From positions 1,488,001 to 1,552,000 of the forward strand of contig NZ_CP095412.1 of NCBI RefSeq assembly GCF_023016265.1: a stretch of 64,000 nt of DNA. Direction: 5' to 3'. Made by a program: the position numbers and the translations under genes. Below, piece after piece: positions 1-64,000 of this stretch. The notes beneath the pieces are model-generated. The model saw only the letters and a list, made by a program, of their open reading frames with translations. It did not search any database and was not told where the DNA came from. Positions within the stretch are counted from its first letter, which is position 1, and every line of letters begins with the position of its first letter. This stretch comes from Blastococcus sp. PRF04-17 (GTDB taxonomy: Bacteria > Actinomycetota > Actinomycetes > Mycobacteriales > Geodermatophilaceae).

Positions 1-638
1 GAGTCCGCTCCGGTGAACTCGGCGACGATCGCGGCCTGGATGGCGAAACCGAACGTGATCCGAGCCGAGGTGCCGACCCAGAGCACGGCCGCGGGGAGAC
101 GGGCGTCCCGGATGACCTGCCATCGCCCGGCGCCCAGCATCCGGGTGTGGTGACGGACGTCGGGATCGACGTCCGCAACCCCCGCCGCAGTGCTCACGAT
201 GATCACGAAGACGATGACGAAGGCGACGTGCACCATGCGCGATGCCATCGAATAGCCGAGCGCGACCGCGAAGAACGGGTAGAAGACCAGGCGCGGGAAC
301 CCCTGCCAGAAGGCGATGAAGGGCGAGAGCACCCGCCCGACTGCGTCGAACGTCCCGGCCACGGTGCCCACGAGGATCCCGATGACCAAGGCGAACCCGT
401 ACCCGACCACAGTCGCCGTCACGGTGGTGACGGTGTTGCTCACGAGCGTGCCGTCCGAGAGCCAGGTGCCGATGTTGTCGAGGATCCGCGACGGCGTACC
501 GACGATGAAAGCGTTGATAACTCCGGCAGTCGCCATCCACTGCGAGGCACCTAGGAGCAGCGCCACGAACGCAACCTGGGCGAGGACCATCCACAGGGCG
601 CCGAGAGACCGGCAGCGCGGGGTCAGAACAGTCGCCAC
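1..638 (-). CDS. ABC transporter permease, SsuC/TauC type (partial)
   Basis: Inner-membrane permease of an ABC importer; the 3' end lies outside the window. Read on the minus strand from a GTG at 638, it gives a hydrophobic protein with an N-terminal membrane segment, several further helices and the permease-loop region (HTRMLGAGRWQVIRDARLPAA), which matches the EAA motif that docks on the ATPase. The start overlaps the end of the upstream permease by 16 nt, so the two are probably translationally coupled and form a heterodimeric pore. Family knowledge: such permeases import nitrate, sulfonates, taurine or pyrimidine precursors. The substrate here is unknown, though the divergent P450/PrpD operon suggests a small organic acid. 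The start is chosen from the overlap. Confidence 0.85.
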   Translation of the reverse strand, partial: MATVLTPRCRSLGALWMVLAQVAFVALLLGASQWMATAGVINAFIVGTPSRILDNIGTWLSDGTLVSNTVTTVTATVVGYGFALVIGILVGTVAGTFDAVGRVLSPFIAFWQGFPRLVFYPFFAVALGYSMASRMVHVAFVIVFVIIVSTAAGVADVDPDVRHHTRMLGAGRWQVIRDARLPAAVLWVGTSARITFGFAIQAAIVAEFTGAD

Positions 639-1438
639 TGGGTGAACCTCCGCTCGACGTGGGCGAGGGCGCGATCGGCCAGGAGGGAGATGACGGCGAT
701 GACCGTCGCTGCTCCCACGAGGAGGGCCGGGTCCCCGAGGATGTTGCCGCGGGTCAGGTAGGAGCCGAGTCCTTGTGAACCACCGAGGTACTCCGCCAGG
801 GCCGCACCGAGCACTGCCCAGACCACGGCCAGACGCAGGCTCGTCATGAGCCACCCGGTGACCGCCGGCACGTAGACCGACCGGGCGAGCCAGCCTCGTC
901 CCGCACCCAGGACCTTGGCGTTGTGCACGTACACGGTGTCGATGGAGGACAGCCCGCTGAACACGTTGAGGTAGACGATCAGGAAGATCAGCGAGGCAAC
1001 GAAGACGGCCGCCGACGTCGTTCCGATGCCGAACCACAGGATGAACAGCGGGGCCAACGCGATCCTCGGGACGGCGTTCGCGATCACGAGGAACGGCGCG
1101 ATGAATCGGCGGACCAGCGCGAAAGGCCACGTCAGCGCCACTGACAAGCAGGCCGATGACACCCCGAAGGCGAAGCCGACCGCTGCGCTGCGCACCGTAA
1201 TCCCCACGTCTTGCCAGAACAGCGGGTCGGTGACGAACAAGCCGAGCTGCCGGGTGACCAACACCGGCGAGCCGGTGATGGTCTCGACGACCGGCACCCG
1301 GTTGGCGGCCAGTTGCCACAGGCCGATCAGCCCACCCCACAGGAGCACCTGCGCACCGAGGATCCTGGCCGACTGGGGAATGGCCGGGCGCAGCCGAGCC
1401 GCCGACCCGAGTGCGGCGGGGGCGGTGGACGTCGTCAC
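623..1438 (-). CDS. ABC transporter permease, SsuC/TauC type
   Basis: Full-length permease, 271 residues, about the usual size for SsuC/TauC-like proteins. After a short cytoplasmic N-terminus it has about six hydrophobic segments. An EAA-like loop (NAKVLGAGRGWLARSVYVPAV) lies near residues 175-195 and contacts the ATPase. The GTG start overlaps the stop of the ATPase gene as GTGA, so the longer in-frame extension upstream is rejected: it would run through the ATPase. It is second in the order binding protein, ATPase, permease, permease. The two permeases differ, so a heterodimeric channel is likely. The substrate is not readable from the sequence. Confidence 0.88.
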   Translation of the reverse strand: MTTSTAPAALGSAARLRPAIPQSARILGAQVLLWGGLIGLWQLAANRVPVVETITGSPVLVTRQLGLFVTDPLFWQDVGITVRSAAVGFAFGVSSACLSVALTWPFALVRRFIAPFLVIANAVPRIALAPLFILWFGIGTTSAAVFVASLIFLIVYLNVFSGLSSIDTVYVHNAKVLGAGRGWLARSVYVPAVTGWLMTSLRLAVVWAVLGAALAEYLGGSQGLGSYLTRGNILGDPALLVGAATVIAVISLLADRALAHVERRFTQWRLF

Positions 1439-2315
1439 GAGGACCGTCCTGGCGCCGTGCCGGCATCGATCGGGGTCACCTGGTCGCGGAGGTCGCTCCA
1501 CAGCTGCTCGTGCATGTGCGTGAACTGCGGGTCGAAGCGCAGTTCGAGCAGATCCCGTGGGCGACCGAGAGGCACGGGCCGATCCGTGAGCACCGTGCCC
1601 GGGCCGCGGGTCATGGTGACCACACGGTCCGAGAGCCCGACCGCCTCCTCGAGGTCGTGGGTCACGAACACGACGGTCTGCCGCGTCTCCTCCCACAGTG
1701 CGAGCAGGTCGTTCTCCATGAGGTTCCGCGTCTGCGCGTCGAGAGCACTGAAAGGCTCGTCCATCAGCAGGACGCGGGGACGGAGCACCAGGCTGGCCGC
1801 GATGGCGACCCGCTTACGCATCCCCCCGGAGAGCTGGTGCGGGAAGGAGTCGTCGAAGCCCTGCAGTCCGACCCGGGCCAGCCATTCGCGGGCCTGGGCG
1901 TTGGCGTCCCGCTTCGAGGCCCCGCGGTAGCGCAGCCCGAGGGCGACGTTCTGCAGAGCCGTCTTCCAGGGAAGCAGCGCGTCCCGCTGGAAGACGAAGC
2001 CGACGTCGGCGTGTGGGCCAGTGCGCGCCGTGACCGGCTGGCCCAGTACGGACACCGCGCCCGCGGTGGGAGGACGGAGCCCCGCGATCACGTAGAGGAT
2101 CGTCGACTTACCGCATCCGACGGTCCGACGATCGAGACGAACTCGCCGTCCCCGATGGACAGGTCCACCGAGGCGACCGCCGTGTGCGCCCGCCCCTTCG
2201 AGACGTAGGTCTGGGTGAGGTTCTCGATCACGATGGCCGCCGGAGCGGTGTGAGAAGCGGACTCGGCCTGCACTGCGCGCTGCTGGGTCATGAGAAGTCC
2301 CTGGATGGTCGACAT
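1435..2315 (-). pseudogene. ABC transporter ATPase (SsuB type), frameshifted in Walker A
   Basis: ATP-hydrolysing subunit of the importer. The N-terminal piece (2315 to about 2118) runs to VSIVGPSD, where the Walker A motif should read GPSGCGKST. Dropping one reading frame restores GCGKSTILYVIAGL and the rest of the protein: Q-loop (FVFQRDALLPW), signature LSGGMRKR, Walker B VLLMDEPFSALD and switch histidine FVTHD. So one base is missing near 2117-2118 (minus-strand TCGGATGCGG where TCGGGATGCGG is expected). Everything else is intact, so the lesion is either very recent or a sequence error. The stop overlaps the permease start as GTGA. The ATG at 2315 lies 4 nt past the binding-protein stop. 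Confidence 0.85.
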
Positions 2316-2319
2316 CGGA

Positions 2320-3417
2320 TCAGCTCAGGCCGGCCGGGGCGTCGGCGCCGATCTCCTCGTACGCGGCCACGATCCGGCTGTTGTCGAACAGCTCGGCGGG
2401 CGGGGCGTAGGAGGAGTCGACGACGGCCACCAGCTGCGCCCCCGCGACCGTCTGGTCGATCTCTTCCTGGGAGAACCCTCCGGTGGCGCGGGTGAAGCCC
2501 GTGTGCGAGTACTCCCACAGCAGGTCCCAGTTGTCGGCGTTCGCCGCGACGAACTCGGCGGGCATGCCCTCGAGGACCTCGTCGGGGGAGGTTGCCGCGG
2601 CGAGCTCGGACAGTTCCCCGACGACCGCGGTGACGACGTCCTGCGTGAACTCCGGGTACTGGGTGACGAAGTCGGGCGACGCCGCGAGCACCGAGTTCAG
2701 CTGCTTCGCGATGGGCGAGGACTCGTCGTCCTGCGGGTTGGTGACCAGGTACGCCTCCCCCGACGAAACGGCCTTGGCTGCGTTGTTCGGCGACGTCGAC
2801 AGGATGTCGGCGCGGTCGGACTCAAGCACCGCCTGCGTCTCGGAACCGCTGCCCAGAGGGATGCGCTCGAGCTCCTCCCAGGTCAGCCCGGCGTCCTCTG
2901 CCGCAGACTTCAGGGTGATCTCCGAGATGGAGCCGACTCGCGTGAAGGCCCAGCCCCCGTCCTCGAATGCACTGATGTCGTCGCCGTTGGTCTGCTCCAC
3001 CCGGGTGTTGGCGATGATCTGCTGGGACGGCCCGTCGAACATGTTCATCAGCGGCACGAGCTCGCCGCCCTGCGCCGTCACACCCAACACCGCGCTGCCC
3101 GGGACGATCGCGACGTCGACCGACCCCCTTCCAGGGCTGCCACCAGGTTGCTGCCCGACGGAATCGCCTGGATGGACAGCTCCACGCCCTGCTCCTCGAG
3201 GGTCTGGGTGAGTACGCCGTCCTCGCCGATGGCCCCGTAGAAGGCCGAGAAAGTGACATCGGGGCCGAAGACACCGACGCGCAGGGCGTCTGGGGCGGGC
3301 TCGCCGCCCGCACCCCCGCCGCTGTCACCGGACGCCTCGGCCGAGGCGTCCGGCGAGAACGGCAGCGCTGGCGACGAGCGCGGCGGCGAAGACCCGCTGA
3401 AGGGATCGCTTGGTCAT
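2320..3417 (-). pseudogene. ABC transporter substrate-binding lipoprotein, NMT1/SsuA type, frameshifted
   Basis: Extracytoplasmic solute-binding protein. The ATG at 3417 (preceded by AAGGAGCTCAC) begins a signal peptide (MTKRSLQRVFAAALVASAAV). The frame then closes at about 3330. A different frame continues with a Ser/Gly/Glu-rich linker and ALRVGVFGPDVTFSAFYGAI, the start of an NMT1-like domain, and a second shift near 3123 leads into the long C-terminal part ending at 2320. The first lesion falls where the lipobox (LAGC) should be and appears to have removed the cysteine. The second looks like one missing base beside a run of five C. Both could be sequence errors. Similar proteins bind thiamine precursors, sulfonates or phthalate-like acids; no ligand can be assigned. 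Confidence 0.75.
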
Positions 3418-3657
3418 GTGAGCTCCTTGATTGACATGTGACGCAGGCAACGTCGAGGCGGCGCAACCTTCGCAGTGCGCGTTGCGCTCGTCAAGGAAAA
3501 CGACAGATGTTGAGGAGCGTTCCAGTCACCGGAACGGCACTCTTGCGCTGCCGCCACTCCGTCCACTCATCGACCCAGGTCTCACGCTGGTTGACGGTCG
3601 CAACACTGCGTGCGATGGTTCACGCCGAGTGGCGCCGACCACACGAGAGGGTGGGAC

Positions 3658-4893
3658 ATGACTACTGGACACGACGGCGACCGGCCACCGGCGGCTACCT
3701 GCCCGCGCGGGAGCCTGACTTTCGACCCGCTCGAGCCGGAAAGCTTCGACAGCCCGCACCAGGTGTACGAGCGGTTCCGCAACGAGTGCCCCGTCGCGCA
3801 CAGCGATCAGTTCGGCGGATTCTGGGCCCTCTTCAAGTACGACGACGTGGTCGCCATGGCCAGCGACTCGAGCACCTACACGACGACGGTCCAGAACGTG
3901 GTTCCGAAGATCACCTTCACCGGGCGACGACCCCCGCTCCACTTCGATCCGCCGGAGCACCGCTCCTACCGACTGCCACTGAGCAGCCCACTCCGTACTG
4001 CCCACACGGCCGTGCTCGAGGAGCCGCTTCGGGAGTACGCGCGGAGCCTGGTCGCCGGGTTCGAGGAGCGGGGTTCGTTCGACTTCTCGAAGGAGTTCGC
4101 CCTTCCGTTCGCCGCGCAGGCCTTCGCCCTGCTGCTGCACTTAGAGCAGGAGCTCGTGCTTCGACTCCGCGAGACAACCGTCGAGTACAACCACCAGGTC
4201 CAAGCGATGAACCATGCCGAGGTCCGCCGGTTGAGCTTCGCCCTCTACGACGTGGCCCGAGAGATTGTGGAGAGCCGCAAGGCGAACCGGCTGGACCCCG
4301 CGACGGACATGGTCTCCAGCCTCCTCGCCGCCACAGAGGACGAGAAGGATCCCATCAGCGAGGAGATGGTCGTCGGCACCATCCGCCAGATGTTGGTAGC
4401 CGCCCTCGCAGCACCGCACGCCGTGATGGGCAGCGCCGCCGTCCACCTCGCCCGCGACATCGCCCTGCAGCAGCGGCTGCGCGCCGACGCCTCGCTCATC
4501 CCGGCCGCGGTCGAGGAGTTCCTGCGGCTGTACTCCCCCTACCGGGTCTTCTCGCGCACTCCTGTGCGGGACGTGGAGATCGGCGGTCAGCACATCTCCG
4601 AAGGCGAGCCGATCGCGATGATCTTCCCTTCGGCGAACCGGGATGCCGACGTCTTCGAAAGCCCCCACCAGCTACGTCTCGACCGCCCCGAGAAGCACAT
4701 CGCCTTCGGGGTCGGCGTCCACAAGTGCCCGGCGGCCGCCTTCGCCCGCACGGAGATCCGTATCGCCCTCGAGGAGCTGCTCGCAGGGACGACGCAGTTC
4801 ACCCTGGCCGGCGATGTCGAGATGATGAACTGGCTGGAGTTCGGGCCTGTCTCGGTGCCCCTGGCCGGCCCATCCCCCAGCCTGGACCGATGA
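3658..4893 (+). CDS. Cytochrome P450 with atypical I-helix
   Basis: Bacterial class I-type P450, 411 residues, soluble, needing ferredoxin partners that are not encoded here. Visible motifs: K-helix E287-x-x-R290 (EEFLRLYSP), the PERF-like region, and the haem-binding loop FGVGVHKCPAAAF with axial Cys357. The I-helix segment where most P450s carry A-G-x-D/E-T reads A248-A-L-A-A-P-H: both the acid and the threonine that deliver protons to bound oxygen are missing. The start at 3658 follows a GAGAGGGTGGG ribosome site; a longer in-frame start exists but lacks one. The stop overlaps the PaaX gene as ATGA, so the two are coupled. Substrate unknown. The haem loop makes the family call secure. Confidence 0.9.
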   Translation: MTTGHDGDRPPAATCPRGSLTFDPLEPESFDSPHQVYERFRNECPVAHSDQFGGFWALFKYDDVVAMASDSSTYTTTVQNVVPKITFTGRRPPLHFDPPEHRSYRLPLSSPLRTAHTAVLEEPLREYARSLVAGFEERGSFDFSKEFALPFAAQAFALLLHLEQELVLRLRETTVEYNHQVQAMNHAEVRRLSFALYDVAREIVESRKANRLDPATDMVSSLLAATEDEKDPISEEMVVGTIRQMLVAALAAPHAVMGSAAVHLARDIALQQRLRADASLIPAAVEEFLRLYSPYRVFSRTPVRDVEIGGQHISEGEPIAMIFPSANRDADVFESPHQLRLDRPEKHIAFGVGVHKCPAAAFARTEIRIALEELLAGTTQFTLAGDVEMMNWLEFGPVSVPLAGPSPSLDR

Positions 4894-5846
4894 CCTCGTC
4901 GCATGCCGGGTCCCAGCATCTGCTGGTCACCCTCCTCGGGACGTACTTCTACGGCCAGCAGAAGCCCATTCCTTCGGCGTTCCTGGTGCGGCTCCTCGGC
5001 GAGTTCGGCGTGACCGAGGTCGGCGCCCGCAACGGGCTCAGCCGCGTGACGAAGCGTGGGCTCCTGGAGGTCTCCCGACCCGGCCGGAGCACCTACTACC
5101 GACTCAGCGACGAGGCTCACGCTCACCACGCGGAGCGGCTGAGCGAGATCTTGACCTTCGGCCTGGACCAGGAAACGTGGGACGGGACGTGGACGGTGGC
5201 GATGTTCTCGGTCGCCGAGCGGGACCGGGCACAGCGCCACCTTGCCCGGCACCGGCTGGGCACGATGCGGTTCGCGATGTTCTACGACGGCGTCTGGATT
5301 CGGCCCGGGTCCGTGGCCGAGCAGACCGTCATCGCGCTCAAGGATTTGGACCTGCAGAAGGCGACGGTGCTCAGCGGGGCGAGTGTCGACGGTGTCCACG
5401 GCCCGGGCGACCCGGTCCAGGCATTCGCGCTGGACGAGCTCGAGCTGCGGTATCGAACGTTCGTCGATTCCCTGGCGGTGCTGCAGAGCCGTATCGAGGC
5501 CGGCGAGATCGGGGCGGCAGAGGCGCTCCTGCAGCGCACCACCGTGATGCACCAGTGGCGCTACTTCCCTGACAACGATCCCCTCTTGCCGAGCGAACTC
5601 CTGCCGGAGACCTGGCCGCTCACTGACGCGCACGCCGCCTTCGTGAGCGTCTACGACGGCCTCGGGGAACTCGCGGATCTGCGTCTCCGACACCTGCTCG
5701 CCGACTACGCCCCCGAGCTTGCCGCGGACGTCAGATCGCTCACCAGCGACGAGGTCCGCGCCATGAACATCCCGCCCCGGCGCCTTGGATCACTGACCGG
5801 CATGGACCTGGCGGACAGCCCACTCGATCCGGACGACGAGGACTGA
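4890..5846 (+). CDS. PaaX family transcriptional regulator
   Basis: A 318-residue protein with the PaaX layout: an N-terminal winged helix (about residues 10-85, including TEVGARNGLSRVTKRGLLEV and GRSTYYRLSDEA), a central ferredoxin-like domain starting at DGTWTVAMFSV, and the C-terminal helical domain with the usual FPDNDPLLPSELLPETWP segment. Family members repress aromatic-acid catabolism operons and are released by an acyl-CoA ligand (phenylacetyl-CoA for PaaX itself). It is coupled to the P450 by an ATGA overlap and is followed 2 nt later by the CapA-like gene, so it probably controls its own operon and perhaps the divergent transporter. The inducer is not known. Confidence 0.88.
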   Translation: MTSSHAGSQHLLVTLLGTYFYGQQKPIPSAFLVRLLGEFGVTEVGARNGLSRVTKRGLLEVSRPGRSTYYRLSDEAHAHHAERLSEILTFGLDQETWDGTWTVAMFSVAERDRAQRHLARHRLGTMRFAMFYDGVWIRPGSVAEQTVIALKDLDLQKATVLSGASVDGVHGPGDPVQAFALDELELRYRTFVDSLAVLQSRIEAGEIGAAEALLQRTTVMHQWRYFPDNDPLLPSELLPETWPLTDAHAAFVSVYDGLGELADLRLRHLLADYAPELAADVRSLTSDEVRAMNIPPRRLGSLTGMDLADSPLDPDDED

Positions 5847-5848
5847 CG

Positions 5849-7009
5849 ATGACGACCAACGCGCCCGAGACCGGCAGTGACATCACGATCGTCGCGGTCG
5901 GAGACATCGGCCCAGACCGCGACGACGCCGGTGAGCTGTTCGAACTGAACCGGCACGTGTTGCAGGCCGCCGACATCACCTTCGGCCAGCTCGAGTTCGT
6001 GCTCTCCGACAAGGGATTCCGGCTCCCGCAAGTGCGGCACACCGTTCGCGCGAAGGCCGAGGACGCCAAGTCTCTCGTGGAGGCAGGCTTCGACGTGGTC
6101 TCGTTCGCGGGCAACCACTGCATGGACTTCGGTCCCGAGGCCATGCTCGACACCGCCGCCAACTTGAAGGCCGCAGGCGCCGAGCCCGTCGGCGTCGGAC
6201 GAGACGCGCACGAAGCCCGACAGCCGGCCCTGGTGACGCGGAACGGAACCGAGATCGCCTTCCTGGCCTACAGCTCAGTCATGCCGCACAGCTTCTGGGC
6301 CACCGAGAACCGGCCCGGATGCGCCCCGATGCGCGCGTACACCGTCTACGAGCAGATCGAGCACGACCAGCCGGGCACCCCCGCCCGCATCCACACCTTT
6401 CCGCACCGCGACGACCTGGCCGACCTGGTTGCCGACGTCCGACGTCAGAAGGAGGCGGGCCGCTTCGTCGTCGTGTCTGTGCACTGGGGCATTCACTTCA
6501 TCCCAGCCGTCATCGCCGACTACCAGCGCGACGTGGCGCACGCCGCTATCGACGCCGGCGCCGACGCCGTCATCGGCCACCACGCGCACATCCTGAAGGG
6601 CGTCGAGGTGTACCGGGGCGTGCCGATCTTCTACAGCCTGGCCAACTTCGCCATGGACACGCGCATCACCCCCGCCCACGTCGCGACGAAGGGCTTCCAG
6701 GAGATCCTCGCACTGAACCCGGACTGGATCCCGGACTACGAGTTCACCTTCAACTTCCCGCCGGACTCCAGAAAGACCATCCTGGCCCGGTTCACCGTCC
6801 GCGACGGGTTCCTCGTCGACGTCGGCTTCGTCCCCGGGTGGATCAACGACAACTCTCAGACCGAACCGCTGTCGTCGAACGATCCCCGGTTCTCCGACGT
6901 CGTCGAGTACCTCGAGGCCATCTCCCGGACTGCCGGCCTGCGGACCAGGTACGTCCCCGATGGGGACTTCGTCCGCCCCGTGCCGGCGGACGGGCCCTGC
7001 GGCGCATGA
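5849..7009 (+). CDS. CapA family metallophosphatase-like protein
   Basis: A 386-residue protein of the CapA/PgsA family (metallophosphatase fold, Pfam PGA_cap). Motifs in order: VAVGDIGPDRD near the N-terminus (first metal Asp), SFAGNHCMDFG (about residue 88, the NH..D-G signature), VVSVHWGIHF (about 210) and VIGHHAHILKG (about 245) with the second histidine cluster. No signal peptide or membrane anchor is visible, unlike capsule-associated CapA proteins, so it is probably cytoplasmic. It sits 2 nt after PaaX and overlaps the PrpD gene as ATGA. In this setting it is more likely a small-molecule hydrolase of a catabolic route than a polyglutamate synthesis factor; that is inference. Confidence 0.82.
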   Translation: MTTNAPETGSDITIVAVGDIGPDRDDAGELFELNRHVLQAADITFGQLEFVLSDKGFRLPQVRHTVRAKAEDAKSLVEAGFDVVSFAGNHCMDFGPEAMLDTAANLKAAGAEPVGVGRDAHEARQPALVTRNGTEIAFLAYSSVMPHSFWATENRPGCAPMRAYTVYEQIEHDQPGTPARIHTFPHRDDLADLVADVRRQKEAGRFVVVSVHWGIHFIPAVIADYQRDVAHAAIDAGADAVIGHHAHILKGVEVYRGVPIFYSLANFAMDTRITPAHVATKGFQEILALNPDWIPDYEFTFNFPPDSRKTILARFTVRDGFLVDVGFVPGWINDNSQTEPLSSNDPRFSDVVEYLEAISRTAGLRTRYVPDGDFVRPVPADGPCGA

Positions 7010-8415
7010 CCGCCGTCGCGACCGGCGTCACCCGCCAACTGGCCGGGTTCGCGGTGGACACGAGGTGGAACGACATCCCGCCCGACGTCCGCGACACCGT
7101 GGCCCTGCACCTGGTGGACGCCCTCGCCGCGATGTACGCCGGCAGCACGCGCGCGTGGACCGGCGCCGCACGAGCGCACGCGCTGGCCGAGAGCGCCCCG
7201 GGTAGGTGCGGCATCGTCGGCTCTGCGGATCGGTTGCGCCCGGCCATGGCGGCATTCGTCAACGCCACGGCTACCCACGGGCTGGAACTCGACGACTATC
7301 ACGTACCCGCCGCGGTCCACGCCGGGTGCGTCGTGGTCCCGGCCGGAATCGCCGTCGCCGAGGACCTGCAGGCGACGAGCCGGTCACTCCTCACGGCCCT
7401 GGCGGTCGGGTACGAGGTGGTGATCCGGCTGGGCCTGGCGATGTCCCCGGAGATGACGCAGGACCGAGGCTTCCACGTCACCGGCGTCATGGGTCCGCTG
7501 GGTGCCGCGGCCACGGCAGCCAACCTGCACCGACTGGACGCCGAACAGGCGGTGTGGGCGTTGGGCCTCGCCGCCGCGCAGGCCGGTGGGACCACCGAGT
7601 TCACCCGGTCGGGCGGTGAGGTGAAGCGCCTGCACGCCGGCTTCGCGGCGTCGGCCGGACTCCACGCGACCGCGCTGGCCGCACGAGGCGTGTCGGCCCC
7701 GGCGCATGCGCTGGAGGGCCCCCGGGGCTACGCACAGGCCTTCGGTGGGCGGCGAATCGATCTGGATCAGCTCACCGACGGGCTGGGGCACCGATGGCAT
7801 CTCGACGGGCTCGGCATCAAGGCGTGGAGCACCTGCACCGGGAACCACGCCCCTCTGGCGGCTGTCGGGAAGTTGTGTGCTGAGGGCCTCGACGCAGCCG
7901 AAGTGGAGCGCATCGACGTCTACACCGACCGGACCACGGCGGAGCACTGCGGCCACGTCGGACCGCTCGTCAGCGACCTGACCGGTGCACAGTTCAGCCT
8001 GCACGTCACGCTCGCCATGCGGATCGCCCTCGGGGGCAACGACCCGGCCCACTACGCCCTCCTCGAGCAGGCCGGGTTCGCAGTTCCCGAGGTCACTCAG
8101 GTCGCAAAGCGCGTGCGGGTCTTCGTCGGCGACGAACAAGAGCGCGCCTTCAGCTCCGCGCCGAGTGCCCGAGTGCTAGCCCTCCTCCGAGACGGCACGA
8201 CGATGTCGGCGACCGCCTCTGCCCCGGGGGCGCCGCACGACCCGTTCGGCTGGTCCGACGTCGAGCAGAAGGCGCACCGTGTGGCTGATGCGACCATGGG
8301 GACGGAGGTCGTCGATCGGATGATGAGCACCGCGAGGGCATGGGCTGTGAACGACGTCCCCGTCGCCGAAACCCTTCCGTGGACGGATGGCGAGCGATCG
8401 GCAGACGACCGCTGA
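7006..8415 (+). CDS. MmgE/PrpD family protein
   Basis: A 469-residue member of the MmgE/PrpD family (2-methylcitrate dehydratase, cis-aconitate decarboxylase and relatives). It has the all-helical first domain with THGLELDDYH (the conserved HxLDxDD-like region at about residue 90), TGVMGPLGAAATAANL, and the lid-domain segment KAWSTCTGNHAPLAA. The ATG overlaps the stop of the CapA gene, making it the last gene of the four-gene operon. Members act on small tricarboxylic or dicarboxylic acids or on CoA-free ring-derived acids. A dehydratase/isomerase role for a product of the P450 route is plausible but not shown. A hairpin 160 bp downstream may end the transcript. Confidence 0.85.
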   Translation: MTAVATGVTRQLAGFAVDTRWNDIPPDVRDTVALHLVDALAAMYAGSTRAWTGAARAHALAESAPGRCGIVGSADRLRPAMAAFVNATATHGLELDDYHVPAAVHAGCVVVPAGIAVAEDLQATSRSLLTALAVGYEVVIRLGLAMSPEMTQDRGFHVTGVMGPLGAAATAANLHRLDAEQAVWALGLAAAQAGGTTEFTRSGGEVKRLHAGFAASAGLHATALAARGVSAPAHALEGPRGYAQAFGGRRIDLDQLTDGLGHRWHLDGLGIKAWSTCTGNHAPLAAVGKLCAEGLDAAEVERIDVYTDRTTAEHCGHVGPLVSDLTGAQFSLHVTLAMRIALGGNDPAHYALLEQAGFAVPEVTQVAKRVRVFVGDEQERAFSSAPSARVLALLRDGTTMSATASAPGAPHDPFGWSDVEQKAHRVADATMGTEVVDRMMSTARAWAVNDVPVAETLPWTDGERSADDR

Positions 8416-8575
8416 CCGCTCGGTCGACATCGAACTGCGATCTTGTCCGACGGCCGCGCCCCGTTCCGACCATGTCCATGAAGCCGCCTACACCGCGCCC
8501 CTCCCCCACCGGGACGGCCGTTGGTGGGACGGTTCCCACTTCACGGTGCCCGAGTCCCCCCTCGGACAGAGTTGC

Positions 8576-8614
8576 GATGTCGCGGGACACCGTTCACAGG
8601 TGTGCCGCGACATC
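8576..8614. terminator. Inverted repeat / bidirectional terminator candidate
   Basis: Arms GATGTCGCGG-g-ACACC and GGTGT-g-CCGCGACATC enclose a 7-nt loop. It lies between the convergent PrpD gene and the broken metallo-beta-lactamase gene, as expected for a shared terminator. There is no U-tract. The flanking repeated CGTTCAC also resembles ends of IS481-type elements, so an IS remnant is the alternative. Confidence 0.5.
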
Positions 8615-8644
8615 GTTCACGTTGGGGCCTGTCGTTGCTCGCAC

Positions 8645-9593
8645 TCAGGAGCGCGGGACCGGGGCGTCTCGCCGTGCGGTGAACTTGTAGAACAGGGAGC
8701 CGGCGTTCAGCGTCTCGATGTAGTCGAGCATGTACTCCTGGCCGATGTCGACTGGCCCGAGCTTTGGGAACTGGACCCGCGCCTGGGTCTCCTCCTTGCT
8801 CCAGCCGGCGGCCACGGCTTCCGCGACGGCCGCCTTCCAGCTGAGCAGAGCCGCGCTACCGGTCCACGTAGGAGAGATCGGTGACCGGACCGTGCCCCTG
8901 GACGACGGTGTCGACGTCGAGCGAGCGGATGATCTCGTGGGACTCCAGCCACTAGTCGACGTCACTGGTCATCAGCCATGTCTGGCACTCGCAGAAGACA
9001 CTGTCGCCGGTGAAGACCATCCGCTCCTGCGGCACGTACACCGCGAGCTGACCAGGGGTGTGACCCGGCGTGTGCAGAGGTGAAAGTCATGGTCTCCGAC
9101 CCGCAGCGAGAGGTCGCCGGTGAAGACGACCTGCCCCTTGTTCGGGTCCGCGTAGTACTCGTCCCGGTCCGGGAACAGCGCGATGCCGTCGGGGTCGTCG
9201 GTGGCCAGGGCTTCGCGGGCGTACTCGAACGGGTCGAGCTCGGGGGTACACCGTCATGAAGTTGTCGTAGAGCCCCTTGTGGTTGACCACCGTGCCGGCT
9301 CCGCGGAAGTAGTAGTTGCCGAAGATGTGGTCGACGTGGTGCTCGGTGTTGATCAGGTACTGCACCTCGCCGAACGTCACGACGAACCGGCGCATCTCCA
9401 CCGCCCGGGTCGGCAGCTGGGGCGTGTCGATGACGACCGGACCGGCCGAGGTGACCACGAAGCTGCGTTGTACGCCGCGGCAGGCCTCCTGCGTCGGTTC
9501 GACGCCATCGGAGAGATCGACACGGTGACGGCGCGAGCCCTCAACGCGTTGGCCACGGCAACCTCTCGATGAACGGACCGTAGACGCCAACAT
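8645..9593 (-). pseudogene. Metallo-beta-lactamase-fold hydrolase, multiply disrupted
   Basis: Remnant of an MBL-fold hydrolase. The first readable part gives VVTSAGPVVIDTPQLP and the zinc motif NTEHHVDHIFGNYYF near 9340. After FMTVY the frame is lost by one extra base in the run of five G at 9242-9246. A second shift lies just before the HTPGHTPGQLAVY zinc segment (about 9085), followed by MVFTGDSVFCECQ. An in-frame TAG sits where a Trp-containing segment begins (about 8953), and another frameshift near 8865 leads to the C-terminus (SWKAAVAEAVAAGWSKEET...). The N-terminal 40 residues are also scrambled. This number of lesions means it is probably a real pseudogene. The original was a soluble hydrolase of lactone, thioester or similar bonds. 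Confidence 0.75.
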
Positions 9594-10250
9594 CGCGCTG
9601 CCGTGCGCCGCTCAAGGGTGACTGTTCCCAGAGAGGCTTGGACCTCGAGGCCGTCGAGTGTGCCGGGCGCGTTGCGCACCCGCTACGAGACGTCGGCGGG
9701 CCAGCCGACCTGAACATGTCGTCCCCATGCCCGGTGAAGAGCGGCGGCGAGACGACGTGGCGCTGAGGCACACCGAAGGCACGAGACCCGCCTGACTTGA
9801 ACCTGACCAGCGAGGATGCCCCTTGTAGTCCCCAGCCTTCCAAGCTGGCCATGCCGGTTCGATCCCGGTCACCCGCTCCACATACCGACGAGCGCGTATA
9901 CCCGCCTGCCCAACTCAGGACGGCGTTGACGCGGCTCCTGTGAAGCGGGAAGCGCCCCACTGCGCCCGGCGACCATCTCCCGGAGCGTCCGCGTTCTCGG
10001 CCGCGGTACTGCCGGGCTCGACGCCGTCGTCGACGTCGGCGGCCTTCATCAGTTCACCAGACACGACTCGCTGATCCCGAAGTCGGACCGCGATCTGCTT
10101 CAGGTGCTGGCCTGACACACGGTTGCGGGCGACGTTCACGCCGTCGTCGCGAAACTACTCGGGGTAGGGCTCGGGCACGGTGAACATCCTTCCAGCGGCT
10201 ACCTCGCAGCACCGCAGATCAGATGTCACCTACTCGCGCAGCAGTCCCCT
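9594..10250. other. Non-coding stretch around the first tRNA-Gly fragment
   Basis: No credible gene. It contains the tRNA-Gly 3' fragment (9832-9880). The DNA on both sides of it, roughly 9740-9950, is a diverged copy of the DNA around the second fragment near 34.7 kb. Minus-strand open frames here (peptide GAGDRDRTGMASLEGW) are antisense to the tRNA and are not genes. Nothing is recognised from 9950 to 10250. Confidence 0.6.
9832..9880 (+). repeat. tRNA-Gly(UCC) 3'-half fragment, att-like copy 1
   Basis: These 49 nt read as anticodon stem-loop (CCAGC-CTTCCAA-GCTGG, anticodon TCC), variable region, T arm with GGTTCGATCCC, and 3' acceptor strand CACCCGC. The 5' half of a tRNA (GCGGGTG...) is absent upstream, so it is not a functional gene. 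An identical 49-nt copy lies at 34713-34761 in the same direction. Tyrosine integrases commonly target exactly this part of tRNA genes, so it probably marks the edge of an integrated element. Confidence 0.8.
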
Positions 10251-10586
10251 TCACGCGAGGTGGTGTCGTCCGCCTGCGGGTCGATCTTGGCCGTCGACGA
10301 GGAACTGTGTGCTGTGGAAGGAGTCGGCCAACGGCGCAAGGTGATCGCGCACGACCGCCTGGTGCGCCGGGTGCTCCAGGTAGACATGGAAGGCGGCCGC
10401 ATCGTCGAACTCCGTGACCAGCGCGTAGTCGGCATTCGTCGGCCTCTCTCCGAGGTCGCGCCCGTGGCGGGTTCCACGGATGAGGTCGATCTGAGCGGGC
10501 AGGGCGGCGAGAGCCGCGTCGAACCCGGCTACCTGCTCCGAGGTCGCCGTTTCCTTGAACTTGACGGTCACGCAGTGGATCAACAC
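10251..10586 (-). CDS. Dabb (stress-responsive A/B barrel) domain protein
   Basis: Small ferredoxin-like dimeric-barrel protein, 111 residues. The GTG at 10586 follows AGGAGAGCGCCAG, a good ribosome site, and gives the typical Dabb start VLIHCVTVKFKETATSEQVAGF with the family's E-D-Y/F-aliphatic middle (NADYALVTEFDDAAAFHVYLEHPAHQAV). Some members are cyclases or hydrolases of polyketide-like compounds (olivetolic acid cyclase belongs here); many are uncharacterised. It lies 88 nt downstream of the Baeyer-Villiger monooxygenase on the same strand. The same pair recurs at 20.0-21.9 kb, so a role beside that enzyme is likely. The last 15 residues look less family-like. Confidence 0.78.
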   Translation of the reverse strand: MLIHCVTVKFKETATSEQVAGFDAALAALPAQIDLIRGTRHGRDLGERPTNADYALVTEFDDAAAFHVYLEHPAHQAVVRDHLAPLADSFHSTQFLVDGQDRPAGGRHHLA

Positions 10587-10674
10587 CTGGCGCTCTCCTG
10601 AAGACGGGGCTGGGGATGTGCGGGGTGCCGCCATCATTCGACGGCGGCACCCCCAGGCGGCGACTGCGGTCAAC

Positions 10675-12317
10675 TCACACGAGAGCGAAGCCGGCGTAGT
10701 TGTTCTCCGCGGACTCGCGGCACTTGTCCAAGTACATGGTCAGACCGCCCGGGTAGGCCAGCAGTTCCTTCTTCTTGCCCGGAACGTTCGCGTTCATGTA
10801 CCACGAGTTGGCCAAGATGAAGGTCGTGGAGTTGGCCAGACCCTCCAGGTGCTCGTGCCACTCGTTCTCGGCGTCGGGCGTGGCCTCGATGCGCGTCAGG
10901 TCCTTGTCGCGCATGTAGGTAATCGCCTCGACAACCCAGTCACCCTCGAGCTCCGCGCAGGTGGGACCATTGCAGAACGCCGACGGGCTCTGCGGTCCGT
11001 ACACGTACATGATGTTCGGAAATCCAGCCGTTGCGCGACCGAGGAACGTGCGAGCGCCGTTCTTGAACACCTCAGCGTACGTCTCACCCTTCGTGCTGCG
11101 GATGTCGATGTCGGTCAGGCCTCCGGTGAAGGAGTCGAAGCCGGTGGCCAGGACGATCACGTCGAACTCGTGCAGCGTGCCGTCGACCGTGACGATTCCG
11201 TTCTGAGTGAACCGCTCAATGGGGTTCTCGTTGACGTCGACCAGATCGACGTTGTCCTGGTTGAACGTGTCGTAGTAGGTGTACTCCAGCGGGCAGCGCT
11301 TGGTTCCGAACGGGTACGGCGGGATCTCCGGGACCAGCTTCTCCGCCAGTTTGGGGTCCTTGATTCGAGGGAGCGTCCTCTCACGCCAGTAGGCGTAGAT
11401 CTTGTCGCCAACCTCGCGGTTGAAGAACATGTCGGCGTAGCCCCCGAGCCAGACTTGCAGGCCACCCATCTCCAAGAGCTCGTCGCACTTGGCGTAGAAC
11501 TCCTCGTCAGAGATCTCGGACGTCGGCGTGTAGATGACGTCGTAATCGAGTCCGGCGAAGGTCGTCTTGCGGTATTCGAACAGCTCGGGGTAGGACTTGC
11601 GGAGCTCGTCGTTCGCGGCCTTGTCGAGCTTTCGGGACTTCATCGGCAAGGCCGTCGGGGGGTCCGCTGGAAGACGGTCATCGACCCGACGTCGGGGGCG
11701 ATGGTCTGGATGACCTGGACGCCACTGGCGCCAGTGCCGATGACGGCGACGCGCTTGCCAGTCATGTCATAGCCCTTGGGCCAGCGCGAGGTGTGGAAGC
11801 AGTCGCCCTTGAAGTCATTCTTGCCGGGGAAGTCGGGATAGAGCGCCTTGGACCCGGTGCCGAGCAGGGGTAGGAGGAAGCGCGTCCGGGTCAGGAAGGT
11901 CTCGCCGGTCTTCTCGTCGCGGGTCTCGACGGTCCACTTGTTCTCGTTCTCGTCGAATTGGGCGGCGATGACGCGCGAGTTGTAGCGAGTGTCCTTGGCC
12001 AGGTCGAGCTTGTCGACGGCGAACCGGAAGTACTCTGCGAGCTCCGGCTGGCCGGGGTAGACCTCCGACCAGTCCCACTCGCTCCAGATCCGCTCGTCGG
12101 AGAGCTGGTAGCTGATGCCGGGCGTGTCGACCCGGGCGCCGGGGTACTGGTTCCAGTGCCAGACGCCGCCGGCCTCGGAGCCGGCCTCGTAGAGCTTGAC
12201 GGCAAAGCCCCGCGAGCGGAGCTTCTCGAGCTGGTAGATGCCTGCGAATCCACCGCCGACGACGAGAACGTCGAGCTCTTCGATCACGGGGACGGGGTCG
12301 GTGAGCGAGGTGTTCAC
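10675..12317 (-). pseudogene. Baeyer-Villiger monooxygenase (flavin), one frameshift
   Basis: FAD/NADPH-dependent ketone monooxygenase that inserts oxygen next to a carbonyl to give an ester or lactone. The ATG at 12317 (GGAACATCACGTG upstream) starts a protein with FAD-binding VVGGGFAGIYQL, the substrate-side WHWNQYPGARVD, the BVMO fingerprint GDCFHTSRWP, and NADPH-binding VIGTGASGVQV. At TVFQRTP the frame ends; one base missing in the G6 run (+ strand 11657-11662) would continue it as PTALPMKSRKL and on to the C-terminus at 10675, with FDVIVLATGFD and FPNIMYVYGPQSP. Both halves are fully conserved, so a sequencing error is at least as likely as a real null. It is about as long as its paralogue at 20.0 kb. 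Confidence 0.88.
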
Positions 12318-12774
12318 GTGATGTTCCTTTCGCGACCTCGCAGCCCTATGTGGCTTGCTCGGCCCTGTGGTTGAAGAAGTGTCATTTCGGCGGTGGCGCT
12401 GGGGCTAGCACGCTCCTGGCTCGCGTGTCGCGCTGGTTGGTTGACGCCTCCGGCTCACGCCTGCGCGGAACGCGAGCGGCGACAGAACGCCGTGGACCGA
12501 AGTCCTCGAGGGACAACTCCTGGAGCGTGTGTCTCGCATCACAAGGCTGCCATGAGCCGGCAGGCTATGTCAAGCACCACTAACACAGACGCCCCCTAGG
12601 CCCGGGAGCGTTCGCTCCACTGGATCTGGCACGTATGAGCCAGGCTCGCCCATCTCGCGGCTTTGCGTACGAGGAACCGCGGACGGTTCCGGCCGGAATG
12701 CGCCCGCGGAGGAAATAGCCGCTAACACCATGAGCATCTCGAGCGACTACGGCTACGAGCACGATGTCATGAGT
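12318..12774. other. Non-coding stretch upstream of the first BVMO
   Basis: No gene is supported. It should hold the promoter of the minus-strand BVMO gene, but I cannot point to one. A short hairpin (GGAACCG-cgga-CGGTTCC) is at about 12671-12688. It abuts the IS21 remnant. Confidence 0.5.
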
Positions 12775-13260
12775 CGCTCACGATCCTGGGCCGTCGAAAG
12801 GAAGTTGCCACCGACATCGGGCAACACACAACAGCGCCGAGGCGGCTCGCCGGGCAGCAGCAGGTAGCCCAGTCCATCGATGACCAACAGGGCGGGGCCG
12901 GCGAAGAAGCGCATGGCGGAGGCCCAGCGCCCCGCGATCGCGTCGCGGTGGCAGCGGCGGGCAGGTCGGCGGCGGCGGCCGCGGGGGTGGGGAAGTACGT
13001 GCGGTAGCCGGCCTGCGCTCAGGCCGGCGCCAGGCCGACGGCGATGTGGATCTTGCCGACTCCCGTGGACCGATGAGCAGCACGTTCGTGGCGGTCTCCA
13101 GGTAGCGGCAGGTCACCAGCTCCTGGATGAGCACGCGGTCGACTCCTGGGGCGGTGTCGTAGTCGAAGTCGTTCAGGCTGGCGGGGCTGCGCAACGTGGC
13201 GAACCGCAGCCCCCCGGCCCTCCACCGGGCCCCGGTCGCGGCGACCTCGAGGAGACGCCT
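12775..13260 (-). pseudogene. IstB-like helper ATPase fragment (IS21 family), frameshifted
   Basis: Remnant of the IS21 transposition helper. Visible: RSPASLNDFDYDTAPGVDR, ELVTCRYLETATNVLLIGP, then Walker A split by a missing base (GVGKIHIAVGLAPA in the next frame). After a further break, AQAGYRTYF and, in another frame, MRFFAGPALLVIDGLGYLLL (Walker B-like) appear. At least two frameshifts and no partner istA gene are present, so it is inactive. Another IstB tail lies on the opposite strand at 14.4 kb. Confidence 0.7.
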
Positions 13261-13509
13261 GAGGCCCGGACGCCACAGGTGCCCGGCCCGTTCACTCCTG
13301 CCCGCACGAGCCCCGTGACCTCAAGGGCTAGAGCTGGGTGCGCGGCAAGCGGCTCGCATGCACGTCGAGCCTGGTCAACGGCCACCGTCCGTCGCCCGCC
13401 GCTGACCTCGACATCGGGTCAGCGGCGAGCGGCGGAGTGACTGGATCGCTCCGCAGACCCGCCCCCGAGAGTTCACTCGCCAGGAGGTGCGCATGCGGGG
13501 TCCGAGGCG

Positions 13510-13791
13510 CTACGGCGCCAGCGGACCGATGACGACCTTCCAGGGGAAGATCTGCTCCTGCCGGACCACGCCCTGCGACGTGTAGGGGTCGTTCTCCAGC
13601 AAGGCCTTCAGCTCGGTCTCATCGCCCACGTCGAAGATCAACAGGGCGCCGCTGCCATCCTGCCAGGGACCGGCCTCGCGGATCTTGCCTCGGCTGACCA
13701 GCTCGCGCAGGTAGACGCCATGAGCGTCCTTCGCGGCGTTCAGGACCTGCTGGTCCTCCGTGTACTGCCAGATGACTGCGTAGTGCGCCAT
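13510..13791 (-). CDS. YciI-like protein
   Basis: A 93-residue ferredoxin-fold protein of the YciI family (MAHYAVIWQYTEDQQ... then HGVYLRELVSRGKIREAGPWQDGSGALLIFDVGDETELKALLENDPY). The histidine of the HxxYL segment and the Asp of DGSGAL match the family's putative active-site residues. The ATG at 13791 follows GAAGGAGACGAC. Biochemical roles are mostly unknown; some relatives are small dehydrochlorinases or accessory proteins of monooxygenase pathways. It stands alone between IS21 remnants but within the catabolic island. Confidence 0.82.
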   Translation of the reverse strand: MAHYAVIWQYTEDQQVLNAAKDAHGVYLRELVSRGKIREAGPWQDGSGALLIFDVGDETELKALLENDPYTSQGVVRQEQIFPWKVVIGPLAP

Positions 13792-14424
13792 GTTGTCGTC
13801 TCCTTCGTGCTCTGAGTGGACGTCGTGTCGCTTCAGCGACCGACGTGGACGGACTTGCCCCTCCCGGCCACCTCGACCACTCGAGCGTCCGGCACCTGGT
13901 CGGCGGGGTGGGTGAACAAGTGCTTGATCTCGCGGTGCACCTACCCGTCGACCGCGTTCACGGCCACGGGTCAGCCAGACCTGCCGATCGGTCCTTCGGC
14001 TGCTCCAGCTGAGCAACTGCAGGCTCTACATCGCATCCAGCGCCGGAGCGCCACCTGCAGTGGAGATCTAGCCACAACCGTTGGGTGTTGTCAACGGCCG
14101 TTAACGGAACGATGCTGACGAGCGAGTCGGAGACGCGTGGGCCGGCTCGTCCAGTTGAAGGTGTTTCATGCGGATCCGCGCGGCCCGATTCCATGATCAC
14201 CCAGCGAATTGTGCCCTAGTCGAAGAGATGGTTGTCCATAACTACTAACTACTCACGGGAAGTCTGGTCGGAGAGCGGGCGCCTCGTCAGCGCGGTCGGC
14301 AGAGCTCGCGGCCCGCTGCCGCACGTGGTGCGTGAACTGTTCGACTTTGCGAGGGAGCGGTCGGCCTGTCCCGGACGGGGATCCGCTAGGTCGCAGGCCG
14401 GACCGTGTCCGCCCTGGGTTCGAC
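13792..14424. other. Non-coding stretch between YciI gene and IS21 remnant
   Basis: No gene is supported. It contains a GTTAACGG/CCGTTAAC-type short palindromic cluster near 14080-14105 and tandem AACTACT at about 14239-14252. Both are too short to interpret. Confidence 0.45.
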
Positions 14425-14544
14425 GAGCAGATGCCCAACAGGCTGGCCATCGCCACCGTTGACCGCCCGTTGCACCATGCCCACGTCTGCCAGACCGGCG
14501 GCGGCAGCAGGGGGCTCACCCAGGCACTCGCCGGTCAGGGGTGA
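14425..14544 (+). pseudogene. IstB C-terminal fragment (IS21 family)
   Basis: The frame ending at 14544 reads DEQMPNRLAIATVDRPLHHAH and then SRGLTQALAGQG-stop. This is the conserved C-terminal tail of IstB-like ATPases (LAIATVDRLLHHAHV..., SxRLTQAL). The rest of the gene is absent. Its orientation is opposite to the 12.8-13.3 kb remnant, so at least two IS21 insertions or an inversion occurred here. Confidence 0.6.
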
Positions 14545-14644
14545 GCCCATTGCCCTGAGCCCCCTGATCGGTTGTGGCCGCAGCTGAGGGCTTGGCTGCG
14601 GAGTGGACCGTGGAGGTTCGGTCTTCATGACACGGACCTTGCGA

Positions 14645-15721
14645 TCACAATGTCGAGGTACCGGACACCAAATCGAGGTACCGACGTGCGGCGCCCTCGA
14701 CACGGGCCCCCTCCGCGACCATTGGCCACGCGCCGTCAATGCCGCCGGCAACGGCCGCGCGGGAGAGAAACCCTTCCCAGAACCCTGGTGACCCGAACTC
14801 GCCCCGCCACTGGAGGGCGGGAAGGGTGACCCTGTGTAGGTGGTGTTCGTGGGTGGTGCCGATCGCGCCGTGTACCTGGTGGACGTTGCGCACTGCCACG
14901 GCTAGGGCCTGCGAGACGACGCTGCGTGCGACCGCGACGCGGAACTGGGAGAGCTCGCAGTCGAGTCCGCTGGTGAGGGCGTCGGCGAGAGCGGTGTCCA
15001 CAGCAGCGCGGGCCAGCACGGACTCGGCGGCGATGTCTACGACTAGGTTCTGCACGGACTGGAACTTCGCTAGGGCGCGACCAAACTGGCTGCGATCGGT
15101 GGCGTATTCGATCGCCGAGGCGAGCATGCCGTCCATCGCGCCGACGCACTGCAGCGCACGAGCGAGCGCGCCGCGCAGGACGTACGCCTCAACGGCCGCG
15201 GTGGGTACGGGTGACCATGAGATCCCCTCTCCTACGGTGACGGAGCCGGTCGGAACTTCCGAGATGCCCTCGATGGCGATGATCGCCACATGGTCGAGGG
15301 GCACTTCCGCGAGTTCGTAGGTATCGCCGACGGGACGCACGCACAGGACGGTGGTGGTGGCACCGGCCCACGGAACATGGTGCGCGGTCCCCGCAGAATC
15401 GAGCAGCGCGACAGTGCTTGTGTGGTCGGACGAGTCGTCGACCCCAGCGGCGCGCCGAAGCGGCCCGGCCAGCAGGTCGGTCTCGGCGTACGGAACAGCC
15501 ACGCCAGCGCCGGCCGCGATACGCAGGAGCGCGGCGGCTTCAACCCAACCGGCTCCGCTACCCCCGCTGGCCTCGGGCGCGGTGAGCCGAGCGACGCCGA
15601 CCTCCCGCAGCGTCGACCACACGGCGTCGTGGTCGGGTCGGACGTAGGGCCCGGAGAAACCGGAGAAGACGTCGGAGAGCATCGCCTGCAGGTCCTCGTC
15701 GACGGAGAGGTCGGCGGTCAT
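14645..15721 (-). CDS. Acyl-CoA dehydrogenase family protein (FadE, second subunit)
   Basis: A 358-residue acyl-CoA dehydrogenase-fold protein. The N-terminal helical domain is DLSVDEDLQAMLSDVF..., and the C-terminal domain holds ATDRSQFGRALAKFQSVQN, the FAD/dimer segment, and QVHGAIGTTHEHHLHR. It is shorter and more divergent than its neighbour and overlaps it by one base (TGATG). In actinobacteria such adjacent pairs form alpha2-beta2 heterotetramers that oxidise CoA esters of ring fragments or side chains of steroids. It probably works only with the 15.7-16.9 kb protein. The substrate is not known. Confidence 0.85.
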   Translation of the reverse strand: MTADLSVDEDLQAMLSDVFSGFSGPYVRPDHDAVWSTLREVGVARLTAPEASGGSGAGWVEAAALLRIAAGAGVAVPYAETDLLAGPLRRAAGVDDSSDHTSTVALLDSAGTAHHVPWAGATTTVLCVRPVGDTYELAEVPLDHVAIIAIEGISEVPTGSVTVGEGISWSPVPTAAVEAYVLRGALARALQCVGAMDGMLASAIEYATDRSQFGRALAKFQSVQNLVVDIAAESVLARAAVDTALADALTSGLDCELSQFRVAVARSVVSQALAVAVRNVHQVHGAIGTTHEHHLHRVTLPALQWRGEFGSPGFWEGFLSRAAVAGGIDGAWPMVAEGARVEGAARRYLDLVSGTSTL

Positions 15722-16899
15722 CAGCGCAGTCCCAATCCCCGCGCGATGACGCCGCGCAGAATCTCGTTCGTGCCGCCGCGGAGCGTGAAACCCGGGCGCT
15801 GGTGCAGGCCCGCGCGCAGCAGTCCGTGGATCTCGCAGACCGCGGCGCCGCTGTTCGTGCCGGCGAAACCGGGCGACCACTCGTCGCCGAGCCGGGTGGA
15901 GACGACATCGACCAAGTCACCCTCGGTTGTGGTGCCGAGCAGTTTGATCAGGGCGGCGGCCGTATCCGCGGGTTCACCACGTTGGAGGGCCCCGGCGACG
16001 TTCTGGCTGAGTGCGTGCAGCCCGGCCAGCCGGGCGACCGACCGACCGAGGTCGGTGCGGGCGGGGAGCGCACCCGCCGCGATCGCGCCGACCTCCGCCG
16101 CGAACAGGCGGAACGAGGACAGGAAACGCTCCGGCCCGCTCCGCTCGAAGGCCAGCTCCGAGTTGACCTGCTCCCACCCGTTGCCGGGGACTCCGAAGAC
16201 CATCGAGTCGGGTACGAAGACATCCTGCAGGACGACCTCGTTGAAGTGCCGGTCACCCGAGAGGGAGACGATGGGCCGAATGGCAACGCCCTCACTGCGC
16301 AGATCGACGATGAACTGGCTCAAACCCGCGTGGCGGTTCGTGGTGTCCAGGGGTTCGGTGCGGCACAGGACAATGAAGGCCTCGGCGTGCTGGGCGCCGG
16401 ACGTCCAGACCTTGGTGCCCGTGATCGACCAGCCGCCGTCCACCCGGACGCCCTTCGTGCGGACGCTCGCGAGATCGGACCCCGAGTCGGGTTCGCTCAT
16501 CCCGATTGCGAAGAAGCATTCGCCAGCGACGATCCGAGGCAGATACTCGCGCTTCTGCTCTTCGGTTCCGTACCGTAGCAGCGACGGGGCGATCTGACGG
16601 TCGGCGACCCACTGCGCCGCGACGGGCGCGCCAACGGAGAGCAGTTCCTCGGTGACGACGAACCGTTCGAGGAAAGTGCGCCCGTGGCCCCCATATTCGG
16701 TAGGAATCGTCATGCCGACCCAGCCGCGTGCGGCCAAGCGGCGGGTGAAATCCTCGTCCCACCTGATGAGCCATGTGTCGATCCACGGGGTGAGCCGACC
16801 GGCGGCGATCTCTTCGGCGAGGAATGCCCGGACCTCGACACGCAACGCGATCATCTGATCGGTCGCCACCGTGGTCGGTGGCGTGAGAGCCGACCCCAT
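15721..16899 (-). CDS. Acyl-CoA dehydrogenase (FadE, first subunit)
   Basis: A 392-residue FAD-dependent acyl-CoA dehydrogenase. N-terminal domain: WVGMTIPTEYGGHGRTFLERFVVTEELL. Middle beta-domain with the FAD-contacting FFAIGMSEPDSGSDLASVRTKG and WTSGAQHAEAFIVLCRT. The C-terminal helices end in FTLRGGTNEILRGVIARGLGL. Introduces the alpha-beta double bond into an acyl-CoA. It is first in a two-gene operon with the 14.6-15.7 kb subunit and divergent from the IclR regulator, with a shared 240-bp promoter region. The ATG at 16899 is preceded by TAGGAGGCCCC. Confidence 0.9.
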   Translation of the reverse strand: MGSALTPPTTVATDQMIALRVEVRAFLAEEIAAGRLTPWIDTWLIRWDEDFTRRLAARGWVGMTIPTEYGGHGRTFLERFVVTEELLSVGAPVAAQWVADRQIAPSLLRYGTEEQKREYLPRIVAGECFFAIGMSEPDSGSDLASVRTKGVRVDGGWSITGTKVWTSGAQHAEAFIVLCRTEPLDTTNRHAGLSQFIVDLRSEGVAIRPIVSLSGDRHFNEVVLQDVFVPDSMVFGVPGNGWEQVNSELAFERSGPERFLSSFRLFAAEVGAIAAGALPARTDLGRSVARLAGLHALSQNVAGALQRGEPADTAAALIKLLGTTTEGDLVDVVSTRLGDEWSPGFAGTNSGAAVCEIHGLLRAGLHQRPGFTLRGGTNEILRGVIARGLGLR

Positions 16900-17102
16900 G
16901 GGGCCTCCTAATGACTCCTGCCCGGGCGGAACCCGCGCGATCGGTCAACTGTGTCGCTGCTCGGGGATGCAGCACGGTCGAATCAAGGGCCACTCAGGCC
17001 GCGAGTCGCCCTGCCGTGGAGGGAGTCGCCCTGCCGCGGACGACGGTCCTCGTCGCTTCGAAGTGTCACAGCGTCCTGGCAGATACGCAATAGCGCATCG
17101 AA

Positions 17103-17117
17103 ATACCTATATACGCA
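17103..17117 (+). promoter_or_regulatory. Candidate operator motif upstream of the IclR gene
   Basis: The sequence atacctatatacgca, 23 bp before the IclR start, resembles atacctacttgcgta at 19830-19844 upstream of the second BVMO (11 of 15 positions). It is a possible binding site for the IclR protein. This rests on two copies seen by eye. Confidence 0.35.
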
Positions 17118-17139
17118 GCCTACGTGCTATGCTGTCGCA

Positions 17140-17907
17140 ATGACCAACGTTCCTGCGACCGCCGGAGCCGTACGGCTCGAGCAGGTTCCCGCGCGCCCCC
17201 GCCACCGCATGATCGACCGGGTTGCGGCAATCCTCGAACTCGTCGCCCGGTCCGGTTCCGGTCTCACCCTCACAGCCGTGGCCAAGGCTCTCGACGCCCC
17301 GGTGAGTTCGGTGCACGGACTACTCAACGGTCTCGTCGCCGTCGGCTACCTCGACGAGCGCGAGCGCATCTACACCCTCGGCACAGCGCCCTACCTGCTG
17401 AACGTCATTGCGGGACGCCCTCCGGTCACGTCGATAACTCACAAGCAGCTCCAGCAAGTGCATGCCGAGGCCGGACTGACCACTGCGCTGTCCACCTCGG
17501 TGGGCGACGACCTGTTCTATGTCGACCATGTCTCCTCTGAACCGGAGTACGCGTATCTGGCGGAGAATCGCTTGCGGCGCTCGCTGCTCCGCACCTCCGC
17601 GGGTTGGCTACTGCTGGCCGACCGCGAGCAGCGGGACATCTGGGTCTACCTCAATTCCCGCCCGGCGGCCGACGCCGACTACGTAGAGCAGTTCCTCTAC
17701 GCCCTCGAGGAACTACGAGCCACTGGCGTGTGCGCGGCCCCGGGCGTAGCTGTGGAGCGCGGCGACGGCGTGTCGGTGGCTCTCCGAGAACGCGGCCGAA
17801 CCATCGCCGCACTCGGTGTGGTCGGTGTTCGCGACATGATCCTCGAGCGGCGCGACGAACTCGCCGAGATCTGTCTCCGGCACGCCGAGGAGTGGGGATT
17901 CCGGTGA
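17140..17907 (+). CDS. IclR family transcriptional regulator
   Basis: A 255-residue protein. Winged-helix N-terminal domain at about residues 22-85 (MIDRVAAILELVARSGSGLTLTAVAKALDAPVSSVHGLLNGLVAVGYL...YTLG). IclR effector-binding domain after that (HAEAGLTTALSTSVGDDLFYVDHVSS; RSLLRTSAGWLLLA; CAAPGVAVERGDGVSVALRERG). The ATG at 17140 is preferred because the longer reading frame runs through AT-rich promoter DNA. Family members control catabolic operons in response to small acids or aromatics. It is divergent from the dehydrogenase pair and 2.1 kb from the BVMO operon, its likely targets. Confidence 0.88.
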   Translation: MTNVPATAGAVRLEQVPARPRHRMIDRVAAILELVARSGSGLTLTAVAKALDAPVSSVHGLLNGLVAVGYLDERERIYTLGTAPYLLNVIAGRPPVTSITHKQLQQVHAEAGLTTALSTSVGDDLFYVDHVSSEPEYAYLAENRLRRSLLRTSAGWLLLADREQRDIWVYLNSRPAADADYVEQFLYALEELRATGVCAAPGVAVERGDGVSVALRERGRTIAALGVVGVRDMILERRDELAEICLRHAEEWGFR

Positions 17908-18107
17908 CCCGCTAGACGGTATGAGTGACTCACGTGAGTGGTCCCGGTCGAGCGTCACGACCGGCCTCGATGGCTGATCGTGTGCCGGTCGCCGGGGGGT
18001 GTCGAAGTCGTTCATCCTCGCTGCGCTGCGTGTTCCACGTTGACACTCTCCGGCGCGACGGCAGAAGGCTGACTGTCGATGCGGTCCGGGGCAGTTGCGT
18101 ACCACTG

Positions 18108-18714
18108 TGATGTCTCAGGACATCCCGGACGCCCGCACCCACGGTATGTGGGTTCGGGCGTCCGCCATTTCCAGGCCGGGCCGGGTGGTCGTCCGGTGAG
18201 CTGGTAGTCGCGCGGGGGTCGACGGTGAGCTCCGGAGGAGTTTCGCCGGTCGCGGTGTCGATGACGCGAACGTCCAGGTCTCGGGCGAGCAGTCCCGTAG
18301 GACGCGGGTTCCGGCGCGGGTTCGGCCGATATCGATGTGGTGGAGCCGGCCGGCCACGCGCAGGGTTTGGCCAGCGTGATCTTGTGGTGGTGGGTCAGGT
18401 GCCAGCCGATGGTGTCGGCGCCGTCGTCGAGCCCGGAGTCGCTCAGTTCCTTGCGGGGGCGCAGGACCAGCTCGATGGCGAACGCCGCTCTGGCCCGCGG
18501 TGAAGTCGGCGGCCGTCGGGAGCGGAGGCTCGAACGCGGCGTCGTCCTCCGCCCGGTGCCGGGCCCGCAGCTCGTAGAGCCAGGAGCGGGAGACGCCGCA
18601 GGCGGCGATGACGGCGGCGAGGCTGCGTCCCGCGACCTCGGGCGCGGTGATGACCAGCAGGGCTCTCGACATGGTCGCCCATCGGCCCGACGTCCGGGAT
18701 GACCTGAGACATCA
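18108..18714 (-). mobile_element. IS481-family element with internal deletion
   Basis: Inverted ends are visible: tgatgtctcaggacatccc at 18108 and its complement with one mismatch ending at 18714. Inside, on the minus strand, the transposase N-terminus (MSRALLVITAPEVAGRSLAA...GVSRSWLYEL) runs into IELVLRPRKELSDSGLDDGADTIGWHLTHHHKITL in another frame. It then jumps to the transposase C-terminus (LHHIDIGRTRAGTRVL...LTGRPPGP). The catalytic DDE core is missing, so the element is about 0.6 kb instead of 1.0-1.2 kb and can move only if supplied with transposase. A further half-copy of the terminal repeat follows to about 18755. Confidence 0.75.
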
Positions 18715-19046
18715 GTCCGGTGATGTCGTGAGACATCTGTCCGGTATGTCCTGAGCCACGACATGCCCCGCTACGAACTTCAGGCGCGGAACCTGCGGGT
18801 TCCGCGCCTGAAGGCTTTCTGGGACTTGATCAGGTGTCCACTCAGGACGCAGCACGCTCCTGAGGACTGGACGGTCCCGTCCGTCCTTCGCCGGGCCGCT
18901 CGCGGTGCTCGATCACCGTGTCGGACGGCAATGCCTTCATGCGGCGGACTCGGTTCGCGGCCTCTGCCGTGGCTCCAGTGCCATTGCGGGCCTTTCGCGA
19001 CGTCAAGTGCCGCTCCTCGACGACCGCCTTCTCCTCGTCACTCCGC
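18715..19046. other. Non-coding stretch with strong hairpin
   Basis: No gene. It contains the perfect hairpin at 18781-18810 and extra IS481-like terminal repeats to about 18755. Nothing else is recognised. Confidence 0.5.
18781..18810. terminator. Perfect 13-bp stem hairpin
   Basis: CAGGCGCGGAACC - TGCG - GGTTCCGCGCCTG, 13 paired bases with a 4-nt loop. A short T-rich run (GGCTTTCT) follows on the plus strand. Probably an intrinsic terminator left from the region between IclR and the MFS remnant. It stands next to IS481 ends. Confidence 0.6.
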
Positions 19047-19640
19047 TCAGCGAACGCCGCAATGCCCGCGCGGCGTCGCTCCCGGCACGGTGTCGTGGCT
19101 GCGGGCCGCGCCCAGCACCAGGAACAAGGCCGTGAGCGCGGCCAGGCCGGCCATCCTCAGCAGAAGGTTTGCCGGCGCCAGGCCGGAGCGCCCCTGGGGC
19201 GAGGAGAGCAGGAAGGGCGCGGACAAGCCGGCGTAGGTCAGCACCTCGTACCTGCCGACGACGGTGCCAGGGAGCCCCGCGGGTGCCAGCCGCTGCGCGG
19301 CGACGAGGCCGGTGAACTGGCACGGCCCGTCGCGCGACCGCAGCACGTCTGCGTCCACGAGGACCAACCCGGGGAAGCCGATGCCGGGGGCATACGCGCG
19401 CCGAGCAGCAGACAGACGACGGCCACGAGGACCGTGCCGCCCCCGGCGGGCGGGCGCGCCCGCGGCGGGCTGGACGAGGTCTCGGCGTACGCGGAGTTGA
19501 ACAGGAGGCCCTGCCCCAGCAGCAGCCCGACGGCCAGGGGCGTGGGGTAGGCCGGGGAGACCGCCGGGGCGGCGAACACCCAGAGGTGAACGGCGCGAAG
19601 AAGCAGTCGGATCCCACGTCGAGCGTTCTCAGTTCGGCTT
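19047..19640 (-). pseudogene. MFS transporter C-terminal remnant, frameshifted
   Basis: Pieces of a membrane transporter in two or three frames: FAAPAVSPAYPTPLAVGLLLGQGLLFNSAY, then VLVAVVCLLLGA, then LVLVDADVL...GLVAAQRLAPAGLPGTVVGRYEVLTYAGL and ANLLLRMAGLAALTALFLVLGAA. The mix of hydrophobic helices and the YEVLTYAGLSAP-like segment fit the last four or five helices of a major-facilitator protein. The N-terminal half is absent. It is inactive. Confidence 0.5.
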
Positions 19641-19829
19641 CGCAGAACTCCGCGGCCTTCTGCACGGCGTGCACCCCAAGCCGGTCCGGCGCACGGCGAC
19701 TGTGCATCGGGACTCATCCCGTGATCTGTATCGGTCGCCGGGGTGGGGCCGCGGATTCCAGGCACAACTCGTCTGTGCGCGATCCCCCACCGATCCCGGG
19801 TGGTCAAGTTTACGCATATATGAAGTCAC

Positions 19830-19844
19830 ATACCTACTTGCGTA
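19830..19844 (+). promoter_or_regulatory. Candidate operator motif upstream of the second BVMO
   Basis: atacctacttgcgta, about 160 bp before the BVMO start, resembles the motif before the IclR gene. It also forms the right half of a spaced inverted repeat (tacgca at 19811-19816 and tgcgta at 19839-19844). It could be the IclR target site. Confidence 0.35.
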
Positions 19845-20006
19845 CTTCCGGCCAGGCCCCCTATGGTGCGGATCACACCGCAGGGAAGGCCGACGAACCG
19901 TCCAGGCAGAGGCGCTGCCTCCACTCTCCGGCTCGGTCGATCGCTCGCCGAAGGGCAGCAACGAGCTAACCCCCTCCCCCATCTCGACCCTTGGAAGGTG
20001 CAATCA

Positions 20007-21656
20007 ATGACCGCAACCGACGTTCCAGAGAACACCATGGAGCAGTCTGCAGAAACCAACACCTACGACGTGATCGTTGTCGGCGGAGGTTTCGGTGGCA
20101 TCTATCAGCTGCGCCATCTTCGGGACCGGGGATTCTCTGTGATTCTCCTCGAAGCCAGTGACGGCTTCGGGGGCGCCTGGAGCCTCAATCGCTATCCGGG
20201 AGCGAGGGTGGACAGCCACGCCCAGGTGTACCAGTTCACTGATGAGTACCTCTGGAAGGACTGGGACTTCTCGCAGCTGTATCCCGGCCACGAGGAAATG
20301 CGCAGCTACTTCAACTATGTTGACTCGAAGCTGGATCTGAGCAAGGACTGCCGCTTCAACACGAAGGTCGTGAACGCGGCATTCGACGAGGACCAGCGGA
20401 TGTGGACCCTCGAATCGCAGGACGGAGCCACCTTCCGAGCCAGGTTCGTGGTGTTCGCGACGGGGTCGACCACGGAGCCCTACGTGCCATCGTTCCCCGA
20501 TATGGATGCGTACCGAGGGGAGCTCGTCCACACCGCACGTTGGCGGTCCGACCTAGACATGACGGGCAAGCGGGTCGCGATCATCGGAACGGGTGCGAGT
20601 GCCGTTCAGGTGGTGCAGGAGGCCGGCCCAGTCGTGGAGCACCTCACGGTCTTCCAGCGCACGCCCAACATTGCGCTGCCCATGCAGCAGAAGCACCTGG
20701 ACGACGCAGCACAAGCCGCGATCAAGGAAGAGATGCCTTATATCGCGGCGAAGAGCCGGGAAACCCACGCGGCGATCGACTACGACTTCGACCCGCGAAG
20801 CGGTGTCGCAACCCCGGAGGAGGAGCGCAACGCCCTCTTCGAGAGCCTGTGGAACAAGGGTGGATTCGCCTTCTGGTTGGGGAACTTCTCGGACTATCTG
20901 TTCAACGAGGAGACAAATGCACTGACGTACGAGTTCTGGAAGAGCAAGATCAGGCCCCAGATCACCGACCCGGTCAAGGCAGACCTGCTGGCGCCCGAGG
21001 TCGCCCCCCATCCCTTCGGGGCCAAGCGGCCGGCCCTCTATCAGAACTATTACGAGGTGATGAACCAGACGAACGTCTCGATCGTCTCCACCAAGGACAA
21101 CTCCATCGTCGGGCTCACCGAGACGGGGATCCGCACGGCCGACGGCGTGGAACACGGCGAGTTCGACATGATCATTCTCGCCACGGGTTTCGACAACAAC
21201 ACCGGCGCGCTGACCTCGATCGACGTGCGTAACGCCAGTGGCGTCACACTTCGTGACAAATGGAGCCACGGCGTGGACGCCTACCTGGGAGCATTCACCG
21301 CCGGGTTCCCGAACGCTCTGTTCGTCTACGGCCCTCAGAGTCCCGCTGCCTTCGGGAACGGGTCTACCAATGCAGAGCTCCAGGGCGAGGTCATGGTGGA
21401 GTTCCTCGAATTCCTTCGGTCGAACGGATACACCCGTTTCGAATCGACCGTTGCCGCGGACAAGGCGTGGACCGCGCAGATCAACGAGACCGACGACAAG
21501 GCGCTGTTCAACAGGGCGAAGTCTTGGTACAACGGGGGAAATATCCCTGGCAAGAAGATGCAGATGCTGCAGTATCTGAACGGCATCCCGACGTACCTGC
21601 AGCACTGGCAGAAGGAAAAGGAATCCGGATTCGCCGAGGGGCTGACTGTTGCATGA
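20007..21656 (+). CDS. Baeyer-Villiger monooxygenase (flavin), cyclohexanone-monooxygenase type
   Basis: A 549-residue FAD- and NADPH-dependent enzyme converting a ketone to an ester or lactone. Motifs: VIVVGGGFGGIYQLRHL (FAD Rossmann, about residue 20), WSLNRYPGARVD, the BVMO fingerprint YRGELVHTARWRSD (F of FxGxxxHxxxW replaced by Y), VAIIGTGASAVQVVQE (NADPH Rossmann), MIILATGFDNNTG and FPNALFVYGPQSP. The ATG at 20007 follows TGGAAGGTGCAATCA. The C-terminus overlaps the Dabb gene as ATGA. It is roughly half identical by eye to the frameshifted BVMO at 10.7 kb and is intact. The family resemblance suggests alicyclic ketones; the true substrate is unknown. Confidence 0.93.
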   Translation: MTATDVPENTMEQSAETNTYDVIVVGGGFGGIYQLRHLRDRGFSVILLEASDGFGGAWSLNRYPGARVDSHAQVYQFTDEYLWKDWDFSQLYPGHEEMRSYFNYVDSKLDLSKDCRFNTKVVNAAFDEDQRMWTLESQDGATFRARFVVFATGSTTEPYVPSFPDMDAYRGELVHTARWRSDLDMTGKRVAIIGTGASAVQVVQEAGPVVEHLTVFQRTPNIALPMQQKHLDDAAQAAIKEEMPYIAAKSRETHAAIDYDFDPRSGVATPEEERNALFESLWNKGGFAFWLGNFSDYLFNEETNALTYEFWKSKIRPQITDPVKADLLAPEVAPHPFGAKRPALYQNYYEVMNQTNVSIVSTKDNSIVGLTETGIRTADGVEHGEFDMIILATGFDNNTGALTSIDVRNASGVTLRDKWSHGVDAYLGAFTAGFPNALFVYGPQSPAAFGNGSTNAELQGEVMVEFLEFLRSNGYTRFESTVAADKAWTAQINETDDKALFNRAKSWYNGGNIPGKKMQMLQYLNGIPTYLQHWQKEKESGFAEGLTVA

Positions 21657-21949
21657 AGTTTCATCACTTGGTCGCAATCTCCTGGGCGCGGCCGACCGAC
21701 GAGTCGACGGTCGTGGCTTTCGCAGATGCGCTGAACAAGCTCTCCGCCGAATGTGCCGAGGTGTTGCAGGACTACGCCCACGGCAAGGACACCAGTGCGC
21801 GCGAGGTGAGTAGCGACTACGGGATTTCCGCTACGTTCCACGATCGGGCAGGCTACGCCGAGTACAACGAGCATCCTGCCCATATCCGCGCGAAGGCGCT
21901 GCTGGCCGAGTTCGCAGCGAATTACACGGTCGTGCAGTTTGAGGCCTGA
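21653..21949 (+). CDS. Dabb domain protein coupled to the BVMO
   Basis: A 98-residue dimeric alpha/beta-barrel protein (MKFHHLVAISWARPTDESTVVAF..., middle SSDYGISATFHDRAGYAEYNEHPAHIRAKALL). The start codon overlaps the BVMO stop (ATGA), so the two are made together. The other BVMO in this window also has a Dabb gene directly downstream, which argues for a shared function, possibly hydrolysis, cyclisation or binding of the labile lactone. No catalytic residue can be assigned with certainty. Confidence 0.82.
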   Translation: MKFHHLVAISWARPTDESTVVAFADALNKLSAECAEVLQDYAHGKDTSAREVSSDYGISATFHDRAGYAEYNEHPAHIRAKALLAEFAANYTVVQFEA

Positions 21950-22018
21950 GTCGCCCGCAGGATCGCACTCAGCCCGTAGTGGCACTCACCGTATCCACGA
22001 CTACCGGAAGGACAGGCA

Positions 22019-22891
22019 ATGAAGACCCACCAGGCACTTCAGACGATTTCAAGTGGGCACGGCTACCTCGAGGCACCGCGTTGGCACGATGGTCGCCTCT
22101 GGGCCAGCGACTTCTTCGGCCACCACGTTCTCACCTTCGACGCAGACGGCAATCAAACTACGTTCGCAACGTTCGAGGAGTCGCCGTCGGGGCTCGGTTT
22201 CCTCGAGGATGGATCGGTCCTCGTGGTCCTTCTGGACCCGGCGAAGAAGAAGATCGTACGCATTGCGTCGGATGGCTCCGTCAGCGAGCACGCCGATATC
22301 GCGCACGTTGCCGGCGGCATGGCCAATGACATGCTGGTTTCGCCGACCGGGCATGCATACGTCGGCAACTTCGGCTTCGACATCCTGGCGGAAGACCCGA
22401 AGCCGACGAACTTGGCTCATGTGACGCCCGAAGGGGAGGTGCGCAGGGTCGATGGAGACGTGACGTTCCCCAACGGGGCTGCCCTGAGTGCGGACCGTCG
22501 GACCTTGTTCCTCGCGGAGACCTTCGGACACCGGATCGATGCGTTCGACGTGAACGACGACGGTTCTCTCACCAACTTCCGGGTGTGGGCAAAGCTCGAC
22601 GAGAGCATGCACCCCGACGGGATCGCATTGGACACCGAAGGTGGCGTCTGGTTCGGAAATGGCCTGACCGACGGCCCGGAGAGTGGCTTCTATCGCGTCG
22701 ACGAGACCGGCGAGATCACCGATTCAGTGCTCGTGCCGGACGCCTGGGCCGTGGCGTGCACGTTCGGTGGACCAGAGCTGGACGTTCTGTACATGTTGTG
22801 CAATGCGACCACCCTCGAGCAGTTCGGGCAAGGCAAGTCAGACGGCACCGTCCGCACTGCCCAGGTAAATCGACGCGGGGTCCCCCAGTAG
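22019..22891 (+). CDS. SMP-30/gluconolactonase/LRE family protein
   Basis: A 290-residue six-bladed beta-propeller metal-dependent lactonase-like enzyme. Landmarks: GYLEAPRWHDGRLWASDF (metal-binding Glu of the E-x-P-x-W motif, about residue 18), SGLGFLEDGSVLVV, GGMANDMLVSPTGHAYVGNFGF (Asn-Asp metal ligands), FPNGAALSADRRTLFLAETFGHRI, and MHPDGIALDTEGGVWFGNG. It is third in the operon BVMO, Dabb, SMP-30 after a 69-bp gap with an AAGGACAGGCA ribosome site. Opening the lactone made by the BVMO is the obvious role, inferred from position and fold. Confidence 0.88.
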   Translation: MKTHQALQTISSGHGYLEAPRWHDGRLWASDFFGHHVLTFDADGNQTTFATFEESPSGLGFLEDGSVLVVLLDPAKKKIVRIASDGSVSEHADIAHVAGGMANDMLVSPTGHAYVGNFGFDILAEDPKPTNLAHVTPEGEVRRVDGDVTFPNGAALSADRRTLFLAETFGHRIDAFDVNDDGSLTNFRVWAKLDESMHPDGIALDTEGGVWFGNGLTDGPESGFYRVDETGEITDSVLVPDAWAVACTFGGPELDVLYMLCNATTLEQFGQGKSDGTVRTAQVNRRGVPQ

Positions 22892-23115
22892 CCCTGCTGG
22901 CGCCGGATCGACCAGGAAACGGCTCGTCCGTGTGGAGCTCAAGAGGGCCGGGGCGGACTCCCGCATTGCGTCATGTCGCTCTGCAGAAGTCCGTTCCGGC
23001 TCCTCGCCCCCCGCCTTGCTCCTCTCGTTCTGCCACTCAGCGTGCCGAGCCGAACCGTCTTTCTTGAGAGCGCTTGGAAGACAAGGTGCATCACCATACT
23101 TGGAAAGGTCAAGCT

Positions 23116-24561
23116 GTGTCTCTTGCCGGTGGCCTGGATCGCAGGCATTCTTTTATCAACGGTCAGTGGCAGGCGTCCGTTGACGCAGAGCTCGTCACTA
23201 TCGAAGAGGCCGCGACCGAGCGACCGCTCGGAGTTGCCGCAATGGGTGGGCCTGCGGAGATCGACCGAGCTGTCGGGGCTGCGCGGGCGGCGCTCGCCGG
23301 CCCCTGGGGGCGCAGCACCCCGCGCGAAAGGGCCGCTGTCATGCGGCGATTCGCCGATAGCCTTGAGCGTCGCGGCGAGTCCACCGCGCGCTTGGTCAGC
23401 CAGCAGAACGGTACGATCACGCCTCTCTCACGCATCAGCAATGCTGCGGGGCCGGTCGCCTTTCTGCGCGCGATGGCAGAGGTCGCCCAGACTCGGTCCT
23501 TCGAGACGTGCCGTACCAGCACCAAGGGACGGACCATTGTCCGGCAGGAGCCCGTCGGTGTCGTCGGTGCGATCACTGCGTGGAACTATCCTCAACTGCT
23601 GGCGATGTCCAAGATCGCGCCTGCACTCGCCGCCGGGTGCACTCTCGTTCTGAAGCCGGCCCCTGAAACTGCCCTCGATGCCTACGTGCTCGGGGAAGCA
23701 GCAGAAGAGGCGGGTCTGCCGCCTGGAGTAATCAACATCGTTGCTGGCGGTGTTCGCGCGGGCGAGGCCCTTGTGGCGCATCCGGATGTCGACAAGATTG
23801 CATTTACTGGCTCTACAGCTGCAGGGCGGGCAATTGGCGAGGCGGCAGGCCGGGCCCTCAAGAGGGTATCGCTCGAGCTCGGCGGCAAGTCCGCAGCGAT
23901 CGTGCTACCTGATGCCGACCTGGATGTCTTCGCCAAGAGCCTGGACGACGCCGTGTTCAAGAACGGCGGTCAGACGTGCACCACAAATTCTCGCATCCTG
24001 GTGCCCCGTGGCCAGGCCCAGGAGGTCTTGGATGTCCTCGCCGCCTACGTTGATGACTTGGTGCTCGGGGACCCCCTCGACGAGGCGGTCACCCTGGGAC
24101 CGATGGTGAGCGATCAGCACCGGGAGCGAGTGAGGAATTACATCCGGCTCGGCGAGTCCGAGGGGTTCCAACTCGTCCGTGGTGGCTCGAAGGCGCCAGA
24201 GGGCATGACGCACGGATGGTTCGTGTCGCCCACCATCTTCGCGGGCGTTCCGAATGGCAGCCGCGTCGCGCAGGAGGAGATCTTCGGGCCCGTAATCTCT
24301 GTCATTCCTTACGGGTCTGAGGATGAGGCCGTTCGGATGGCTAATGACACCCCCTTCGGCTTGGGTGGGGTTGTCTTCACCCAGGATCACGAGCGTGGCT
24401 TGGACATCGTTTCGCGCATGAGGTCCGGGACGGTAGGAATCAACTACTACTCGCTCGACATGGGGTCCCCGTTCGGTGGCGTGAAGGCCAGCGGGATCGG
24501 TCGAGAGTTCGGGCCTGAGGCGCTGGACCACTATCTCGAATACAAGTCGATCTATGTCTGA
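23116..24561 (+). CDS. NAD(P)-dependent aldehyde dehydrogenase
   Basis: About 481 residues, full length for the ALDH superfamily. Cofactor segment GVVGAITAWNYPQ and KPAPETALDAY, the glycine motif FTGSTAAGRAIG, catalytic-base Glu254 in LELGGKSA, nucleophile Cys288 in GGQTCTTN, and EEIFGPV. Oxidises an aldehyde to the acid, fitting a hydroxyacid-to-diacid step after lactone opening. The GTG at 23116 is chosen because GGAAAGGTC precedes it; a TTG 42 nt earlier is also open but has no ribosome site. A 23-bp tandem duplication covers its stop codon. Confidence 0.9.
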   Translation: MSLAGGLDRRHSFINGQWQASVDAELVTIEEAATERPLGVAAMGGPAEIDRAVGAARAALAGPWGRSTPRERAAVMRRFADSLERRGESTARLVSQQNGTITPLSRISNAAGPVAFLRAMAEVAQTRSFETCRTSTKGRTIVRQEPVGVVGAITAWNYPQLLAMSKIAPALAAGCTLVLKPAPETALDAYVLGEAAEEAGLPPGVINIVAGGVRAGEALVAHPDVDKIAFTGSTAAGRAIGEAAGRALKRVSLELGGKSAAIVLPDADLDVFAKSLDDAVFKNGGQTCTTNSRILVPRGQAQEVLDVLAAYVDDLVLGDPLDEAVTLGPMVSDQHRERVRNYIRLGESEGFQLVRGGSKAPEGMTHGWFVSPTIFAGVPNGSRVAQEEIFGPVISVIPYGSEDEAVRMANDTPFGLGGVVFTQDHERGLDIVSRMRSGTVGINYYSLDMGSPFGGVKASGIGREFGPEALDHYLEYKSIYV

Positions 24562-24596
24562 TGCTCCAGGAGCTCTATGTCTGATGCTCCAGGAGC
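24551..24596 (+). repeat. 23-bp perfect tandem duplication at the ALDH stop
   Basis: Two adjoining identical copies of a 23-bp unit (24551-24573 and 24574-24596) starting tctatgtctgatg. The first contains the last ALDH codons and the stop; the second adds nothing to the protein. It is a recent slippage-type event and could vary between strains. Confidence 0.85.
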
Positions 24597-24692
24597 TGTT
24601 CGAGCCTGCTCGCTGTCCAGCTCAGAGATCTGTAGAACCAATCCCTCCCATGGGCCTGATCCGGCCCCCTATGCCCGCCAGAGTGAGTTTTC

Positions 24693-25946
24693 GTGAGCAA
24701 CTCGACAGTCAACATCCGTCTGCCCGACGCCCGTGACGCTTCTCCTGGATCAGCCGCGCTGCCCCCGCGCACCGGCGCGCTGACAGATATTCGCGTCGTC
24801 GACCTGTCGCGGGTGCTCGCCGGGCCGTTGTGCGCGCAGGTGCTCGCCGACCACGGCGCAGACGTGACCAAGGTGGAGCCACCGGCCGGCGACGAAACTC
24901 GTGGCTGGGGACCCCCGTTCGTCAGGGACGACCACAGCGCCTACTTCGACGGGCTCAATCGCAACAAGCGCAACATCAGCGTCGACCTGCGAGTCGAGGA
25001 AGGACAGCAACTCCTGCGCCTGATGCTCGCAGAAGCCGACGTCATGATCGAGAACTTCAAGGCCGGGACGCTCGAGAAGTGGGGACTGAGCGATCACCTA
25101 CTCGCCGCGGAGTTCCCTCGTCTCGTGCATTGCCGAATCACCGGATACGGCACCGACGGCCCGCTTGGTGGCGCGCCGGGGTACGACGCAGTGCTTCAAG
25201 CACTGTCCGGGCTGATGAGCATCAACGGCGAGGCGGACGGCGAGGCGATGCGGATCGGGATCCCACTGGTGGACATCATGACCGGTCTCAATGCGGTGAA
25301 CGGCATTCTGATGGCTCTGCACGCGCGGCACGCGACCGGACGTGGGCAGCTTGTCGACCTCGCGCTGCTCGACAACGCGGTGTCGATCCTGCACCCACAC
25401 GCCGGCAAGTGGTTCGCTACTGGTGTCGCGCCGGAACGCACCGGCGTCGCCCATCCCACCATCTGCCCTTACGAGACGTTCCATTGCAGTGACGGACCGA
25501 TCTTCATCGGTGCCGGCAACGACCGGCAGTTCGAGTCGCTCGCCATCGCGTTGGACGCGGCGTGGCTCGCCGAGGATCCCCGATTCACGACGAATGCCGA
25601 TCGAATGGTGAACGCAGTACGGCTGCGCGAGGCCCTCGGCGAACTCATCGCCGGTTGGCAGCGCGAGGCCCTGGCCACCACCCTTCGCCTCGCCGGCGTT
25701 CCTTCGGGGGCCGTGAACGACGTCGGCGAAGCCCTCAACCTTCCGCAGGTTCGGCACCGGGAGATGGTGGTCGAATGCGACGGATACCGAGGCGTCGGCC
25801 TACCAGTGAAGCTGTCCGGGTCTCCCGGTTCGGTGCGATTCGGCCCCCGCGAGCGCGGTGCCGACGCCGATTCCGTGCTCGCCGAGCTGGGTCTTACTGA
25901 GAACCAGGTCGCGTGTCTGCGCGCCGCTGGGGCTCTACCGGAGTAG
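24693..25946 (+). CDS. CaiB/BaiF family (class III) CoA transferase
   Basis: A 417-residue interlocked-dimer CoA transferase. Typical segments: IRVVDLSRVLAGPLCAQVLADHGADVTKVEPPAGDETRGWGPP, SAYFDGLNRNKRNISVDLR, MIENFKAGTLEKWGL, RITGYGTDGPLGGAPGYDAVLQALSGLM, and PLVDIMTG with the likely acyl-anhydride Asp194. Moves CoA from one acid to another, here probably activating a ring-opened acid for beta-oxidation. GTG start; a 131-bp gap from the ALDH contains the tandem repeat. Followed by a palindrome and the enoyl-CoA hydratase gene. Confidence 0.9.
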   Translation: MSNSTVNIRLPDARDASPGSAALPPRTGALTDIRVVDLSRVLAGPLCAQVLADHGADVTKVEPPAGDETRGWGPPFVRDDHSAYFDGLNRNKRNISVDLRVEEGQQLLRLMLAEADVMIENFKAGTLEKWGLSDHLLAAEFPRLVHCRITGYGTDGPLGGAPGYDAVLQALSGLMSINGEADGEAMRIGIPLVDIMTGLNAVNGILMALHARHATGRGQLVDLALLDNAVSILHPHAGKWFATGVAPERTGVAHPTICPYETFHCSDGPIFIGAGNDRQFESLAIALDAAWLAEDPRFTTNADRMVNAVRLREALGELIAGWQREALATTLRLAGVPSGAVNDVGEALNLPQVRHREMVVECDGYRGVGLPVKLSGSPGSVRFGPRERGADADSVLAELGLTENQVACLRAAGALPE

Positions 25947-25955
25947 TAGGACTCA

Positions 25956-25972
25956 CTACACCGACGGTGTAG
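25956..25972. promoter_or_regulatory. Perfect 17-bp palindrome
   Basis: ctacaccgacggtgtag, 8-bp arms around one central base, between the CoA transferase and the enoyl-CoA hydratase genes. The size and symmetry suit a TetR-type operator, and a double TetR gene lies 1 kb away. It might instead be part of a weak terminator. Confidence 0.45.
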
Positions 25973-26154
25973 GGCTAGCCGAACGAGTTGAAATCCTGGC
26001 CACTTCGGCGTTCCGCGGTCAACGAAGGGGTCTTTGTCTTACGCCGCCGACTCGCTTTTCGTGTCCGTGTTCCGGGATGGGCTACGAGGGACTCGATGCC
26101 CAACAATGCCAGGGGAACTTTCTCCAAGTAGACTGTTGTAGAGGACGTACTTTC

Positions 26155-26958
26155 ATGACTGATTCACTCCTGCTGGTCCAGCGCGTCGACCACGTCGAGA
26201 CATGGACGCTCAACCTGCCGGACATCCGTAATCCGATCTCCGACTCCCCGATGGTCGACGCGCTCTGCGATCGTGTTGCCACTGTCAATGCCGACCGTGA
26301 GGTTCGCGCGGTGGTGCTCACCGGTGCCGGTCAGGCGTTCTCCGCTGGAGGCAATGTCAAGGACATGGTCGATCGGCGCGGAATGTTCGCTGGCAGCCCC
26401 AATGAGATGCGCGATGGCTACCGCAGCGGCATTCAGCGAATCCCCCGCGCGCTGTACCACTGCGAGGTCCCTGTCATCGCGGCGATCAATGGGCCGGCGG
26501 TCGGCGCTGGGTGCGACCTAGCGATGATGTGCGACCTGCGGATTGCCTCGACCCGCGCGTTTTTCGCCGAGAGTTTCGTTCAGCTTGGGATCATTCCCGG
26601 TGACGGTGGCGCATGGCTGCTGACCAAGGCAATCGGCCCGATGCGGGCAGCCGAGATGGCACTCACCGGCGACCGTGTGTCCGCAGCAACCGCACTAGAG
26701 TGGGGCATGGTTAGTGAGGTCGTCGAGCCGGAGAACCTGCTTGACGCCGCGAACGCTCTTGCCGCGCGGGTGGCCAAGAACCCGCCGCACTCGATACGAA
26801 TGGCCAAGAAGCTGTTGCGGGAGTCCCAGCACCAGCCGTTGGAGTCACTGCTTGAGCTGTCGGCTGCGATGCAGGCGCTCGCGCATCACACCAAGGACCA
26901 CGGCGAGGCACTGGCGGCCTTCTCAGATAAACGCGCCGGCCAGTATCAGGGGCGTTGA
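26155..26958 (+). CDS. Enoyl-CoA hydratase/isomerase family protein
   Basis: A 267-residue crotonase-fold protein. Oxyanion-hole segments: VVLTGAGQAFSAGGNVKDM (about residue 60) and IAAINGPAVGAGCDLAMMCDLRIAS (about 110). The second catalytic region is ESFVQLGIIPGDGGAWLLTKAIG. In the second glutamate position expected of a true hydratase the sequence reads GDGGAW, so the exact reaction (hydration, isomerisation or ring cleavage) is open. The ATG at 26155 is chosen because the upstream extension is non-homologous. Convergent with the TetR gene, 30 bp between stops. Confidence 0.88.
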   Translation: MTDSLLLVQRVDHVETWTLNLPDIRNPISDSPMVDALCDRVATVNADREVRAVVLTGAGQAFSAGGNVKDMVDRRGMFAGSPNEMRDGYRSGIQRIPRALYHCEVPVIAAINGPAVGAGCDLAMMCDLRIASTRAFFAESFVQLGIIPGDGGAWLLTKAIGPMRAAEMALTGDRVSAATALEWGMVSEVVEPENLLDAANALAARVAKNPPHSIRMAKKLLRESQHQPLESLLELSAAMQALAHHTKDHGEALAAFSDKRAGQYQGR

Positions 26959-26988
26959 CGCGGGAGATGAGTTCGTTCTACATCAGGG

Positions 26989-28182
26989 TCAGACGTGAAC
27001 GACAGCAGTGACGGCTGCCGTGAGCTCAGAGGCGAGGGTTGGCTCGCGGTGCAGATGCGGGATGCGCACGAGGTCGTGGATGATTCCCTTGCTGATGTGG
27101 ACGAGGGTCAGCGCGGTCGCCTCGTCGAGATCGTCACGCGTCGCCGAGATCCAGCGTTGCCACTCCAGCGTGTTCTCTTCTCGAATTCGGTCGAACCGAT
27201 CGCGGTCGTCCTCAGAGAGATAGTGGTTCTCCGTCAAGGAAACGGCCAACAGGTCGATGGACCGTACGGCGAGCCTGACGTAGCCCGTGACCAAGGCGTC
27301 GAACACGTCAGCGTCGCGCGCAGGTCGAGTCAGGGCTCGAGCGACCTCGAGCGCCTGCCACTCGTAGAAACGGTTCGTCGCCGCGACGAGTATGCCGGCC
27401 TTGGTGTCGAAGTAGCGATAGATCGCCGGGCCCACCACTCCGACCTCGGCCCCGATGTCGTCGATACTGACCCCTGCATATCCATTGCGCCGGAAGGCGC
27501 GGGCAGCAGCGGCAAGGAGCTGTTCACGCCGCGAGGCAGGGGTCCGCAGGTGCGGGACCGCTAGTGCCCCCGACTCCGAGTGGGCGGTGCCCGTCACACG
27601 GATGACTCGCTCGCACGCCTCCACGAGCAGCTTTTTGAGCCTGGCACGAGAAAGGCCACTGTCGTAGAAGGCGGGGCTGGTCAGGATGCTGACCACCGCC
27701 CAACTTCGCACCTCCGTGGCGAAGTCGTCGAGGTCGGGAGCCGCTGGTGCCACCACCTGGCGCCCCACCTGTTCGGCAATCCAACGAGTCCGCGTGCGGA
27801 CCAGCGAGAAGTCGTCTCGGTCGAGGTGTCGAGCCTCCCGCTGCCACAGAACCGACAGGCGTCGGCTCTCCAGGCCCACCTCTGCGAGCGTCGAGAGACG
27901 TTCCTCAACGCTTCCAGCGTCGTCGGCCGCCGCAAGTTGCTCCAAGGCCGTCACCAAGCGCTGCTGATCCTCGAGGATCACATGGGACAGGAGCGCCTGC
28001 TTATTTGCGTAGTGACGATAGAGCGCCCGCGCCGTGATGCCGCTTGCTTCGGCGATCTGGTCCATTCTCACCGAGTGATAGCCGTGGGCAGTGAACAACT
28101 CACGCGCGTTCAGGGCGATCTGCCGCCCGCGATCCCGCGGGCGCCGTGCTGTGTCCTTCACGGGTAGCGCCGCACCGCCCAT
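26989..28182 (-). CDS. Double-headed TetR family regulator
   Basis: A 397-residue protein made of two complete TetR units in tandem. The first helix-turn-helix is at about residues 15-65 (GRQIALNARELFTAHGYHSVRMDQIAEASGITARALYRHYANKQ). The second begins at about residue 218 (SRREQLLAAAARAFRRNGYAGVSIDDIGAEVGVVGPAIYRYFDTKAG). Each is followed by its own helical ligand-binding domain. Usual TetR proteins are 180-230 residues and dimerise; this one may be an internal dimer. The ATG at 28182 follows AAAGGAGTCACGCG; an earlier start exists without a ribosome site. Probably regulates the flanking beta-oxidation genes. Confidence 0.9.
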   Translation of the reverse strand: MGGAALPVKDTARRPRDRGRQIALNARELFTAHGYHSVRMDQIAEASGITARALYRHYANKQALLSHVILEDQQRLVTALEQLAAADDAGSVEERLSTLAEVGLESRRLSVLWQREARHLDRDDFSLVRTRTRWIAEQVGRQVVAPAAPDLDDFATEVRSWAVVSILTSPAFYDSGLSRARLKKLLVEACERVIRVTGTAHSESGALAVPHLRTPASRREQLLAAAARAFRRNGYAGVSIDDIGAEVGVVGPAIYRYFDTKAGILVAATNRFYEWQALEVARALTRPARDADVFDALVTGYVRLAVRSIDLLAVSLTENHYLSEDDRDRFDRIREENTLEWQRWISATRDDLDEATALTLVHISKGIIHDLVRIPHLHREPTLASELTAAVTAVVHV

Positions 28183-28398
28183 CGCGTGACTCCTTTCCGG
28201 CACTCCCCGGTCCTCCCGGTCGGTCAGGCGGCCGCACGTCGTGTTGCAGGCCGACCGAGCAGAACAAGCACTACGTATCGGGGCAACGGAAGCTCGTGAT
28301 GCCTCGGTGAGATCGCTGCGCCGTGCAGCCTACGGGGGAGGAATCAGTCGAGGGAGCCGCAACGCGCTTGTCGCGGCCCCCTCGATGGTCCTACCCGT

Positions 28399-29262
28399 TC
28401 AGGCGGCAGGGGCGCCCTTGCATCCGACCTTGGCCGTGGCGATCGCAGCCGAGGACTTGCCGACGTGGAACTCCTCCAGCGTTGTGGTGTTGCAGGCCAT
28501 GAAGAGCGTGTCGAGGTCATCGCCACCGAAGGCGCAGGCGACGGACCAGGCGCCGGGGTTGCGCACCTTGTCGGTGATCTCGCCGCCCTCGACGACCCGG
28601 TAGAAGCCGCTGTCCTCCTCGAGGGTCAGGGCGTTGCCGAACCACACACCGCCGTCGGCGTCGAGCGCGATGCCGTCTGGGTGGAAGGCGTCGTCGAGCT
28701 GCGCCCAAGCGCGCTGGCTGCTCAGCGAACCGTCGGCGGCGATGTCGAAGGCGGTGATCCGGTGGTTCCAGGTCTCTGCGACGAGAAGGACCGAGCCGTT
28801 CTGGATCGCCATACCGTTGGGGAAGAGCAACTCGCCACCGACTTGCTGCACCTCGCCGCTCGGGTGGACGTGGACCAGTCGGGTCGTCTTGGGATCCTCC
28901 TCACCGAGGGCGAATCCGAAGTTGCCGACGTAGGCGTGGCCGGACTTGGTGACGAGCATGTCGTTTCCGATGCCGCCGGCGAACTGGCTGAAATCGGCGT
29001 GGACGCTCCGCGTGCCGTCAGGCGCGACCTTCAGGACGCATTTGTCAGCCTGCGAAACCACGAGCACCGAACCGTCAGAGAGGAAGCCCAGTCCGGAGGG
29101 GGCCCCCTCGACCTCGACGACGGTCTGATGGGAGCCGTCGGCAGCGAAGCGCTTGACCGTCTTGGTGAAGAAGTCACTGGCCCACAGGCTTCCGTCCTGC
29201 CAGCGGGGGCCCTCCAGGAACTGGTGGCCGGTGGAGAAGATGTTCAACTGGTGCTCGTTCAT
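28399..29262 (-). CDS. SMP-30/gluconolactonase/LRE family protein
   Basis: A 287-residue beta-propeller lactonase-like protein, clearly paralogous to the one at 22.0 kb: same start GHQFLEGPRWQDGSLWASDFF, same GGIGNDMLVTKSGHAYVGNFGF, LLFPNGMAIQNGSVLLVAETWNHRI, FHPDGIALDADGGVWFGNA and C-terminal FMACNTTTLEEF. Metal ligands Glu, Asn and Asp are present. It lies at the end of the minus-strand cluster after the acyl-CoA ligase (100-bp gap). It probably opens a lactone from one of the two BVMO reactions. Confidence 0.88.
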   Translation of the reverse strand: MNEHQLNIFSTGHQFLEGPRWQDGSLWASDFFTKTVKRFAADGSHQTVVEVEGAPSGLGFLSDGSVLVVSQADKCVLKVAPDGTRSVHADFSQFAGGIGNDMLVTKSGHAYVGNFGFALGEEDPKTTRLVHVHPSGEVQQVGGELLFPNGMAIQNGSVLLVAETWNHRITAFDIAADGSLSSQRAWAQLDDAFHPDGIALDADGGVWFGNALTLEEDSGFYRVVEGGEITDKVRNPGAWSVACAFGGDDLDTLFMACNTTTLEEFHVGKSSAAIATAKVGCKGAPAA

Positions 29263-29364
29263 GACTTTCCGTTCCGCGACAGACTGTGGCCGCCGCTTCG
29301 GTAGTTGGGTGAGTCATCGAGAGGTGCACAAGGTCGATGGGCTGTCGCTCGCGTAATCTGCTGC

Positions 29365-30993
29365 TCAAGAAGGCGCCCTTACCTCGACCCGGTCGTTGGC
29401 CAGGTCACGCAACTTGAACTTCTGGATCTTTCCGCTGGCTGTACGCGGCATCTGGTCCAGCACGATCAGACTCTCGGGAAGTTTCTGCTTGGCGATCTTG
29501 CGTTCCAGCAGCCACTCGATGAGTTCCGCGAGTACCACTGCCACGTCCGGCTCGGGGACCACGACGGCACAGACACGCTCCCCCAGTACCGGATCGAGCG
29601 TGCCCACGACAGCGACTTCGGCGACCTTGGGGTGAGCGAAGAGGTGGTCCTCGACCTCCTTGGCGCTCAGATTCTCGCCGCCTCGAATGATGATGTCCTT
29701 CTTGCGCCCGGTGATCTCGAAATGTCCGTCAGCGTCGATACGCCCGAGGTCGCCGGTGCGGAACCACCCGTCGTCGGTGAACGCAGACTTGTTCAACTCG
29801 GCATCGAGGTAGCCGACGAACATCTCGGGGCCTCGTACGAGCAGCTCGCCGTCCTCGCCGCTATCGAGGTCGTTCTCATGGTCATCGACGATCCTGATGC
29901 GGGCCAAGCCGATGGCACGGCCGTCGGTGTTGGCGCGCTTCTGCAGAGGGTCCGCGGCGCTACCGCTCGTGGCGGTTGGGTACTCGGTCGACCCGTACAC
30001 CCGCGCGACCATGCAGTCCAACGCGGTCGTGGCGTTGAAAATCAGGTCCGGCGGGACGTCCGCACCTCCACACAGGAAATTCCTCAGCGATGAGACGTCG
30101 TAGTCGCGGAGCAAGGGGTGATGAACCAGCCCGTACAGGAAGGGCGTGGCCGCGACCATGAAGGCGCACCGATGCTCCTGGATCAGCTCCAAGCCGGCCG
30201 TGGGCTCCCATATGTCCAGCAGGACGACGCCGCTTCGCAGCATCGGCGGCATCTGGATGCCGTACAAGATGCCGGTGATGTGTCCTACCGGGGACGGCAT
30301 GAACACCACGTCGTCCTGGGTCAGGCCGAGCAGTCCGATGATGCTTCGGTTCTCGTAGTCGAGAGTGTTGTGCGTGTGCAGCGCCCCCTTCGGGGCCGAG
30401 GTCGTGCCGGAGGTGTACAGCAGGAGCACCAGGTCGTTGGCGTCGCGTGTGACCGGCTCGGGCTTCCTGCCGTGGAAGCCGTCGAGGAAAGCCTCGAAGG
30501 AGACCTCGTGATCTCGCTGTGCCGAGCCGAGAACGACGACCGTCTCCAAGTCCGACAAGCCCGTCGAGATCTCCGCGAACATCTCCGGGAAGTCGAAGTT
30601 GCGGAAGACCCCGGGGATGAACGCGATCTTGGACTTCGCCTGCTCCAATATGAATCGGGTCTCCGAGTGGCGGTAGATCGGCATGATCGGATTGCTGATC
30701 GCGCCGATCCGGATCGCGGCAAGATGGACCGCGCACGCCTCGGCCCAGTTCGGCAACTGCCACGAAACGACATCGCCATGTCCGATACCGCGGCGCTGGA
30801 GCGCAGCGCCCAGGGCGTCGACGATGGCGTCGAACTCCGCGTAGGTCCAGGTACGGCCCCGGTCGACGACAGCGGGGCGGTCGGGGACCGCCTGAGCGGC
30901 GTCCGACAGATAGGCGTCGATCAGGTTGTTCTGCCAGGCCCCCGACGCGGTGGACTCGGTGACGAAGCTCGCGTTCAGAAGAGCGGTGCCCAT
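29365..30993 (-). CDS. AMP-forming acyl-CoA ligase (cyclohexanecarboxylate-CoA ligase-like)
   Basis: A 542-residue adenylate-forming enzyme that couples an acid to CoA with ATP. P-loop LLLYTSGTTSAPKGALHTH (about residue 195), the A5 motif YGSTEYPTATSG, GWFRTGDLGRID, hinge GRKKDIIIRGGENLSAKEVE, and the catalytic lysine in PRTASGKIQKFKLR. The N-terminal part resembles alicyclic-acid ligases (AliA type); I infer that from general similarity only. It is last in the run enoyl-CoA hydratase, two dehydrogenases, ligase, separated from the second dehydrogenase by only 3 bp. Confidence 0.9.
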   Translation of the reverse strand: MGTALLNASFVTESTASGAWQNNLIDAYLSDAAQAVPDRPAVVDRGRTWTYAEFDAIVDALGAALQRRGIGHGDVVSWQLPNWAEACAVHLAAIRIGAISNPIMPIYRHSETRFILEQAKSKIAFIPGVFRNFDFPEMFAEISTGLSDLETVVVLGSAQRDHEVSFEAFLDGFHGRKPEPVTRDANDLVLLLYTSGTTSAPKGALHTHNTLDYENRSIIGLLGLTQDDVVFMPSPVGHITGILYGIQMPPMLRSGVVLLDIWEPTAGLELIQEHRCAFMVAATPFLYGLVHHPLLRDYDVSSLRNFLCGGADVPPDLIFNATTALDCMVARVYGSTEYPTATSGSAADPLQKRANTDGRAIGLARIRIVDDHENDLDSGEDGELLVRGPEMFVGYLDAELNKSAFTDDGWFRTGDLGRIDADGHFEITGRKKDIIIRGGENLSAKEVEDHLFAHPKVAEVAVVGTLDPVLGERVCAVVVPEPDVAVVLAELIEWLLERKIAKQKLPESLIVLDQMPRTASGKIQKFKLRDLANDRVEVRAPS

Positions 30994-30996
30994 TGT

Positions 30997-32115
30997 TCAG
31001 ACCCTTTCGACCGTCCGTGCCGTCGATTCGTCCAGCACCAGCGCTCCGACCTGTTCCTCGAGTTCCTCGCTGTCGCCGTACCACGCCCGCAAAGCCAGCG
31101 CTCGCTTGTAGTACCAGTGGACGTCGGCCTCCGCGGTGAAGCCGATGCCCCCGTGCACCTGGATCGCGCCCTCGCACACCGTGACAGCGACCCTTGCGGC
31201 GTGAGCCTTCAACGCCGCGGCGCTGAGGTCCGCCTCGAAGTCGGGGAGTTGGTCCAACTCGCCGGCAACTGCCTCACAGAAGTTGTGCAGGGCGACCGCA
31301 TCGGTGTGCATGTCCGCCAGCATGTGTTTGATCGCTTGGAAGGAGCCGATGACCCTTCCAAACTGCTCACGCTGTTGGGCGTACTCGACGGCCAGCTCGA
31401 CGCAGCGGGTGGCGATCCCACTCAGCTCACAAGCGATGAGTACCCGGCTCCACCGCCGGACTCGCGCCAGAACCTCCGGCGCTGTCGCCGCGTCGCCCAC
31501 CGAAATCCCCTCGACCCCATCGAGGGTGAACCGGCCGAAGTTCACAGCAGGGTCGGCGCTGCCGACAGCCTCGATCCGCACCCCCGGCGCCGTCGGCTCG
31601 ATCAGGTAGAGCTCAGGGCGGCCGTCCCGCTCAGCGACAACAAGAATGGCCATCGCCTCACCACCGAAGCGAACCGCCTCGAACTTCCCGTGCAGCCTGC
31701 CGTCCACGCTCGTGACCGAGCCGAGTCGTCCCGACCAATGGTCGGTCACGGCCGGATCGAGGCACGCCAGCACCGACCCGTTCTCTACCGCGTCCGACAG
31801 GAGCTTGCGGCCCTCTTCGGAGACGTGGTCGTACACGGCGCCGGGCAAGAGCGAGTTCTCCAGCATCGGACCGGCGAGAAGGTGACGACCGTACTGGATG
31901 AAGATAGGGGCCAACGCCGACAGCGGAAGCCCAAGCCCACCATGCTCCTCCCCCACGGCCACGGCGAACGTGCCGAGTTCAGCCAGAGCGGGAACCAGGC
32001 TCGAACGGTCGTCGGCCGACGAAAGGACACGCCGGCGAGTCTCGGCGTCGTAGGCGGACCGCAGAAAGTCATCGACGGCTGCCGCAAGCGAAGCGATGAG
32101 GTCGTTGTCAGCCAC
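30997..32115 (-). CDS. Acyl-CoA dehydrogenase family protein (FadE, second subunit)
   Basis: A 372-residue dehydrogenase-fold protein. Segments: GTFAVAVGEEHGGLGLPLSALAP, YAQQREQFGRVIGSFQAIKHMLADMH, and CEGAIQVHGGIGFTAEADVHWYYKRAL. The GTG at 32115 overlaps the end of the preceding dehydrogenase by 8 nt; the longer open frame upstream is just that gene in another phase. As at 14.6-16.9 kb, a longer and a shorter dehydrogenase are translationally coupled, consistent with the alpha2-beta2 arrangement of steroid-type FadE pairs. Confidence 0.87.
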   Translation of the reverse strand: MADNDLIASLAAAVDDFLRSAYDAETRRRVLSSADDRSSLVPALAELGTFAVAVGEEHGGLGLPLSALAPIFIQYGRHLLAGPMLENSLLPGAVYDHVSEEGRKLLSDAVENGSVLACLDPAVTDHWSGRLGSVTSVDGRLHGKFEAVRFGGEAMAILVVAERDGRPELYLIEPTAPGVRIEAVGSADPAVNFGRFTLDGVEGISVGDAATAPEVLARVRRWSRVLIACELSGIATRCVELAVEYAQQREQFGRVIGSFQAIKHMLADMHTDAVALHNFCEAVAGELDQLPDFEADLSAAALKAHAARVAVTVCEGAIQVHGGIGFTAEADVHWYYKRALALRAWYGDSEELEEQVGALVLDESTARTVERV

Positions 32116-33280
32116 GGGGAAGTCCCAGAAGTCGCTCGGAGATGATGTTGCGCTGGACCTGCGAAGTGCCCCCGTAGATCGAGGCTGACCGTGAGTAGAG
32201 GTGGTCATGCACCCAACGGTCGGCCTCAAGCCCGAGGGGCGTCGATCCGGACAGCGCCCGCGACGGCCCCAGCAGCTCGGCGATCGAGCCGAACACGGTT
32301 TGCTCGATGCCGTTCAGGAGCAGCTTGTCCACCGAGTCCTCGGGAGTCGGAACCTCGCCGGCGTCCAAACGCCTGACGGTCTGGCGGGTCTGAGCTCCCA
32401 AGACTCGCAACGCGATCTGCGCCCGTCCGAGCGCCACGCGAACACGCCGTCCGAGCGCGGTCTCCGGCCCCGGCAGGTCACCGGCACGCAGGGCAGCCAC
32501 GGCGTCCTCGAACGCGACCTCGTAGTCGACGCGTCGGCGCACGGTGTAGGCGGCACGCTCGATGCCCAGCGTGTGGGTGGCGACCGACCAGCCCTGGTTC
32601 AACTCGCCCACCAGGTTCCGGCGCGGCACCCTCACCTCGTCGAAGAACACCTCGCAGAACTCACGGTCGCCGGTCATCTGCTCTAGAGGGCGCGGAGTGA
32701 TCCCCGGTGAACTCATGTCCACCAGGACGTAGCTGATGCCGGCGTTCTTGTGGACGTCCGGATCGGTGCGGACCAGCAACGCGCACCACTGTGACTTGTG
32801 CGCCCAGCTCGTCCACACCTTCTGTCCCGAGATCACGAAGTCGTCGCCGTCGACCACCGCCCGAGTCCGCAGGGAGGCGAGGTCGGAGCCTGCGTTCGGT
32901 TCGGAGAACCCCTGACACCAGATGTGCTCGCCGGACAGCAGCTTCGGCAACAACTCCTCTCGCTGCCACGGCTGACCATGACGGTCGATGGACGGGCCGA
33001 CCACATCGAGCCCGATCAGGCCAATCGGCATCGGCGCCCGGGCACGTGCCAACTCCTCCGCGAACACGAGTTGATGCATCGACGTCAGACCCTGCCCACC
33101 GGCCTCCCGACTCCAACTGACGCCGATCCAGCCAGCGTCGAACAGCGTGTGCTGCCACTCGCGCAGCACAGCGAACCGCTCATCCAGGTCCAACGGCACA
33201 TGCGGAACCTCGGCCGCAGCCAGCCATTGCTGCGCCTGGGCGCGATAGGCCGCCAGGTCCACCATCGACACGACCTTCAC
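32108..33280 (-). CDS. Acyl-CoA dehydrogenase (FadE, first subunit)
   Basis: A 390-residue FAD enzyme: WIGVSWSREAGGQGLTSMHQLVFAEEL, WCQGFSEPNAGSDLASLRTRAV, WTSWAHKSQWCALLVRTD, and C-terminal SRSASIYGGTSQVQRNIISERLLGLP. The GTG at 33280 overlaps the hydratase stop as GTGA; an internal ATG 15 nt later is the alternative start. With the 31.0-32.1 kb subunit it probably forms one heteromeric dehydrogenase acting on the product of the ligase. Confidence 0.9.
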   Translation of the reverse strand: MKVVSMVDLAAYRAQAQQWLAAAEVPHVPLDLDERFAVLREWQHTLFDAGWIGVSWSREAGGQGLTSMHQLVFAEELARARAPMPIGLIGLDVVGPSIDRHGQPWQREELLPKLLSGEHIWCQGFSEPNAGSDLASLRTRAVVDGDDFVISGQKVWTSWAHKSQWCALLVRTDPDVHKNAGISYVLVDMSSPGITPRPLEQMTGDREFCEVFFDEVRVPRRNLVGELNQGWSVATHTLGIERAAYTVRRRVDYEVAFEDAVAALRAGDLPGPETALGRRVRVALGRAQIALRVLGAQTRQTVRRLDAGEVPTPEDSVDKLLLNGIEQTVFGSIAELLGPSRALSGSTPLGLEADRWVHDHLYSRSASIYGGTSQVQRNIISERLLGLPRG

Positions 33281-34050
33281 CGCCCCGTGTAGACAGGCGT
33301 GCGGCGCTCCAGAAGGGCGTTGAGCGCCTCCTTGGAGTCCTCGTAGCCCGACAGCTCACCGGTCAAGGACTGCTCGAACTCGTAGCCGCTCTTCAAGTCC
33401 ATGTACTCGATAGCGTTCAGGCTCTGCTTGGCGAACCGCAACGCCGCCGGGCTGTGCCGCGCCAACGACTCGGCCAAGGACTGCGCCGCCTCATACAGCT
33501 TCTCGTCGGGTACGACATCCACGATCCCGCCATAGGGCAGGAGCTTGGCCGCCGGAATCAGATCCCCACTCAGGTGCATCAGCCGGACCATGCCCTGAGG
33601 CACCATCCGCGACAGGTGCTTCGCACCACCCATCACACCGACGTTCACCTCGGGCAGCGCGAAGCGGGCGCTCTCAGCGGCGACCACCAGATCACAGGAG
33701 GCGGCGATGGCCAGCCCGGTGCCGACCGCGGCACCCTGCACTGCGGCAATGACCGGCTTTGTGCTGTCGTAGATGGAGAAGAAGGCCTCACGCACCTCTT
33801 TCATCCGGCCCGGCGAGTTCTCCGGGTCCAGCGTCTTGAACTCGTCCAGGTCGTTGCCGCCACAGAAGTGCTTGCCCCGACCGGCGAGAATCACGACCCG
33901 CGCCTCCGGCACGTGCACGTCGACGTTGTCGAAGAACTCTTTGATCTCGACGTACATCGCCTGGTTCACCGCGTTCGCCGGGGGGCGGTTCAACCACACC
34001 GTCGCGGTCGTGCCGTTCTCCTGCCATTCGATGAACTCGAACTGCGCCAC
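33277..34050 (-). CDS. Enoyl-CoA hydratase/isomerase family protein
   Basis: A 257-residue crotonase-fold protein (VAQFEFIEWQENGTTATVWLNRPPANAV; oxyanion segment VVILAGRGKHFCGGNDLDEF; IAAVQGAAVGTGLAIAASCDLVVAAESARFALPEVNVGVMGG). The second catalytic region PEVNVGVMGGAKHLSRM lacks the usual second Glu, so the reaction is uncertain. The GTG at 34050 follows TCAGGAC and begins the family domain directly; the 40-residue upstream extension is non-homologous. First gene of the minus-strand operon hydratase, dehydrogenase pair, ligase, lactonase. Confidence 0.86.
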   Translation of the reverse strand: MAQFEFIEWQENGTTATVWLNRPPANAVNQAMYVEIKEFFDNVDVHVPEARVVILAGRGKHFCGGNDLDEFKTLDPENSPGRMKEVREAFFSIYDSTKPVIAAVQGAAVGTGLAIAASCDLVVAAESARFALPEVNVGVMGGAKHLSRMVPQGMVRLMHLSGDLIPAAKLLPYGGIVDVVPDEKLYEAAQSLAESLARHSPAALRFAKQSLNAIEYMDLKSGYEFEQSLTGELSGYEDSKEALNALLERRTPVYTGR

Positions 34051-34712
34051 GTCCTGACCGTCCTGTCTGTGTAGTGCCTGGGCATGTCGGAGAGGGGCGT
34101 CGGACGTCCATTGAGACTCATCCACACATGAACGAGGGTCCCCGCGATTCGCCTGTAGCGTAGGACACATTCGGGGCGTATGTCAATGACCACTAACAGG
34201 CCGCAGCATGCTCGCGGCCCCACCCGAGCCCGAGCGTGCTCGGATCGTGGCGCGTCACCAACCAGCCGAGGCCGGTGCAGGTCGGTGGCGACCGGTACGA
34301 CGACTGCCGGCAGCCGGACGACGACACCACCCTGGTCATCGGTGACGTCGTGGGAACGGCACCGCCACAGAAGCAGCAGCCACGGGGCAGCGACCTATGA
34401 GGAACTGGCTCGGGGCGCAGCCCCGCACGCGGGGAGCCAGAGCCGGTCGTCCGCCCTCTCGCCATCCGACCGCCGCCGGCTACGGCCCAACCCCCGCGCC
34501 AGCGGCAAGCGCCTGCTGACGCTCGCCTCGCCGGCCGACTGCCCATCGGAGTCGTAGACGAGCTCCTCGAGCTGCGGTCAGGGGACGGCAGCCGTCCCTC
34601 CTGTTGATGACGATCTGCTGTGCTCGGAGACGACGAGCGACTCCCGAGGCAACCGGAGGGCACGACAGCTCCCGCTCAGAGACCTGACCAGGGAAGACAC
34701 CGTCCGGGCGGG

Positions 34713-34761
34713 CCAGCCTTCCAAGCTGGCCATGCCGGTTCGATCCCGGTCACCCGCTCCA
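34713..34761 (+). repeat. tRNA-Gly(UCC) 3'-half fragment, att-like copy 2
   Basis: Base-for-base identical to 9832-9880 (anticodon arm to acceptor end, anticodon TCC), with no 5' half. The flanks on both sides, about 90 bp before and 70 bp after, are recognisably but imperfectly similar to those of copy 1. It marks the boundary between the catabolic island and the defence island. Confidence 0.8.
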
Positions 34762-34819
34762 AGCCCTGACCGGCTCGTATGTCCGTCTGCGCAGCTCAGC
34801 GCGGCCTTTGCGCCGCTCC

Positions 34820-34896
34820 CGTGCCTTAACGGTGCTGACCCCTGCTGACCCCTGATCACCGGCTTTGGCCGCTGCTTAAGGCACGAATAAGGCACG
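34820..34896. repeat. GTGCCTTA/TAAGGCAC repeat cluster
   Basis: cgtgccttaa at 34820-34829, its exact inverse ttaaggcacg at 34876-34885, and a direct repeat aaggcacg at 34889-34896, exactly 11 bp (one helical turn) from the previous copy. This lies 60-135 bp beyond the tRNA core, where arm-type integrase or excisionase sites normally sit. A remnant attachment-site arm is the best reading. Confidence 0.4.
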
Positions 34897-35071
34897 CCCC
34901 GGCCGTGATCGACCTCGACCTCGTGCAGCCGTAGGCATCGATCAACGGGGCCGCCAGCCCCACGAGCGGCGCCCGGCACGGACCCCCGAGTGTCGTCTCG
35001 TGGCTGACCTGAGCCTCCCATCAGGAGCGGCCGGCGCGCCGTGATCGCGAGGCCTGGCCGTCCCGTGTCGT

Positions 35072-38000
35072 TCACCCGTCGCGGCGGACCCCAAGCGGGG
35101 GCAGCGAGTCCACCACCCTGATCGTCTCCATGGAGACTGTGACGATGCGGGCAAGCAGGTCGAGGATGTAGCGCGGTTCGCCGACTTCGCGGGACCAGTC
35201 GTTGGGGTCATTGACGATGCCCGACGCCTTGTCGGTCTTCACCCAATATCGGTCGATGATCCACTCGATCGCCGACCGGCTTCCCAACGTGTACTGGTAT
35301 GCCTCCTCTGGGACGCCGCGCAGGGTGATCCGGTCGTTGTACTGGATCACCGACCGGTCGTGTCGCAGACCCGCGGCCCTCTGCTCCGCACTCGGCTTGC
35401 CGAAGGCCATCTTCTTGTCCCGGACGGCGAAGAACCCGTAGTCCGCGTCGCCACCAGGACCGGAGGCGTCGAGCCCGTCCAGCGGGTAAAGCTTGACGGT
35501 CTCGTAGCCCAGGTGCAGTACGGTCAACTGCTTACCTGCGTCGGCGAAAGCGCGGAAATCCTCGGCGAACAGGATGCGCGGAAGCATCTTCTTCAGATCC
35601 GCGGCGTAGCGCTCGCGGTACTCCGGCGAGTGCAGCAGGCCGTAGACGTAGTCGAAGATGTCATCCTTGCTGATCGGCTCCCCCGGGTAGGCCGCGGTAA
35701 ACGCCGCCAGAGCCTCGTCGGTGATGTTGTCAATGCGCCGGTAGCCGCCGACCACCTCACCATCACCGTGGACGTCGAACATTCCGAACTCGTCGACCTT
35801 CTCGTACCGCCACCGCGCGAAGAATTGACCGCCCGAGCCTGCTCCCGTGACATGTAGGTCGGGAACTACATCCAGCGCAAGAACAGAGAAGGGGACGGCG
35901 GATCCAGACCCCACCTGGTACACGCCGACATTCGTAGCGTGCCGATCGGGAAAGAGGTTCGGAATACGGTATCGGCGTTCGATAAGAGCGTCGTCGCGGT
36001 AGCACACCACCTTGGTGAACGGTCGATAGATGGCGTTCACACTCGCCTGACTGCTGAAGCGGAGTTGCTGCCCGCGGGCATGAGCCGCCTCCAGGCTGCC
36101 GCTCCACGCGATCATGGTCGAATCAATGGTTCGGCTGCCCGAGACCAGCCCGTCGTTGTAGTTAGCTAAGAGTTTGCGGACTGATGTCTCAACAGCCTCC
36201 CTGCCAAAGTTGTAGACCCAGGCATCCCGGTTCGTCTTGAGACCGCCGGACTGAATTGCAAAGATGTTCTCGATGGGCATGAAGGCGCCGAAGTCCTCGG
36301 CGCGCTGATGCAGCCAGTCTCCGTGCTGGTTGGGGGTGATGGCGGCTGACGCCAAGTCGCCAAGGCTACGTGCTTCGGCGACACGAGCAAGCTTCTGCTC
36401 ACGGGTCAGATAGTCGCCGACATCGGTGTAGTGGATCGTCGCCGGTCCCGCCGCGTCAGACTTCTTGACCAGCAGAGTGATCGCCACCGTGGCCCGACTA
36501 CCACCGCCGAAAACCTTGCCACCTTCACGGCGCGACTGCTCACCCGCCGTCCGCTGGTTTCCGCGCAGGTTAAACACGTGAATCGCAGAGAATTCCTCAG
36601 CGAGGGTCTGCCGCATGCCGTCGGCCGTGTTCGAATCGAGGAATCCCCCGTTGGTCACGAACGCGACGATCCCACGCTCCTTGATGCGTAGGGTTGCCCA
36701 CTTGATCGCCCGGATGTAGGAGTCGTAGAGCGAGTTCTTGTTGGTCGCTGTCGACCGTGCCGCGTAGGAGTCCCGGATCGCGGCGTCCAGGGTCGGGTAC
36801 TTTTCGTTGGCGTTGTCGTCGTTGGCGCTGTCCTGCCCCGCCGAGTAGGGCGGGTTCCCGACGATGACCTGGATCGGCAGCCGCTTCTGCCGCTCCAACC
36901 GCTCGTTGTTCTCCGGGATGACGTCGATGTCCTGCTGGTCTGCGTCCTCCCACGACTGGAAGCTGTCGGTGAGCACGAGGCCGGGGAACGGGGTCGGTGT
37001 CCCCTCCAGGTCCTCGTAGGTCGTTTCGATGTTGGCCGCCGCGATGTAGTAGGCAAGCAGCAGGATTTCGTTGGCGTGCAGCTCGTTCGCGTACTTGCGA
37101 GCCAGGTCCTGGGGCTCGATCAGCCCGCTCTGCAACAGCCGCACCAGGAAGGTGCCGGTGCCGGTGAACGGGTCGAGGACGTGCACGCCTTCGTCGGTCA
37201 GCCCTTGGCCGAACTCCGTGCGCAGCACCTCGTCGGCCGAGCGCAGGATGAAGTCCACGATCTCCACCGGCGTGTAGACGATGCCGAGCTTCGCCACCGT
37301 CTTCGGGAACGCGTTGGCGAAGAATTTGTCGTACAGCTCGACCAGCACCCGCTGCTTGCCGGCCGCGTTGTCCACCCCGGCCACCCGCTTGCGCACGGTG
37401 TCGTAGAAGCCCTCGAGCGTCTCGTTCTCGGCGCCCACAGCGTGCGCATCGAGCACCGCGAGCATGTTCTCCATCGTCCGCGCGACCGGGTTGCCAGCCA
37501 GGAAGCTCGAGTGGGCGAACAGCGCCTCGAACACCGGCCGGGTGATGAGGTGCTGGGCCAGCATGTCGATCGCGGCGTCGTCCGTGATCGAGTCGTTCAG
37601 GTTGCCGCGCAGGCCCCCGACGAAGTGCTCGAACTCGTCGGCCGCCGGTCCGGGCATAGCGAGCAGCCCCTTGATACGTGTGACGTGCGCGGCGGCGATG
37701 TCGGCGATGTCCTTCGCCCAGGTCTCCCAGTAACGGCGTTCGCCGACCTTGGCGACGATCCGCGCGTACATCGCGTCGCGGAACTCGTCGGCCGGGAACT
37801 CCATGAGCAGCTGCTCGGTGGTCTTCCGCGTGGGCTGGTCCGGGTCGGGCACGGTCACGCCGTCGCCGCCCGTGGGGCCGGTGACGGTGACGATCTCGAT
37901 GGTGTCGGGCTTGCGCTTGTTCAGCTCGATCTGGTTGACCATCGCGTGGAACCGGTCGTCGTGGCTGCGCAGCGCCTGCAGCACCTGCCAGACGACCTTG

Positions 38001-39853
38001 TAGCGCTCGTTGTCCCGCAGCGCCTCCTCCGGGGCGATGCCGCTGGGCACCACCACCGGCAGCACGATGTAGCCGAGCTCCTTGCCGGGCGCCTTGCGCA
38101 TCACCCGGCCGACGGATTGCACGACGTCCACCTGCGAGCCACGCGGAGTGAGGAACAGGACGGCGTCCAGCGCCGGCACGTCGACGCCTTCGGACAGGCA
38201 CCGGGCATTGGTGAGCACCCGACACACGCCGTCCTGCGGGGTCTCCTTCAGCCAGGACAGGTGGGTGTTGCGCTCGTGCACCCCCATCGTGCCGTCGACG
38301 TGCGCCGCTTGAATGCGGAGTCGCGGCCGGTCCTCGGGCGCGTCGATCTGCGCCCGGTCGGCGAGGTCGGGGAACGCCGCAGCCGCCGCCTTGGACGCTT
38401 TGATGTGCTGGGCGAAGGCCACCGCCGTCCGCATCGGTGTCCGGTCGACGACCGCACCATCGCCGATGGTCGCCGCCGGTCCGAAGTTCTTCGCCAGACC
38501 GTTCCAGCAGCCGATCAGCTTCGCCGCCTGGTCGAGCGGGATCTCTCCGGAGTTGGCCATGGCCTGCTGGAAGTTCTCCGCGACGTACTTCTCGTCGACC
38601 GCCAGAACCAGCACCTTGTAGTCGGTGAGCAGGTCGGCCTCGACCGCCTGCCCGAAGCCGAGCCTGTGCAGCTCGGGGCCAAAGACCTCGGCGTCGCCCA
38701 TGTCGGCCAGCACCGCGTCGACATCGGTCGCCTTGCGCTTGACCTCCTCTCCGAACACCCGCGGGGTCGCGGTCATGTAGAGCCGCTTGGCCGCCTTCAG
38801 GGCGTCGGCGTCGTGCACCCGGACGAACGTCGACTCGTCCCCCGCGGCCAGAGTGACGCCGGTGGTGCGGTGCGCCTCGTCGCAGACGACCAGGTCGAAG
38901 CTCGGCAGGCCCCGCTCCTGGGCCTGGAGCACCACGTCGATCGACTGGTAGGTGGAGAAGACCACGCGCATGCGCCCGGGGGCCTGCTCGCCTTTCTCGA
39001 AACGGGTCAGCAGGGTCTGCGGGTCGGTCGACGCCGGTTCGGTCAGGTCGATCGGGAGCTGGGCGGCGTCGTCGGACGGCGTGCGCCGTCCGACCCGGAC
39101 GTCGGAGCAGACCGCGTACGGCGCGATGTCCACCTCGGCGTTGGCCATCCACTCCCGCAGGCTCTGGCTCAGCAGCTGGATGCTCGGCACCAGGAACAGC
39201 ACGGTGCCGCCCGCGCCGACCAGGTCCTCGGCGATCCGCAGGCTGGTGAACGTCTTCCCGGTGCCGCAGGCCATCACCAGCTGGCCCCGGTCGTGCTCGG
39301 CGAGCCCGGCGCGGACGTCATCCAGCGCCTTCTGCTGGTGTGGGCGCAGCGCCTTCTTGCCCGTCGGGACGACGATCTCCGGCGTCGTCCAGGAGAACTG
39401 GTCCCAGTCGATGGCCGCGTCGGCGAGGTACCCGATGTCAATGCGCTGGGCCACTCCCCCGGCCAGCGTCTCCTCGGCATTGGTCGACCACGCAGCGGCG
39501 GTGTCGAACACGATGCGCCGGGTGAAGCGGGCATGCGCGGAGGCGCTGATGAATGAGTCGATGTCTGCCTTGGCGACCGTGCGACCCGGTGCGTAGAACT
39601 TGCACTGGATGGCGGTGAGCCCACCGTCGTCGGCATTCGCCGCGACCAGGTCGATGCCGGTGTCCGGCCGGCCGGCGCGCTCGGGCCAGTCCGACCACAG
39701 CCAGACGTCGGAGAACCGCGACTTCCACTCGGGGTCGGAGGTCAGGTACGCCCTGATCAGCCGCTCGAACTTGCTGCCCTTGTCCCGCTCGTCCAGCGCT
39801 TCGCTGCGAAGCCGGTCCAGAACAGCGTGGATGGTCCCCGTCACGGTTCGCAT
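35072..39853 (-). CDS. Single-chain restriction-modification enzyme, type ISP architecture
   Basis: About 1593 residues. Domains in order: Mrr-like PD-(D/E)xK nuclease (Asp68 in DTGIDLVA, Q83-C-K85), superfamily 2 helicase with Walker A ACGTGKT (about 195-201), DEAH (325-328), STYQS and a late QSVGRVMR motif VI, a helical coupler, an N6-adenine methylase with DPFTGTGTF (about 894) and NPPY (about 1000), and a C-terminal target-recognition region. Type ISP enzymes (LlaGI, LlaBIII) methylate one strand, translocate and cut foreign DNA. Length and order match. The start is placed at 39853 because upstream residues are low-complexity; a longer ATG/GTG form to 39985 is possible. Divergent from the SIR2-Argonaute genes. 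Confidence 0.9.
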   Translation of the reverse strand: MRTVTGTIHAVLDRLRSEALDERDKGSKFERLIRAYLTSDPEWKSRFSDVWLWSDWPERAGRPDTGIDLVAANADDGGLTAIQCKFYAPGRTVAKADIDSFISASAHARFTRRIVFDTAAAWSTNAEETLAGGVAQRIDIGYLADAAIDWDQFSWTTPEIVVPTGKKALRPHQQKALDDVRAGLAEHDRGQLVMACGTGKTFTSLRIAEDLVGAGGTVLFLVPSIQLLSQSLREWMANAEVDIAPYAVCSDVRVGRRTPSDDAAQLPIDLTEPASTDPQTLLTRFEKGEQAPGRMRVVFSTYQSIDVVLQAQERGLPSFDLVVCDEAHRTTGVTLAAGDESTFVRVHDADALKAAKRLYMTATPRVFGEEVKRKATDVDAVLADMGDAEVFGPELHRLGFGQAVEADLLTDYKVLVLAVDEKYVAENFQQAMANSGEIPLDQAAKLIGCWNGLAKNFGPAATIGDGAVVDRTPMRTAVAFAQHIKASKAAAAAFPDLADRAQIDAPEDRPRLRIQAAHVDGTMGVHERNTHLSWLKETPQDGVCRVLTNARCLSEGVDVPALDAVLFLTPRGSQVDVVQSVGRVMRKAPGKELGYIVLPVVVPSGIAPEEALRDNERYKVVWQVLQALRSHDDRFHAMVNQIELNKRKPDTIEIVTVTGPTGGDGVTVPDPDQPTRKTTEQLLMEFPADEFRDAMYARIVAKVGERRYWETWAKDIADIAAAHVTRIKGLLAMPGPAADEFEHFVGGLRGNLNDSITDDAAIDMLAQHLITRPVFEALFAHSSFLAGNPVARTMENMLAVLDAHAVGAENETLEGFYDTVRKRVAGVDNAAGKQRVLVELYDKFFANAFPKTVAKLGIVYTPVEIVDFILRSADEVLRTEFGQGLTDEGVHVLDPFTGTGTFLVRLLQSGLIEPQDLARKYANELHANEILLLAYYIAAANIETTYEDLEGTPTPFPGLVLTDSFQSWEDADQQDIDVIPENNERLERQKRLPIQVIVGNPPYSAGQDSANDDNANEKYPTLDAAIRDSYAARSTATNKNSLYDSYIRAIKWATLRIKERGIVAFVTNGGFLDSNTADGMRQTLAEEFSAIHVFNLRGNQRTAGEQSRREGGKVFGGGSRATVAITLLVKKSDAAGPATIHYTDVGDYLTREQKLARVAEARSLGDLASAAITPNQHGDWLHQRAEDFGAFMPIENIFAIQSGGLKTNRDAWVYNFGREAVETSVRKLLANYNDGLVSGSRTIDSTMIAWSGSLEAAHARGQQLRFSSQASVNAIYRPFTKVVCYRDDALIERRYRIPNLFPDRHATNVGVYQVGSGSAVPFSVLALDVVPDLHVTGAGSGGQFFARWRYEKVDEFGMFDVHGDGEVVGGYRRIDNITDEALAAFTAAYPGEPISKDDIFDYVYGLLHSPEYRERYAADLKKMLPRILFAEDFRAFADAGKQLTVLHLGYETVKLYPLDGLDASGPGGDADYGFFAVRDKKMAFGKPSAEQRAAGLRHDRSVIQYNDRITLRGVPEEAYQYTLGSRSAIEWIIDRYWVKTDKASGIVNDPNDWSREVGEPRYILDLLARIVTVSMETIRVVDSLPPLGVRRDG

Positions 39854-40135
39854 CTTGCCCGATGGTGCGTCTGGAGAGGGTTGCCCCGTCCGGACGAGTC
39901 GGCCCGGCGTAGCGCGCGAGATCGACTGGGCCCTCGTCGACCGACGTCGGCCTACGGTCGATGACCACCTCTCCCTGGCGGACACGGCAGTGCTCTGTAG
40001 CCGAGTCGGTCAACGTGCGCCGCACCAGTGCAAGCCAGCGGCGACCAGCACCCACCGTCATGGGCCTGCGCGTCGCCGCGATCTGTCACGGACCGTTCGT
40101 AAGCTGTTCGCAGTACCCGATCGAACGGAGCACGG

Positions 40136-42043
40136 TTGGCGACGGCGGACGAAGAAGGCGTGACCACAGACATCGCTGCCGCCGGAGTGCGGATCCACTC
40201 CCTGACTGAGTTCACGACGATCTGGGCGCTTCAACGAGCCAAGTTCGGCTGGCTGCTTGGCGCTGGCGTCAGCGCCTCCGCCGGGGTACCGCTCGCCAGC
40301 TCTATCCGCGATCGGCTCCTCTTCGACCGCTACGCGGCCAAGCACAACCTCGTCCGCCAGAACCTCGATCAGACCGACCCCGCCCAGGTCGAGCGGATCC
40401 ATGCCTACTTCGACGGCAGCAACGGCATGCCGCCGTTGGGCAGTGACAGCGACTACTCGGCGGCGTTCGATCTCTGCCTGCCCGACCCAAGCGCGCGCAA
40501 GGCCCTCCTGCAAGACCTCATCGAGGACGTTAGGCCCGGCTTCGGACAGCGAGTCTTTGGCGGCTTGGTCATCTCCGGCGCATGCGATCTTGCGATCACG
40601 ACGAACTTCGATCGGCTCATCGAGCGGGGCGTGCACGAGGCGCAACGGGCCGGCACGGACCTACGCCTGCCCTTGCAACGGGAGCTACACGTTGCCGGGC
40701 TCGACTCCACCGCCAGAGCGGCCGTCGCCATCCAGGAACGCCAGTGGCCCCTCATCGTGAAACTCCACGGAGACTTCCGCGAGAAGCGGCTGATGAACAC
40801 CGAGTCCGAACTTCAACAGCAGGACGTGGCGCTCCGTCAGTTCGTCGCCGACGTCAGCCGTCAATTCGGGCTGGCAGTCAGCGGCTACAGCGGCCGAGAT
40901 CGCTCGGTGATGCAGATGCTTGAGCAGACCGTCCGCCGCCCCGGGGCTTGGCCCTACGGCATCTGGTGGCTGATCCGACCGAACAGCCCGATCCCCGACT
41001 CGGTACGCGGCCTGCTGACTCTCGCGGCACGCCAGGGTGTGGCCGCTAATCTCGTGTCGGCTGCCAGCTTCGACGAGACCATGTCGGCCCTGGCGCGACA
41101 GGTCGTCGTCGATGAACCGATGCGCAACTACTTCGATGGTCTCCATCCGAAGCCGCGGACAACGCCGGCTGCCTTACCCCGGCACTCACGAGACTGGCCA
41201 GTGCTGCGCTTCAACGCCCTGCCTGTCGCTGAGGCCAGCGTCGAGGTGACCCGGATCGCGGTTCCAGCGGGCTGGCGCCGGCGCATGGTGCGCAACGCGA
41301 TGACGCCTCGCGCAGACTGGCCGGTGGTGGTCAACGGGCCCGGCGAAGTGCTCTGCCTGGGTGAGCCCGAAGCGGCGCTCCGTCTACTCGGAGACGCTGC
41401 CAGGCTCAACTCATTGCCCCATCCCGGACCGGCGACGACGTCCCAGATCGATCTGCTGGCCGATGACGCCCCAGCACACCACCAACTCGTTCTTCTCCAA
41501 GTGGTTGCTCATGCGCTGCAGCAGTCAATGCCGCTACGGATGAGAACGGGGAAGGACGGCAATCCGGAGCTGATCGTCACCGATCCGGCCGCTGAGGAGG
41601 CAGCCGGGCAGGCCGACGCTCGCACTCGACTTCGTCTCGTCTATGACGGCCCACTGACGGGCTACCTGCCGGCAAAGTACGGGCAAGTTGCTCCAAACAG
41701 GAATCGACGATGGGCGGAAGAGGTGCATCTGTCGTTAGACCGTCGCGCGGGTCGCCATTGGGTCCTGTTTACTCCTAGCACCTGGATTCAACCCCTCCCA
41801 GGCGAGGTCGAGTCGGACGCGCTGCCAAGCAGGGACGCGGATCCTGCGGACTCGTGGCGGGTCCAACGGTGGGCGGAGCGTCGCTTCAATGAGAAGTGGG
41901 CAGACATGCTTCGAGCTTGGACCACGTTGTTGGCGCCCGAGGACCCGACTTTGCTCACTGTCCCGGCAGCGACTCCGGGAGGGGTGCCGACGGCCCGGGT
42001 CCTTCTCGGACGCACCAATGCCTACAGTCGGCCGACGTGGTGA
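40136..42043 (+). CDS. SIR2-APAZ protein of a short-Argonaute defence system
   Basis: A 635-residue effector. An N-terminal SIR2 domain: NAD-binding GAGVSASAGVPLASSI (about residue 41), TTNFDRLIERG (about 154) and the catalytic-histidine segment VKLHGDF (about 208), then SGYSGRD. The C-terminal half (about 330-635) lacks enzyme motifs and fits APAZ, the PAZ-like partner domain of short Argonautes. The next gene is a short Argonaute starting inside the stop (GTGA). Established for this family (SPARSA): guide-directed sensing of invading DNA by the complex triggers NAD hydrolysis and cell death. The TTG start at 40136 has ACGGAGCACGG before it; a GTG at 40160 is an alternative. Confidence 0.88.
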   Translation: MATADEEGVTTDIAAAGVRIHSLTEFTTIWALQRAKFGWLLGAGVSASAGVPLASSIRDRLLFDRYAAKHNLVRQNLDQTDPAQVERIHAYFDGSNGMPPLGSDSDYSAAFDLCLPDPSARKALLQDLIEDVRPGFGQRVFGGLVISGACDLAITTNFDRLIERGVHEAQRAGTDLRLPLQRELHVAGLDSTARAAVAIQERQWPLIVKLHGDFREKRLMNTESELQQQDVALRQFVADVSRQFGLAVSGYSGRDRSVMQMLEQTVRRPGAWPYGIWWLIRPNSPIPDSVRGLLTLAARQGVAANLVSAASFDETMSALARQVVVDEPMRNYFDGLHPKPRTTPAALPRHSRDWPVLRFNALPVAEASVEVTRIAVPAGWRRRMVRNAMTPRADWPVVVNGPGEVLCLGEPEAALRLLGDAARLNSLPHPGPATTSQIDLLADDAPAHHQLVLLQVVAHALQQSMPLRMRTGKDGNPELIVTDPAAEEAAGQADARTRLRLVYDGPLTGYLPAKYGQVAPNRNRRWAEEVHLSLDRRAGRHWVLFTPSTWIQPLPGEVESDALPSRDADPADSWRVQRWAERRFNEKWADMLRAWTTLLAPEDPTLLTVPAATPGGVPTARVLLGRTNAYSRPTW

Positions 42044-43521
42044 CCGCGCAGATGACGCCGGCGCAACCGACATCTTCCGCGTTGGCTGCGTTCGACCGCA
42101 TCAGCGACAAGCCTCTTGTTTTCGGCAGCTCGCAGGATCAGCAACGCGGTCAACACGTGAACCCGCTCGCCGGCTTGCTGCAGCACGGGCCCTACGCGCC
42201 GTTTCCCATGGGAGACACCATCCGAGTCGCCACCATCGCCGCCGCTGATCAACAGCAGAAGCTGTTCGACTTCCTCGGCCGGCTCCATCAGGGCGCTCGG
42301 GCAACTGACCGAATCCGGTACGTCCCTGACTTCCCTGGCTTCGAGACCGCCTTTCGGGTTCGGCTGCAAGGGGTCACAGACCCGCACTGCCACCTCGGCC
42401 TGGCGCCTGATACCGCAGAAGAGGGCACTTCCGACCCACACTCACGTATCGTCCAAGCCCTCGTCGCAGCCATCTATGCTTTGCGAGACCGACGTGACAA
42501 GTGGGACGTCGTCGCCATTCTCTTGCCGTCACGATGGGAACACTTGCGCAAGTCGTTGGACGGCCAATTCGACCTTCATGATTCCATCAAGGCGGCAGTC
42601 GCTCCGTTAGGGATCCCTGTCCAGTTCCTCTGGGAGAATTCTGCGCTCGCCACAACTCAGTGGTGTTCCACCGCGTGGCGCCTCTCGCTTGCGTTCTTCG
42701 CGAAGGCCGGCGGCATCCCCTGGCGGATTAACCCTACGACCAGCACCACGACCGCTTACGTCGGCCTACACTACGCCATCCGAGGCGGCACCCGCAATGA
42801 GTTCGTCACGTGCTGCTCCCAAGTGTTCGACGCGCAAGGCGGAGGTCTGGAATTCGTCGCCTACAACCTCGGGCCGGGAGACCGCACCCGCAGGAACCCG
42901 CACCTAACTCGCGAAGAGATGCGGGTCGTGATGAGTCGCACAGCTGACCTTTATCGACATCGGCACGGTGGCGCCATGCCACGCCGCTTCGTCATCCACA
43001 AGGCAACCCCGTGGCGCGAAGAAGAGGTCGAAGGGGTCTTCGACGCGTGGGGTGCCGCGCACACCGTGGAGTGCATCACCCTGCAGTCGTCACGCTGGCG
43101 CGGAGTCGAGCTCACCGGCCGAGGAAACGCCGAAACGGGACCGAAGGCGGCCACAAGGGCTATCCAGCGAGGCACACTGCAACAATTCGACGAAAGCAGT
43201 GGCCTGCTCTGGACCCGAGGGCCATCGCGGATCGGCAACGACGGGCAATTTTACAGTCCCGATGGAAAGAGCCTCCCGCGCCCGATCGCCTTCACTCGCT
43301 ACACCGGCGATGGCGATCTGAACCTTCTCGCCGCGGACATTCTGGCTCTGACAAAGCTGGATTGGAACAATGACAGCCCGTACAACTCTCTGCCCGTAAC
43401 CTTAGGCTACGCTCAGAAGCTGGCCGAGGTTATATCCAACGTTCCGAGGCTTGACGACAACGTTTACCGGCTCTTCCCAGATGAGGGTGTAGGTCGGCCG
43501 GGCGCGTCGGTCCGCAGATAG
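42040..43521 (+). CDS. Short prokaryotic Argonaute (MID-PIWI), C-terminus altered by IS insertion
   Basis: A 493-residue short Argonaute, the guide-binding half of the SIR2-APAZ/Ago pair; GTGA overlap with the effector gene. Recognisable: WDVVAILLPSRWE, the MID segment GIPVQFLWENS, TAWRLSLAFFAKAGGIPWRI, the PIWI strand TTAYVGLHYAIRGG (no catalytic Asp) and RRFVIHKATPW. The DEDX slicer residues are missing, as is normal for short forms. The gene should end within two or three codons after DDNVYR; instead LFPDEGVGRPGASVRR follows, encoded by the ISL3-type terminal repeat that begins at 43469. So the native C-terminus is lost and replaced by about 16 foreign residues. Confidence 0.88.
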   Translation: MTAQMTPAQPTSSALAAFDRISDKPLVFGSSQDQQRGQHVNPLAGLLQHGPYAPFPMGDTIRVATIAAADQQQKLFDFLGRLHQGARATDRIRYVPDFPGFETAFRVRLQGVTDPHCHLGLAPDTAEEGTSDPHSRIVQALVAAIYALRDRRDKWDVVAILLPSRWEHLRKSLDGQFDLHDSIKAAVAPLGIPVQFLWENSALATTQWCSTAWRLSLAFFAKAGGIPWRINPTTSTTTAYVGLHYAIRGGTRNEFVTCCSQVFDAQGGGLEFVAYNLGPGDRTRRNPHLTREEMRVVMSRTADLYRHRHGGAMPRRFVIHKATPWREEEVEGVFDAWGAAHTVECITLQSSRWRGVELTGRGNAETGPKAATRAIQRGTLQQFDESSGLLWTRGPSRIGNDGQFYSPDGKSLPRPIAFTRYTGDGDLNLLAADILALTKLDWNNDSPYNSLPVTLGYAQKLAEVISNVPRLDDNVYRLFPDEGVGRPGASVRR

Positions 43522-43634
43522 ACGTCGAGGTCTCCCGACGATGGAGGTTCCTACGCCATCCATCCGAAAGACCTCGACGTGTCCGACGCTACCCCGCCGG
43601 CCGGCTTCGGCCGCCCTGACCTGACCGCCTTCGC
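43469..43634 (+). mobile_element. ISL3-family left-end fragment
   Basis: 166 bp starting ggctcttcccagatgaggg, nearly identical to 45747-45912 (left terminal repeat plus the first codons of the transposase). It breaks off at the codons after LTAFA; the rest of the element is absent. It begins inside the last codons of the Argonaute gene. Confidence 0.85.
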
Positions 43635-43862
43635 GTCTCATCCCAATCGACCCTGATCGAGTCTGCTGACCCCCTCGACGAGAACGCAGCGACATCACAG
43701 CCACCCGACCCCGACCGTCCGGGAAGCCGGGGCACGTCACATGGCCTGTGCTGCGGGCGTGTCGAGTGGGTCGTCCAGGGGCGACGCAGGGGCGTCGACG
43801 CGACGTGCTGAGAGGTGGTTCCAGTCGAGCGCTAGGACACCGGCTACAGGCATGGCGATAGG
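43635..43862. other. Non-coding stretch after the IS fragment
   Basis: No gene. It starts with tctcatcccaatcg, which looks like the other ISL3 end in inverted orientation over 14 bp only. Nothing else is recognised. Confidence 0.45.
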
Positions 43863-44804
43863 TCAGGAACGGCGTCGCTCCCTGCGCAGGAGGGAGCGCA
43901 GAGTCTCGGCGTTCGCGTAGCCGACCCGTAGCGCGATCTCGGCGGAGGTGAGGTCCGTGGTTGCTGAGAGGTGCCGAGCTCGTTCGATGCGAAGCCGTTG
44001 GACGAAGCCGAGCGGAGTGAGGTTGAGCGCCGCACGGACTCGTCGTTCGAGGGTGCGCCGGCTGGTGCCGAGCGACTGCGCGACGAAGGCGACGTTGAAC
44101 GGTTCGTCCAGGCGGGCGCGCACGAAGCGTTCGAACTCGACGACGATCGGGTCCTCGTGCCGGAGATGTTCGTAGGCGACGAAGGCCGCCTGCGACGGGC
44201 GCTCGTCGATGATGAGGAGCTTGGCGACATGTTGGGCCAGGTCGGGGCTGATCGATCGCACGAGTGAGAGCGCGAGGTCGATGTGGGCGAAGGCGGCGCC
44301 GGCGGTGACGAGGTTCCCGTCGACCACGACCATGGTGTCGAGATCGAGGGCGACGGTCGGATAGCGCTTCAGGAACTCCGGCCCCAGGAACCAGCTGGTC
44401 GTCGCCCGCCGATGATGCATCCGTCCGGTCTCGGCGACAGCGAACACGCCGGTGCACGCTGCGGCGATCCGGGTGGTCGCGTCGTCGAGGCGCCCGAGCG
44501 AGGCGATGACCGAACGAGCATCTCGGCTCTGGAGGGCGTCGTTGGTAGCGGCGGCCGTGAGGGTTCCAAGCGCAGGGACGACGACCACGTCGAACTCTGC
44601 GGACTCCGACAGCGGGTGGTCCACCGACAGGGTCATCGATGCCGTCGTGGTCACTCGCCGTTTCGGTCCGAGGATGGCGAGTTCGATCGGGTCGATCCGC
44701 GGGTCGACATCGCCGCGGGCTCCGTCGGCCACCCGCACGATGTCGATGACCGACGCGACCGCCGAACCGAAGCAGCCGTCGATCGCGATCAGTCCGATAC
44801 GCAT
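43863..44804 (-). CDS. GlxA-type AraC family transcriptional regulator
   Basis: A 313-residue protein: an N-terminal DJ-1/GATase1-like domain (MRIGLIAIDGCFGSAVASVIDIVRVADGA..., VVVVPALG, nucleophile-elbow-like IAAACTGVFAVAETG at about residue 105) and C-terminal AraC double helix-turn-helix (about 215-305: NVAFVAQSLGTSRRTLERRVRAALNLTPLGFVQRLRIERARHLSATTDLTSAEIALRVGYAN). The ATG at 44804 fits the family start; the longer frame is promoter DNA. Divergent from the 44.9 kb gene, 108 bp apart, so it very likely controls that gene. Confidence 0.88.
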   Translation of the reverse strand: MRIGLIAIDGCFGSAVASVIDIVRVADGARGDVDPRIDPIELAILGPKRRVTTTASMTLSVDHPLSESAEFDVVVVPALGTLTAAATNDALQSRDARSVIASLGRLDDATTRIAAACTGVFAVAETGRMHHRRATTSWFLGPEFLKRYPTVALDLDTMVVVDGNLVTAGAAFAHIDLALSLVRSISPDLAQHVAKLLIIDERPSQAAFVAYEHLRHEDPIVVEFERFVRARLDEPFNVAFVAQSLGTSRRTLERRVRAALNLTPLGFVQRLRIERARHLSATTDLTSAEIALRVGYANAETLRSLLRRERRRS

Positions 44805-44912
44805 GGCGCGAACAATAGCAATACTGCCGTATACGCCACTTCTCACATGCCCTTGCTCGTCATACGCTGAACTCGCTTCACCAAGAAACCTCGACACCTA
44901 GGAGAACCCCTC

Positions 44913-45224
44913 ATGTCCACACCCGCATCACTTCCGTATGCCTTCGTCGCCAAGATCGTCGCGGCCGATGGACAGCACGACGCGCTCGCCGATCTGCTCG
45001 CCGGCGCTGTCGCGCTCGCCAACGAAGAAGTAGGAACGATTGTCTGGTTCGCGGTCAGGACCCACGCCGACACCTTCTGGATCTTCGATGCATTCCCCGA
45101 CGAGGCCGCTCGCGAAGCCCACGCCAACGGCGCCATCGTCGCAGCCCTGATGGCCAACCAGCACCTCCTCGGCGCAGCACCCGAGATCCTGGCGGCCGAC
45201 GTCCTCGCGTCCAAGCTCCCGTAG
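44913..45224 (+). CDS. Antibiotic biosynthesis monooxygenase (ABM)-fold protein
   Basis: A 103-residue dimeric barrel: YAFVAKIVAADGQHDALADLLAGAVALANEEVGTIVWFAVRTHADTFWIFDAFPDEAAREAHANGAIVAALM. The pattern (hydrophobic strand, helix, W-F/W-I-F, E-A-H) matches ABM/quinol-monooxygenase-like proteins that act without cofactor on hydroquinones or detoxify electrophiles. Ribosome site CTAGGAGAACCCC precedes the ATG. It is the target-like partner of the divergent AraC regulator. Confidence 0.82.
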   Translation: MSTPASLPYAFVAKIVAADGQHDALADLLAGAVALANEEVGTIVWFAVRTHADTFWIFDAFPDEAAREAHANGAIVAALMANQHLLGAAPEILAADVLASKLP

Positions 45225-45442
45225 TCCGCCAACGCACGAGACGATCGCGCCCCGCCGAGCCGTCGCCAGGTCGCGACGCAACGCCACGCTGCGTTGCCGA
45301 GCGGTGCGAGGCCTATCGGCACACGGACAGGATGCCGGCCGCGAGCGCTCAGCCGGCGAGGGGTCCGTCGCAGAGGAGAGCGACGTCGGTGTCGGGCAGA
45401 GCCGTGAGGCCAGCGCATCGCGCGACCACCAGAACCGAACCG

Positions 45443-45472
45443 CCCCTGCCCTGCGTTTGCGCAGGTCAGGGG
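45443..45472. terminator. Hairpin beside the tRNA-Thr fragment
   Basis: CCCCTGcCCTGCG - TTTG - CGCAGGtCAGGGG, 12 of 13 positions paired. On the minus strand it lies just downstream of the tRNA-Thr 3' end, the normal place for a tRNA terminator. Confidence 0.6.
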
Positions 45473-45481
45473 CTGTTCGCC

Positions 45482-45513
45482 GGAGCCGCCTGTCGGAATC
45501 GAACCGACGACCT
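45482..45513 (-). repeat. tRNA-Thr 3'-end fragment (att-like remnant)
   Basis: Read on the minus strand, AGGTCGTCGGTTCGATTCC plus the 3' acceptor strand GGCGGCT matches the variable loop, T arm and acceptor end of actinobacterial tRNA-Thr. The upstream 45 nt do not pair as anticodon, D or 5' acceptor stems, so the gene is not complete. Probably the left-over of an integration or excision event. Confidence 0.6.
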
Positions 45514-45746
45514 AATCACGTCGGCTTTGCGTCTATCGCTTGATGCGCCCACTGGGCGAACGAGCCGCTGACCTGCGCAAACGCCGAGCGTGGGGGACGC
45601 CGCCATCCGGTGGTGACCGACGACGACCGACCAGTACCGACCGTTTCACCGGAGCTTGCGGCGGCGTCGAAGCCGAGCAAGCTCCATTCCTTTAGCTCAC
45701 CGCGCCCTCCTCCTCGCCGGTCCCGTCGTCGTCGAAGACGTTTCAG

Positions 45747-47184
45747 GGGTCTTCTCAGATGACGGTGTAGGTCGGCCGGGCGCGTCGGTCCGCAGATAGA
45801 CGTCGAGGTCTCCCGACGACGGAGGTTCCTACGCCATCCATCCGAAAGACCTCGACGTGTCCGACGCTACCCCGCCGGCCGGCTTCGGCCGCCCTGACCT
45901 GACCGCCTTCGCTCGACTCGACGGCCTCGGTCTGAGCGTGACCGGACAACGACTTGAACCGGATCGTGCGGTCCTCGCGTGCCGCGTGGTGGAACCAGAT
46001 CAGTGGTGCCGACGGTGCGGCAGCGAAGGCGCTGCTCGTGACACCGTGATCCGGCGGTTGGCCCACGAGCCGCTGGGCTGGCGACCGACCGTGCTGGAAG
46101 TTGTAGTGCGCCGCTACCGCTGTGCCGACTGCGGACACGTGTGGCGCCAAGACACCAGCGCCGCGGCGGAGCCACGCGCGAAGCTCTCGCGCACCGGGCT
46201 GCGGTGGGCGCTGGAAGGGATCGTGGTCGCACACCTCACCGTCGCCCGTGTCGCCGAGGGACTCGGGGTCGCGTGGGACACCGCCAACAACGCGGTCCTG
46301 GCTGAAGGCAAGCGGCTGCTGATCAACGACCCCACGCGGTTTGAGGGCGTGAAGGTCATTGGCGTCGATGAGCACGTCTGGCGCCACACCAGGCGTGGCG
46401 ACAAGTACGTCACCGTGATCATCGACCTCACCCCGGTCCGCGATGGCGCCGCCCAGCAAGGCTGCTGGACATGGTCGAGGGCCGGTCGAAGGCGGCGTTC
46501 AAGACCTGGCTCGCCGACCGCGACGACGCCTTCCGTGACGCGGTCGAGGTGGCCGCGATGGACGGCTTCACCGGGTTCAAGACCGCCGCTGCAGAGGAGA
46601 TCCCGGACGCGGTCACGGTGATGGATCCCTTCCACGTCGTGCGCCTGGCCGGTGACGCCCTCGACAGGTGCCGGCGCCGGGTCCAACTCGCGATCCACGG
46701 GCACCGTGGGTTCAGGGACGACCCGCTCTACAAGTCGCGGCGCACGCTGCACACCGGCGCGGACCTGCTCACCGACAAGCAGAGCGATAGGCTACGCGCG
46801 CTGTTCGTTGATGACGCTCACGTCGAGGTCGAGGCGACCTGGGGTGTCTACCAGCGCATGATCGCCGCCTATCGCCACGAGGACCGGCAACGTGGCCGCG
46901 AGCTCATGGAGAAGCTGATCACCGACCTCAGCGCCGGCGTCCCCAAGGTGCTCACCGAGCTCACCACCCTGGGCCGGACCCTGAAGAAGCGAGCCGCTGA
47001 CGTGCTCGCCTACTTCGAACGACCCGGCACCAGCAACGGGCCGACCGAGGCGCTCAACGGACGGCTCGAACACCTGCGCGGCTCCGCACTCGGGTTCCGC
47101 AACCTGACCAACTACATCGCCCGAAGCCTGCTCGAGACCGGCGGCTTCAGACCCCAACTCCTACACCCCCGATTGGGATGAGCC
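45747..47184 (+). mobile_element. ISL3-family insertion sequence, nearly complete
   Basis: About 1.44 kb. The left terminal repeat begins gggtcttctcagatgacgg at 45747 and the right one ends ccgattgggatgagcc at 47184; they are imperfect inverted repeats of about 25 bp. It encodes one transposase with a frameshift. No matching 8-bp target duplication flanks it (cgtttcag versus agtttggc), so the element or its surroundings were rearranged after insertion. A fragment of the same family sits at 43469. Confidence 0.82.
45857..47181 (+). pseudogene. ISL3-family transposase, frameshifted
   Basis: DDE transposase. First part (to about 46449): N-terminal zinc-finger CRRCGSEG...YRCADCGHVW, then helix-turn-helix GIVVAHLTVARVAEGLGVAWDT and VIGVDEHVW with the first catalytic Asp. 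One base is lost near 46449 (GGCGCCGCCCAG). The remaining part continues in the next frame as ARLLDMVEGRSKAAFKTWL, with AMDGFTGF (second Asp) and NGPTEALNGRLEHL (Glu), ending at 47181. Both parts are otherwise full length. GTG start at 45857. Confidence 0.85.
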
Positions 47185-47719
47185 AGTTTGGCTGGTTGAG
47201 CCATTCGGGGTTGAATCGGCCTTCGTTTGGCTTCGCTGCGATGTGCAGCATTTGACCAGCTGCGATGAACGTGACTAGATCAGCTCCCAGGAGCTCGGTA
47301 TCCCAACCATCGCGGACCACGCGCAAGTCGCGCTTTGGCTCCGTGTGCTTAAACAGCGCGATGGCGCGAGTCAGCTCGTGACGGACCGGCAGTTGATACT
47401 CGAGCTGCTCGCACAGCCGCAGGAAGAACCCGGCCACGGGTCCGTTGTAGCCCTCGACCACCTCGGGGTCGTCGAGTTCGTTGTAGGCCTCGTTGCACGC
47501 GACCAGGTCAGCGAAGATGGCGTCTTTTCGGTGCTCGTTGCCGTAGGCAAGGCTGACCCGGGCGATCTCCGCGAGAGCCCAAGGCGAGCCGAGGCCGCGC
47601 TGGCCCTCCTTCATCCAATCGGCAGGCTGCATGCGCGTCGATGCGAACTGCGCGATCAACGGCATCAGAGCGCTCGGTTTGTGCCTGCGCACCCGGGCGA
47701 TGAACTCTTCGTCCTTCAC
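47185..47719 (-). pseudogene. Hypothetical protein cut by ISL3 insertion
   Basis: About 178 residues of a protein I do not recognise, GTG start at 47719 (MKDEEFIARVRRHKPSALMPLIAQF...). It looks soluble and helical and has WAL, ACNEAYNELDDPEVVEGY and QLPVRHELTRAIALFKHTEPKRDL segments, with no known motif. After EWLNQPN the frame enters the terminal repeat of the IS at 47184 and stops 13 residues later. So the native 3' end is missing. No continuation is found left of the IS. Its place beside the defence genes makes an anti-phage or toxin role conceivable, but there is no direct evidence. Confidence 0.6.
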
Positions 47720-48059
47720 GTGGCCATCGTGACCGACGGCTCCGACACCAAGGGTCGGAGTTGCCCCGCAAGACGAACCCTTACCGGGAACGCCGCAGAT
47801 CAGATCGGATGCATCGGACTCGGTGTCCCGTAAGAACCGCCCGAGAGAATGCCCGGTGATGGGAGGCTATGCGGGACACTCGTCTGAAGCCACGGGTGGC
47901 GACACTGCAACTGGCACTGCCGCGCTGGGCCGGCTCGGGCCGTCCCCGGCGGGCAGGGGGGACTGATCGTCCTACCGCCGTTCGGACGGCTACTGGAAGT
48001 GTTGCAGGTTCGTCGGTCCTTCCGTAGCGGTCCGTACCTCCGACCGCCTCCGTCGTTGG
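47720..48059. other. Non-coding stretch
   Basis: 340 bp between the IS-cut gene and the end of the Tad locus. I see no gene, tRNA or strong repeat. Confidence 0.5.
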
Positions 48060-51000
48060 TCAGCCGGCCCTGTTAATCCACTGTCGGCGGAAGAGGATCT
48101 CGGCGGTTCTGGGTGGCAGGTCTTCCTCGACCTCAGCGTCGTGGTTGGCCAGGATTCGGGCGACGTAGGCGTCCGCCTCAGCCCGGTTGTCCTGCGCGTC
48201 GCAGGCGGCGACCAGGTCGAGCAGCGGCACGTCCTCGTAGCTGCCGGCTTTCAGTGCCACGTGAGCGGCGGCTGCGGCGAGCTCGGGATCGCCGGCGGCG
48301 AGGTGGTGCGTCGCGACGGTGTGCGCGACGTCGACGATCATGGCGGCGTACTCGTGGTCCAGCCGGGAGTTCTCCTCGACCAGCCAGCTGTAGCCGCCGG
48401 GCGCACCCTGCCGAGACGGGGGCAGTTCGAACGGCCGCCCGTTCACCAAGTCGAGAGCGGCCTGCAGGTCGGCTATCCCGTCGACACCGCGGGCCAGCCC
48501 GCGGACTCGCAGTCGACGGAACAGCTCGGCGTCGATGAGGACGTCGTCGATGCGGTAGCGGCCGACCCCGCCGGCCGTGACCCCGGACGGGAGGTAGTCC
48601 GCACCGGTCGCCGGGTTGGTGCCCAGCCAGGCGCGCACGATCGAGATCGACTGCCGCACCTTGGTCTTGCCGACGACATCGGGCTCGTTGGGCCAGATTG
48701 CCGTGGCGTATCGCTCGCTGGTCACACCGCCGGGCCGGGTGGCCAGGTAGGCGACGATCTCGGTGTAGAACTGCCGCCGCGGGTTGCGCTCGGGCAGCGT
48801 GCCCTGCGCCCGTACTTTGACCGGGCCGAGCAGGGTCAACTTCGGCCGTGGGCAGGACGGGTCGGCCCAGTCGGCTAGGTCGGCGTCCAGGGCAGGGTCG
48901 GCGGCCTCGACCTGGTCGCGGATGTGCTCGTCGGTGGCCGGAGCCAGTGCCTGCAGGTCCTGCTCGGTGGTCGCGGCGTGGTCCAGGTAGGTCTGCGCGG
49001 ACAGCGGTAGCACCGAGTTGGTCATCCAGGCCGCGGCGCCTGCCTGGTGGACCACCGGCACGTCGTCCGCCTCGGCTGGCGCAGGCGGCTGCCGCTGGCC
49101 GGCGTGGGACGGGTCGACTCGGAGGCCGCCGCAGGCATCGGCGTGCTCGTCCCAGGATGCATCGCCGCGAGAGGGTGGGACCGGGCGGTCGTCGGTGACG
49201 GCAGCCAGCGCGAGCACCTGGGCCAGCTGCGCGGCCTCGTCGGCCGGGATCTGCTGCGCGATCAGCTCGACTCCCAGGGCGGGGATCCTGAGCATGCCGG
49301 TCTCGTCGACAGTCAGCTGCCAGCGGGCGGCCTCCGCGTGGTCTTGGTCGTCGATGAGCACCAACGCGGCGGCGCTGCGGGCGCGCTGCTGCTCCATGGC
49401 GATCATCAGCCGTTCCAGCCCGGCGCTGTCCTTGGCGACGTCCGGGGCGATGAGCAGCACGTACGGCGCCCACGCGTCGCCGGCCACGTCGCGCAACCGG
49501 CCCGACAGCACGTCGACGTCGGCGATATGCATGGCCTCGGTGACCGACTCGAGCCGGCCGTCGAGCGCAGCGATCGCCTTCTCGACGTTGTCCGTGTAGG
49601 TCAGCCGGTCGGGGTTGACCTGGGCCAGCTCCTTGCCGAAGCCGACCAGGGTCACCTGCAGCATCTCCGACCAGGTGTTGTGCGCCAACTCGGCAGCGAG
49701 GAATCGGGCCAGGTTCAGGCAGCGTTCGGCGTCCCCGGACAGGGACAGGGTCGCGACCCGTTCCAGGTCGAGCAGCCAGTGCTCGCCCTCGGCGGTGTAG
49801 CCCACCGATGTGAGCATGGGGAACGGTGCGAAGAAGTACGCCCGCTGGTGCTCGTCATAGGTCAGCGGGTCATCGCGCCGGATTGACCAGCGGGTGCCGG
49901 CCGGGTTCACCGTCCACGGCTCCGGGGCCTCCGAGGCCGGCTCGGTGAGTACCAGGGTCAGGACGTCGTCGGTCATGCAGGCCGCCACCACGTCGGGCAG
50001 ACGAGCGCCGTCGACCTTCGCCAGTGCCTGCACCAGGGCGCGCAGCGCATGGTCCAGCCAGGTGACGTCGGCACTGCCTACGCTGCCGACCTCCTGCAGT
50101 GCTCGTTCGACGTGGAACAGCTCCGGTGGAGTGCTGCCGATCGTGCGGCCGGGACGTCGCTGCCGGAACTGCCTGCGACGGTAGCGCAGCAGCGCGGTCA
50201 GTGAGGCTCCGGCCAGCAGCAGGCCGCCGCCGGCGGCGAAGGCGATCAGCGGCAGCTCCGAGGTGCTATCCGTCGAGGTCTCGTCGCGCCTCGCGGGCGA
50301 CGGCTCGGCGCTGTTCGGTGCAGCCGTGGGAGGCGAGTTCGGGGCGTTGGTGGCCGGACCGGGCCCAGCCGGAGGCGGTGCATTGGTGCCTGGCGTGGTG
50401 GGGTCAGCTGGAGGGGCGCTGCTCGGGGCTGGCGCTGAGGGCGGTGCCGGCTCGGTCGTGGGCGGTGCCGGCTCGGCTGCAGGAGGCGCCGGTGCGCTGG
50501 GCGCAGGCGTCGCGGGACTGGTCGGGTCGGGAATGCTCAGCGTCCAGCCCGGTCGGATCAGCGACGGGTCGGTGAAGGTGGCACCTCCGGGCTGGCTGCG
50601 TCCCCGGTTGAACTCCCAGGCTTGTCGCCAGTTGTGACCGCTGCCGGTGATCTCCTCGGTGAGGTCCCACAGGGTGTCGCCGGGTTCCACCGTGACGTCC
50701 TCGACAGTCATCGCGGTGTTCGGGGCTGGGCCCGTCGGCGGCAGGCTGACCGCGTCGGGCGGCAGGACCAGCACCGTGCCCGGGAAGATTTCGTTGTCCG
50801 GACCGACCGCGGTCGGGTTGAGCTTGGCGATCTCCGGATACCGCAGCGGGTCCCCGAGATGCCGCTCGGCCAGCGCCCACAGGGTGTCCCGGCGCTGCAC
50901 CTGGTAGGTCGTGGTCGCGGCCGGAGGCGCGTGCTCGTCCGGCATCGAGTACGCGACCGGTGTCTGCCCTGTGACGAGCACGCTGGCGTACTGCACCGAG

Positions 51001-51431
51001 CCCGGGACTGCAGTGGAGGTGGCCGCAACCGGCAGCGGCGGCGCCGTTGCGGTGGATGCGGGGGCGCCGCCCGCCAGTGGAGCGACGGTGAAGCCGACCG
51101 CCACGGCGGTGACCAGGGCGGCTGCTGGCCGCTGGAAGATTCCCAGCCCGGGGAGGGCCGGAACCGGCCGTGCGCGGGCGAACGCCACGATCTCCGCCAC
51201 TGTCGCGGCGGTGAACAGTGCCCAGCACACCCACACGCCGGCCGCGAGAACAAGTCCAGCGAGCTGTCCGTTGTCGCGGGACGTCAGGACGGCGCCGACC
51301 TCGTCCAGCGACGGCAGGCTGTGCGGCACTAGATGCAGCACCGCCATCAGCACCGGTACGCCGACGACGACGGCGAGCAGCGCCACGAGGGCACCCGTGG
51401 CCTTGAGCAGGCGGGCGGCGTGGCCGGTCAC
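48060..51431 (-). CDS. Membrane LysM-BTAD protein of the Tad locus
   Basis: A 1123-residue multi-domain protein. Three membrane helices at about 10-35, 55-85 and 100-125. Two LysM peptidoglycan-binding repeats (about 175-225, YQVQRRDTLWALAERHLGDPLRYPEI..., and about 247-305, VEPGDTLWDLTEEI). A long Pro/Ala/Thr-rich linker (305-385), then another helix (about 393-415). A large middle region (430-780) without a recognised motif. A C-terminal winged helix plus BTAD module as in SARP regulators (about 865-1110, YLATRPGGVTSERYATAIWPN...). So a cell-wall sensor fused to a regulator-type domain. The GTG overlaps the tadE stop (GTGA), so it is the last gene of the Tad operon. Confidence 0.88.
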   Translation of the reverse strand: MTGHAARLLKATGALVALLAVVVGVPVLMAVLHLVPHSLPSLDEVGAVLTSRDNGQLAGLVLAAGVWVCWALFTAATVAEIVAFARARPVPALPGLGIFQRPAAALVTAVAVGFTVAPLAGGAPASTATAPPLPVAATSTAVPGSVQYASVLVTGQTPVAYSMPDEHAPPAATTTYQVQRRDTLWALAERHLGDPLRYPEIAKLNPTAVGPDNEIFPGTVLVLPPDAVSLPPTGPAPNTAMTVEDVTVEPGDTLWDLTEEITGSGHNWRQAWEFNRGRSQPGGATFTDPSLIRPGWTLSIPDPTSPATPAPSAPAPPAAEPAPPTTEPAPPSAPAPSSAPPADPTTPGTNAPPPAGPGPATNAPNSPPTAAPNSAEPSPARRDETSTDSTSELPLIAFAAGGGLLLAGASLTALLRYRRRQFRQRRPGRTIGSTPPELFHVERALQEVGSVGSADVTWLDHALRALVQALAKVDGARLPDVVAACMTDDVLTLVLTEPASEAPEPWTVNPAGTRWSIRRDDPLTYDEHQRAYFFAPFPMLTSVGYTAEGEHWLLDLERVATLSLSGDAERCLNLARFLAAELAHNTWSEMLQVTLVGFGKELAQVNPDRLTYTDNVEKAIAALDGRLESVTEAMHIADVDVLSGRLRDVAGDAWAPYVLLIAPDVAKDSAGLERLMIAMEQQRARSAAALVLIDDQDHAEAARWQLTVDETGMLRIPALGVELIAQQIPADEAAQLAQVLALAAVTDDRPVPPSRGDASWDEHADACGGLRVDPSHAGQRQPPAPAEADDVPVVHQAGAAAWMTNSVLPLSAQTYLDHAATTEQDLQALAPATDEHIRDQVEAADPALDADLADWADPSCPRPKLTLLGPVKVRAQGTLPERNPRRQFYTEIVAYLATRPGGVTSERYATAIWPNEPDVVGKTKVRQSISIVRAWLGTNPATGADYLPSGVTAGGVGRYRIDDVLIDAELFRRLRVRGLARGVDGIADLQAALDLVNGRPFELPPSRQGAPGGYSWLVEENSRLDHEYAAMIVDVAHTVATHHLAAGDPELAAAAAHVALKAGSYEDVPLLDLVAACDAQDNRAEADAYVARILANHDAEVEEDLPPRTAEILFRRQWINRAG

Positions 51432-51853
51432 GACAGGCCCTCACCGCTGGTGACCCCGACCAGCAGCTGGGCGGTGTGCACGCGGGTCTGGCTGACCGGG
51501 ATGCCGAGCAGAGGTGTCGAGTCGGTGACGGTCACGCTGACCTCGACGATGCCGGGGCCGGTGACGGTGACCGTGCCGGTCGCACCGGCCTGGTCGAGAT
51601 AGGAGCGGGCCGCGGTCGCCGCCAACTGCGCGTCGGTGCTGCCGCCGGTGGGAACCGGGCCGATGGCGATGCTGGCCGCGCGAGCTGCCTCAGCCGAGTA
51701 CGTGTCGGCGCGGTTGGCGGCCTTGATCGCGGTCCCGGCGTCGACGAGTGCGGTGACCAGGACGCTGGTGATGAGCACGATGAAGCAGAACAGCACGGCC
51801 ACCGAACCGCGGTCGTCCCGGAGCCGGGCGCTGGCGTTCGAGTGGCGTGTCAC
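51428..51853 (-). CDS. TadE-like pilus assembly protein
   Basis: A 141-residue pseudopilin-like protein: short basic N-terminus, RGSVAVLFCFIVLITSVLVTALVDAG (TadE-type RGS-hydrophobic helix at about 15-40), then a soluble beta-rich tail. Minor pilins of this kind help assemble Flp pili. The GTG at 51853 overlaps the stop of the preceding, interrupted gene (TCGTGA), and its own stop overlaps the LysM-BTAD start. A longer open frame upstream runs into the foreign insert and is not the real start. Confidence 0.82.
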   Translation of the reverse strand: MTRHSNASARLRDDRGSVAVLFCFIVLITSVLVTALVDAGTAIKAANRADTYSAEAARAASIAIGPVPTGGSTDAQLAATAARSYLDQAGATGTVTVTGPGIVEVSVTVTDSTPLLGIPVSQTRVHTAQLLVGVTSGEGLS

Positions 51854-52717
51854 GACAGATCCCGGGCTGGGTCGAGCGGGCTGGTGGCGCTGTCGTGCAA
51901 CGTCCGGGAACCGAATGGAATGGACAGATCGAATGGACACGGATGGATTGATGCTGGAGAGTCGAGTGCGGAATCATGGAGTGTTGATGCTGGACTCATG
52001 CCGAGTGTTCATCGAATGCAAGGTGTGTTGAATGGAATGCAAAGTTTGAATGGAAACAGAAGGGCCCGAGTCGCATCCAGGCATCAAATGGATGGAATGC
52101 TGGAACGGGTTTTGTTCAAGCGAGCATGGAAGTCATCGAATGGAATGGAGTCTGGAATGCAGTGGAATGGTCTTCATCATCGAGTTTCCAGTCATCAAAG
52201 GGTCAAATGGATGTCATCGAGTCTCATGCAAGGTTCAAAAAGCCAGTGCCAGCAAACGGCAGAAGTGTTCTTTTTTTTCACAAATGAGCCACACTTGATT
52301 TTGCAGCTGTAGCAAGAAGCCATGGCACTGCTGGCTGTTTACAGCAGTAGAATGCACCTGAGACCTGTGGTTTGCAGCCTGACTGGCTGTCACAGAGCGA
52401 TGTTTGCGCGAGTTTGTCGAACCAGAGTTCCAAGTCCAGGGCGCCCCAGCGGCAGCAGCCCAGCCCTCAGCCCTCAGAAGCCCAGCCTCCTCTGCAGGGA
52501 TGCAGCAGCATGGAAGTCCTGATGCACGGCCATGCATGAACACGTCCTACAGCATGACGATGATGTTGTTTATCAAAAAACAGACGATGACAAAACAGCG
52601 ATCCAGCAACCCACTTGAGCAGCTCCCGCCCCGCCTGCGCCACCAGTTGGGGGGAGCCCGGCGCGATGGACCGCGCGGCGAGGATGCCGCACGGTTGGGA
52701 GTACGCGCCTCGAGCAT
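51850..52717 (-). pseudogene. Second tadE-like gene, interrupted by foreign DNA
   Basis: The ATG at 52717, 17 nt past the pilin stop, begins MLEARTPNRAASSPRGPSRR...WWRRRGGS, the usual basic lead and RGS just before the TadE membrane helix. The frame breaks at 52622 exactly there. At the other side of the foreign block, the frame LHDSATSPLDPARDLS-stop (51905 to 51850) ends in the GTGA overlap that is typical of this operon. The two pieces fit the ends of one gene whose middle (membrane helix and most of the tail) is absent. Confidence 0.65.
51906..52621. other. About 0.7 kb of eukaryote-like DNA inside the Tad operon
   Basis: Base use changes abruptly at both ends: much lower G+C, scarce CpG, abundant TG/CA, a run of eight T (52269-52276) and A6 runs. 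The left half is built from degenerate GAATGG/TCATC(G) units (gaatggaatggac, tcatcgaatggaatgga, tcatcatcgagt), reminiscent of GGAAT-type satellite DNA. The right half is CAGCAG/CTGCAG-rich. No bacterial gene is readable. The source could be an animal or dinoflagellate. It is either a chimeric join or a foreign insertion. Confidence 0.8.
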
Positions 52718-52733
52718 GGAACCGCCGCCGGTT

Positions 52734-52970
52734 CTACTGGAACAGCGACGTCTTGCTGGCCACGAAGGCGATGGCCGCGGCACTGACCGCGCCGCCCAGC
52801 GCGATGGCCAGGATGACCATGAACGCCTTCTCCGAGGAGTCCGAGCCTCGGTCGTCAGCGACCTGTTCGGCGCGCAGCCAGGCCAGAACCGACAGGGACA
52901 CGACAGACAGGGCGATGACGCACTGCGCCACGACGGCCTCCGCACCGCGGCGGATGGTGGGCTGGAACAT
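52734..52970 (-). CDS. Flp-type pilin / DUF4244-like small membrane protein
   Basis: 78 residues: MFQPTIRRGAEAVVAQCVIALSVVSLSVLAWLRAEQVADDRGSDSSEKAFMVILAIALGGAVSAAAIAFVASKTSLFQ (given here in halves about a short polar centre). The ending FVASKTSLF and position after TadC identify it as the small pilin-like gene of actinobacterial Tad loci. It has two hydrophobic stretches. The ATG at 52970 follows GGGAGGTTTCCA. Confidence 0.75.
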   Translation of the reverse strand: MFQPTIRRGAEAVVAQCVIALSVVSLSVLAWLRAEQVADDRGSDSSEKAFMVILAIALGGAVSAAAIAFVASKTSLFQ

Positions 52971-52996
52971 TGGAAACCTCCCGGTAGGCGGTGCGG

Positions 52997-53896
52997 TCAG
53001 GACGAGATCCCGAACATGCGGAGCATGAAGGGGACGAGCACGAACAGGGTCAGTCCGGTGACCAGCAGCGCCAGCGGGCGCGACATCCGCTCGCTGACCT
53101 GGTTGGCCTCGGTACGGGCGTCGGACAGCTCGGCGTGCCGAAGCGTGCGGGCGCTGGCCAGCAGGGTGTTGTAGACCGAGGCGCCGTCGGCAGCCACTGC
53201 CGCGATGTCGGCAAGGTTCCGCAGCTCGGCGACCTGTAGCTCCTCGCCGAGGTCTCGCAGCTCCCCCCACGGTTTGCGGCCGGACAGCGCTGCGCGGCGG
53301 ATGGCCCGGCGCATGCGGACGAATGGCATGCTGCCCGAGATTTCGGCGGCCTCCTCCAGTGCCTGCTCCACCGAGCCCCGCGCCCGACGTTCACCGGCCA
53401 CCAGGGTGAGGAAGGACTCCAGGTTGCTCCGGAACTCCACCCGTGCCTTGTCCGCCGCCTCACGGGCCTCGGCCGAGGGCAGGAACCACCCGACGACGGC
53501 GATCCCCAGCCCGACCGCGGCGGGCAGCACGAAGGGCACCGGAACGTCGAGCAGCAGGAACACCAGGCCGAACAGCGACGGAGCGAGCAAGCCGGCGAGC
53601 GCCAGGGTCAGCTTGCGGGCCGCGAGCTGAGCGGGGGTCCAGCCGATGATTGCCAGGTCGGCGTCCGAGACGCCCAGATGCCCGTCCAACGCCCGCGCCA
53701 CCGGCACCGGCAGCCAGTCCCACCGGTCTCGGGTGGACGTCGTCACCGCCGGCGCCGTTCGGACGGTCGGCTCGGCCGCCAACTGCTCCAGTGCGGCCGC
53801 CAGTGACGGCGGCGCCGGACGCAGTGCACGGACCGCGAGGACGAGGCCGCCCGCGATGAGCATCCCGGCGAGAGTGGCCGTCTGCAGCCCGGTCAC
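52997..53896 (-). CDS. tadC: TadC-like type II secretion system F family protein
   Basis: A 299-residue inner-membrane platform protein of the Tad pilus (GspF fold). N-terminal helix TATLAGMLIAGGLVLAVRAL, central helices LTLALAGLLAPSLFGLVFLLLDV, the T2SSF cytoplasmic domain (FRSNLESFLTLVAGERRARGSVEQALEEAAEISG...) and a C-terminal helix PLALLVTGLTLFVLVPFML. The GTG overlaps the TadB stop (GTGA). It works with TadB to anchor the extension ATPase. Confidence 0.86.
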   Translation of the reverse strand: MTGLQTATLAGMLIAGGLVLAVRALRPAPPSLAAALEQLAAEPTVRTAPAVTTSTRDRWDWLPVPVARALDGHLGVSDADLAIIGWTPAQLAARKLTLALAGLLAPSLFGLVFLLLDVPVPFVLPAAVGLGIAVVGWFLPSAEAREAADKARVEFRSNLESFLTLVAGERRARGSVEQALEEAAEISGSMPFVRMRRAIRRAALSGRKPWGELRDLGEELQVAELRNLADIAAVAADGASVYNTLLASARTLRHAELSDARTEANQVSERMSRPLALLVTGLTLFVLVPFMLRMFGISS

Positions 53897-54759
53897 CGGT
53901 GCACCGGAGCCGGGTCGGGATCGAAGAGCACCCGCGGTGGCTTGACCGGATCGGACAACCGGCGCATCCACCGCAGCGACGTCGCGAAGATCGCCACCAC
54001 TGCCAGCAGGGCGATCTGCCCGAACGGCGTCGAGTAGCCCGACATAAAGGTCCGGGCGAACAGCGTCATCCCGACCACCAGCACCAGGGTCACCACGACG
54101 ATGGTGCGCATGTTCGACCGCGGCTTGGCGCGTTCGGCCTCCACCTCACGGACCATGCGGGAGCGGTCGTCGAGGTCGGCGGCCAGTGCGGTGAGCACTT
54201 CGGCGAGCCCCGGCCCGCCGTTGCGCTCCCGCAGGATGAGCACCATGGCGATCTTCTCGGCGGCCGGGTCGTCGATCTCGCGGGCGAACTGGCGCAGCGC
54301 CGTCTCGGTGCCCTGTGGCCCCATCCTGGTCACCAGGTTGGTGACCGCCGGGGCGATCGGCTCCGGCACCGAGCTCAGGGAGCGACGCAGCGCATCGCGC
54401 GTCGACCCGGCAGCCCCTGAGCTGATGAGGTCGGCCAGCCGCCGCGTCCAGTCCGCCAGCGCCTCGGACGTGGCGATCAGTCGCTTGGCCGCCTTGCCGC
54501 CGCCGAGCACCTTCGGGATGAACACGACGCCGCCGGCAGCGCCCAGCGCCGCGGCCGGCCAGCCGGTGACCAGCAAGACGAGCACGCCGGCGGCCAACGC
54601 ACCGAGGATCAGTGGAGTGGCTCCTCGCCGCGAGGACGAGCGCACCGACGGCGAGCGCTTCGGCAGGAAGGAGACGCCGCGCACCGCCCCGACGACGCCG
54701 ACCAGGCCGGCCGAGAGCAGCAGCCCGGCCAGGGTCAGTAGCAGCCCACCGGCGGTCAC
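53893..54759 (-). CDS. tadB: TadB-like type II secretion system F family protein
   Basis: A 288-residue membrane platform protein: N-terminal helices (LLLTLAGLLLSAGLVGVVGAV, LILGALAAGVLVLLVTGW), cytoplasmic T2SSF domain (SEALADWTRRLADLISSGAAGSTRDALRRS...; ALRQFAREIDDPAAEKIAMVLIL), and two C-terminal helices (TIVVVTLVLVVGMTLFARTF, IALLAVVAIFATSL). GTG start overlapping the TadA stop (GTGA). With TadC it forms the pilus assembly platform. Confidence 0.86.
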   Translation of the reverse strand: MTAGGLLLTLAGLLLSAGLVGVVGAVRGVSFLPKRSPSVRSSSRRGATPLILGALAAGVLVLLVTGWPAAALGAAGGVVFIPKVLGGGKAAKRLIATSEALADWTRRLADLISSGAAGSTRDALRRSLSSVPEPIAPAVTNLVTRMGPQGTETALRQFAREIDDPAAEKIAMVLILRERNGGPGLAEVLTALAADLDDRSRMVREVEAERAKPRSNMRTIVVVTLVLVVGMTLFARTFMSGYSTPFGQIALLAVVAIFATSLRWMRRLSDPVKPPRVLFDPDPAPVHR

Positions 54760-56285
54760 GACGCACGCTCGCGGCGGCGGGGACCGGTGTGCCAGTCGGA
54801 GGCGCCCGGGTGCAGCCAGTTCAGGTCGAAGCCGACCGCGGTGAGCCGTTCGGCCAGTGACTCGCTGAGCATCCCCGGCCCGGTGGCCTGGGCGCGCCCG
54901 TCCTGGGCGCGCGGCGCGAAGATCGGCTTGAGGTCCGGCCGACCGGAGTCGCCGATCGGGCCGAGTTCATAGATGCCCGAGACGTACCGGGCGTAGTCCC
55001 GGTCGCGATTCACGTGCACGACCAGATCCAGGGCGGCCAGCGAGCGCAGGACCAGCTCCGGGGACGGGGCCGGATGCGCCCTCAGCGCGTTGATGAGCAC
55101 CTTGTCGAACACGCCGGCGGCTGACGGCGAATGGATCGTGCACATGACCGACGAGATGCCGCTGGTCGCGGCCTCCAGCAGATAGGTGACGTAGGCGCCG
55201 CGGACCTCCCCCACCAGCACCCAGGTCGGGGACGCGCGCAGCGCCAGGTGCAGCGCATCCCCCATGTCGAACCCGCCTCGGCCTTCGGCGTTGGGCAGCC
55301 GGGACTCGAACGGTCGGCACACCGCGTGCCGCCGGACCAGCTGCCGGCGGTCGGGATCCCACCGAGGAAGGTGCAGACCCAGCTCCCGCTCGTCCTCCAC
55401 GGTGATGACCACGTTGTTCCACGGAATCGCGTTGCCCAGCGCGCGCAGCAGCGTTGTCTTGCCAACTCCCGGCGCGCCGCTGACCAGCGGAGATGCGCCG
55501 GTGAGGATCGCGGCATGCAGGAAGGCGCGCACCGGCGAGTCGACCATGTTCATCGCGTGCAGGTCGTCCAGGCTCGGATCACTGAACCGGTGCACTCGGA
55601 TCACCCCGGCCGGGCGCGGCAGCACGTCCATAGCCGCCTGCAGCCGGGCGCCCAGCTCGGTCACGCCCTTCAGCCGCACGTTCAGGATGGGACTGGCCGA
55701 GGAGAACTCGCGGCTGGTCTGACCGTCGTCCGACCTTGAACCGATCGACCGCAGCAGCTGCTCGAGCTCCTCGTCGCTGGAGGCGATCGCCGGCCCGGGC
55801 ACCAGTTGGCCGCTGGCCATCCGCAGCATCGTCGGCTCGCAGCCCTCGAAGTGGATGTCCTCCACGTCATCCCGGGCCATCAGCGGAGCCAGTCGCCCCA
55901 GCCCGTCCAGCTCGGCTAGCACGGCCGCGAAGATTCTGTCCTCGGTGGTCACCGCCGGCGCCGAACGGCCGCGGTTGGCCTCGTGCAGCAGCCACTGGTC
56001 GTACTCGTCGCGGATCAACTTCCGGGTCAGCTCGCGCCGCGGGCCCGGGGCGTAGTTCCTGTCCTCCGCGGTCAACCGGGTCGATACCCGGTCGCGCAGC
56101 TCCACCACGACGCGGTACTCGGTGCTGGTGAGCTCCCTGGTATCGGCTGGCGTCGCGTCGACAGGCGCGTCCACCGCAGCCAGCGGCTCTGGCGGCGGCA
56201 GCGGCGGACGCTCGCGGGCGGGCCGCGACAAATCGGCGGCGGCAGGCACTTCCAGCCGCGGAGAGGCGGTGTCCTCGTTCCTCAT
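54756..56285 (-). CDS. tadA: TadA/CpaF-type secretion ATPase
   Basis: A 509-residue hexameric ATPase driving pilus extension. N-terminal Pro/Ala-rich lead (1-50), N-terminal domain (about 100-250, EDIHFEGCEPTMLRMASGQL), Walker A SGAPGVGKTTLLRAL (about residue 268), Asp box VITVEDERELGLHLPRW, Walker B-like PTWVLVGEVRGAYVTYLLEAATSG, and the His box MCTIHSPSAAGVF. The ATG overlaps the CpaE-like gene's stop. Length and motifs are typical. Confidence 0.92.
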   Translation of the reverse strand: MRNEDTASPRLEVPAAADLSRPARERPPLPPPEPLAAVDAPVDATPADTRELTSTEYRVVVELRDRVSTRLTAEDRNYAPGPRRELTRKLIRDEYDQWLLHEANRGRSAPAVTTEDRIFAAVLAELDGLGRLAPLMARDDVEDIHFEGCEPTMLRMASGQLVPGPAIASSDEELEQLLRSIGSRSDDGQTSREFSSASPILNVRLKGVTELGARLQAAMDVLPRPAGVIRVHRFSDPSLDDLHAMNMVDSPVRAFLHAAILTGASPLVSGAPGVGKTTLLRALGNAIPWNNVVITVEDERELGLHLPRWDPDRRQLVRRHAVCRPFESRLPNAEGRGGFDMGDALHLALRASPTWVLVGEVRGAYVTYLLEAATSGISSVMCTIHSPSAAGVFDKVLINALRAHPAPSPELVLRSLAALDLVVHVNRDRDYARYVSGIYELGPIGDSGRPDLKPIFAPRAQDGRAQATGPGMLSESLAERLTAVGFDLNWLHPGASDWHTGPRRRERAS

Positions 56286-57064
56286 CCGGCCACCGCCTCG
56301 GCGACACGGGACGCCTCCGTCGAATTGGTCAGCGTCTTGGCCAGGGACGACGCCGCGCGCAGCAGCGCCGACCGTTGCAGCGTCTTCGGACTGACGCTCG
56401 CGCCGTCGGAGAGCGCCTGCGCTGCGGTCCGGTCGTAGGGCAACGTGCCGGCCAGCGGTAGCTCCAGCGCCTTGGCCACTTCGCCGGCGGAGTACGGCCC
56501 GTCCCCGACCACGAGTGCGGTCACCTTCGCCAGGTCACCGAGCTCGTGGCGCAGTCGCAGTCTCGCGTCCTGCGCCGCGTGCACCGACCGCACGCTTGGC
56601 CGCACCGCCAGCAGTACCCGGTCGGCGGCCCGCAGAACCGGCCAACAGCCCCGATCGGCCACCAGTCGTCCGGCGTCGACCAACGCGTCCCGCCCGACCG
56701 ACGCATTCGACGTGCGCAGAGCCGACGCCAGCCGCTCCCATGCCTCGGCGGTGAAGGAGGTGCCCTGCGCGGCGGTCGTGAAGCCCGGCATCAGCCACAC
56801 CTGCGGCTGCTCGGGCAGCTGTACCGCGTGCTCGGCGACCATGGTGGCGGCCTCCATCGCCGGGATTCCCCGCCGGGCTGCCGTCGACCACGACAGCAGT
56901 CCCCGGTCGGCGCTGATCCGGCCAGCCAGCAGCCCCGGCGCCATGTCCCCGCCGGTCGGGTCGCAGTCGGCGACCAGCAATGGCCCGCGCCACGCCAGGG
57001 CCAACGCCCAGGTCGAGGTGGTCACTCCGGGCGCCGCCTTGCCCGAGGCCACGACGGTGAGCAT
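56282..57064 (-). CDS. CpaE-like MinD/ParA-family protein
   Basis: 260 residues. Opens with MLTVVASGKAAPGVTTSTWALALAW, a deviant Walker A (K-x-x-x-G-x-T-T), then LLVADCDPTGGDMAPG (Walker A' Asp region) and VLLAVRPSVRSVHAAQDAR. CpaE-type proteins place the Tad machinery in the cell. ATGA overlap with TadA; separated by 4 nt from the SAF-domain gene. Divergent in the P-loop, so ATP use is likely but not certain. Confidence 0.78.
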   Translation of the reverse strand: MLTVVASGKAAPGVTTSTWALALAWRGPLLVADCDPTGGDMAPGLLAGRISADRGLLSWSTAARRGIPAMEAATMVAEHAVQLPEQPQVWLMPGFTTAAQGTSFTAEAWERLASALRTSNASVGRDALVDAGRLVADRGCWPVLRAADRVLLAVRPSVRSVHAAQDARLRLRHELGDLAKVTALVVGDGPYSAGEVAKALELPLAGTLPYDRTAAQALSDGASVSPKTLQRSALLRAASSLAKTLTNSTEASRVAEAVAG

Positions 57065-57068
57065 CAGC

Positions 57069-57803
57069 TCACCGCCCCGCCGGCAGCAGGATCAGCGCCA
57101 GGTTGCCGGTCGAGGCCAGCTCGGCCACACGCACGCCGTCGTCCGCGCTGACCCGCACGTCGATCACCGTCAGCTGTGTGGCCTGGTTGAGCGGCCCGAC
57201 CTCGACGACCGTCGCGTCGATCGGCTGATCGGGCGCGCCGTTGGTCTCGCCGGTCGGAATACCGCTGCCACTGGTCGAGCCGGTGCTGCCGGGCGTCGCC
57301 ACGATCAGCACCTGCTGGCCTGGGTTCAGCCCTCTGGACGGGAACTGCCCCTCCCGCATGGGCAGGGCGACCAGCATCTCCCCCGCCGCGAACCCGCTGT
57401 CGGGGCCGACCTGGGCGCCGGTCAGCAGCTCTCCCCGGCTCAGTGGCACCTGGGCCACCATCCCGACGATCTGGGACCGCTGCGAGGCAGGGATCGGTGA
57501 CAGGTTGGGATCGGACGTCACGTTCGCGACCGCCAGGTCCTCCGCGGTGATCGTGGAGCCCATTTGCACGTCCCGGGCGACTGCCAGCACCTCGGTGCGC
57601 GCGGTGAGCATCTGGCCGGCTGCGAAGGCCAGCAGGCCACCGAGCAGCACGACCAGCACGCTCAGGACCAGCGACTTGCGGCTGGCACGTCTCCTCGCCG
57701 CTGCGCTTCGCACCGGAGGAGCCGGCGGCGGCGCGGCCTCTGGCGCCGGAGCCGGACGGCGCCCGGCCGCTGGCGACGCCACCCCGTCGACCCGCGTTGT
57801 CAC
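57069..57803 (-). CDS. SAF-domain (CpaB/RcpC-like) pilus protein
   Basis: 244 residues: a Pro/Ala-rich cytoplasmic lead, one membrane helix (SLVLSVLVVLLGGLLAFAAGQML, about 45-67), then a SAF domain (VLAVARDVQMGSTITAEDLAVANV...VGMVAQVPLSRGELLTGAQVG). RcpC/CpaB proteins line the periplasmic or wall part of Tad systems. The GTG at 57803 overlaps the stop of the preceding gene (GTGA), so the longer open frame is rejected. Confidence 0.82.
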   Translation of the reverse strand: MTTRVDGVASPAAGRRPAPAPEAAPPPAPPVRSAAARRRASRKSLVLSVLVVLLGGLLAFAAGQMLTARTEVLAVARDVQMGSTITAEDLAVANVTSDPNLSPIPASQRSQIVGMVAQVPLSRGELLTGAQVGPDSGFAAGEMLVALPMREGQFPSRGLNPGQQVLIVATPGSTGSTSGSGIPTGETNGAPDQPIDATVVEVGPLNQATQLTVIDVRVSADDGVRVAELASTGNLALILLPAGR

Positions 57804-58765
57804 CTGATCACCACCGACTGCACCTCCGCCACCGCAAACGTCGCGTTCGAGGTCGTCGTCAGATCTGGCAGCGTGCCGGTGGCGCCCGTCGACGACGTCC
57901 AGGTGACCGACCACTGGATGCCGTACGTCGCCGTCACTCTCTCACCGGGCTGGTGGATCGATGACTGCGGGTACCGATAATCACAGCCGGCCGGTGACGC
58001 GGCCCACACCCCGTCGCCCGGCTGCCACGCCAGACCAGGACCGGGGCACGACACCGCGGCAGCCCCGTCGCCCGGCGTGAACGACAGCGCCGTCGGCGTC
58101 ACGCTGACCTCGGCCCACACGCCTCCAGCGTCGGCACGCGCGGTCAGCGTTCGGAACGATCCCGGGTCGGTCCAGAACCAGGTGTAGGCGTTCACGACCG
58201 TGAACGGCTGCCCGTCCTGCAGGGTGCCTGCCGGATACCGGCCCGTCGTCGGTGACGGCACCGTCAGGGTGCTCAGTGCCTGTCGCGCGAGCTGTGCTGG
58301 ATCGACTGCGGCCGGAGCCGCCGGCGGGGTCGCCGACCAGAAGGTGAAGCCGTTGGTACCGGGGAACGCCCCACCGCCGGTGTAGAAGAGGCAGCTGTAG
58401 ATGGCGCCGTCCGTGCGACCGCCCCAGATGGGTGAGTCTTTCGGAGGCTGTTGGGCCATCGCCTCCGCGTAGCACTGCATGTCCTGCACCCACCACGCCT
58501 GGCCGTCTCGGCAGGGTATAGCGGCACCGGGGGGCGTGACCGTGCAAGCAGCCGCCGGCGTGCCGCCAACGCCGTCGGGCGTTGTCGCGGCCGGTTGGGG
58601 CGCCGTCCCACGGTCATCCTCGGCCGTCTCGACTCCGACTACACAGATGCCGTGGGAGTCGTACTGCTGGCAGGTCGCCGGATCAGCCACAGCAGCTGGC
58701 GGAAGGACCAGCGAGATGCACACGCACAGCAGCACACCCGTCAGGGCGAGGACTACTCGTCGCAT
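57800..58765 (-). CDS. Secreted hypothetical protein of the Tad locus
   Basis: A 321-residue exported protein: MRRVVLALTGVLLCVCISLVLPPAAVADP is a signal peptide with a cleavage site near residue 28. The mature part is rich in Trp, Gly, Ser and Cys pairs (CQQYDSHGICVVG, CTVTPPGAAIPC, DMQCYAEAM, YSCLFY) without an enzyme motif, and ends in a beta-rich domain (ATYGIQWSVTWTSSTGATG). Genes of this type occur at the head of actinobacterial Tad operons; function unknown. Start at the ATG 13 nt inside the lipoprotein gene's end. Confidence 0.75.
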   Translation of the reverse strand: MRRVVLALTGVLLCVCISLVLPPAAVADPATCQQYDSHGICVVGVETAEDDRGTAPQPAATTPDGVGGTPAAACTVTPPGAAIPCRDGQAWWVQDMQCYAEAMAQQPPKDSPIWGGRTDGAIYSCLFYTGGGAFPGTNGFTFWSATPPAAPAAVDPAQLARQALSTLTVPSPTTGRYPAGTLQDGQPFTVVNAYTWFWTDPGSFRTLTARADAGGVWAEVSVTPTALSFTPGDGAAAVSCPGPGLAWQPGDGVWAASPAGCDYRYPQSSIHQPGERVTATYGIQWSVTWTSSTGATGTLPDLTTTSNATFAVAEVQSVVIR

Positions 58766-59394
58766 GACTCCGCCTGCCTGTTCGGAGCCTCGCTGACGCG
58801 CCATGACGATGTCTCCGGATAGTCCGGGTTCACCACGGTGAGTTGCTGGATGAGGTACCGCGGACGGTCGGGAGGCACGATCGACTGCCCGGTGGCGTCG
58901 ACCGCGTCGACCTGGCTCACGTCGACGCAGGCGGTGACGACGACGGTCGGGAAGACAGGTGACGGCGAAGCGGCGGGACTGTTCGAAAGGTCGACGCTGA
59001 CGGCAGACGTAGTCACCAGCTGCGACCGACCGGTCTGGCGGTAGCGCTGGGAGCGGAACTTGCCGATCGCCGTGGCCTGGGCCGTGGCTTCCGGAACCAC
59101 CGCGACCTGGTGAATACCGTCGAGCGGGAGTGACGGGTCGAGGTACAGGTCGTCGATCGTCCGCAGGTACTCCGGGACGAGTTCGACCGCCGCTGCCTGC
59201 GCTTCGTCGGCGGGGCTCGGAGTGGTCGGCGACGGGCTGGGCGTCTGGGAGGTCGACGTCCCGGGAATCGGCGAACTCGACGAGCCGGGTTCGGACGACG
59301 ACGAACAGCCCGAGGCCGTCAGCGCCAAGAGCACCGCAGCTCCCCCGCCGCCGCCCGTATCACCGTCACGCCTGATCACCTCCCCGCGCGTCAC
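58753..59394 (-). CDS. Putative lipoprotein of the Tad locus (possible N-terminal frameshift)
   Basis: 213 residues: lipobox LLALTASGC near residue 28, a Ser/Pro/Thr-rich linker, then a folded domain (AVELVPEYLRTIDDLYLDPSLPLDGIHQVAVV..., VVVTACVDVSQVDAVDATGQSI) ending in Cys. The predicted N-terminus (MTRGEVIRRDGDTGGGGG) is a poor signal. With one more G in the G5 run (+ strand C5 at 59342-59346) a GTG at about 59368, preceded by GGGGAGGTGATCAGGC, would give VTVIRAAAGG-AAVLLALTASGC, a normal lipoprotein signal. So a one-base error is suspected. First gene of the Tad operon. Confidence 0.68.
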   Translation of the reverse strand: MTRGEVIRRDGDTGGGGGAAVLLALTASGCSSSSEPGSSSSPIPGTSTSQTPSPSPTTPSPADEAQAAAVELVPEYLRTIDDLYLDPSLPLDGIHQVAVVPEATAQATAIGKFRSQRYRQTGRSQLVTTSAVSVDLSNSPAASPSPVFPTVVVTACVDVSQVDAVDATGQSIVPPDRPRYLIQQLTVVNPDYPETSSWRVSEAPNRQAESCDE

Positions 59395-59631
59395 CGTCCG
59401 TCGACCGAGGTTGCCCTCCGTATTGAGCGGACGTGTGACCGCCGTCGCCTTCCCACCCTTTCGGGTGACAGTTCGTCCCTGGCTCCGTCATTCGCCCTCC
59501 CCGTCTGGGTGTATCGCGCGCTGATGACACGCTGCCGCACCGCAAGCTGGGGTGGCGCAGATATCCACAGGGGTCGGCGCGGCGAGGAAAAGGACGAGAT
59601 CCCTGTGGAGGTCGAGGATGGCCGCCAGCGG

Positions 59632-60270
59632 ATGAACGGCACGTGGATGGTCGCGTCGGCGGCGGGAGCGCTGGCCGGCGCCGCAGCGACGCCCTGGCTT
59701 ACTACGCATGGGCTCGCGCAGCTGGCGCGGATCGATGCTGCTGGTCCGGGCCTGGCGCTGGCCAGCGCCGTCGCCGGCGGCGGGGCGGGAGCCGCGGCGA
59801 TCGTGACGTCCCACCGTGCGGAGACGTGGTGGCTGGTGCCTGCGTTGCTGGTCTGGGGATGTGCCTTGGTCGCCGCGGCCTCCTGCGATGCGGTCACCCA
59901 ACGCATCCCGACACCACTCGTCCGACAGGCCGCCGTCGGCACCGGTGTGCTGCTGACCGTCGGTCTCGCCGTGCACGGTGACTGGCGCGGCGTGCTTGTC
60001 AGCGGCGTCGCCGCTGCGGCGGCGGGAGCCGTCCTGCTGTTGTGCTGGCGGTTCGCGGGAGCTGGGTTCGGCGACGTCCGCCTGGCTGTGCTCGGTGGTC
60101 TGGGTCTGGGACACGCCACGCATCGCGGCTTGTTGTTAGCCCTCGCCGCCTTCTCCTTGATCATCGTGACGCAGGCCGTGGTCACCTTGATGCGCGACGG
60201 GGACCGCCGGGGCACCTTTCCCTACGGCCCTGCCCTTGCGGCGGGCTTTCTGCTCGCGGCCACTCTCTGA
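59632..60270 (+). CDS. Prepilin peptidase (A24 family, TadV-like)
   Basis: A 212-residue membrane aspartic protease that cleaves pilin leader peptides. About six membrane helices. The two catalytic aspartates are visible: Asp86 in AAASCDAVTQRIP and Asp148 in the GxGD-type motif GAGFGDVRLA. It lacks the N-methylase domain of classical PilD, as expected for TadV. The ATG at 59632 begins the hydrophobic domain; the upstream extension is non-homologous. Divergent from the Tad operon it serves. Confidence 0.85.
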   Translation: MNGTWMVASAAGALAGAAATPWLTTHGLAQLARIDAAGPGLALASAVAGGGAGAAAIVTSHRAETWWLVPALLVWGCALVAAASCDAVTQRIPTPLVRQAAVGTGVLLTVGLAVHGDWRGVLVSGVAAAAAGAVLLLCWRFAGAGFGDVRLAVLGGLGLGHATHRGLLLALAAFSLIIVTQAVVTLMRDGDRRGTFPYGPALAAGFLLAATL

Positions 60271-60420
60271 CTGTGACGTCCTGCGAAACCGTCGGCGGCG
60301 GGTTTCCCGAGCAACATCTATGGCACGGCAGCAGGGCGCCGGTCCCAACTGCGCGATTTCATCGCTACTTCCACCATCTGGCAAGGCGCGCAGGACGAGC
60401 TCGGCCACGCTGCTCCGGTG

Positions 60421-61632
60421 TCAGTCGCGGGTCTCTGCGGTTCCTGTGGCCGTGCTCTCGTGTCGACGCCGTCCGCGTCCCGCGTGCGACTGGGGGCGCC
60501 GCGCCTTGATTGTCACGGCATTGTCGACCCGGGCTTCGGCTCGGTCGGCTCTACTGCGCTGCACGCGAGCTTCCTCGCGCACCGTGTTGAGTTCACCGCG
60601 CAACTCGGCGAGCTCCTCGCGCAGTCGTAGGTTCTCCTCTTCGTGACGGGTACGCAGGTCGTCGACTCGCTGGTGGCCATGGGCCTTCTCGCGCTCGGCG
60701 TCGTGTACGGCGGCATCACGCTGAGCGGTCATCGCCGCTAGCTTCTCGCGCAGATCGCTGACCTCGTCACGGAGGTCTGCGGCCTGCCGGTCAGCCTGCG
60801 CCAGGCCCCGACGTACCGACTCGACCGCATCCTCGGCACGGGCGGCGCGCGCCGCCCCGGCGTCGGCCCTCTCGACAGCGTTGCGAGATCGCTCCTCCGC
60901 CTCGGACTGCGCGACCATCGCGGCTTCCGCTCGTCGGATCGCAGCATCGCGGTCGCCATGTGCCTCGACCAGCCGCGCCTCGACGACAGTCAGCTTCTCG
61001 GCCAGATCGGCCGACTTCGCAGCGGACTGCTTTCGCTCTGTATCCACGGCCGCGAGGGCGTCGGCCAACGCGGCGCTCAGCCTGTCTCGCTCGGTCTCGG
61101 CTTCCGTCAGCTGCTGGCGAGCCTCTTCGAACCGGATTCGGAGCTGCTCGCTCAGCGCAGAGGCCTCCTCAGCAGCGGCGTCGGCTTCCGCACGCTCGGC
61201 CTCGGCGCGCTGTTGCGCTTGCTCGGCCCGGCTGGCACGAGCCGCGGCGGTCGCCACCTGCTCTGCCGCCTCACTCGTCACAGCATTGATTTGTAGCTCG
61301 GCGGCCTCCGGATCGGCCACCGTCCGCAGCTCCTCGAGCAACCCCTGCAGCTGCTGACCCAGATGCTCGATCATGCCGGCGACCTGGCCGTGCAACTCAC
61401 TTGCCCGCTGTCGCGCGACATCGATCGGCCGCTGCTCGATCCCGGCCGCGTGCCCGGACTGCTCCGCGCGCAGGCGGCGACGGGCGTGCCATGCGGCGGT
61501 CCGATTGTGCGCGCTGTCGTCGCAATACTCCGGCGGGCGGCCTGCCCCGGATTGCGATGCCGCCGCCGGACGACGGCAGCCGGGAAACCGGCAGATACGG
61601 CGTTCCGTGTCGCTGTCAGTCGGCTGACTCAT
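60421..61632 (-). CDS. Coiled-coil DNA-associated protein, KfrA/TraM-like of actinobacterial elements
   Basis: 403 residues. The N-terminal 55 residues hold Cys/His pairs (RICRFPGCRRP...EYCDDSAHNRTAAWHARRRL), resembling a small zinc-binding domain. The rest (about 70-375) is almost unbroken coiled coil (Glu/Ala/Arg heptads, LSEQLRIRFEEARQQLTEAETERDRL...), with a basic tail. Such proteins accompany plasmids and integrative elements and may organise or bind element DNA. The ATG at 61632 lies inside an inverted repeat that could be its own operator. Confidence 0.7.
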   Translation of the reverse strand: MSQPTDSDTERRICRFPGCRRPAAASQSGAGRPPEYCDDSAHNRTAAWHARRRLRAEQSGHAAGIEQRPIDVARQRASELHGQVAGMIEHLGQQLQGLLEELRTVADPEAAELQINAVTSEAAEQVATAAARASRAEQAQQRAEAERAEADAAAEEASALSEQLRIRFEEARQQLTEAETERDRLSAALADALAAVDTERKQSAAKSADLAEKLTVVEARLVEAHGDRDAAIRRAEAAMVAQSEAEERSRNAVERADAGAARAARAEDAVESVRRGLAQADRQAADLRDEVSDLREKLAAMTAQRDAAVHDAEREKAHGHQRVDDLRTRHEEENLRLREELAELRGELNTVREEARVQRSRADRAEARVDNAVTIKARRPQSHAGRGRRRHESTATGTAETRD

Positions 61633-61657
61633 AACGTAAAGCTGCACCGACGTTATG
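61630..61657. promoter_or_regulatory. Inverted repeat at the coiled-coil gene start
   Basis: cataacgt (61630-61637) and acgttatg (61650-61657), perfect 8-bp arms 12 bp apart, overlapping the start codon of the minus-strand gene. Likely an autoregulatory operator, as in KfrA-type genes. Confidence 0.5.
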
Positions 61658-62026
61658 ACGACGGAACGCTTTCGGGGCATCTCTGTGGACAGTGGGCGGC
61701 CATCCACATCCCCACCGGCTGCGTGGCGCCTTCATCTCTTCGGCCGCGTCGAAGCTGACAACGTTCGCTGCGATTCCCACGATGAGGGAGGTGGACGGCG
61801 CCGAGCCGCGCGCCGTCAGGTCGCTGGATCTGTGGCTGCTGGCGCGAATGCCCATGTGCGCGGCGCGGACGGCCCGCTCATCGCTACAGAGCCGTCTTGG
61901 TCGTGTTGAGTCGGATTCGGCAGGCCCTGGGGCCCGATACGCGGGCCGGACGAGCTGTCGATCCCTCGGCCTACCTTGCGCTGTGAGCCCACTCGGCCCG
62001 CGTCACGTATTCCGAAGGAGTGCGCC
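61633..62026. other. Divergent promoter region
   Basis: 394 bp between the coiled-coil gene and the excisionase gene, holding the inverted repeat at 61630-61657 and an AAGGAG ribosome site just before 62027. No gene is recognised. Confidence 0.5.
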
Positions 62027-62230
62027 ATGGAGAATCCCGATGACCTGCTGACCACGGCCGAGGTTGCCCTGATCATGCGCTCGCCCGTCTCCACGCTGAG
62101 GTACTGGCGGCACCTCGGCACCGGGCCGCACAGCTTCCGTGTGGGACGGCGCGTGGTCTACCGGCGCGCCGACGTGGCCGCGTGGCTACATGAGCAGTCG
62201 CAAGCAGGGCGCGCCGAACGAGCGGGGTGA
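62027..62230 (+). CDS. Excisionase / AlpA-like helix-turn-helix protein
   Basis: 67 residues: LLTTAEVALIMRSPVSTLRYWRHLGTGPHSFRVGRRVVYRRADVAAWLHEQ, split here as a winged MerR-type helix-turn-helix with the R-x-x-D-V-x-x-W-L ending typical of element excisionases. Ribosome site GAAGGAGTGCGCC. The next frame starts at GTGA overlapping its stop and is the integrase remnant, as in integrative elements where xis and int are coupled. Confidence 0.82.
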   Translation: MENPDDLLTTAEVALIMRSPVSTLRYWRHLGTGPHSFRVGRRVVYRRADVAAWLHEQSQAGRAERAG

Positions 62231-62490
62231 GCGGTGTGAGTGAACGCCGCCCCGCCGTCGTGTCAGAACTTCACGGCGACGCAGCTCAGCGTGGCCGGGC
62301 CCACCGGCTACGAGCCACCGGCGCTGACTACGGCAGTCGATCGGTCTCCCCCTCCCCACTGGGCGGCTGGCGCGACCCCTCCAACACTCAGGCTGCCCTA
62401 CGAGAAGCCTTCGCCACTGCTGGTTTCGACTGGGTCACCTCCCACGCGCTTCCGCAAGACCGTGGCCACCCTCTGAATCAGGCCGGTTCC
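62227..62490 (+). pseudogene. Tyrosine integrase remnant
   Basis: The GTG at 62227 overlaps the excisionase stop, but the sequence jumps within about 100 bp to the C-terminal domain: SPLGGWRDPSNTQAALREAFATAGFDWVTSH. The next residues in another frame, FRKTVATL, are the conserved box II (H-x-F/L-R-K-T-x-A-T). A frameshift sits between. Box II tyrosine and the N-terminal domains are missing, so the integrase is dead. Confidence 0.7.
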
Positions 62491-62522
62491 CCCCGTGGCG
62501 GTCTGCCCCCGGCCCGCGGCCG

Positions 62523-63620
62523 CTACGGCCGGTTCTTGGCGCGCACCGACTGCTGGACCCCACCCGAGACCTGGGTGAGGGCCTTCCGGACGGCGGGCAG
62601 GACCTCGGTGGCGAGCAGTTCGATGGACCGGGCGGTGGCGGCGAAGGGCAGCCCGCCGAGGCCGATCTGGGCGAGGAACCGGTCGTGGCCGAGCAGCTCG
62701 TGCTCCCACAGGATCTTGTCCACGATCTCGGCCGGGCTGCCGGCGAACAGCGCGCCGTGCGGGCCGGCCCACTGCTCGAACGCCTCCCGAGGCAGGGCGC
62801 GCCCCCGGGCGCTGGGCATGTTGTCGCCGATGTAGCGGGAGTAGTACGGGTAGAACGTCTCGCGCGCCCCCTGCGAGGTGGGCTCGGCGTAGAAGTGGCT
62901 GGTCACCCCGATGCGGGTGTCCGCGGCCGGGGCCGCGTGGTCCGCGGCGGTGCGCCGGTAGAGCTCGGCGAGCGGCACGAAGCGCTCCGGCGCCCCGAGG
63001 ATGGCCAGGTAGAGCGGCAACCCGTGCCGTCCGGCCCGCACCACGCTGGCGGGCGTCCCGCCGACGGCGACCCACACGGGCAGCTGCTCCTGCACCGGCC
63101 GGGGATGGATGCCGGCGTCGTGCAGCGGCGCACGGTGCCGCCCGGACCAGGTCACCTTCTCCTGCCGGTCGAGCGCCACCAGCAGCTCGAGCTTCTCGTC
63201 GAACAGCGACTCGTAGTCGGCGAGGTCGTGGCCGAACAGCGGGAACGACTCGGTGTAGGCGCCGCGGCCGGCGGTGATCTCGGCGCGGCCACCGGAGATG
63301 AGGTCGACGGCGGTGAAGTCCTCGAAGACCTTCACCGGATCCGCCGTCGACAGCACGGTGACGGTGCTGGTCAGCCGGATGCGCTCGGTGGCCTGCGCGA
63401 CCGCGGCGAGCACGACCGGCGGTGAGGCGATGGCGAAGTCGGGGCGGTGGTGCTCGCCGACGCCGAAGACGTCGAGCCCGGCCTGGTCGGCCAGGACGGC
63501 GAGGTCGATGAACTCGCGCAGCCGGATGGCCGGGTCGAGGGGGCGGCCGGTGGCGGGGTCTGCGGTGATCTCGCCGAAGGTGAACAACCCGATCTCGAAC
63601 GGGTTCGGCTGCGGGGTCAT
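62523..63620 (-). CDS. LLM-class flavin-dependent oxidoreductase
   Basis: 365 residues, luciferase-like TIM barrel: FEIGLFTFGEITADPATGRPLDPAIRLREFIDLAVLADQAGLDVFGVGEHHRPDFAIASPPVVLAAVAQATERIRLTSTVTVLSTADPVKVFEDFTAVDLISGGRAEITAGRGAY, quoted here only to show the unbroken family match in the first third. Uses FMNH2 or F420; substrate unknown. The ATG at 63620 follows CGAGGTGCCC. Closely followed upstream by the dioxygenase gene on the same strand. Confidence 0.85.
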   Translation of the reverse strand: MTPQPNPFEIGLFTFGEITADPATGRPLDPAIRLREFIDLAVLADQAGLDVFGVGEHHRPDFAIASPPVVLAAVAQATERIRLTSTVTVLSTADPVKVFEDFTAVDLISGGRAEITAGRGAYTESFPLFGHDLADYESLFDEKLELLVALDRQEKVTWSGRHRAPLHDAGIHPRPVQEQLPVWVAVGGTPASVVRAGRHGLPLYLAILGAPERFVPLAELYRRTAADHAAPAADTRIGVTSHFYAEPTSQGARETFYPYYSRYIGDNMPSARGRALPREAFEQWAGPHGALFAGSPAEIVDKILWEHELLGHDRFLAQIGLGGLPFAATARSIELLATEVLPAVRKALTQVSGGVQQSVRAKNRP

Positions 63621-63742
63621 GGGCACCTCGGGTTGTCGTGGTCGGACCGGGTGGCGGGTGGGTCGAGGACGCGGCGTCTCCCCGGCCGGCCCCGCCGCCG
63701 CGAGGCGGACGGCGGGCCGGCAGCCGCGCGTGTCGGTCGTGC

Positions 63743-64000
63743 TCAGGCGGCCTGGAAGGACCGCCGGGAGAAGCCGACGGAGTAGCCGTCCAGCGTCGTG
63801 ACCACGGGCGCGGTGGGGTCGGTGGCTGCGCCGAGGGTGACGAACAGCGGGGTGAAGTGCTCGACCGTCGGATGTGCGTAGGGCATGCCGGGGGCAGCGG
63901 TGCGGAACCGGGCCAGCTCGTCGACGGCGCCGCGGGCCAGCGCGTCGGCGGCCCAGGCGTCGAAGTCGGCCGACCAGCCGGGCACCTTGTTCTCGGTGAA
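63743..64000 (-). CDS. LigB-family extradiol dioxygenase, C-terminal part
   Basis: C-terminal part of a class III extradiol dioxygenase (DODA/YgiD type): SADFDAWAADALARGAVDELARFRTAAPG, then YAHPTVEHFTPLFVTLGAA with the conserved H-P-T-x-E-H-F-x-P segment that contributes to the metal site, and a GYSVGFSRRSF ending. The N-terminus lies beyond the window. Such proteins are often encoded next to flavin oxidoreductases. Confidence 0.78.
   Translation of the reverse strand, partial: FTENKVPGWSADFDAWAADALARGAVDELARFRTAAPGMPYAHPTVEHFTPLFVTLGAATDPTAPVVTTLDGYSVGFSRRSFQAA

What the first reader, a model, noticed from the sequence alone, without database searches (positions are those of the whole stretch)
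51906..52621. Eukaryote-like 0.7 kb replaces the middle of a tadE gene
Sharp change in composition at both ends, satellite-like GAATGG units, T8 run, no bacterial genes. The flanks are the two ends of one gene in frame with the operon's GTGA coupling. Replacement rather than insertion suggests a chimeric or mis-filled assembly from a host or co-culture; if real, it is a striking inter-domain insertion.
Basis: partly seen in the sequence, partly recalled or inferred. Interest (0 to 1): 0.8.

Follow-up and report, generated by a model that had tools for sequence, protein, structure and literature searches.

The report
Eukaryote-like DNA replacing two pilus genes
In one Blastococcus-type bacterial genome, about 0.7 kb of foreign, eukaryote-like, non-coding DNA stands where the close relatives examined have parts of two neighbouring pilus genes; it is either an assembly error or a rare accidental capture of foreign DNA, and only the sequencing reads or a PCR can tell which.

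Summary
A block at 51914 to about 52620 (50% GC; window 67.5%; 18 of 20 sampled genome stretches 70.5-74.7%) is sharply bounded, rich in GAATGG-type units and without recognisable genes. It holds the only T8 run in the 4.59 Mb single-contig genome; CG is depleted and CA and TG are both enriched as in no other stretch read. The flanks are not two ends of one tadE gene: they are the start of one tadE gene and the tail of the next. All 17 named relative loci (16 genomes) and all 8 unnamed loci examined (4 shared) have three consecutive Tad genes here; this genome keeps only the third whole. The block was not found in 396 other genomes of the order, 72,556 plasmids or 50,697 phages; one 21-mer found nothing in GTDB species genomes. 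It is eukaryote-like by composition only; no donor is identified. Real or not is undecided: assembly artefact about 0.5; capture of foreign DNA during end-joining repair about 0.38 (Ku, LigD and ComEC are present). A reported human L1 fragment in Neisseria gonorrhoeae shows such captures can occur. Reads across both junctions, or one PCR, would settle it.

The parts
51914..52618 (.). Foreign block: GC 0.50, GAATGG-type units mostly in 51914-52240, T8 at 52271-52278, CG-poor and CA/TG-rich, no recognised gene
52619..52655 (.). GC-rich junction piece that aligns with none of 11 relatives and whose 27-nt core occurs nowhere else in the genome (<=3 mismatches); may be part of the foreign fragment or a second filler. 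Right limit uncertain (52645-52668)
52656..52717 (-). Remnant of gene 1 (tadE, PF07811 in relatives): about 16-24 N-terminal codons, with small deletions against relatives next to the junction
51850..51913 (-). Remnant of gene 2 (second tadE-like gene): about 21 C-terminal codons with stop, GTGA overlap with gene 3
51428..51853 (-). Gene 3, 141 aa, intact, 94% identical to L041. No Pfam match itself at E<=0.001; its relative in L041 reaches PF13400 (Tad) 20.9 bits, under the 22.3 cut-off, hence 'tadG-like'
52734..52970 (-). Small protein in the place of the Flp pilin, judged by position, size and a hydrophobic stretch seen by eye; no Pfam or NCBIfam match
52997..53971 (-). TadC-like (PF00482 T2SSF, 27.8 bits), intact
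53893..54759 (-). TadB-like by position only; no NCBIfam match, not run against Pfam
54756..56285 (-). TadA/CpaF-like ATPase (PF00437, 63.5 bits), intact
48060..51431 (-). 1123-aa LysM protein downstream, intact and conserved in relatives

Best explanation
The block is a piece of foreign, eukaryote-type non-coding DNA standing in place of most of tadE and nearly all of the next tadE-like gene in a Tad-pilus operon. Shown: it is foreign in composition, it is absent from every relative locus examined, and the relatives' genes are missing. Inferred: most likely it is an assembly fault. A stretch with few or no good bacterial reads was closed with sequence from co-sequenced eukaryotic DNA (host, co-culture, neighbouring library or environmental sample), leaving the spacing almost unchanged (864 bp from gene-1 start to gene-3 start, against 928 in relative L041). 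On this reading the living organism carries intact genes here and the block does nothing. The margin over real capture is small.
For: Own genome only among 397 genomes of the order. All three Tad genes matched in 17 of 17 named loci (16 genomes) and 8 of 8 unnamed loci, 4 of them shared. CG depletion, CA/TG enrichment and satellite-like units with no window alike in 398 kb of sampled own genome, and no other T8. Length conserved within about 7%, as a size-guided gap closure would give. The right junction is untidy: unalignable GC-rich bases and small deletions. Completeness is 95.89%, whereas 26 of the 36 family genomes listed reach 98% or more and the other 10 are in 190-520 contigs.
Against: The genome is one contig with no N in the 462 kb read. 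A chimeric read that leaves the chromosome and returns colinearly 0.8 kb further on is hard to make. In 13.0 kb of own DNA compared with relatives' open frames, the island part (7.0 kb) has no split frame; in a chromosomal part (6.1 kb) 3 of the 11 frames with hits were split, none clearly a frameshift in a real gene, so poor consensus is not shown. No overlap explaining a mis-join was seen. The length match is weak evidence on its own.
Confidence: 0.5

Rival explanations
1. Real capture. A double-strand break in the tad operon lost about 790 bp and was sealed by Ku/LigD end joining with a stray eukaryotic DNA fragment, taken up from the surroundings, as filler. The two minor-pilin genes were destroyed. 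The change is tolerated because the genome has another tad locus or because the pilus is dispensable.
For: Deletion plus unrelated filler plus an extra short GC-rich piece at one junction is the expected scar of end joining (general knowledge). Ku at G000:C1:374927-375469 and a LigD polymerase domain at 377456 lie within 2 kb; ComEC is present; a second tad region lies near 2.65 Mb. Single contig without N in what was read. Precedent: a 685-bp human L1 stretch in some N. gonorrhoeae strains (passage of PMC3848584).
Against: Ku, LigD and ComEC are not specific to this event. No donor is known, so junction microhomology cannot be tested. Only one genome carries it. No second such block in the about 10% of the genome read.
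Confidence: 0.38
2. The block is bacterial, phage or other mobile DNA of unusual composition, or a fast-decaying local sequence, not eukaryotic.
For: No donor is identified. Host TA is also low (mean 0.40; 278 of 4,473 windows at or below about 0.12). A model trained on the left half scores the right half only weakly (+5.1 nats), so the two halves are not clearly one kind of DNA.
Against: No blastn match in 72,556 plasmid or 50,697 phage records or in 396 other genomes of the order. One 21-mer has no match in GTDB species genomes. No family match in the frames searched, no codon-position bias. No terminal repeats, target-site duplication or transposase match.
Confidence: 0.12

Closest known systems
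Human L1 fragment in Neisseria gonorrhoeae (Anderson and Seifert 2011, not held; seen only as cited in passages of PMC3848584)
   Same: About 0.7 kb (685 bp) of eukaryotic repetitive DNA inside a bacterial genome
   Different: There 98-100% similar to human L1 and reported in some strains; here one genome, donor unknown, replacement of parts of two genes, not verified by reads
Chimeric or contaminated bacterial genome assemblies (general knowledge)
   Same: Eukaryote-like stretch with sharp edges in one assembly and in no relative examined
   Different: Contaminants usually form separate contigs or contig ends; this one is internal and colinear on both sides
Tad competence/Flp pilus operons of Micrococcus luteus (PMC4322843, passages read)
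   Same: [quoted passage not shown] There, mutants of the tad clusters, including those in TadE, TadE2 and TadF, lacked surface Flp complexes and transformation (tadB only lowered transformation; the authors could not exclude polar effects)
   Different: No function has been tested in Blastococcus, and here two minor-pilin genes are broken in the assembly

Membership tests
Tad pilus operon (host locus) | TadA-type ATPase, T2SSF membrane proteins and tadE-type minor pilins in one operon | tested here: met
   PF00437 and PF00482 in the window; in relative L041 gene 1 PF07811 43.1 bits, gene 2 only 13.8 (cut-off 22.9), gene 3 PF13400 20.9 (cut-off 22.3). Met for the relatives; in the window itself genes 1 and 2 are broken
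Eukaryote-to-bacterium DNA transfer | Block matches a eukaryotic genome | not testable with these tools
   No eukaryote collection is held; composition only
Eukaryote-to-bacterium DNA transfer | Block absent from related bacteria at the orthologous site | tested here: met
   17 of 17 named loci (16 genomes) and 8 of 8 unnamed loci have the Tad genes there instead; 396 other genomes of the order lack the block
Eukaryote-to-bacterium DNA transfer | Reads span both junctions at normal depth | not testable with these tools
   No reads available
Assembly chimera | Depth break, unsupported junctions or Ns at the edges | tested here: inconclusive
   No Ns; depth not available; right edge untidy
Insertion sequence or transposon | Terminal repeats, target-site duplication or transposase gene | tested here: not met
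   No direct repeat of 10 nt or more with copies at the two edges; the only inverted pair spanning the block is 15 nt, 87%, in the GC-rich flanks; no transposase family in the frames searched
   No sequence match possible. One dinoflagellate-like stretch (L056, 2101-2800, 48% GC) has TA 0.56 and CA 1.21, unlike the block's 0.12 and 1.63; one partly coding stretch is not a fair control

The most novel reading that the evidence does not exclude
A real inter-domain event: a bacterium of a stone- and desert-dwelling family sealed a chromosome break with 0.7 kb of non-coding eukaryotic DNA by Ku/LigD end joining, and in doing so destroyed two minor-pilin genes of a Tad pilus, a machine that in another actinobacterium is needed for DNA uptake. 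It would be a natural scar showing that eukaryotic repeat DNA can enter such genomes without homology or selection.
Probability: 0.35. Interest if true: 0.7.

Novelty: not a real feature. Interest (0 to 1): 0.35.

Why it matters
If an artefact, a single-contig genome carries a silent error that breaks two genes and could be copied into databases as inter-domain transfer or as a fused protein. If real, it would join the few captures of eukaryotic DNA by bacteria known to me, in an actinobacterium with Ku and LigD, and the route could be tested directly.

Tried and rejected
A single tadE gene with its middle replaced: rejected, because relatives show two genes. tblastn of relative gene 1 runs 52 residues into the window at 46% identity (52717-52556) and gene 2 covers residues 121-154 at 71% (51939-51853), a little past the edges I give; I take these ends as chance extension into the block. 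A mobile element: no terminal repeats at the edges, no transposase match, no second copy in the own genome. A filler copied from elsewhere in the genome for the GC-rich junction piece: a 27-nt core with <=3 mismatches occurs only here. A small-word BLAST of that piece gave one 21-nt 90% match in L052 (E 0.024), taken as chance; I cut that printed list at 4,000 characters, so part of it was not seen. Other foreign blocks in the genome: none as marked in 398 kb sampled plus the window; milder GC dips in L067 (two) and L071 (one) were not followed up. The W12 search was uninformative, since the block has no such run either. Low TA as a mark: rejected as evidence by itself, because about 6% of own-genome windows are as low. 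Donor by exact words: none in genome contigs (one 21-mer) or viral contigs (three words). A 17-mer hit 7 viral contigs; the matches do not extend beyond 17-25 nt and the contigs' dinucleotides differ: chance-like. TA depletion as a dinoflagellate mark: a review passage says 5-hydroxymethyluracil prefers TA and TC there (PMC6723414 passages), but no passage seen gives dinoflagellate TA depletion, and the one control stretch was milder; a lead only. Poor consensus quality: of 22 relatives' open frames queried 18 had hits and 3 were split, all in the chromosomal region. One split frame overlaps, on the other strand, a long frame that aligns in one piece. In a second, one of the two pieces is weak (60 residues, 53% identity). 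The third lies where another relative's frame aligns in one piece. None is a clear frameshift, but they were not resolved. Papers: listings; passages only; no whole paper was read. No listing seen named a Blastococcus genome with such a block, but the strain was never identified, so this says nothing on absence from print.

Full report
Setting. The window is G000:C1:1488001-1552000 of a genome of 4,585,415 bases in one contig, completeness 95.89%, contamination 0.31%. The 17 named relative loci come from 16 genomes: 12 loci of Blastococcus (B. aggregatus twice), two of Modestobacter, one of Geodermatophilus, one record labelled Bacillus sp. AZ43 and one Frankiales MAG. The genome is therefore a Blastococcus-like member of the Geodermatophilaceae; its own name is not given.

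The block. Composition changes abruptly at 51913 and near 52620. The block has GC 0.504, and TA 0.12, CG 0.57, CA 1.66 and TG 1.64 of expected. Among 4,473 windows of 705 bp from 462 kb of this genome (398 kb sampled plus the window), only two have both CA and TG at or above 1.5, and both overlap the block; TA at or below about 0.12 is, however, seen in 278 of them, so low TA alone means little. The left half (51914-52240) holds most of the GAATGG-type units, far above expectation. T8 or A8 occurs nowhere else in the genome. GAATGGAATGG with up to one mismatch occurs six times genome-wide, three of them in the block (reversed-pattern control: one). A Markov model trained on the right half scores the left half clearly (+35.1 nats) but the reverse is weak (+5.1), so the two halves may differ in kind.

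What stands there in relatives. After tadA, tadB, tadC and a small pilin-like gene come three overlapping genes. In L041 these are 156 aa (PF07811, 43.1 bits), 154 aa (weak PF07811, under the cut-off) and 141 aa (PF13400 just under the cut-off). tblastn found all three in 17 of 17 named loci and 8 of 8 unnamed loci, some matches being partial (distant relatives, or cut by the end of the locus); four unnamed loci are the same contigs as named ones by length. Unnamed loci L011-L031, with TadC only 28-39% identical, were not examined for this. In the window gene 3 is whole, gene 2 keeps only its tail and gene 1 only its start. Homology to relatives stops at 51912-51913 in 16 of 17 named loci (L048 at 51894) and resumes at 52646-52668 in 12 and at 52734 in five (L048-L052). 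Gene-1 start to gene-3 start is 864 bp here and 928 bp in L041. Next to the right junction there are a few small deletions against relatives and about 25-40 GC-rich bases of unknown origin. These could be the end of the foreign fragment itself; on the minus strand one frame of that piece runs on into the block, which would fit a GC-rich exon edge, but this is speculation from reading the sequence.

Searches for a source. No blastn match in plasmids or phages; own genome only among 397 genomes drawn from the order; no exact match of one 21-mer in GTDB species genomes or of three words in viral contigs; seven short chance-like hits for a 17-mer. The tools note that records of the window's own genome may be left out. 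No eukaryote collection was available. 'Eukaryote-like' therefore rests on CG depletion with CA/TG enrichment, satellite-like units, the T run and the lack of recognised genes.

Real or artefact. For artefact: one genome only, nearly conserved length, untidy right edge, completeness below that of 26 of 36 family genomes listed. For real: one contig without N in 462 kb read, intact neighbouring operon genes, no clear frameshift in 13.0 kb compared although three split frames in the chromosomal part were left unresolved, the difficulty of making a colinear double junction by mis-assembly, and Ku within 2 kb of a LigD polymerase domain, ComEC, and a second tad locus. In M. luteus both tad clusters are needed for Flp pili and transformation, polar effects not excluded (passages of PMC4322843); on the real reading the captured DNA would have disabled a system of that type. 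Reads would decide at once.

Noticed in passing
L056 (IMG/VR contig IMGVR_UViG_3300045993_001077), 1936-2913: A 22%-GC contig listed as viral carries two exact copies of the dinoflagellate spliced-leader 21-mer (motif recalled) 147 bp apart, beside a 254-aa open frame in a 48%-GC stretch: possibly a dinoflagellate gene captured by a large DNA virus, or a viral stretch in a dinoflagellate genome.
   Followed up: partly
G000:C1, about 1713820-1713888 (L096, about 3320-3388): A GC-rich repeat of about 55-65 bp recurs at 85-94% identity at other places in at least 9 of the 10 same-genus genomes (own included) in a match list that was cut short.
   Followed up: no
L055, around 8176: Blastococcus sp. 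TF02-8 lacks the stretch matching window 53167-55169 (part of TadC, all of TadB, part of TadA), while its three tadE/G-type genes match in full.
   Followed up: no
L041 and L043: The 17-kb tad regions of a record named 'Bacillus sp. AZ43' (UNVERIFIED_ORG; same genus as the window, judged by equal contig length) and of Geodermatophilus sp. LHW52908 are 97.3% identical, the three tadE/G-type proteins 99-100%: a mislabelled record, and perhaps recent exchange or a misnamed strain.
   Followed up: partly
window 35072-43521: A 1637-aa type ISP restriction-modification enzyme next to a 635-aa SIR2-like protein and a 541-aa open frame without Pfam match: may be a defence cluster.
   Followed up: no
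window 46471-47181: An ISL3-type transposase gene (PF01610) lies near the downstream end of the tad operon; the window is lower in GC (0.675) than 19 of 20 sampled stretches of the genome.
   Followed up: no
window 3438-5846: An 802-aa open frame has PaaX domains at residues 495-747 and no Pfam match before them: over-extended start or a fusion.
   Followed up: no
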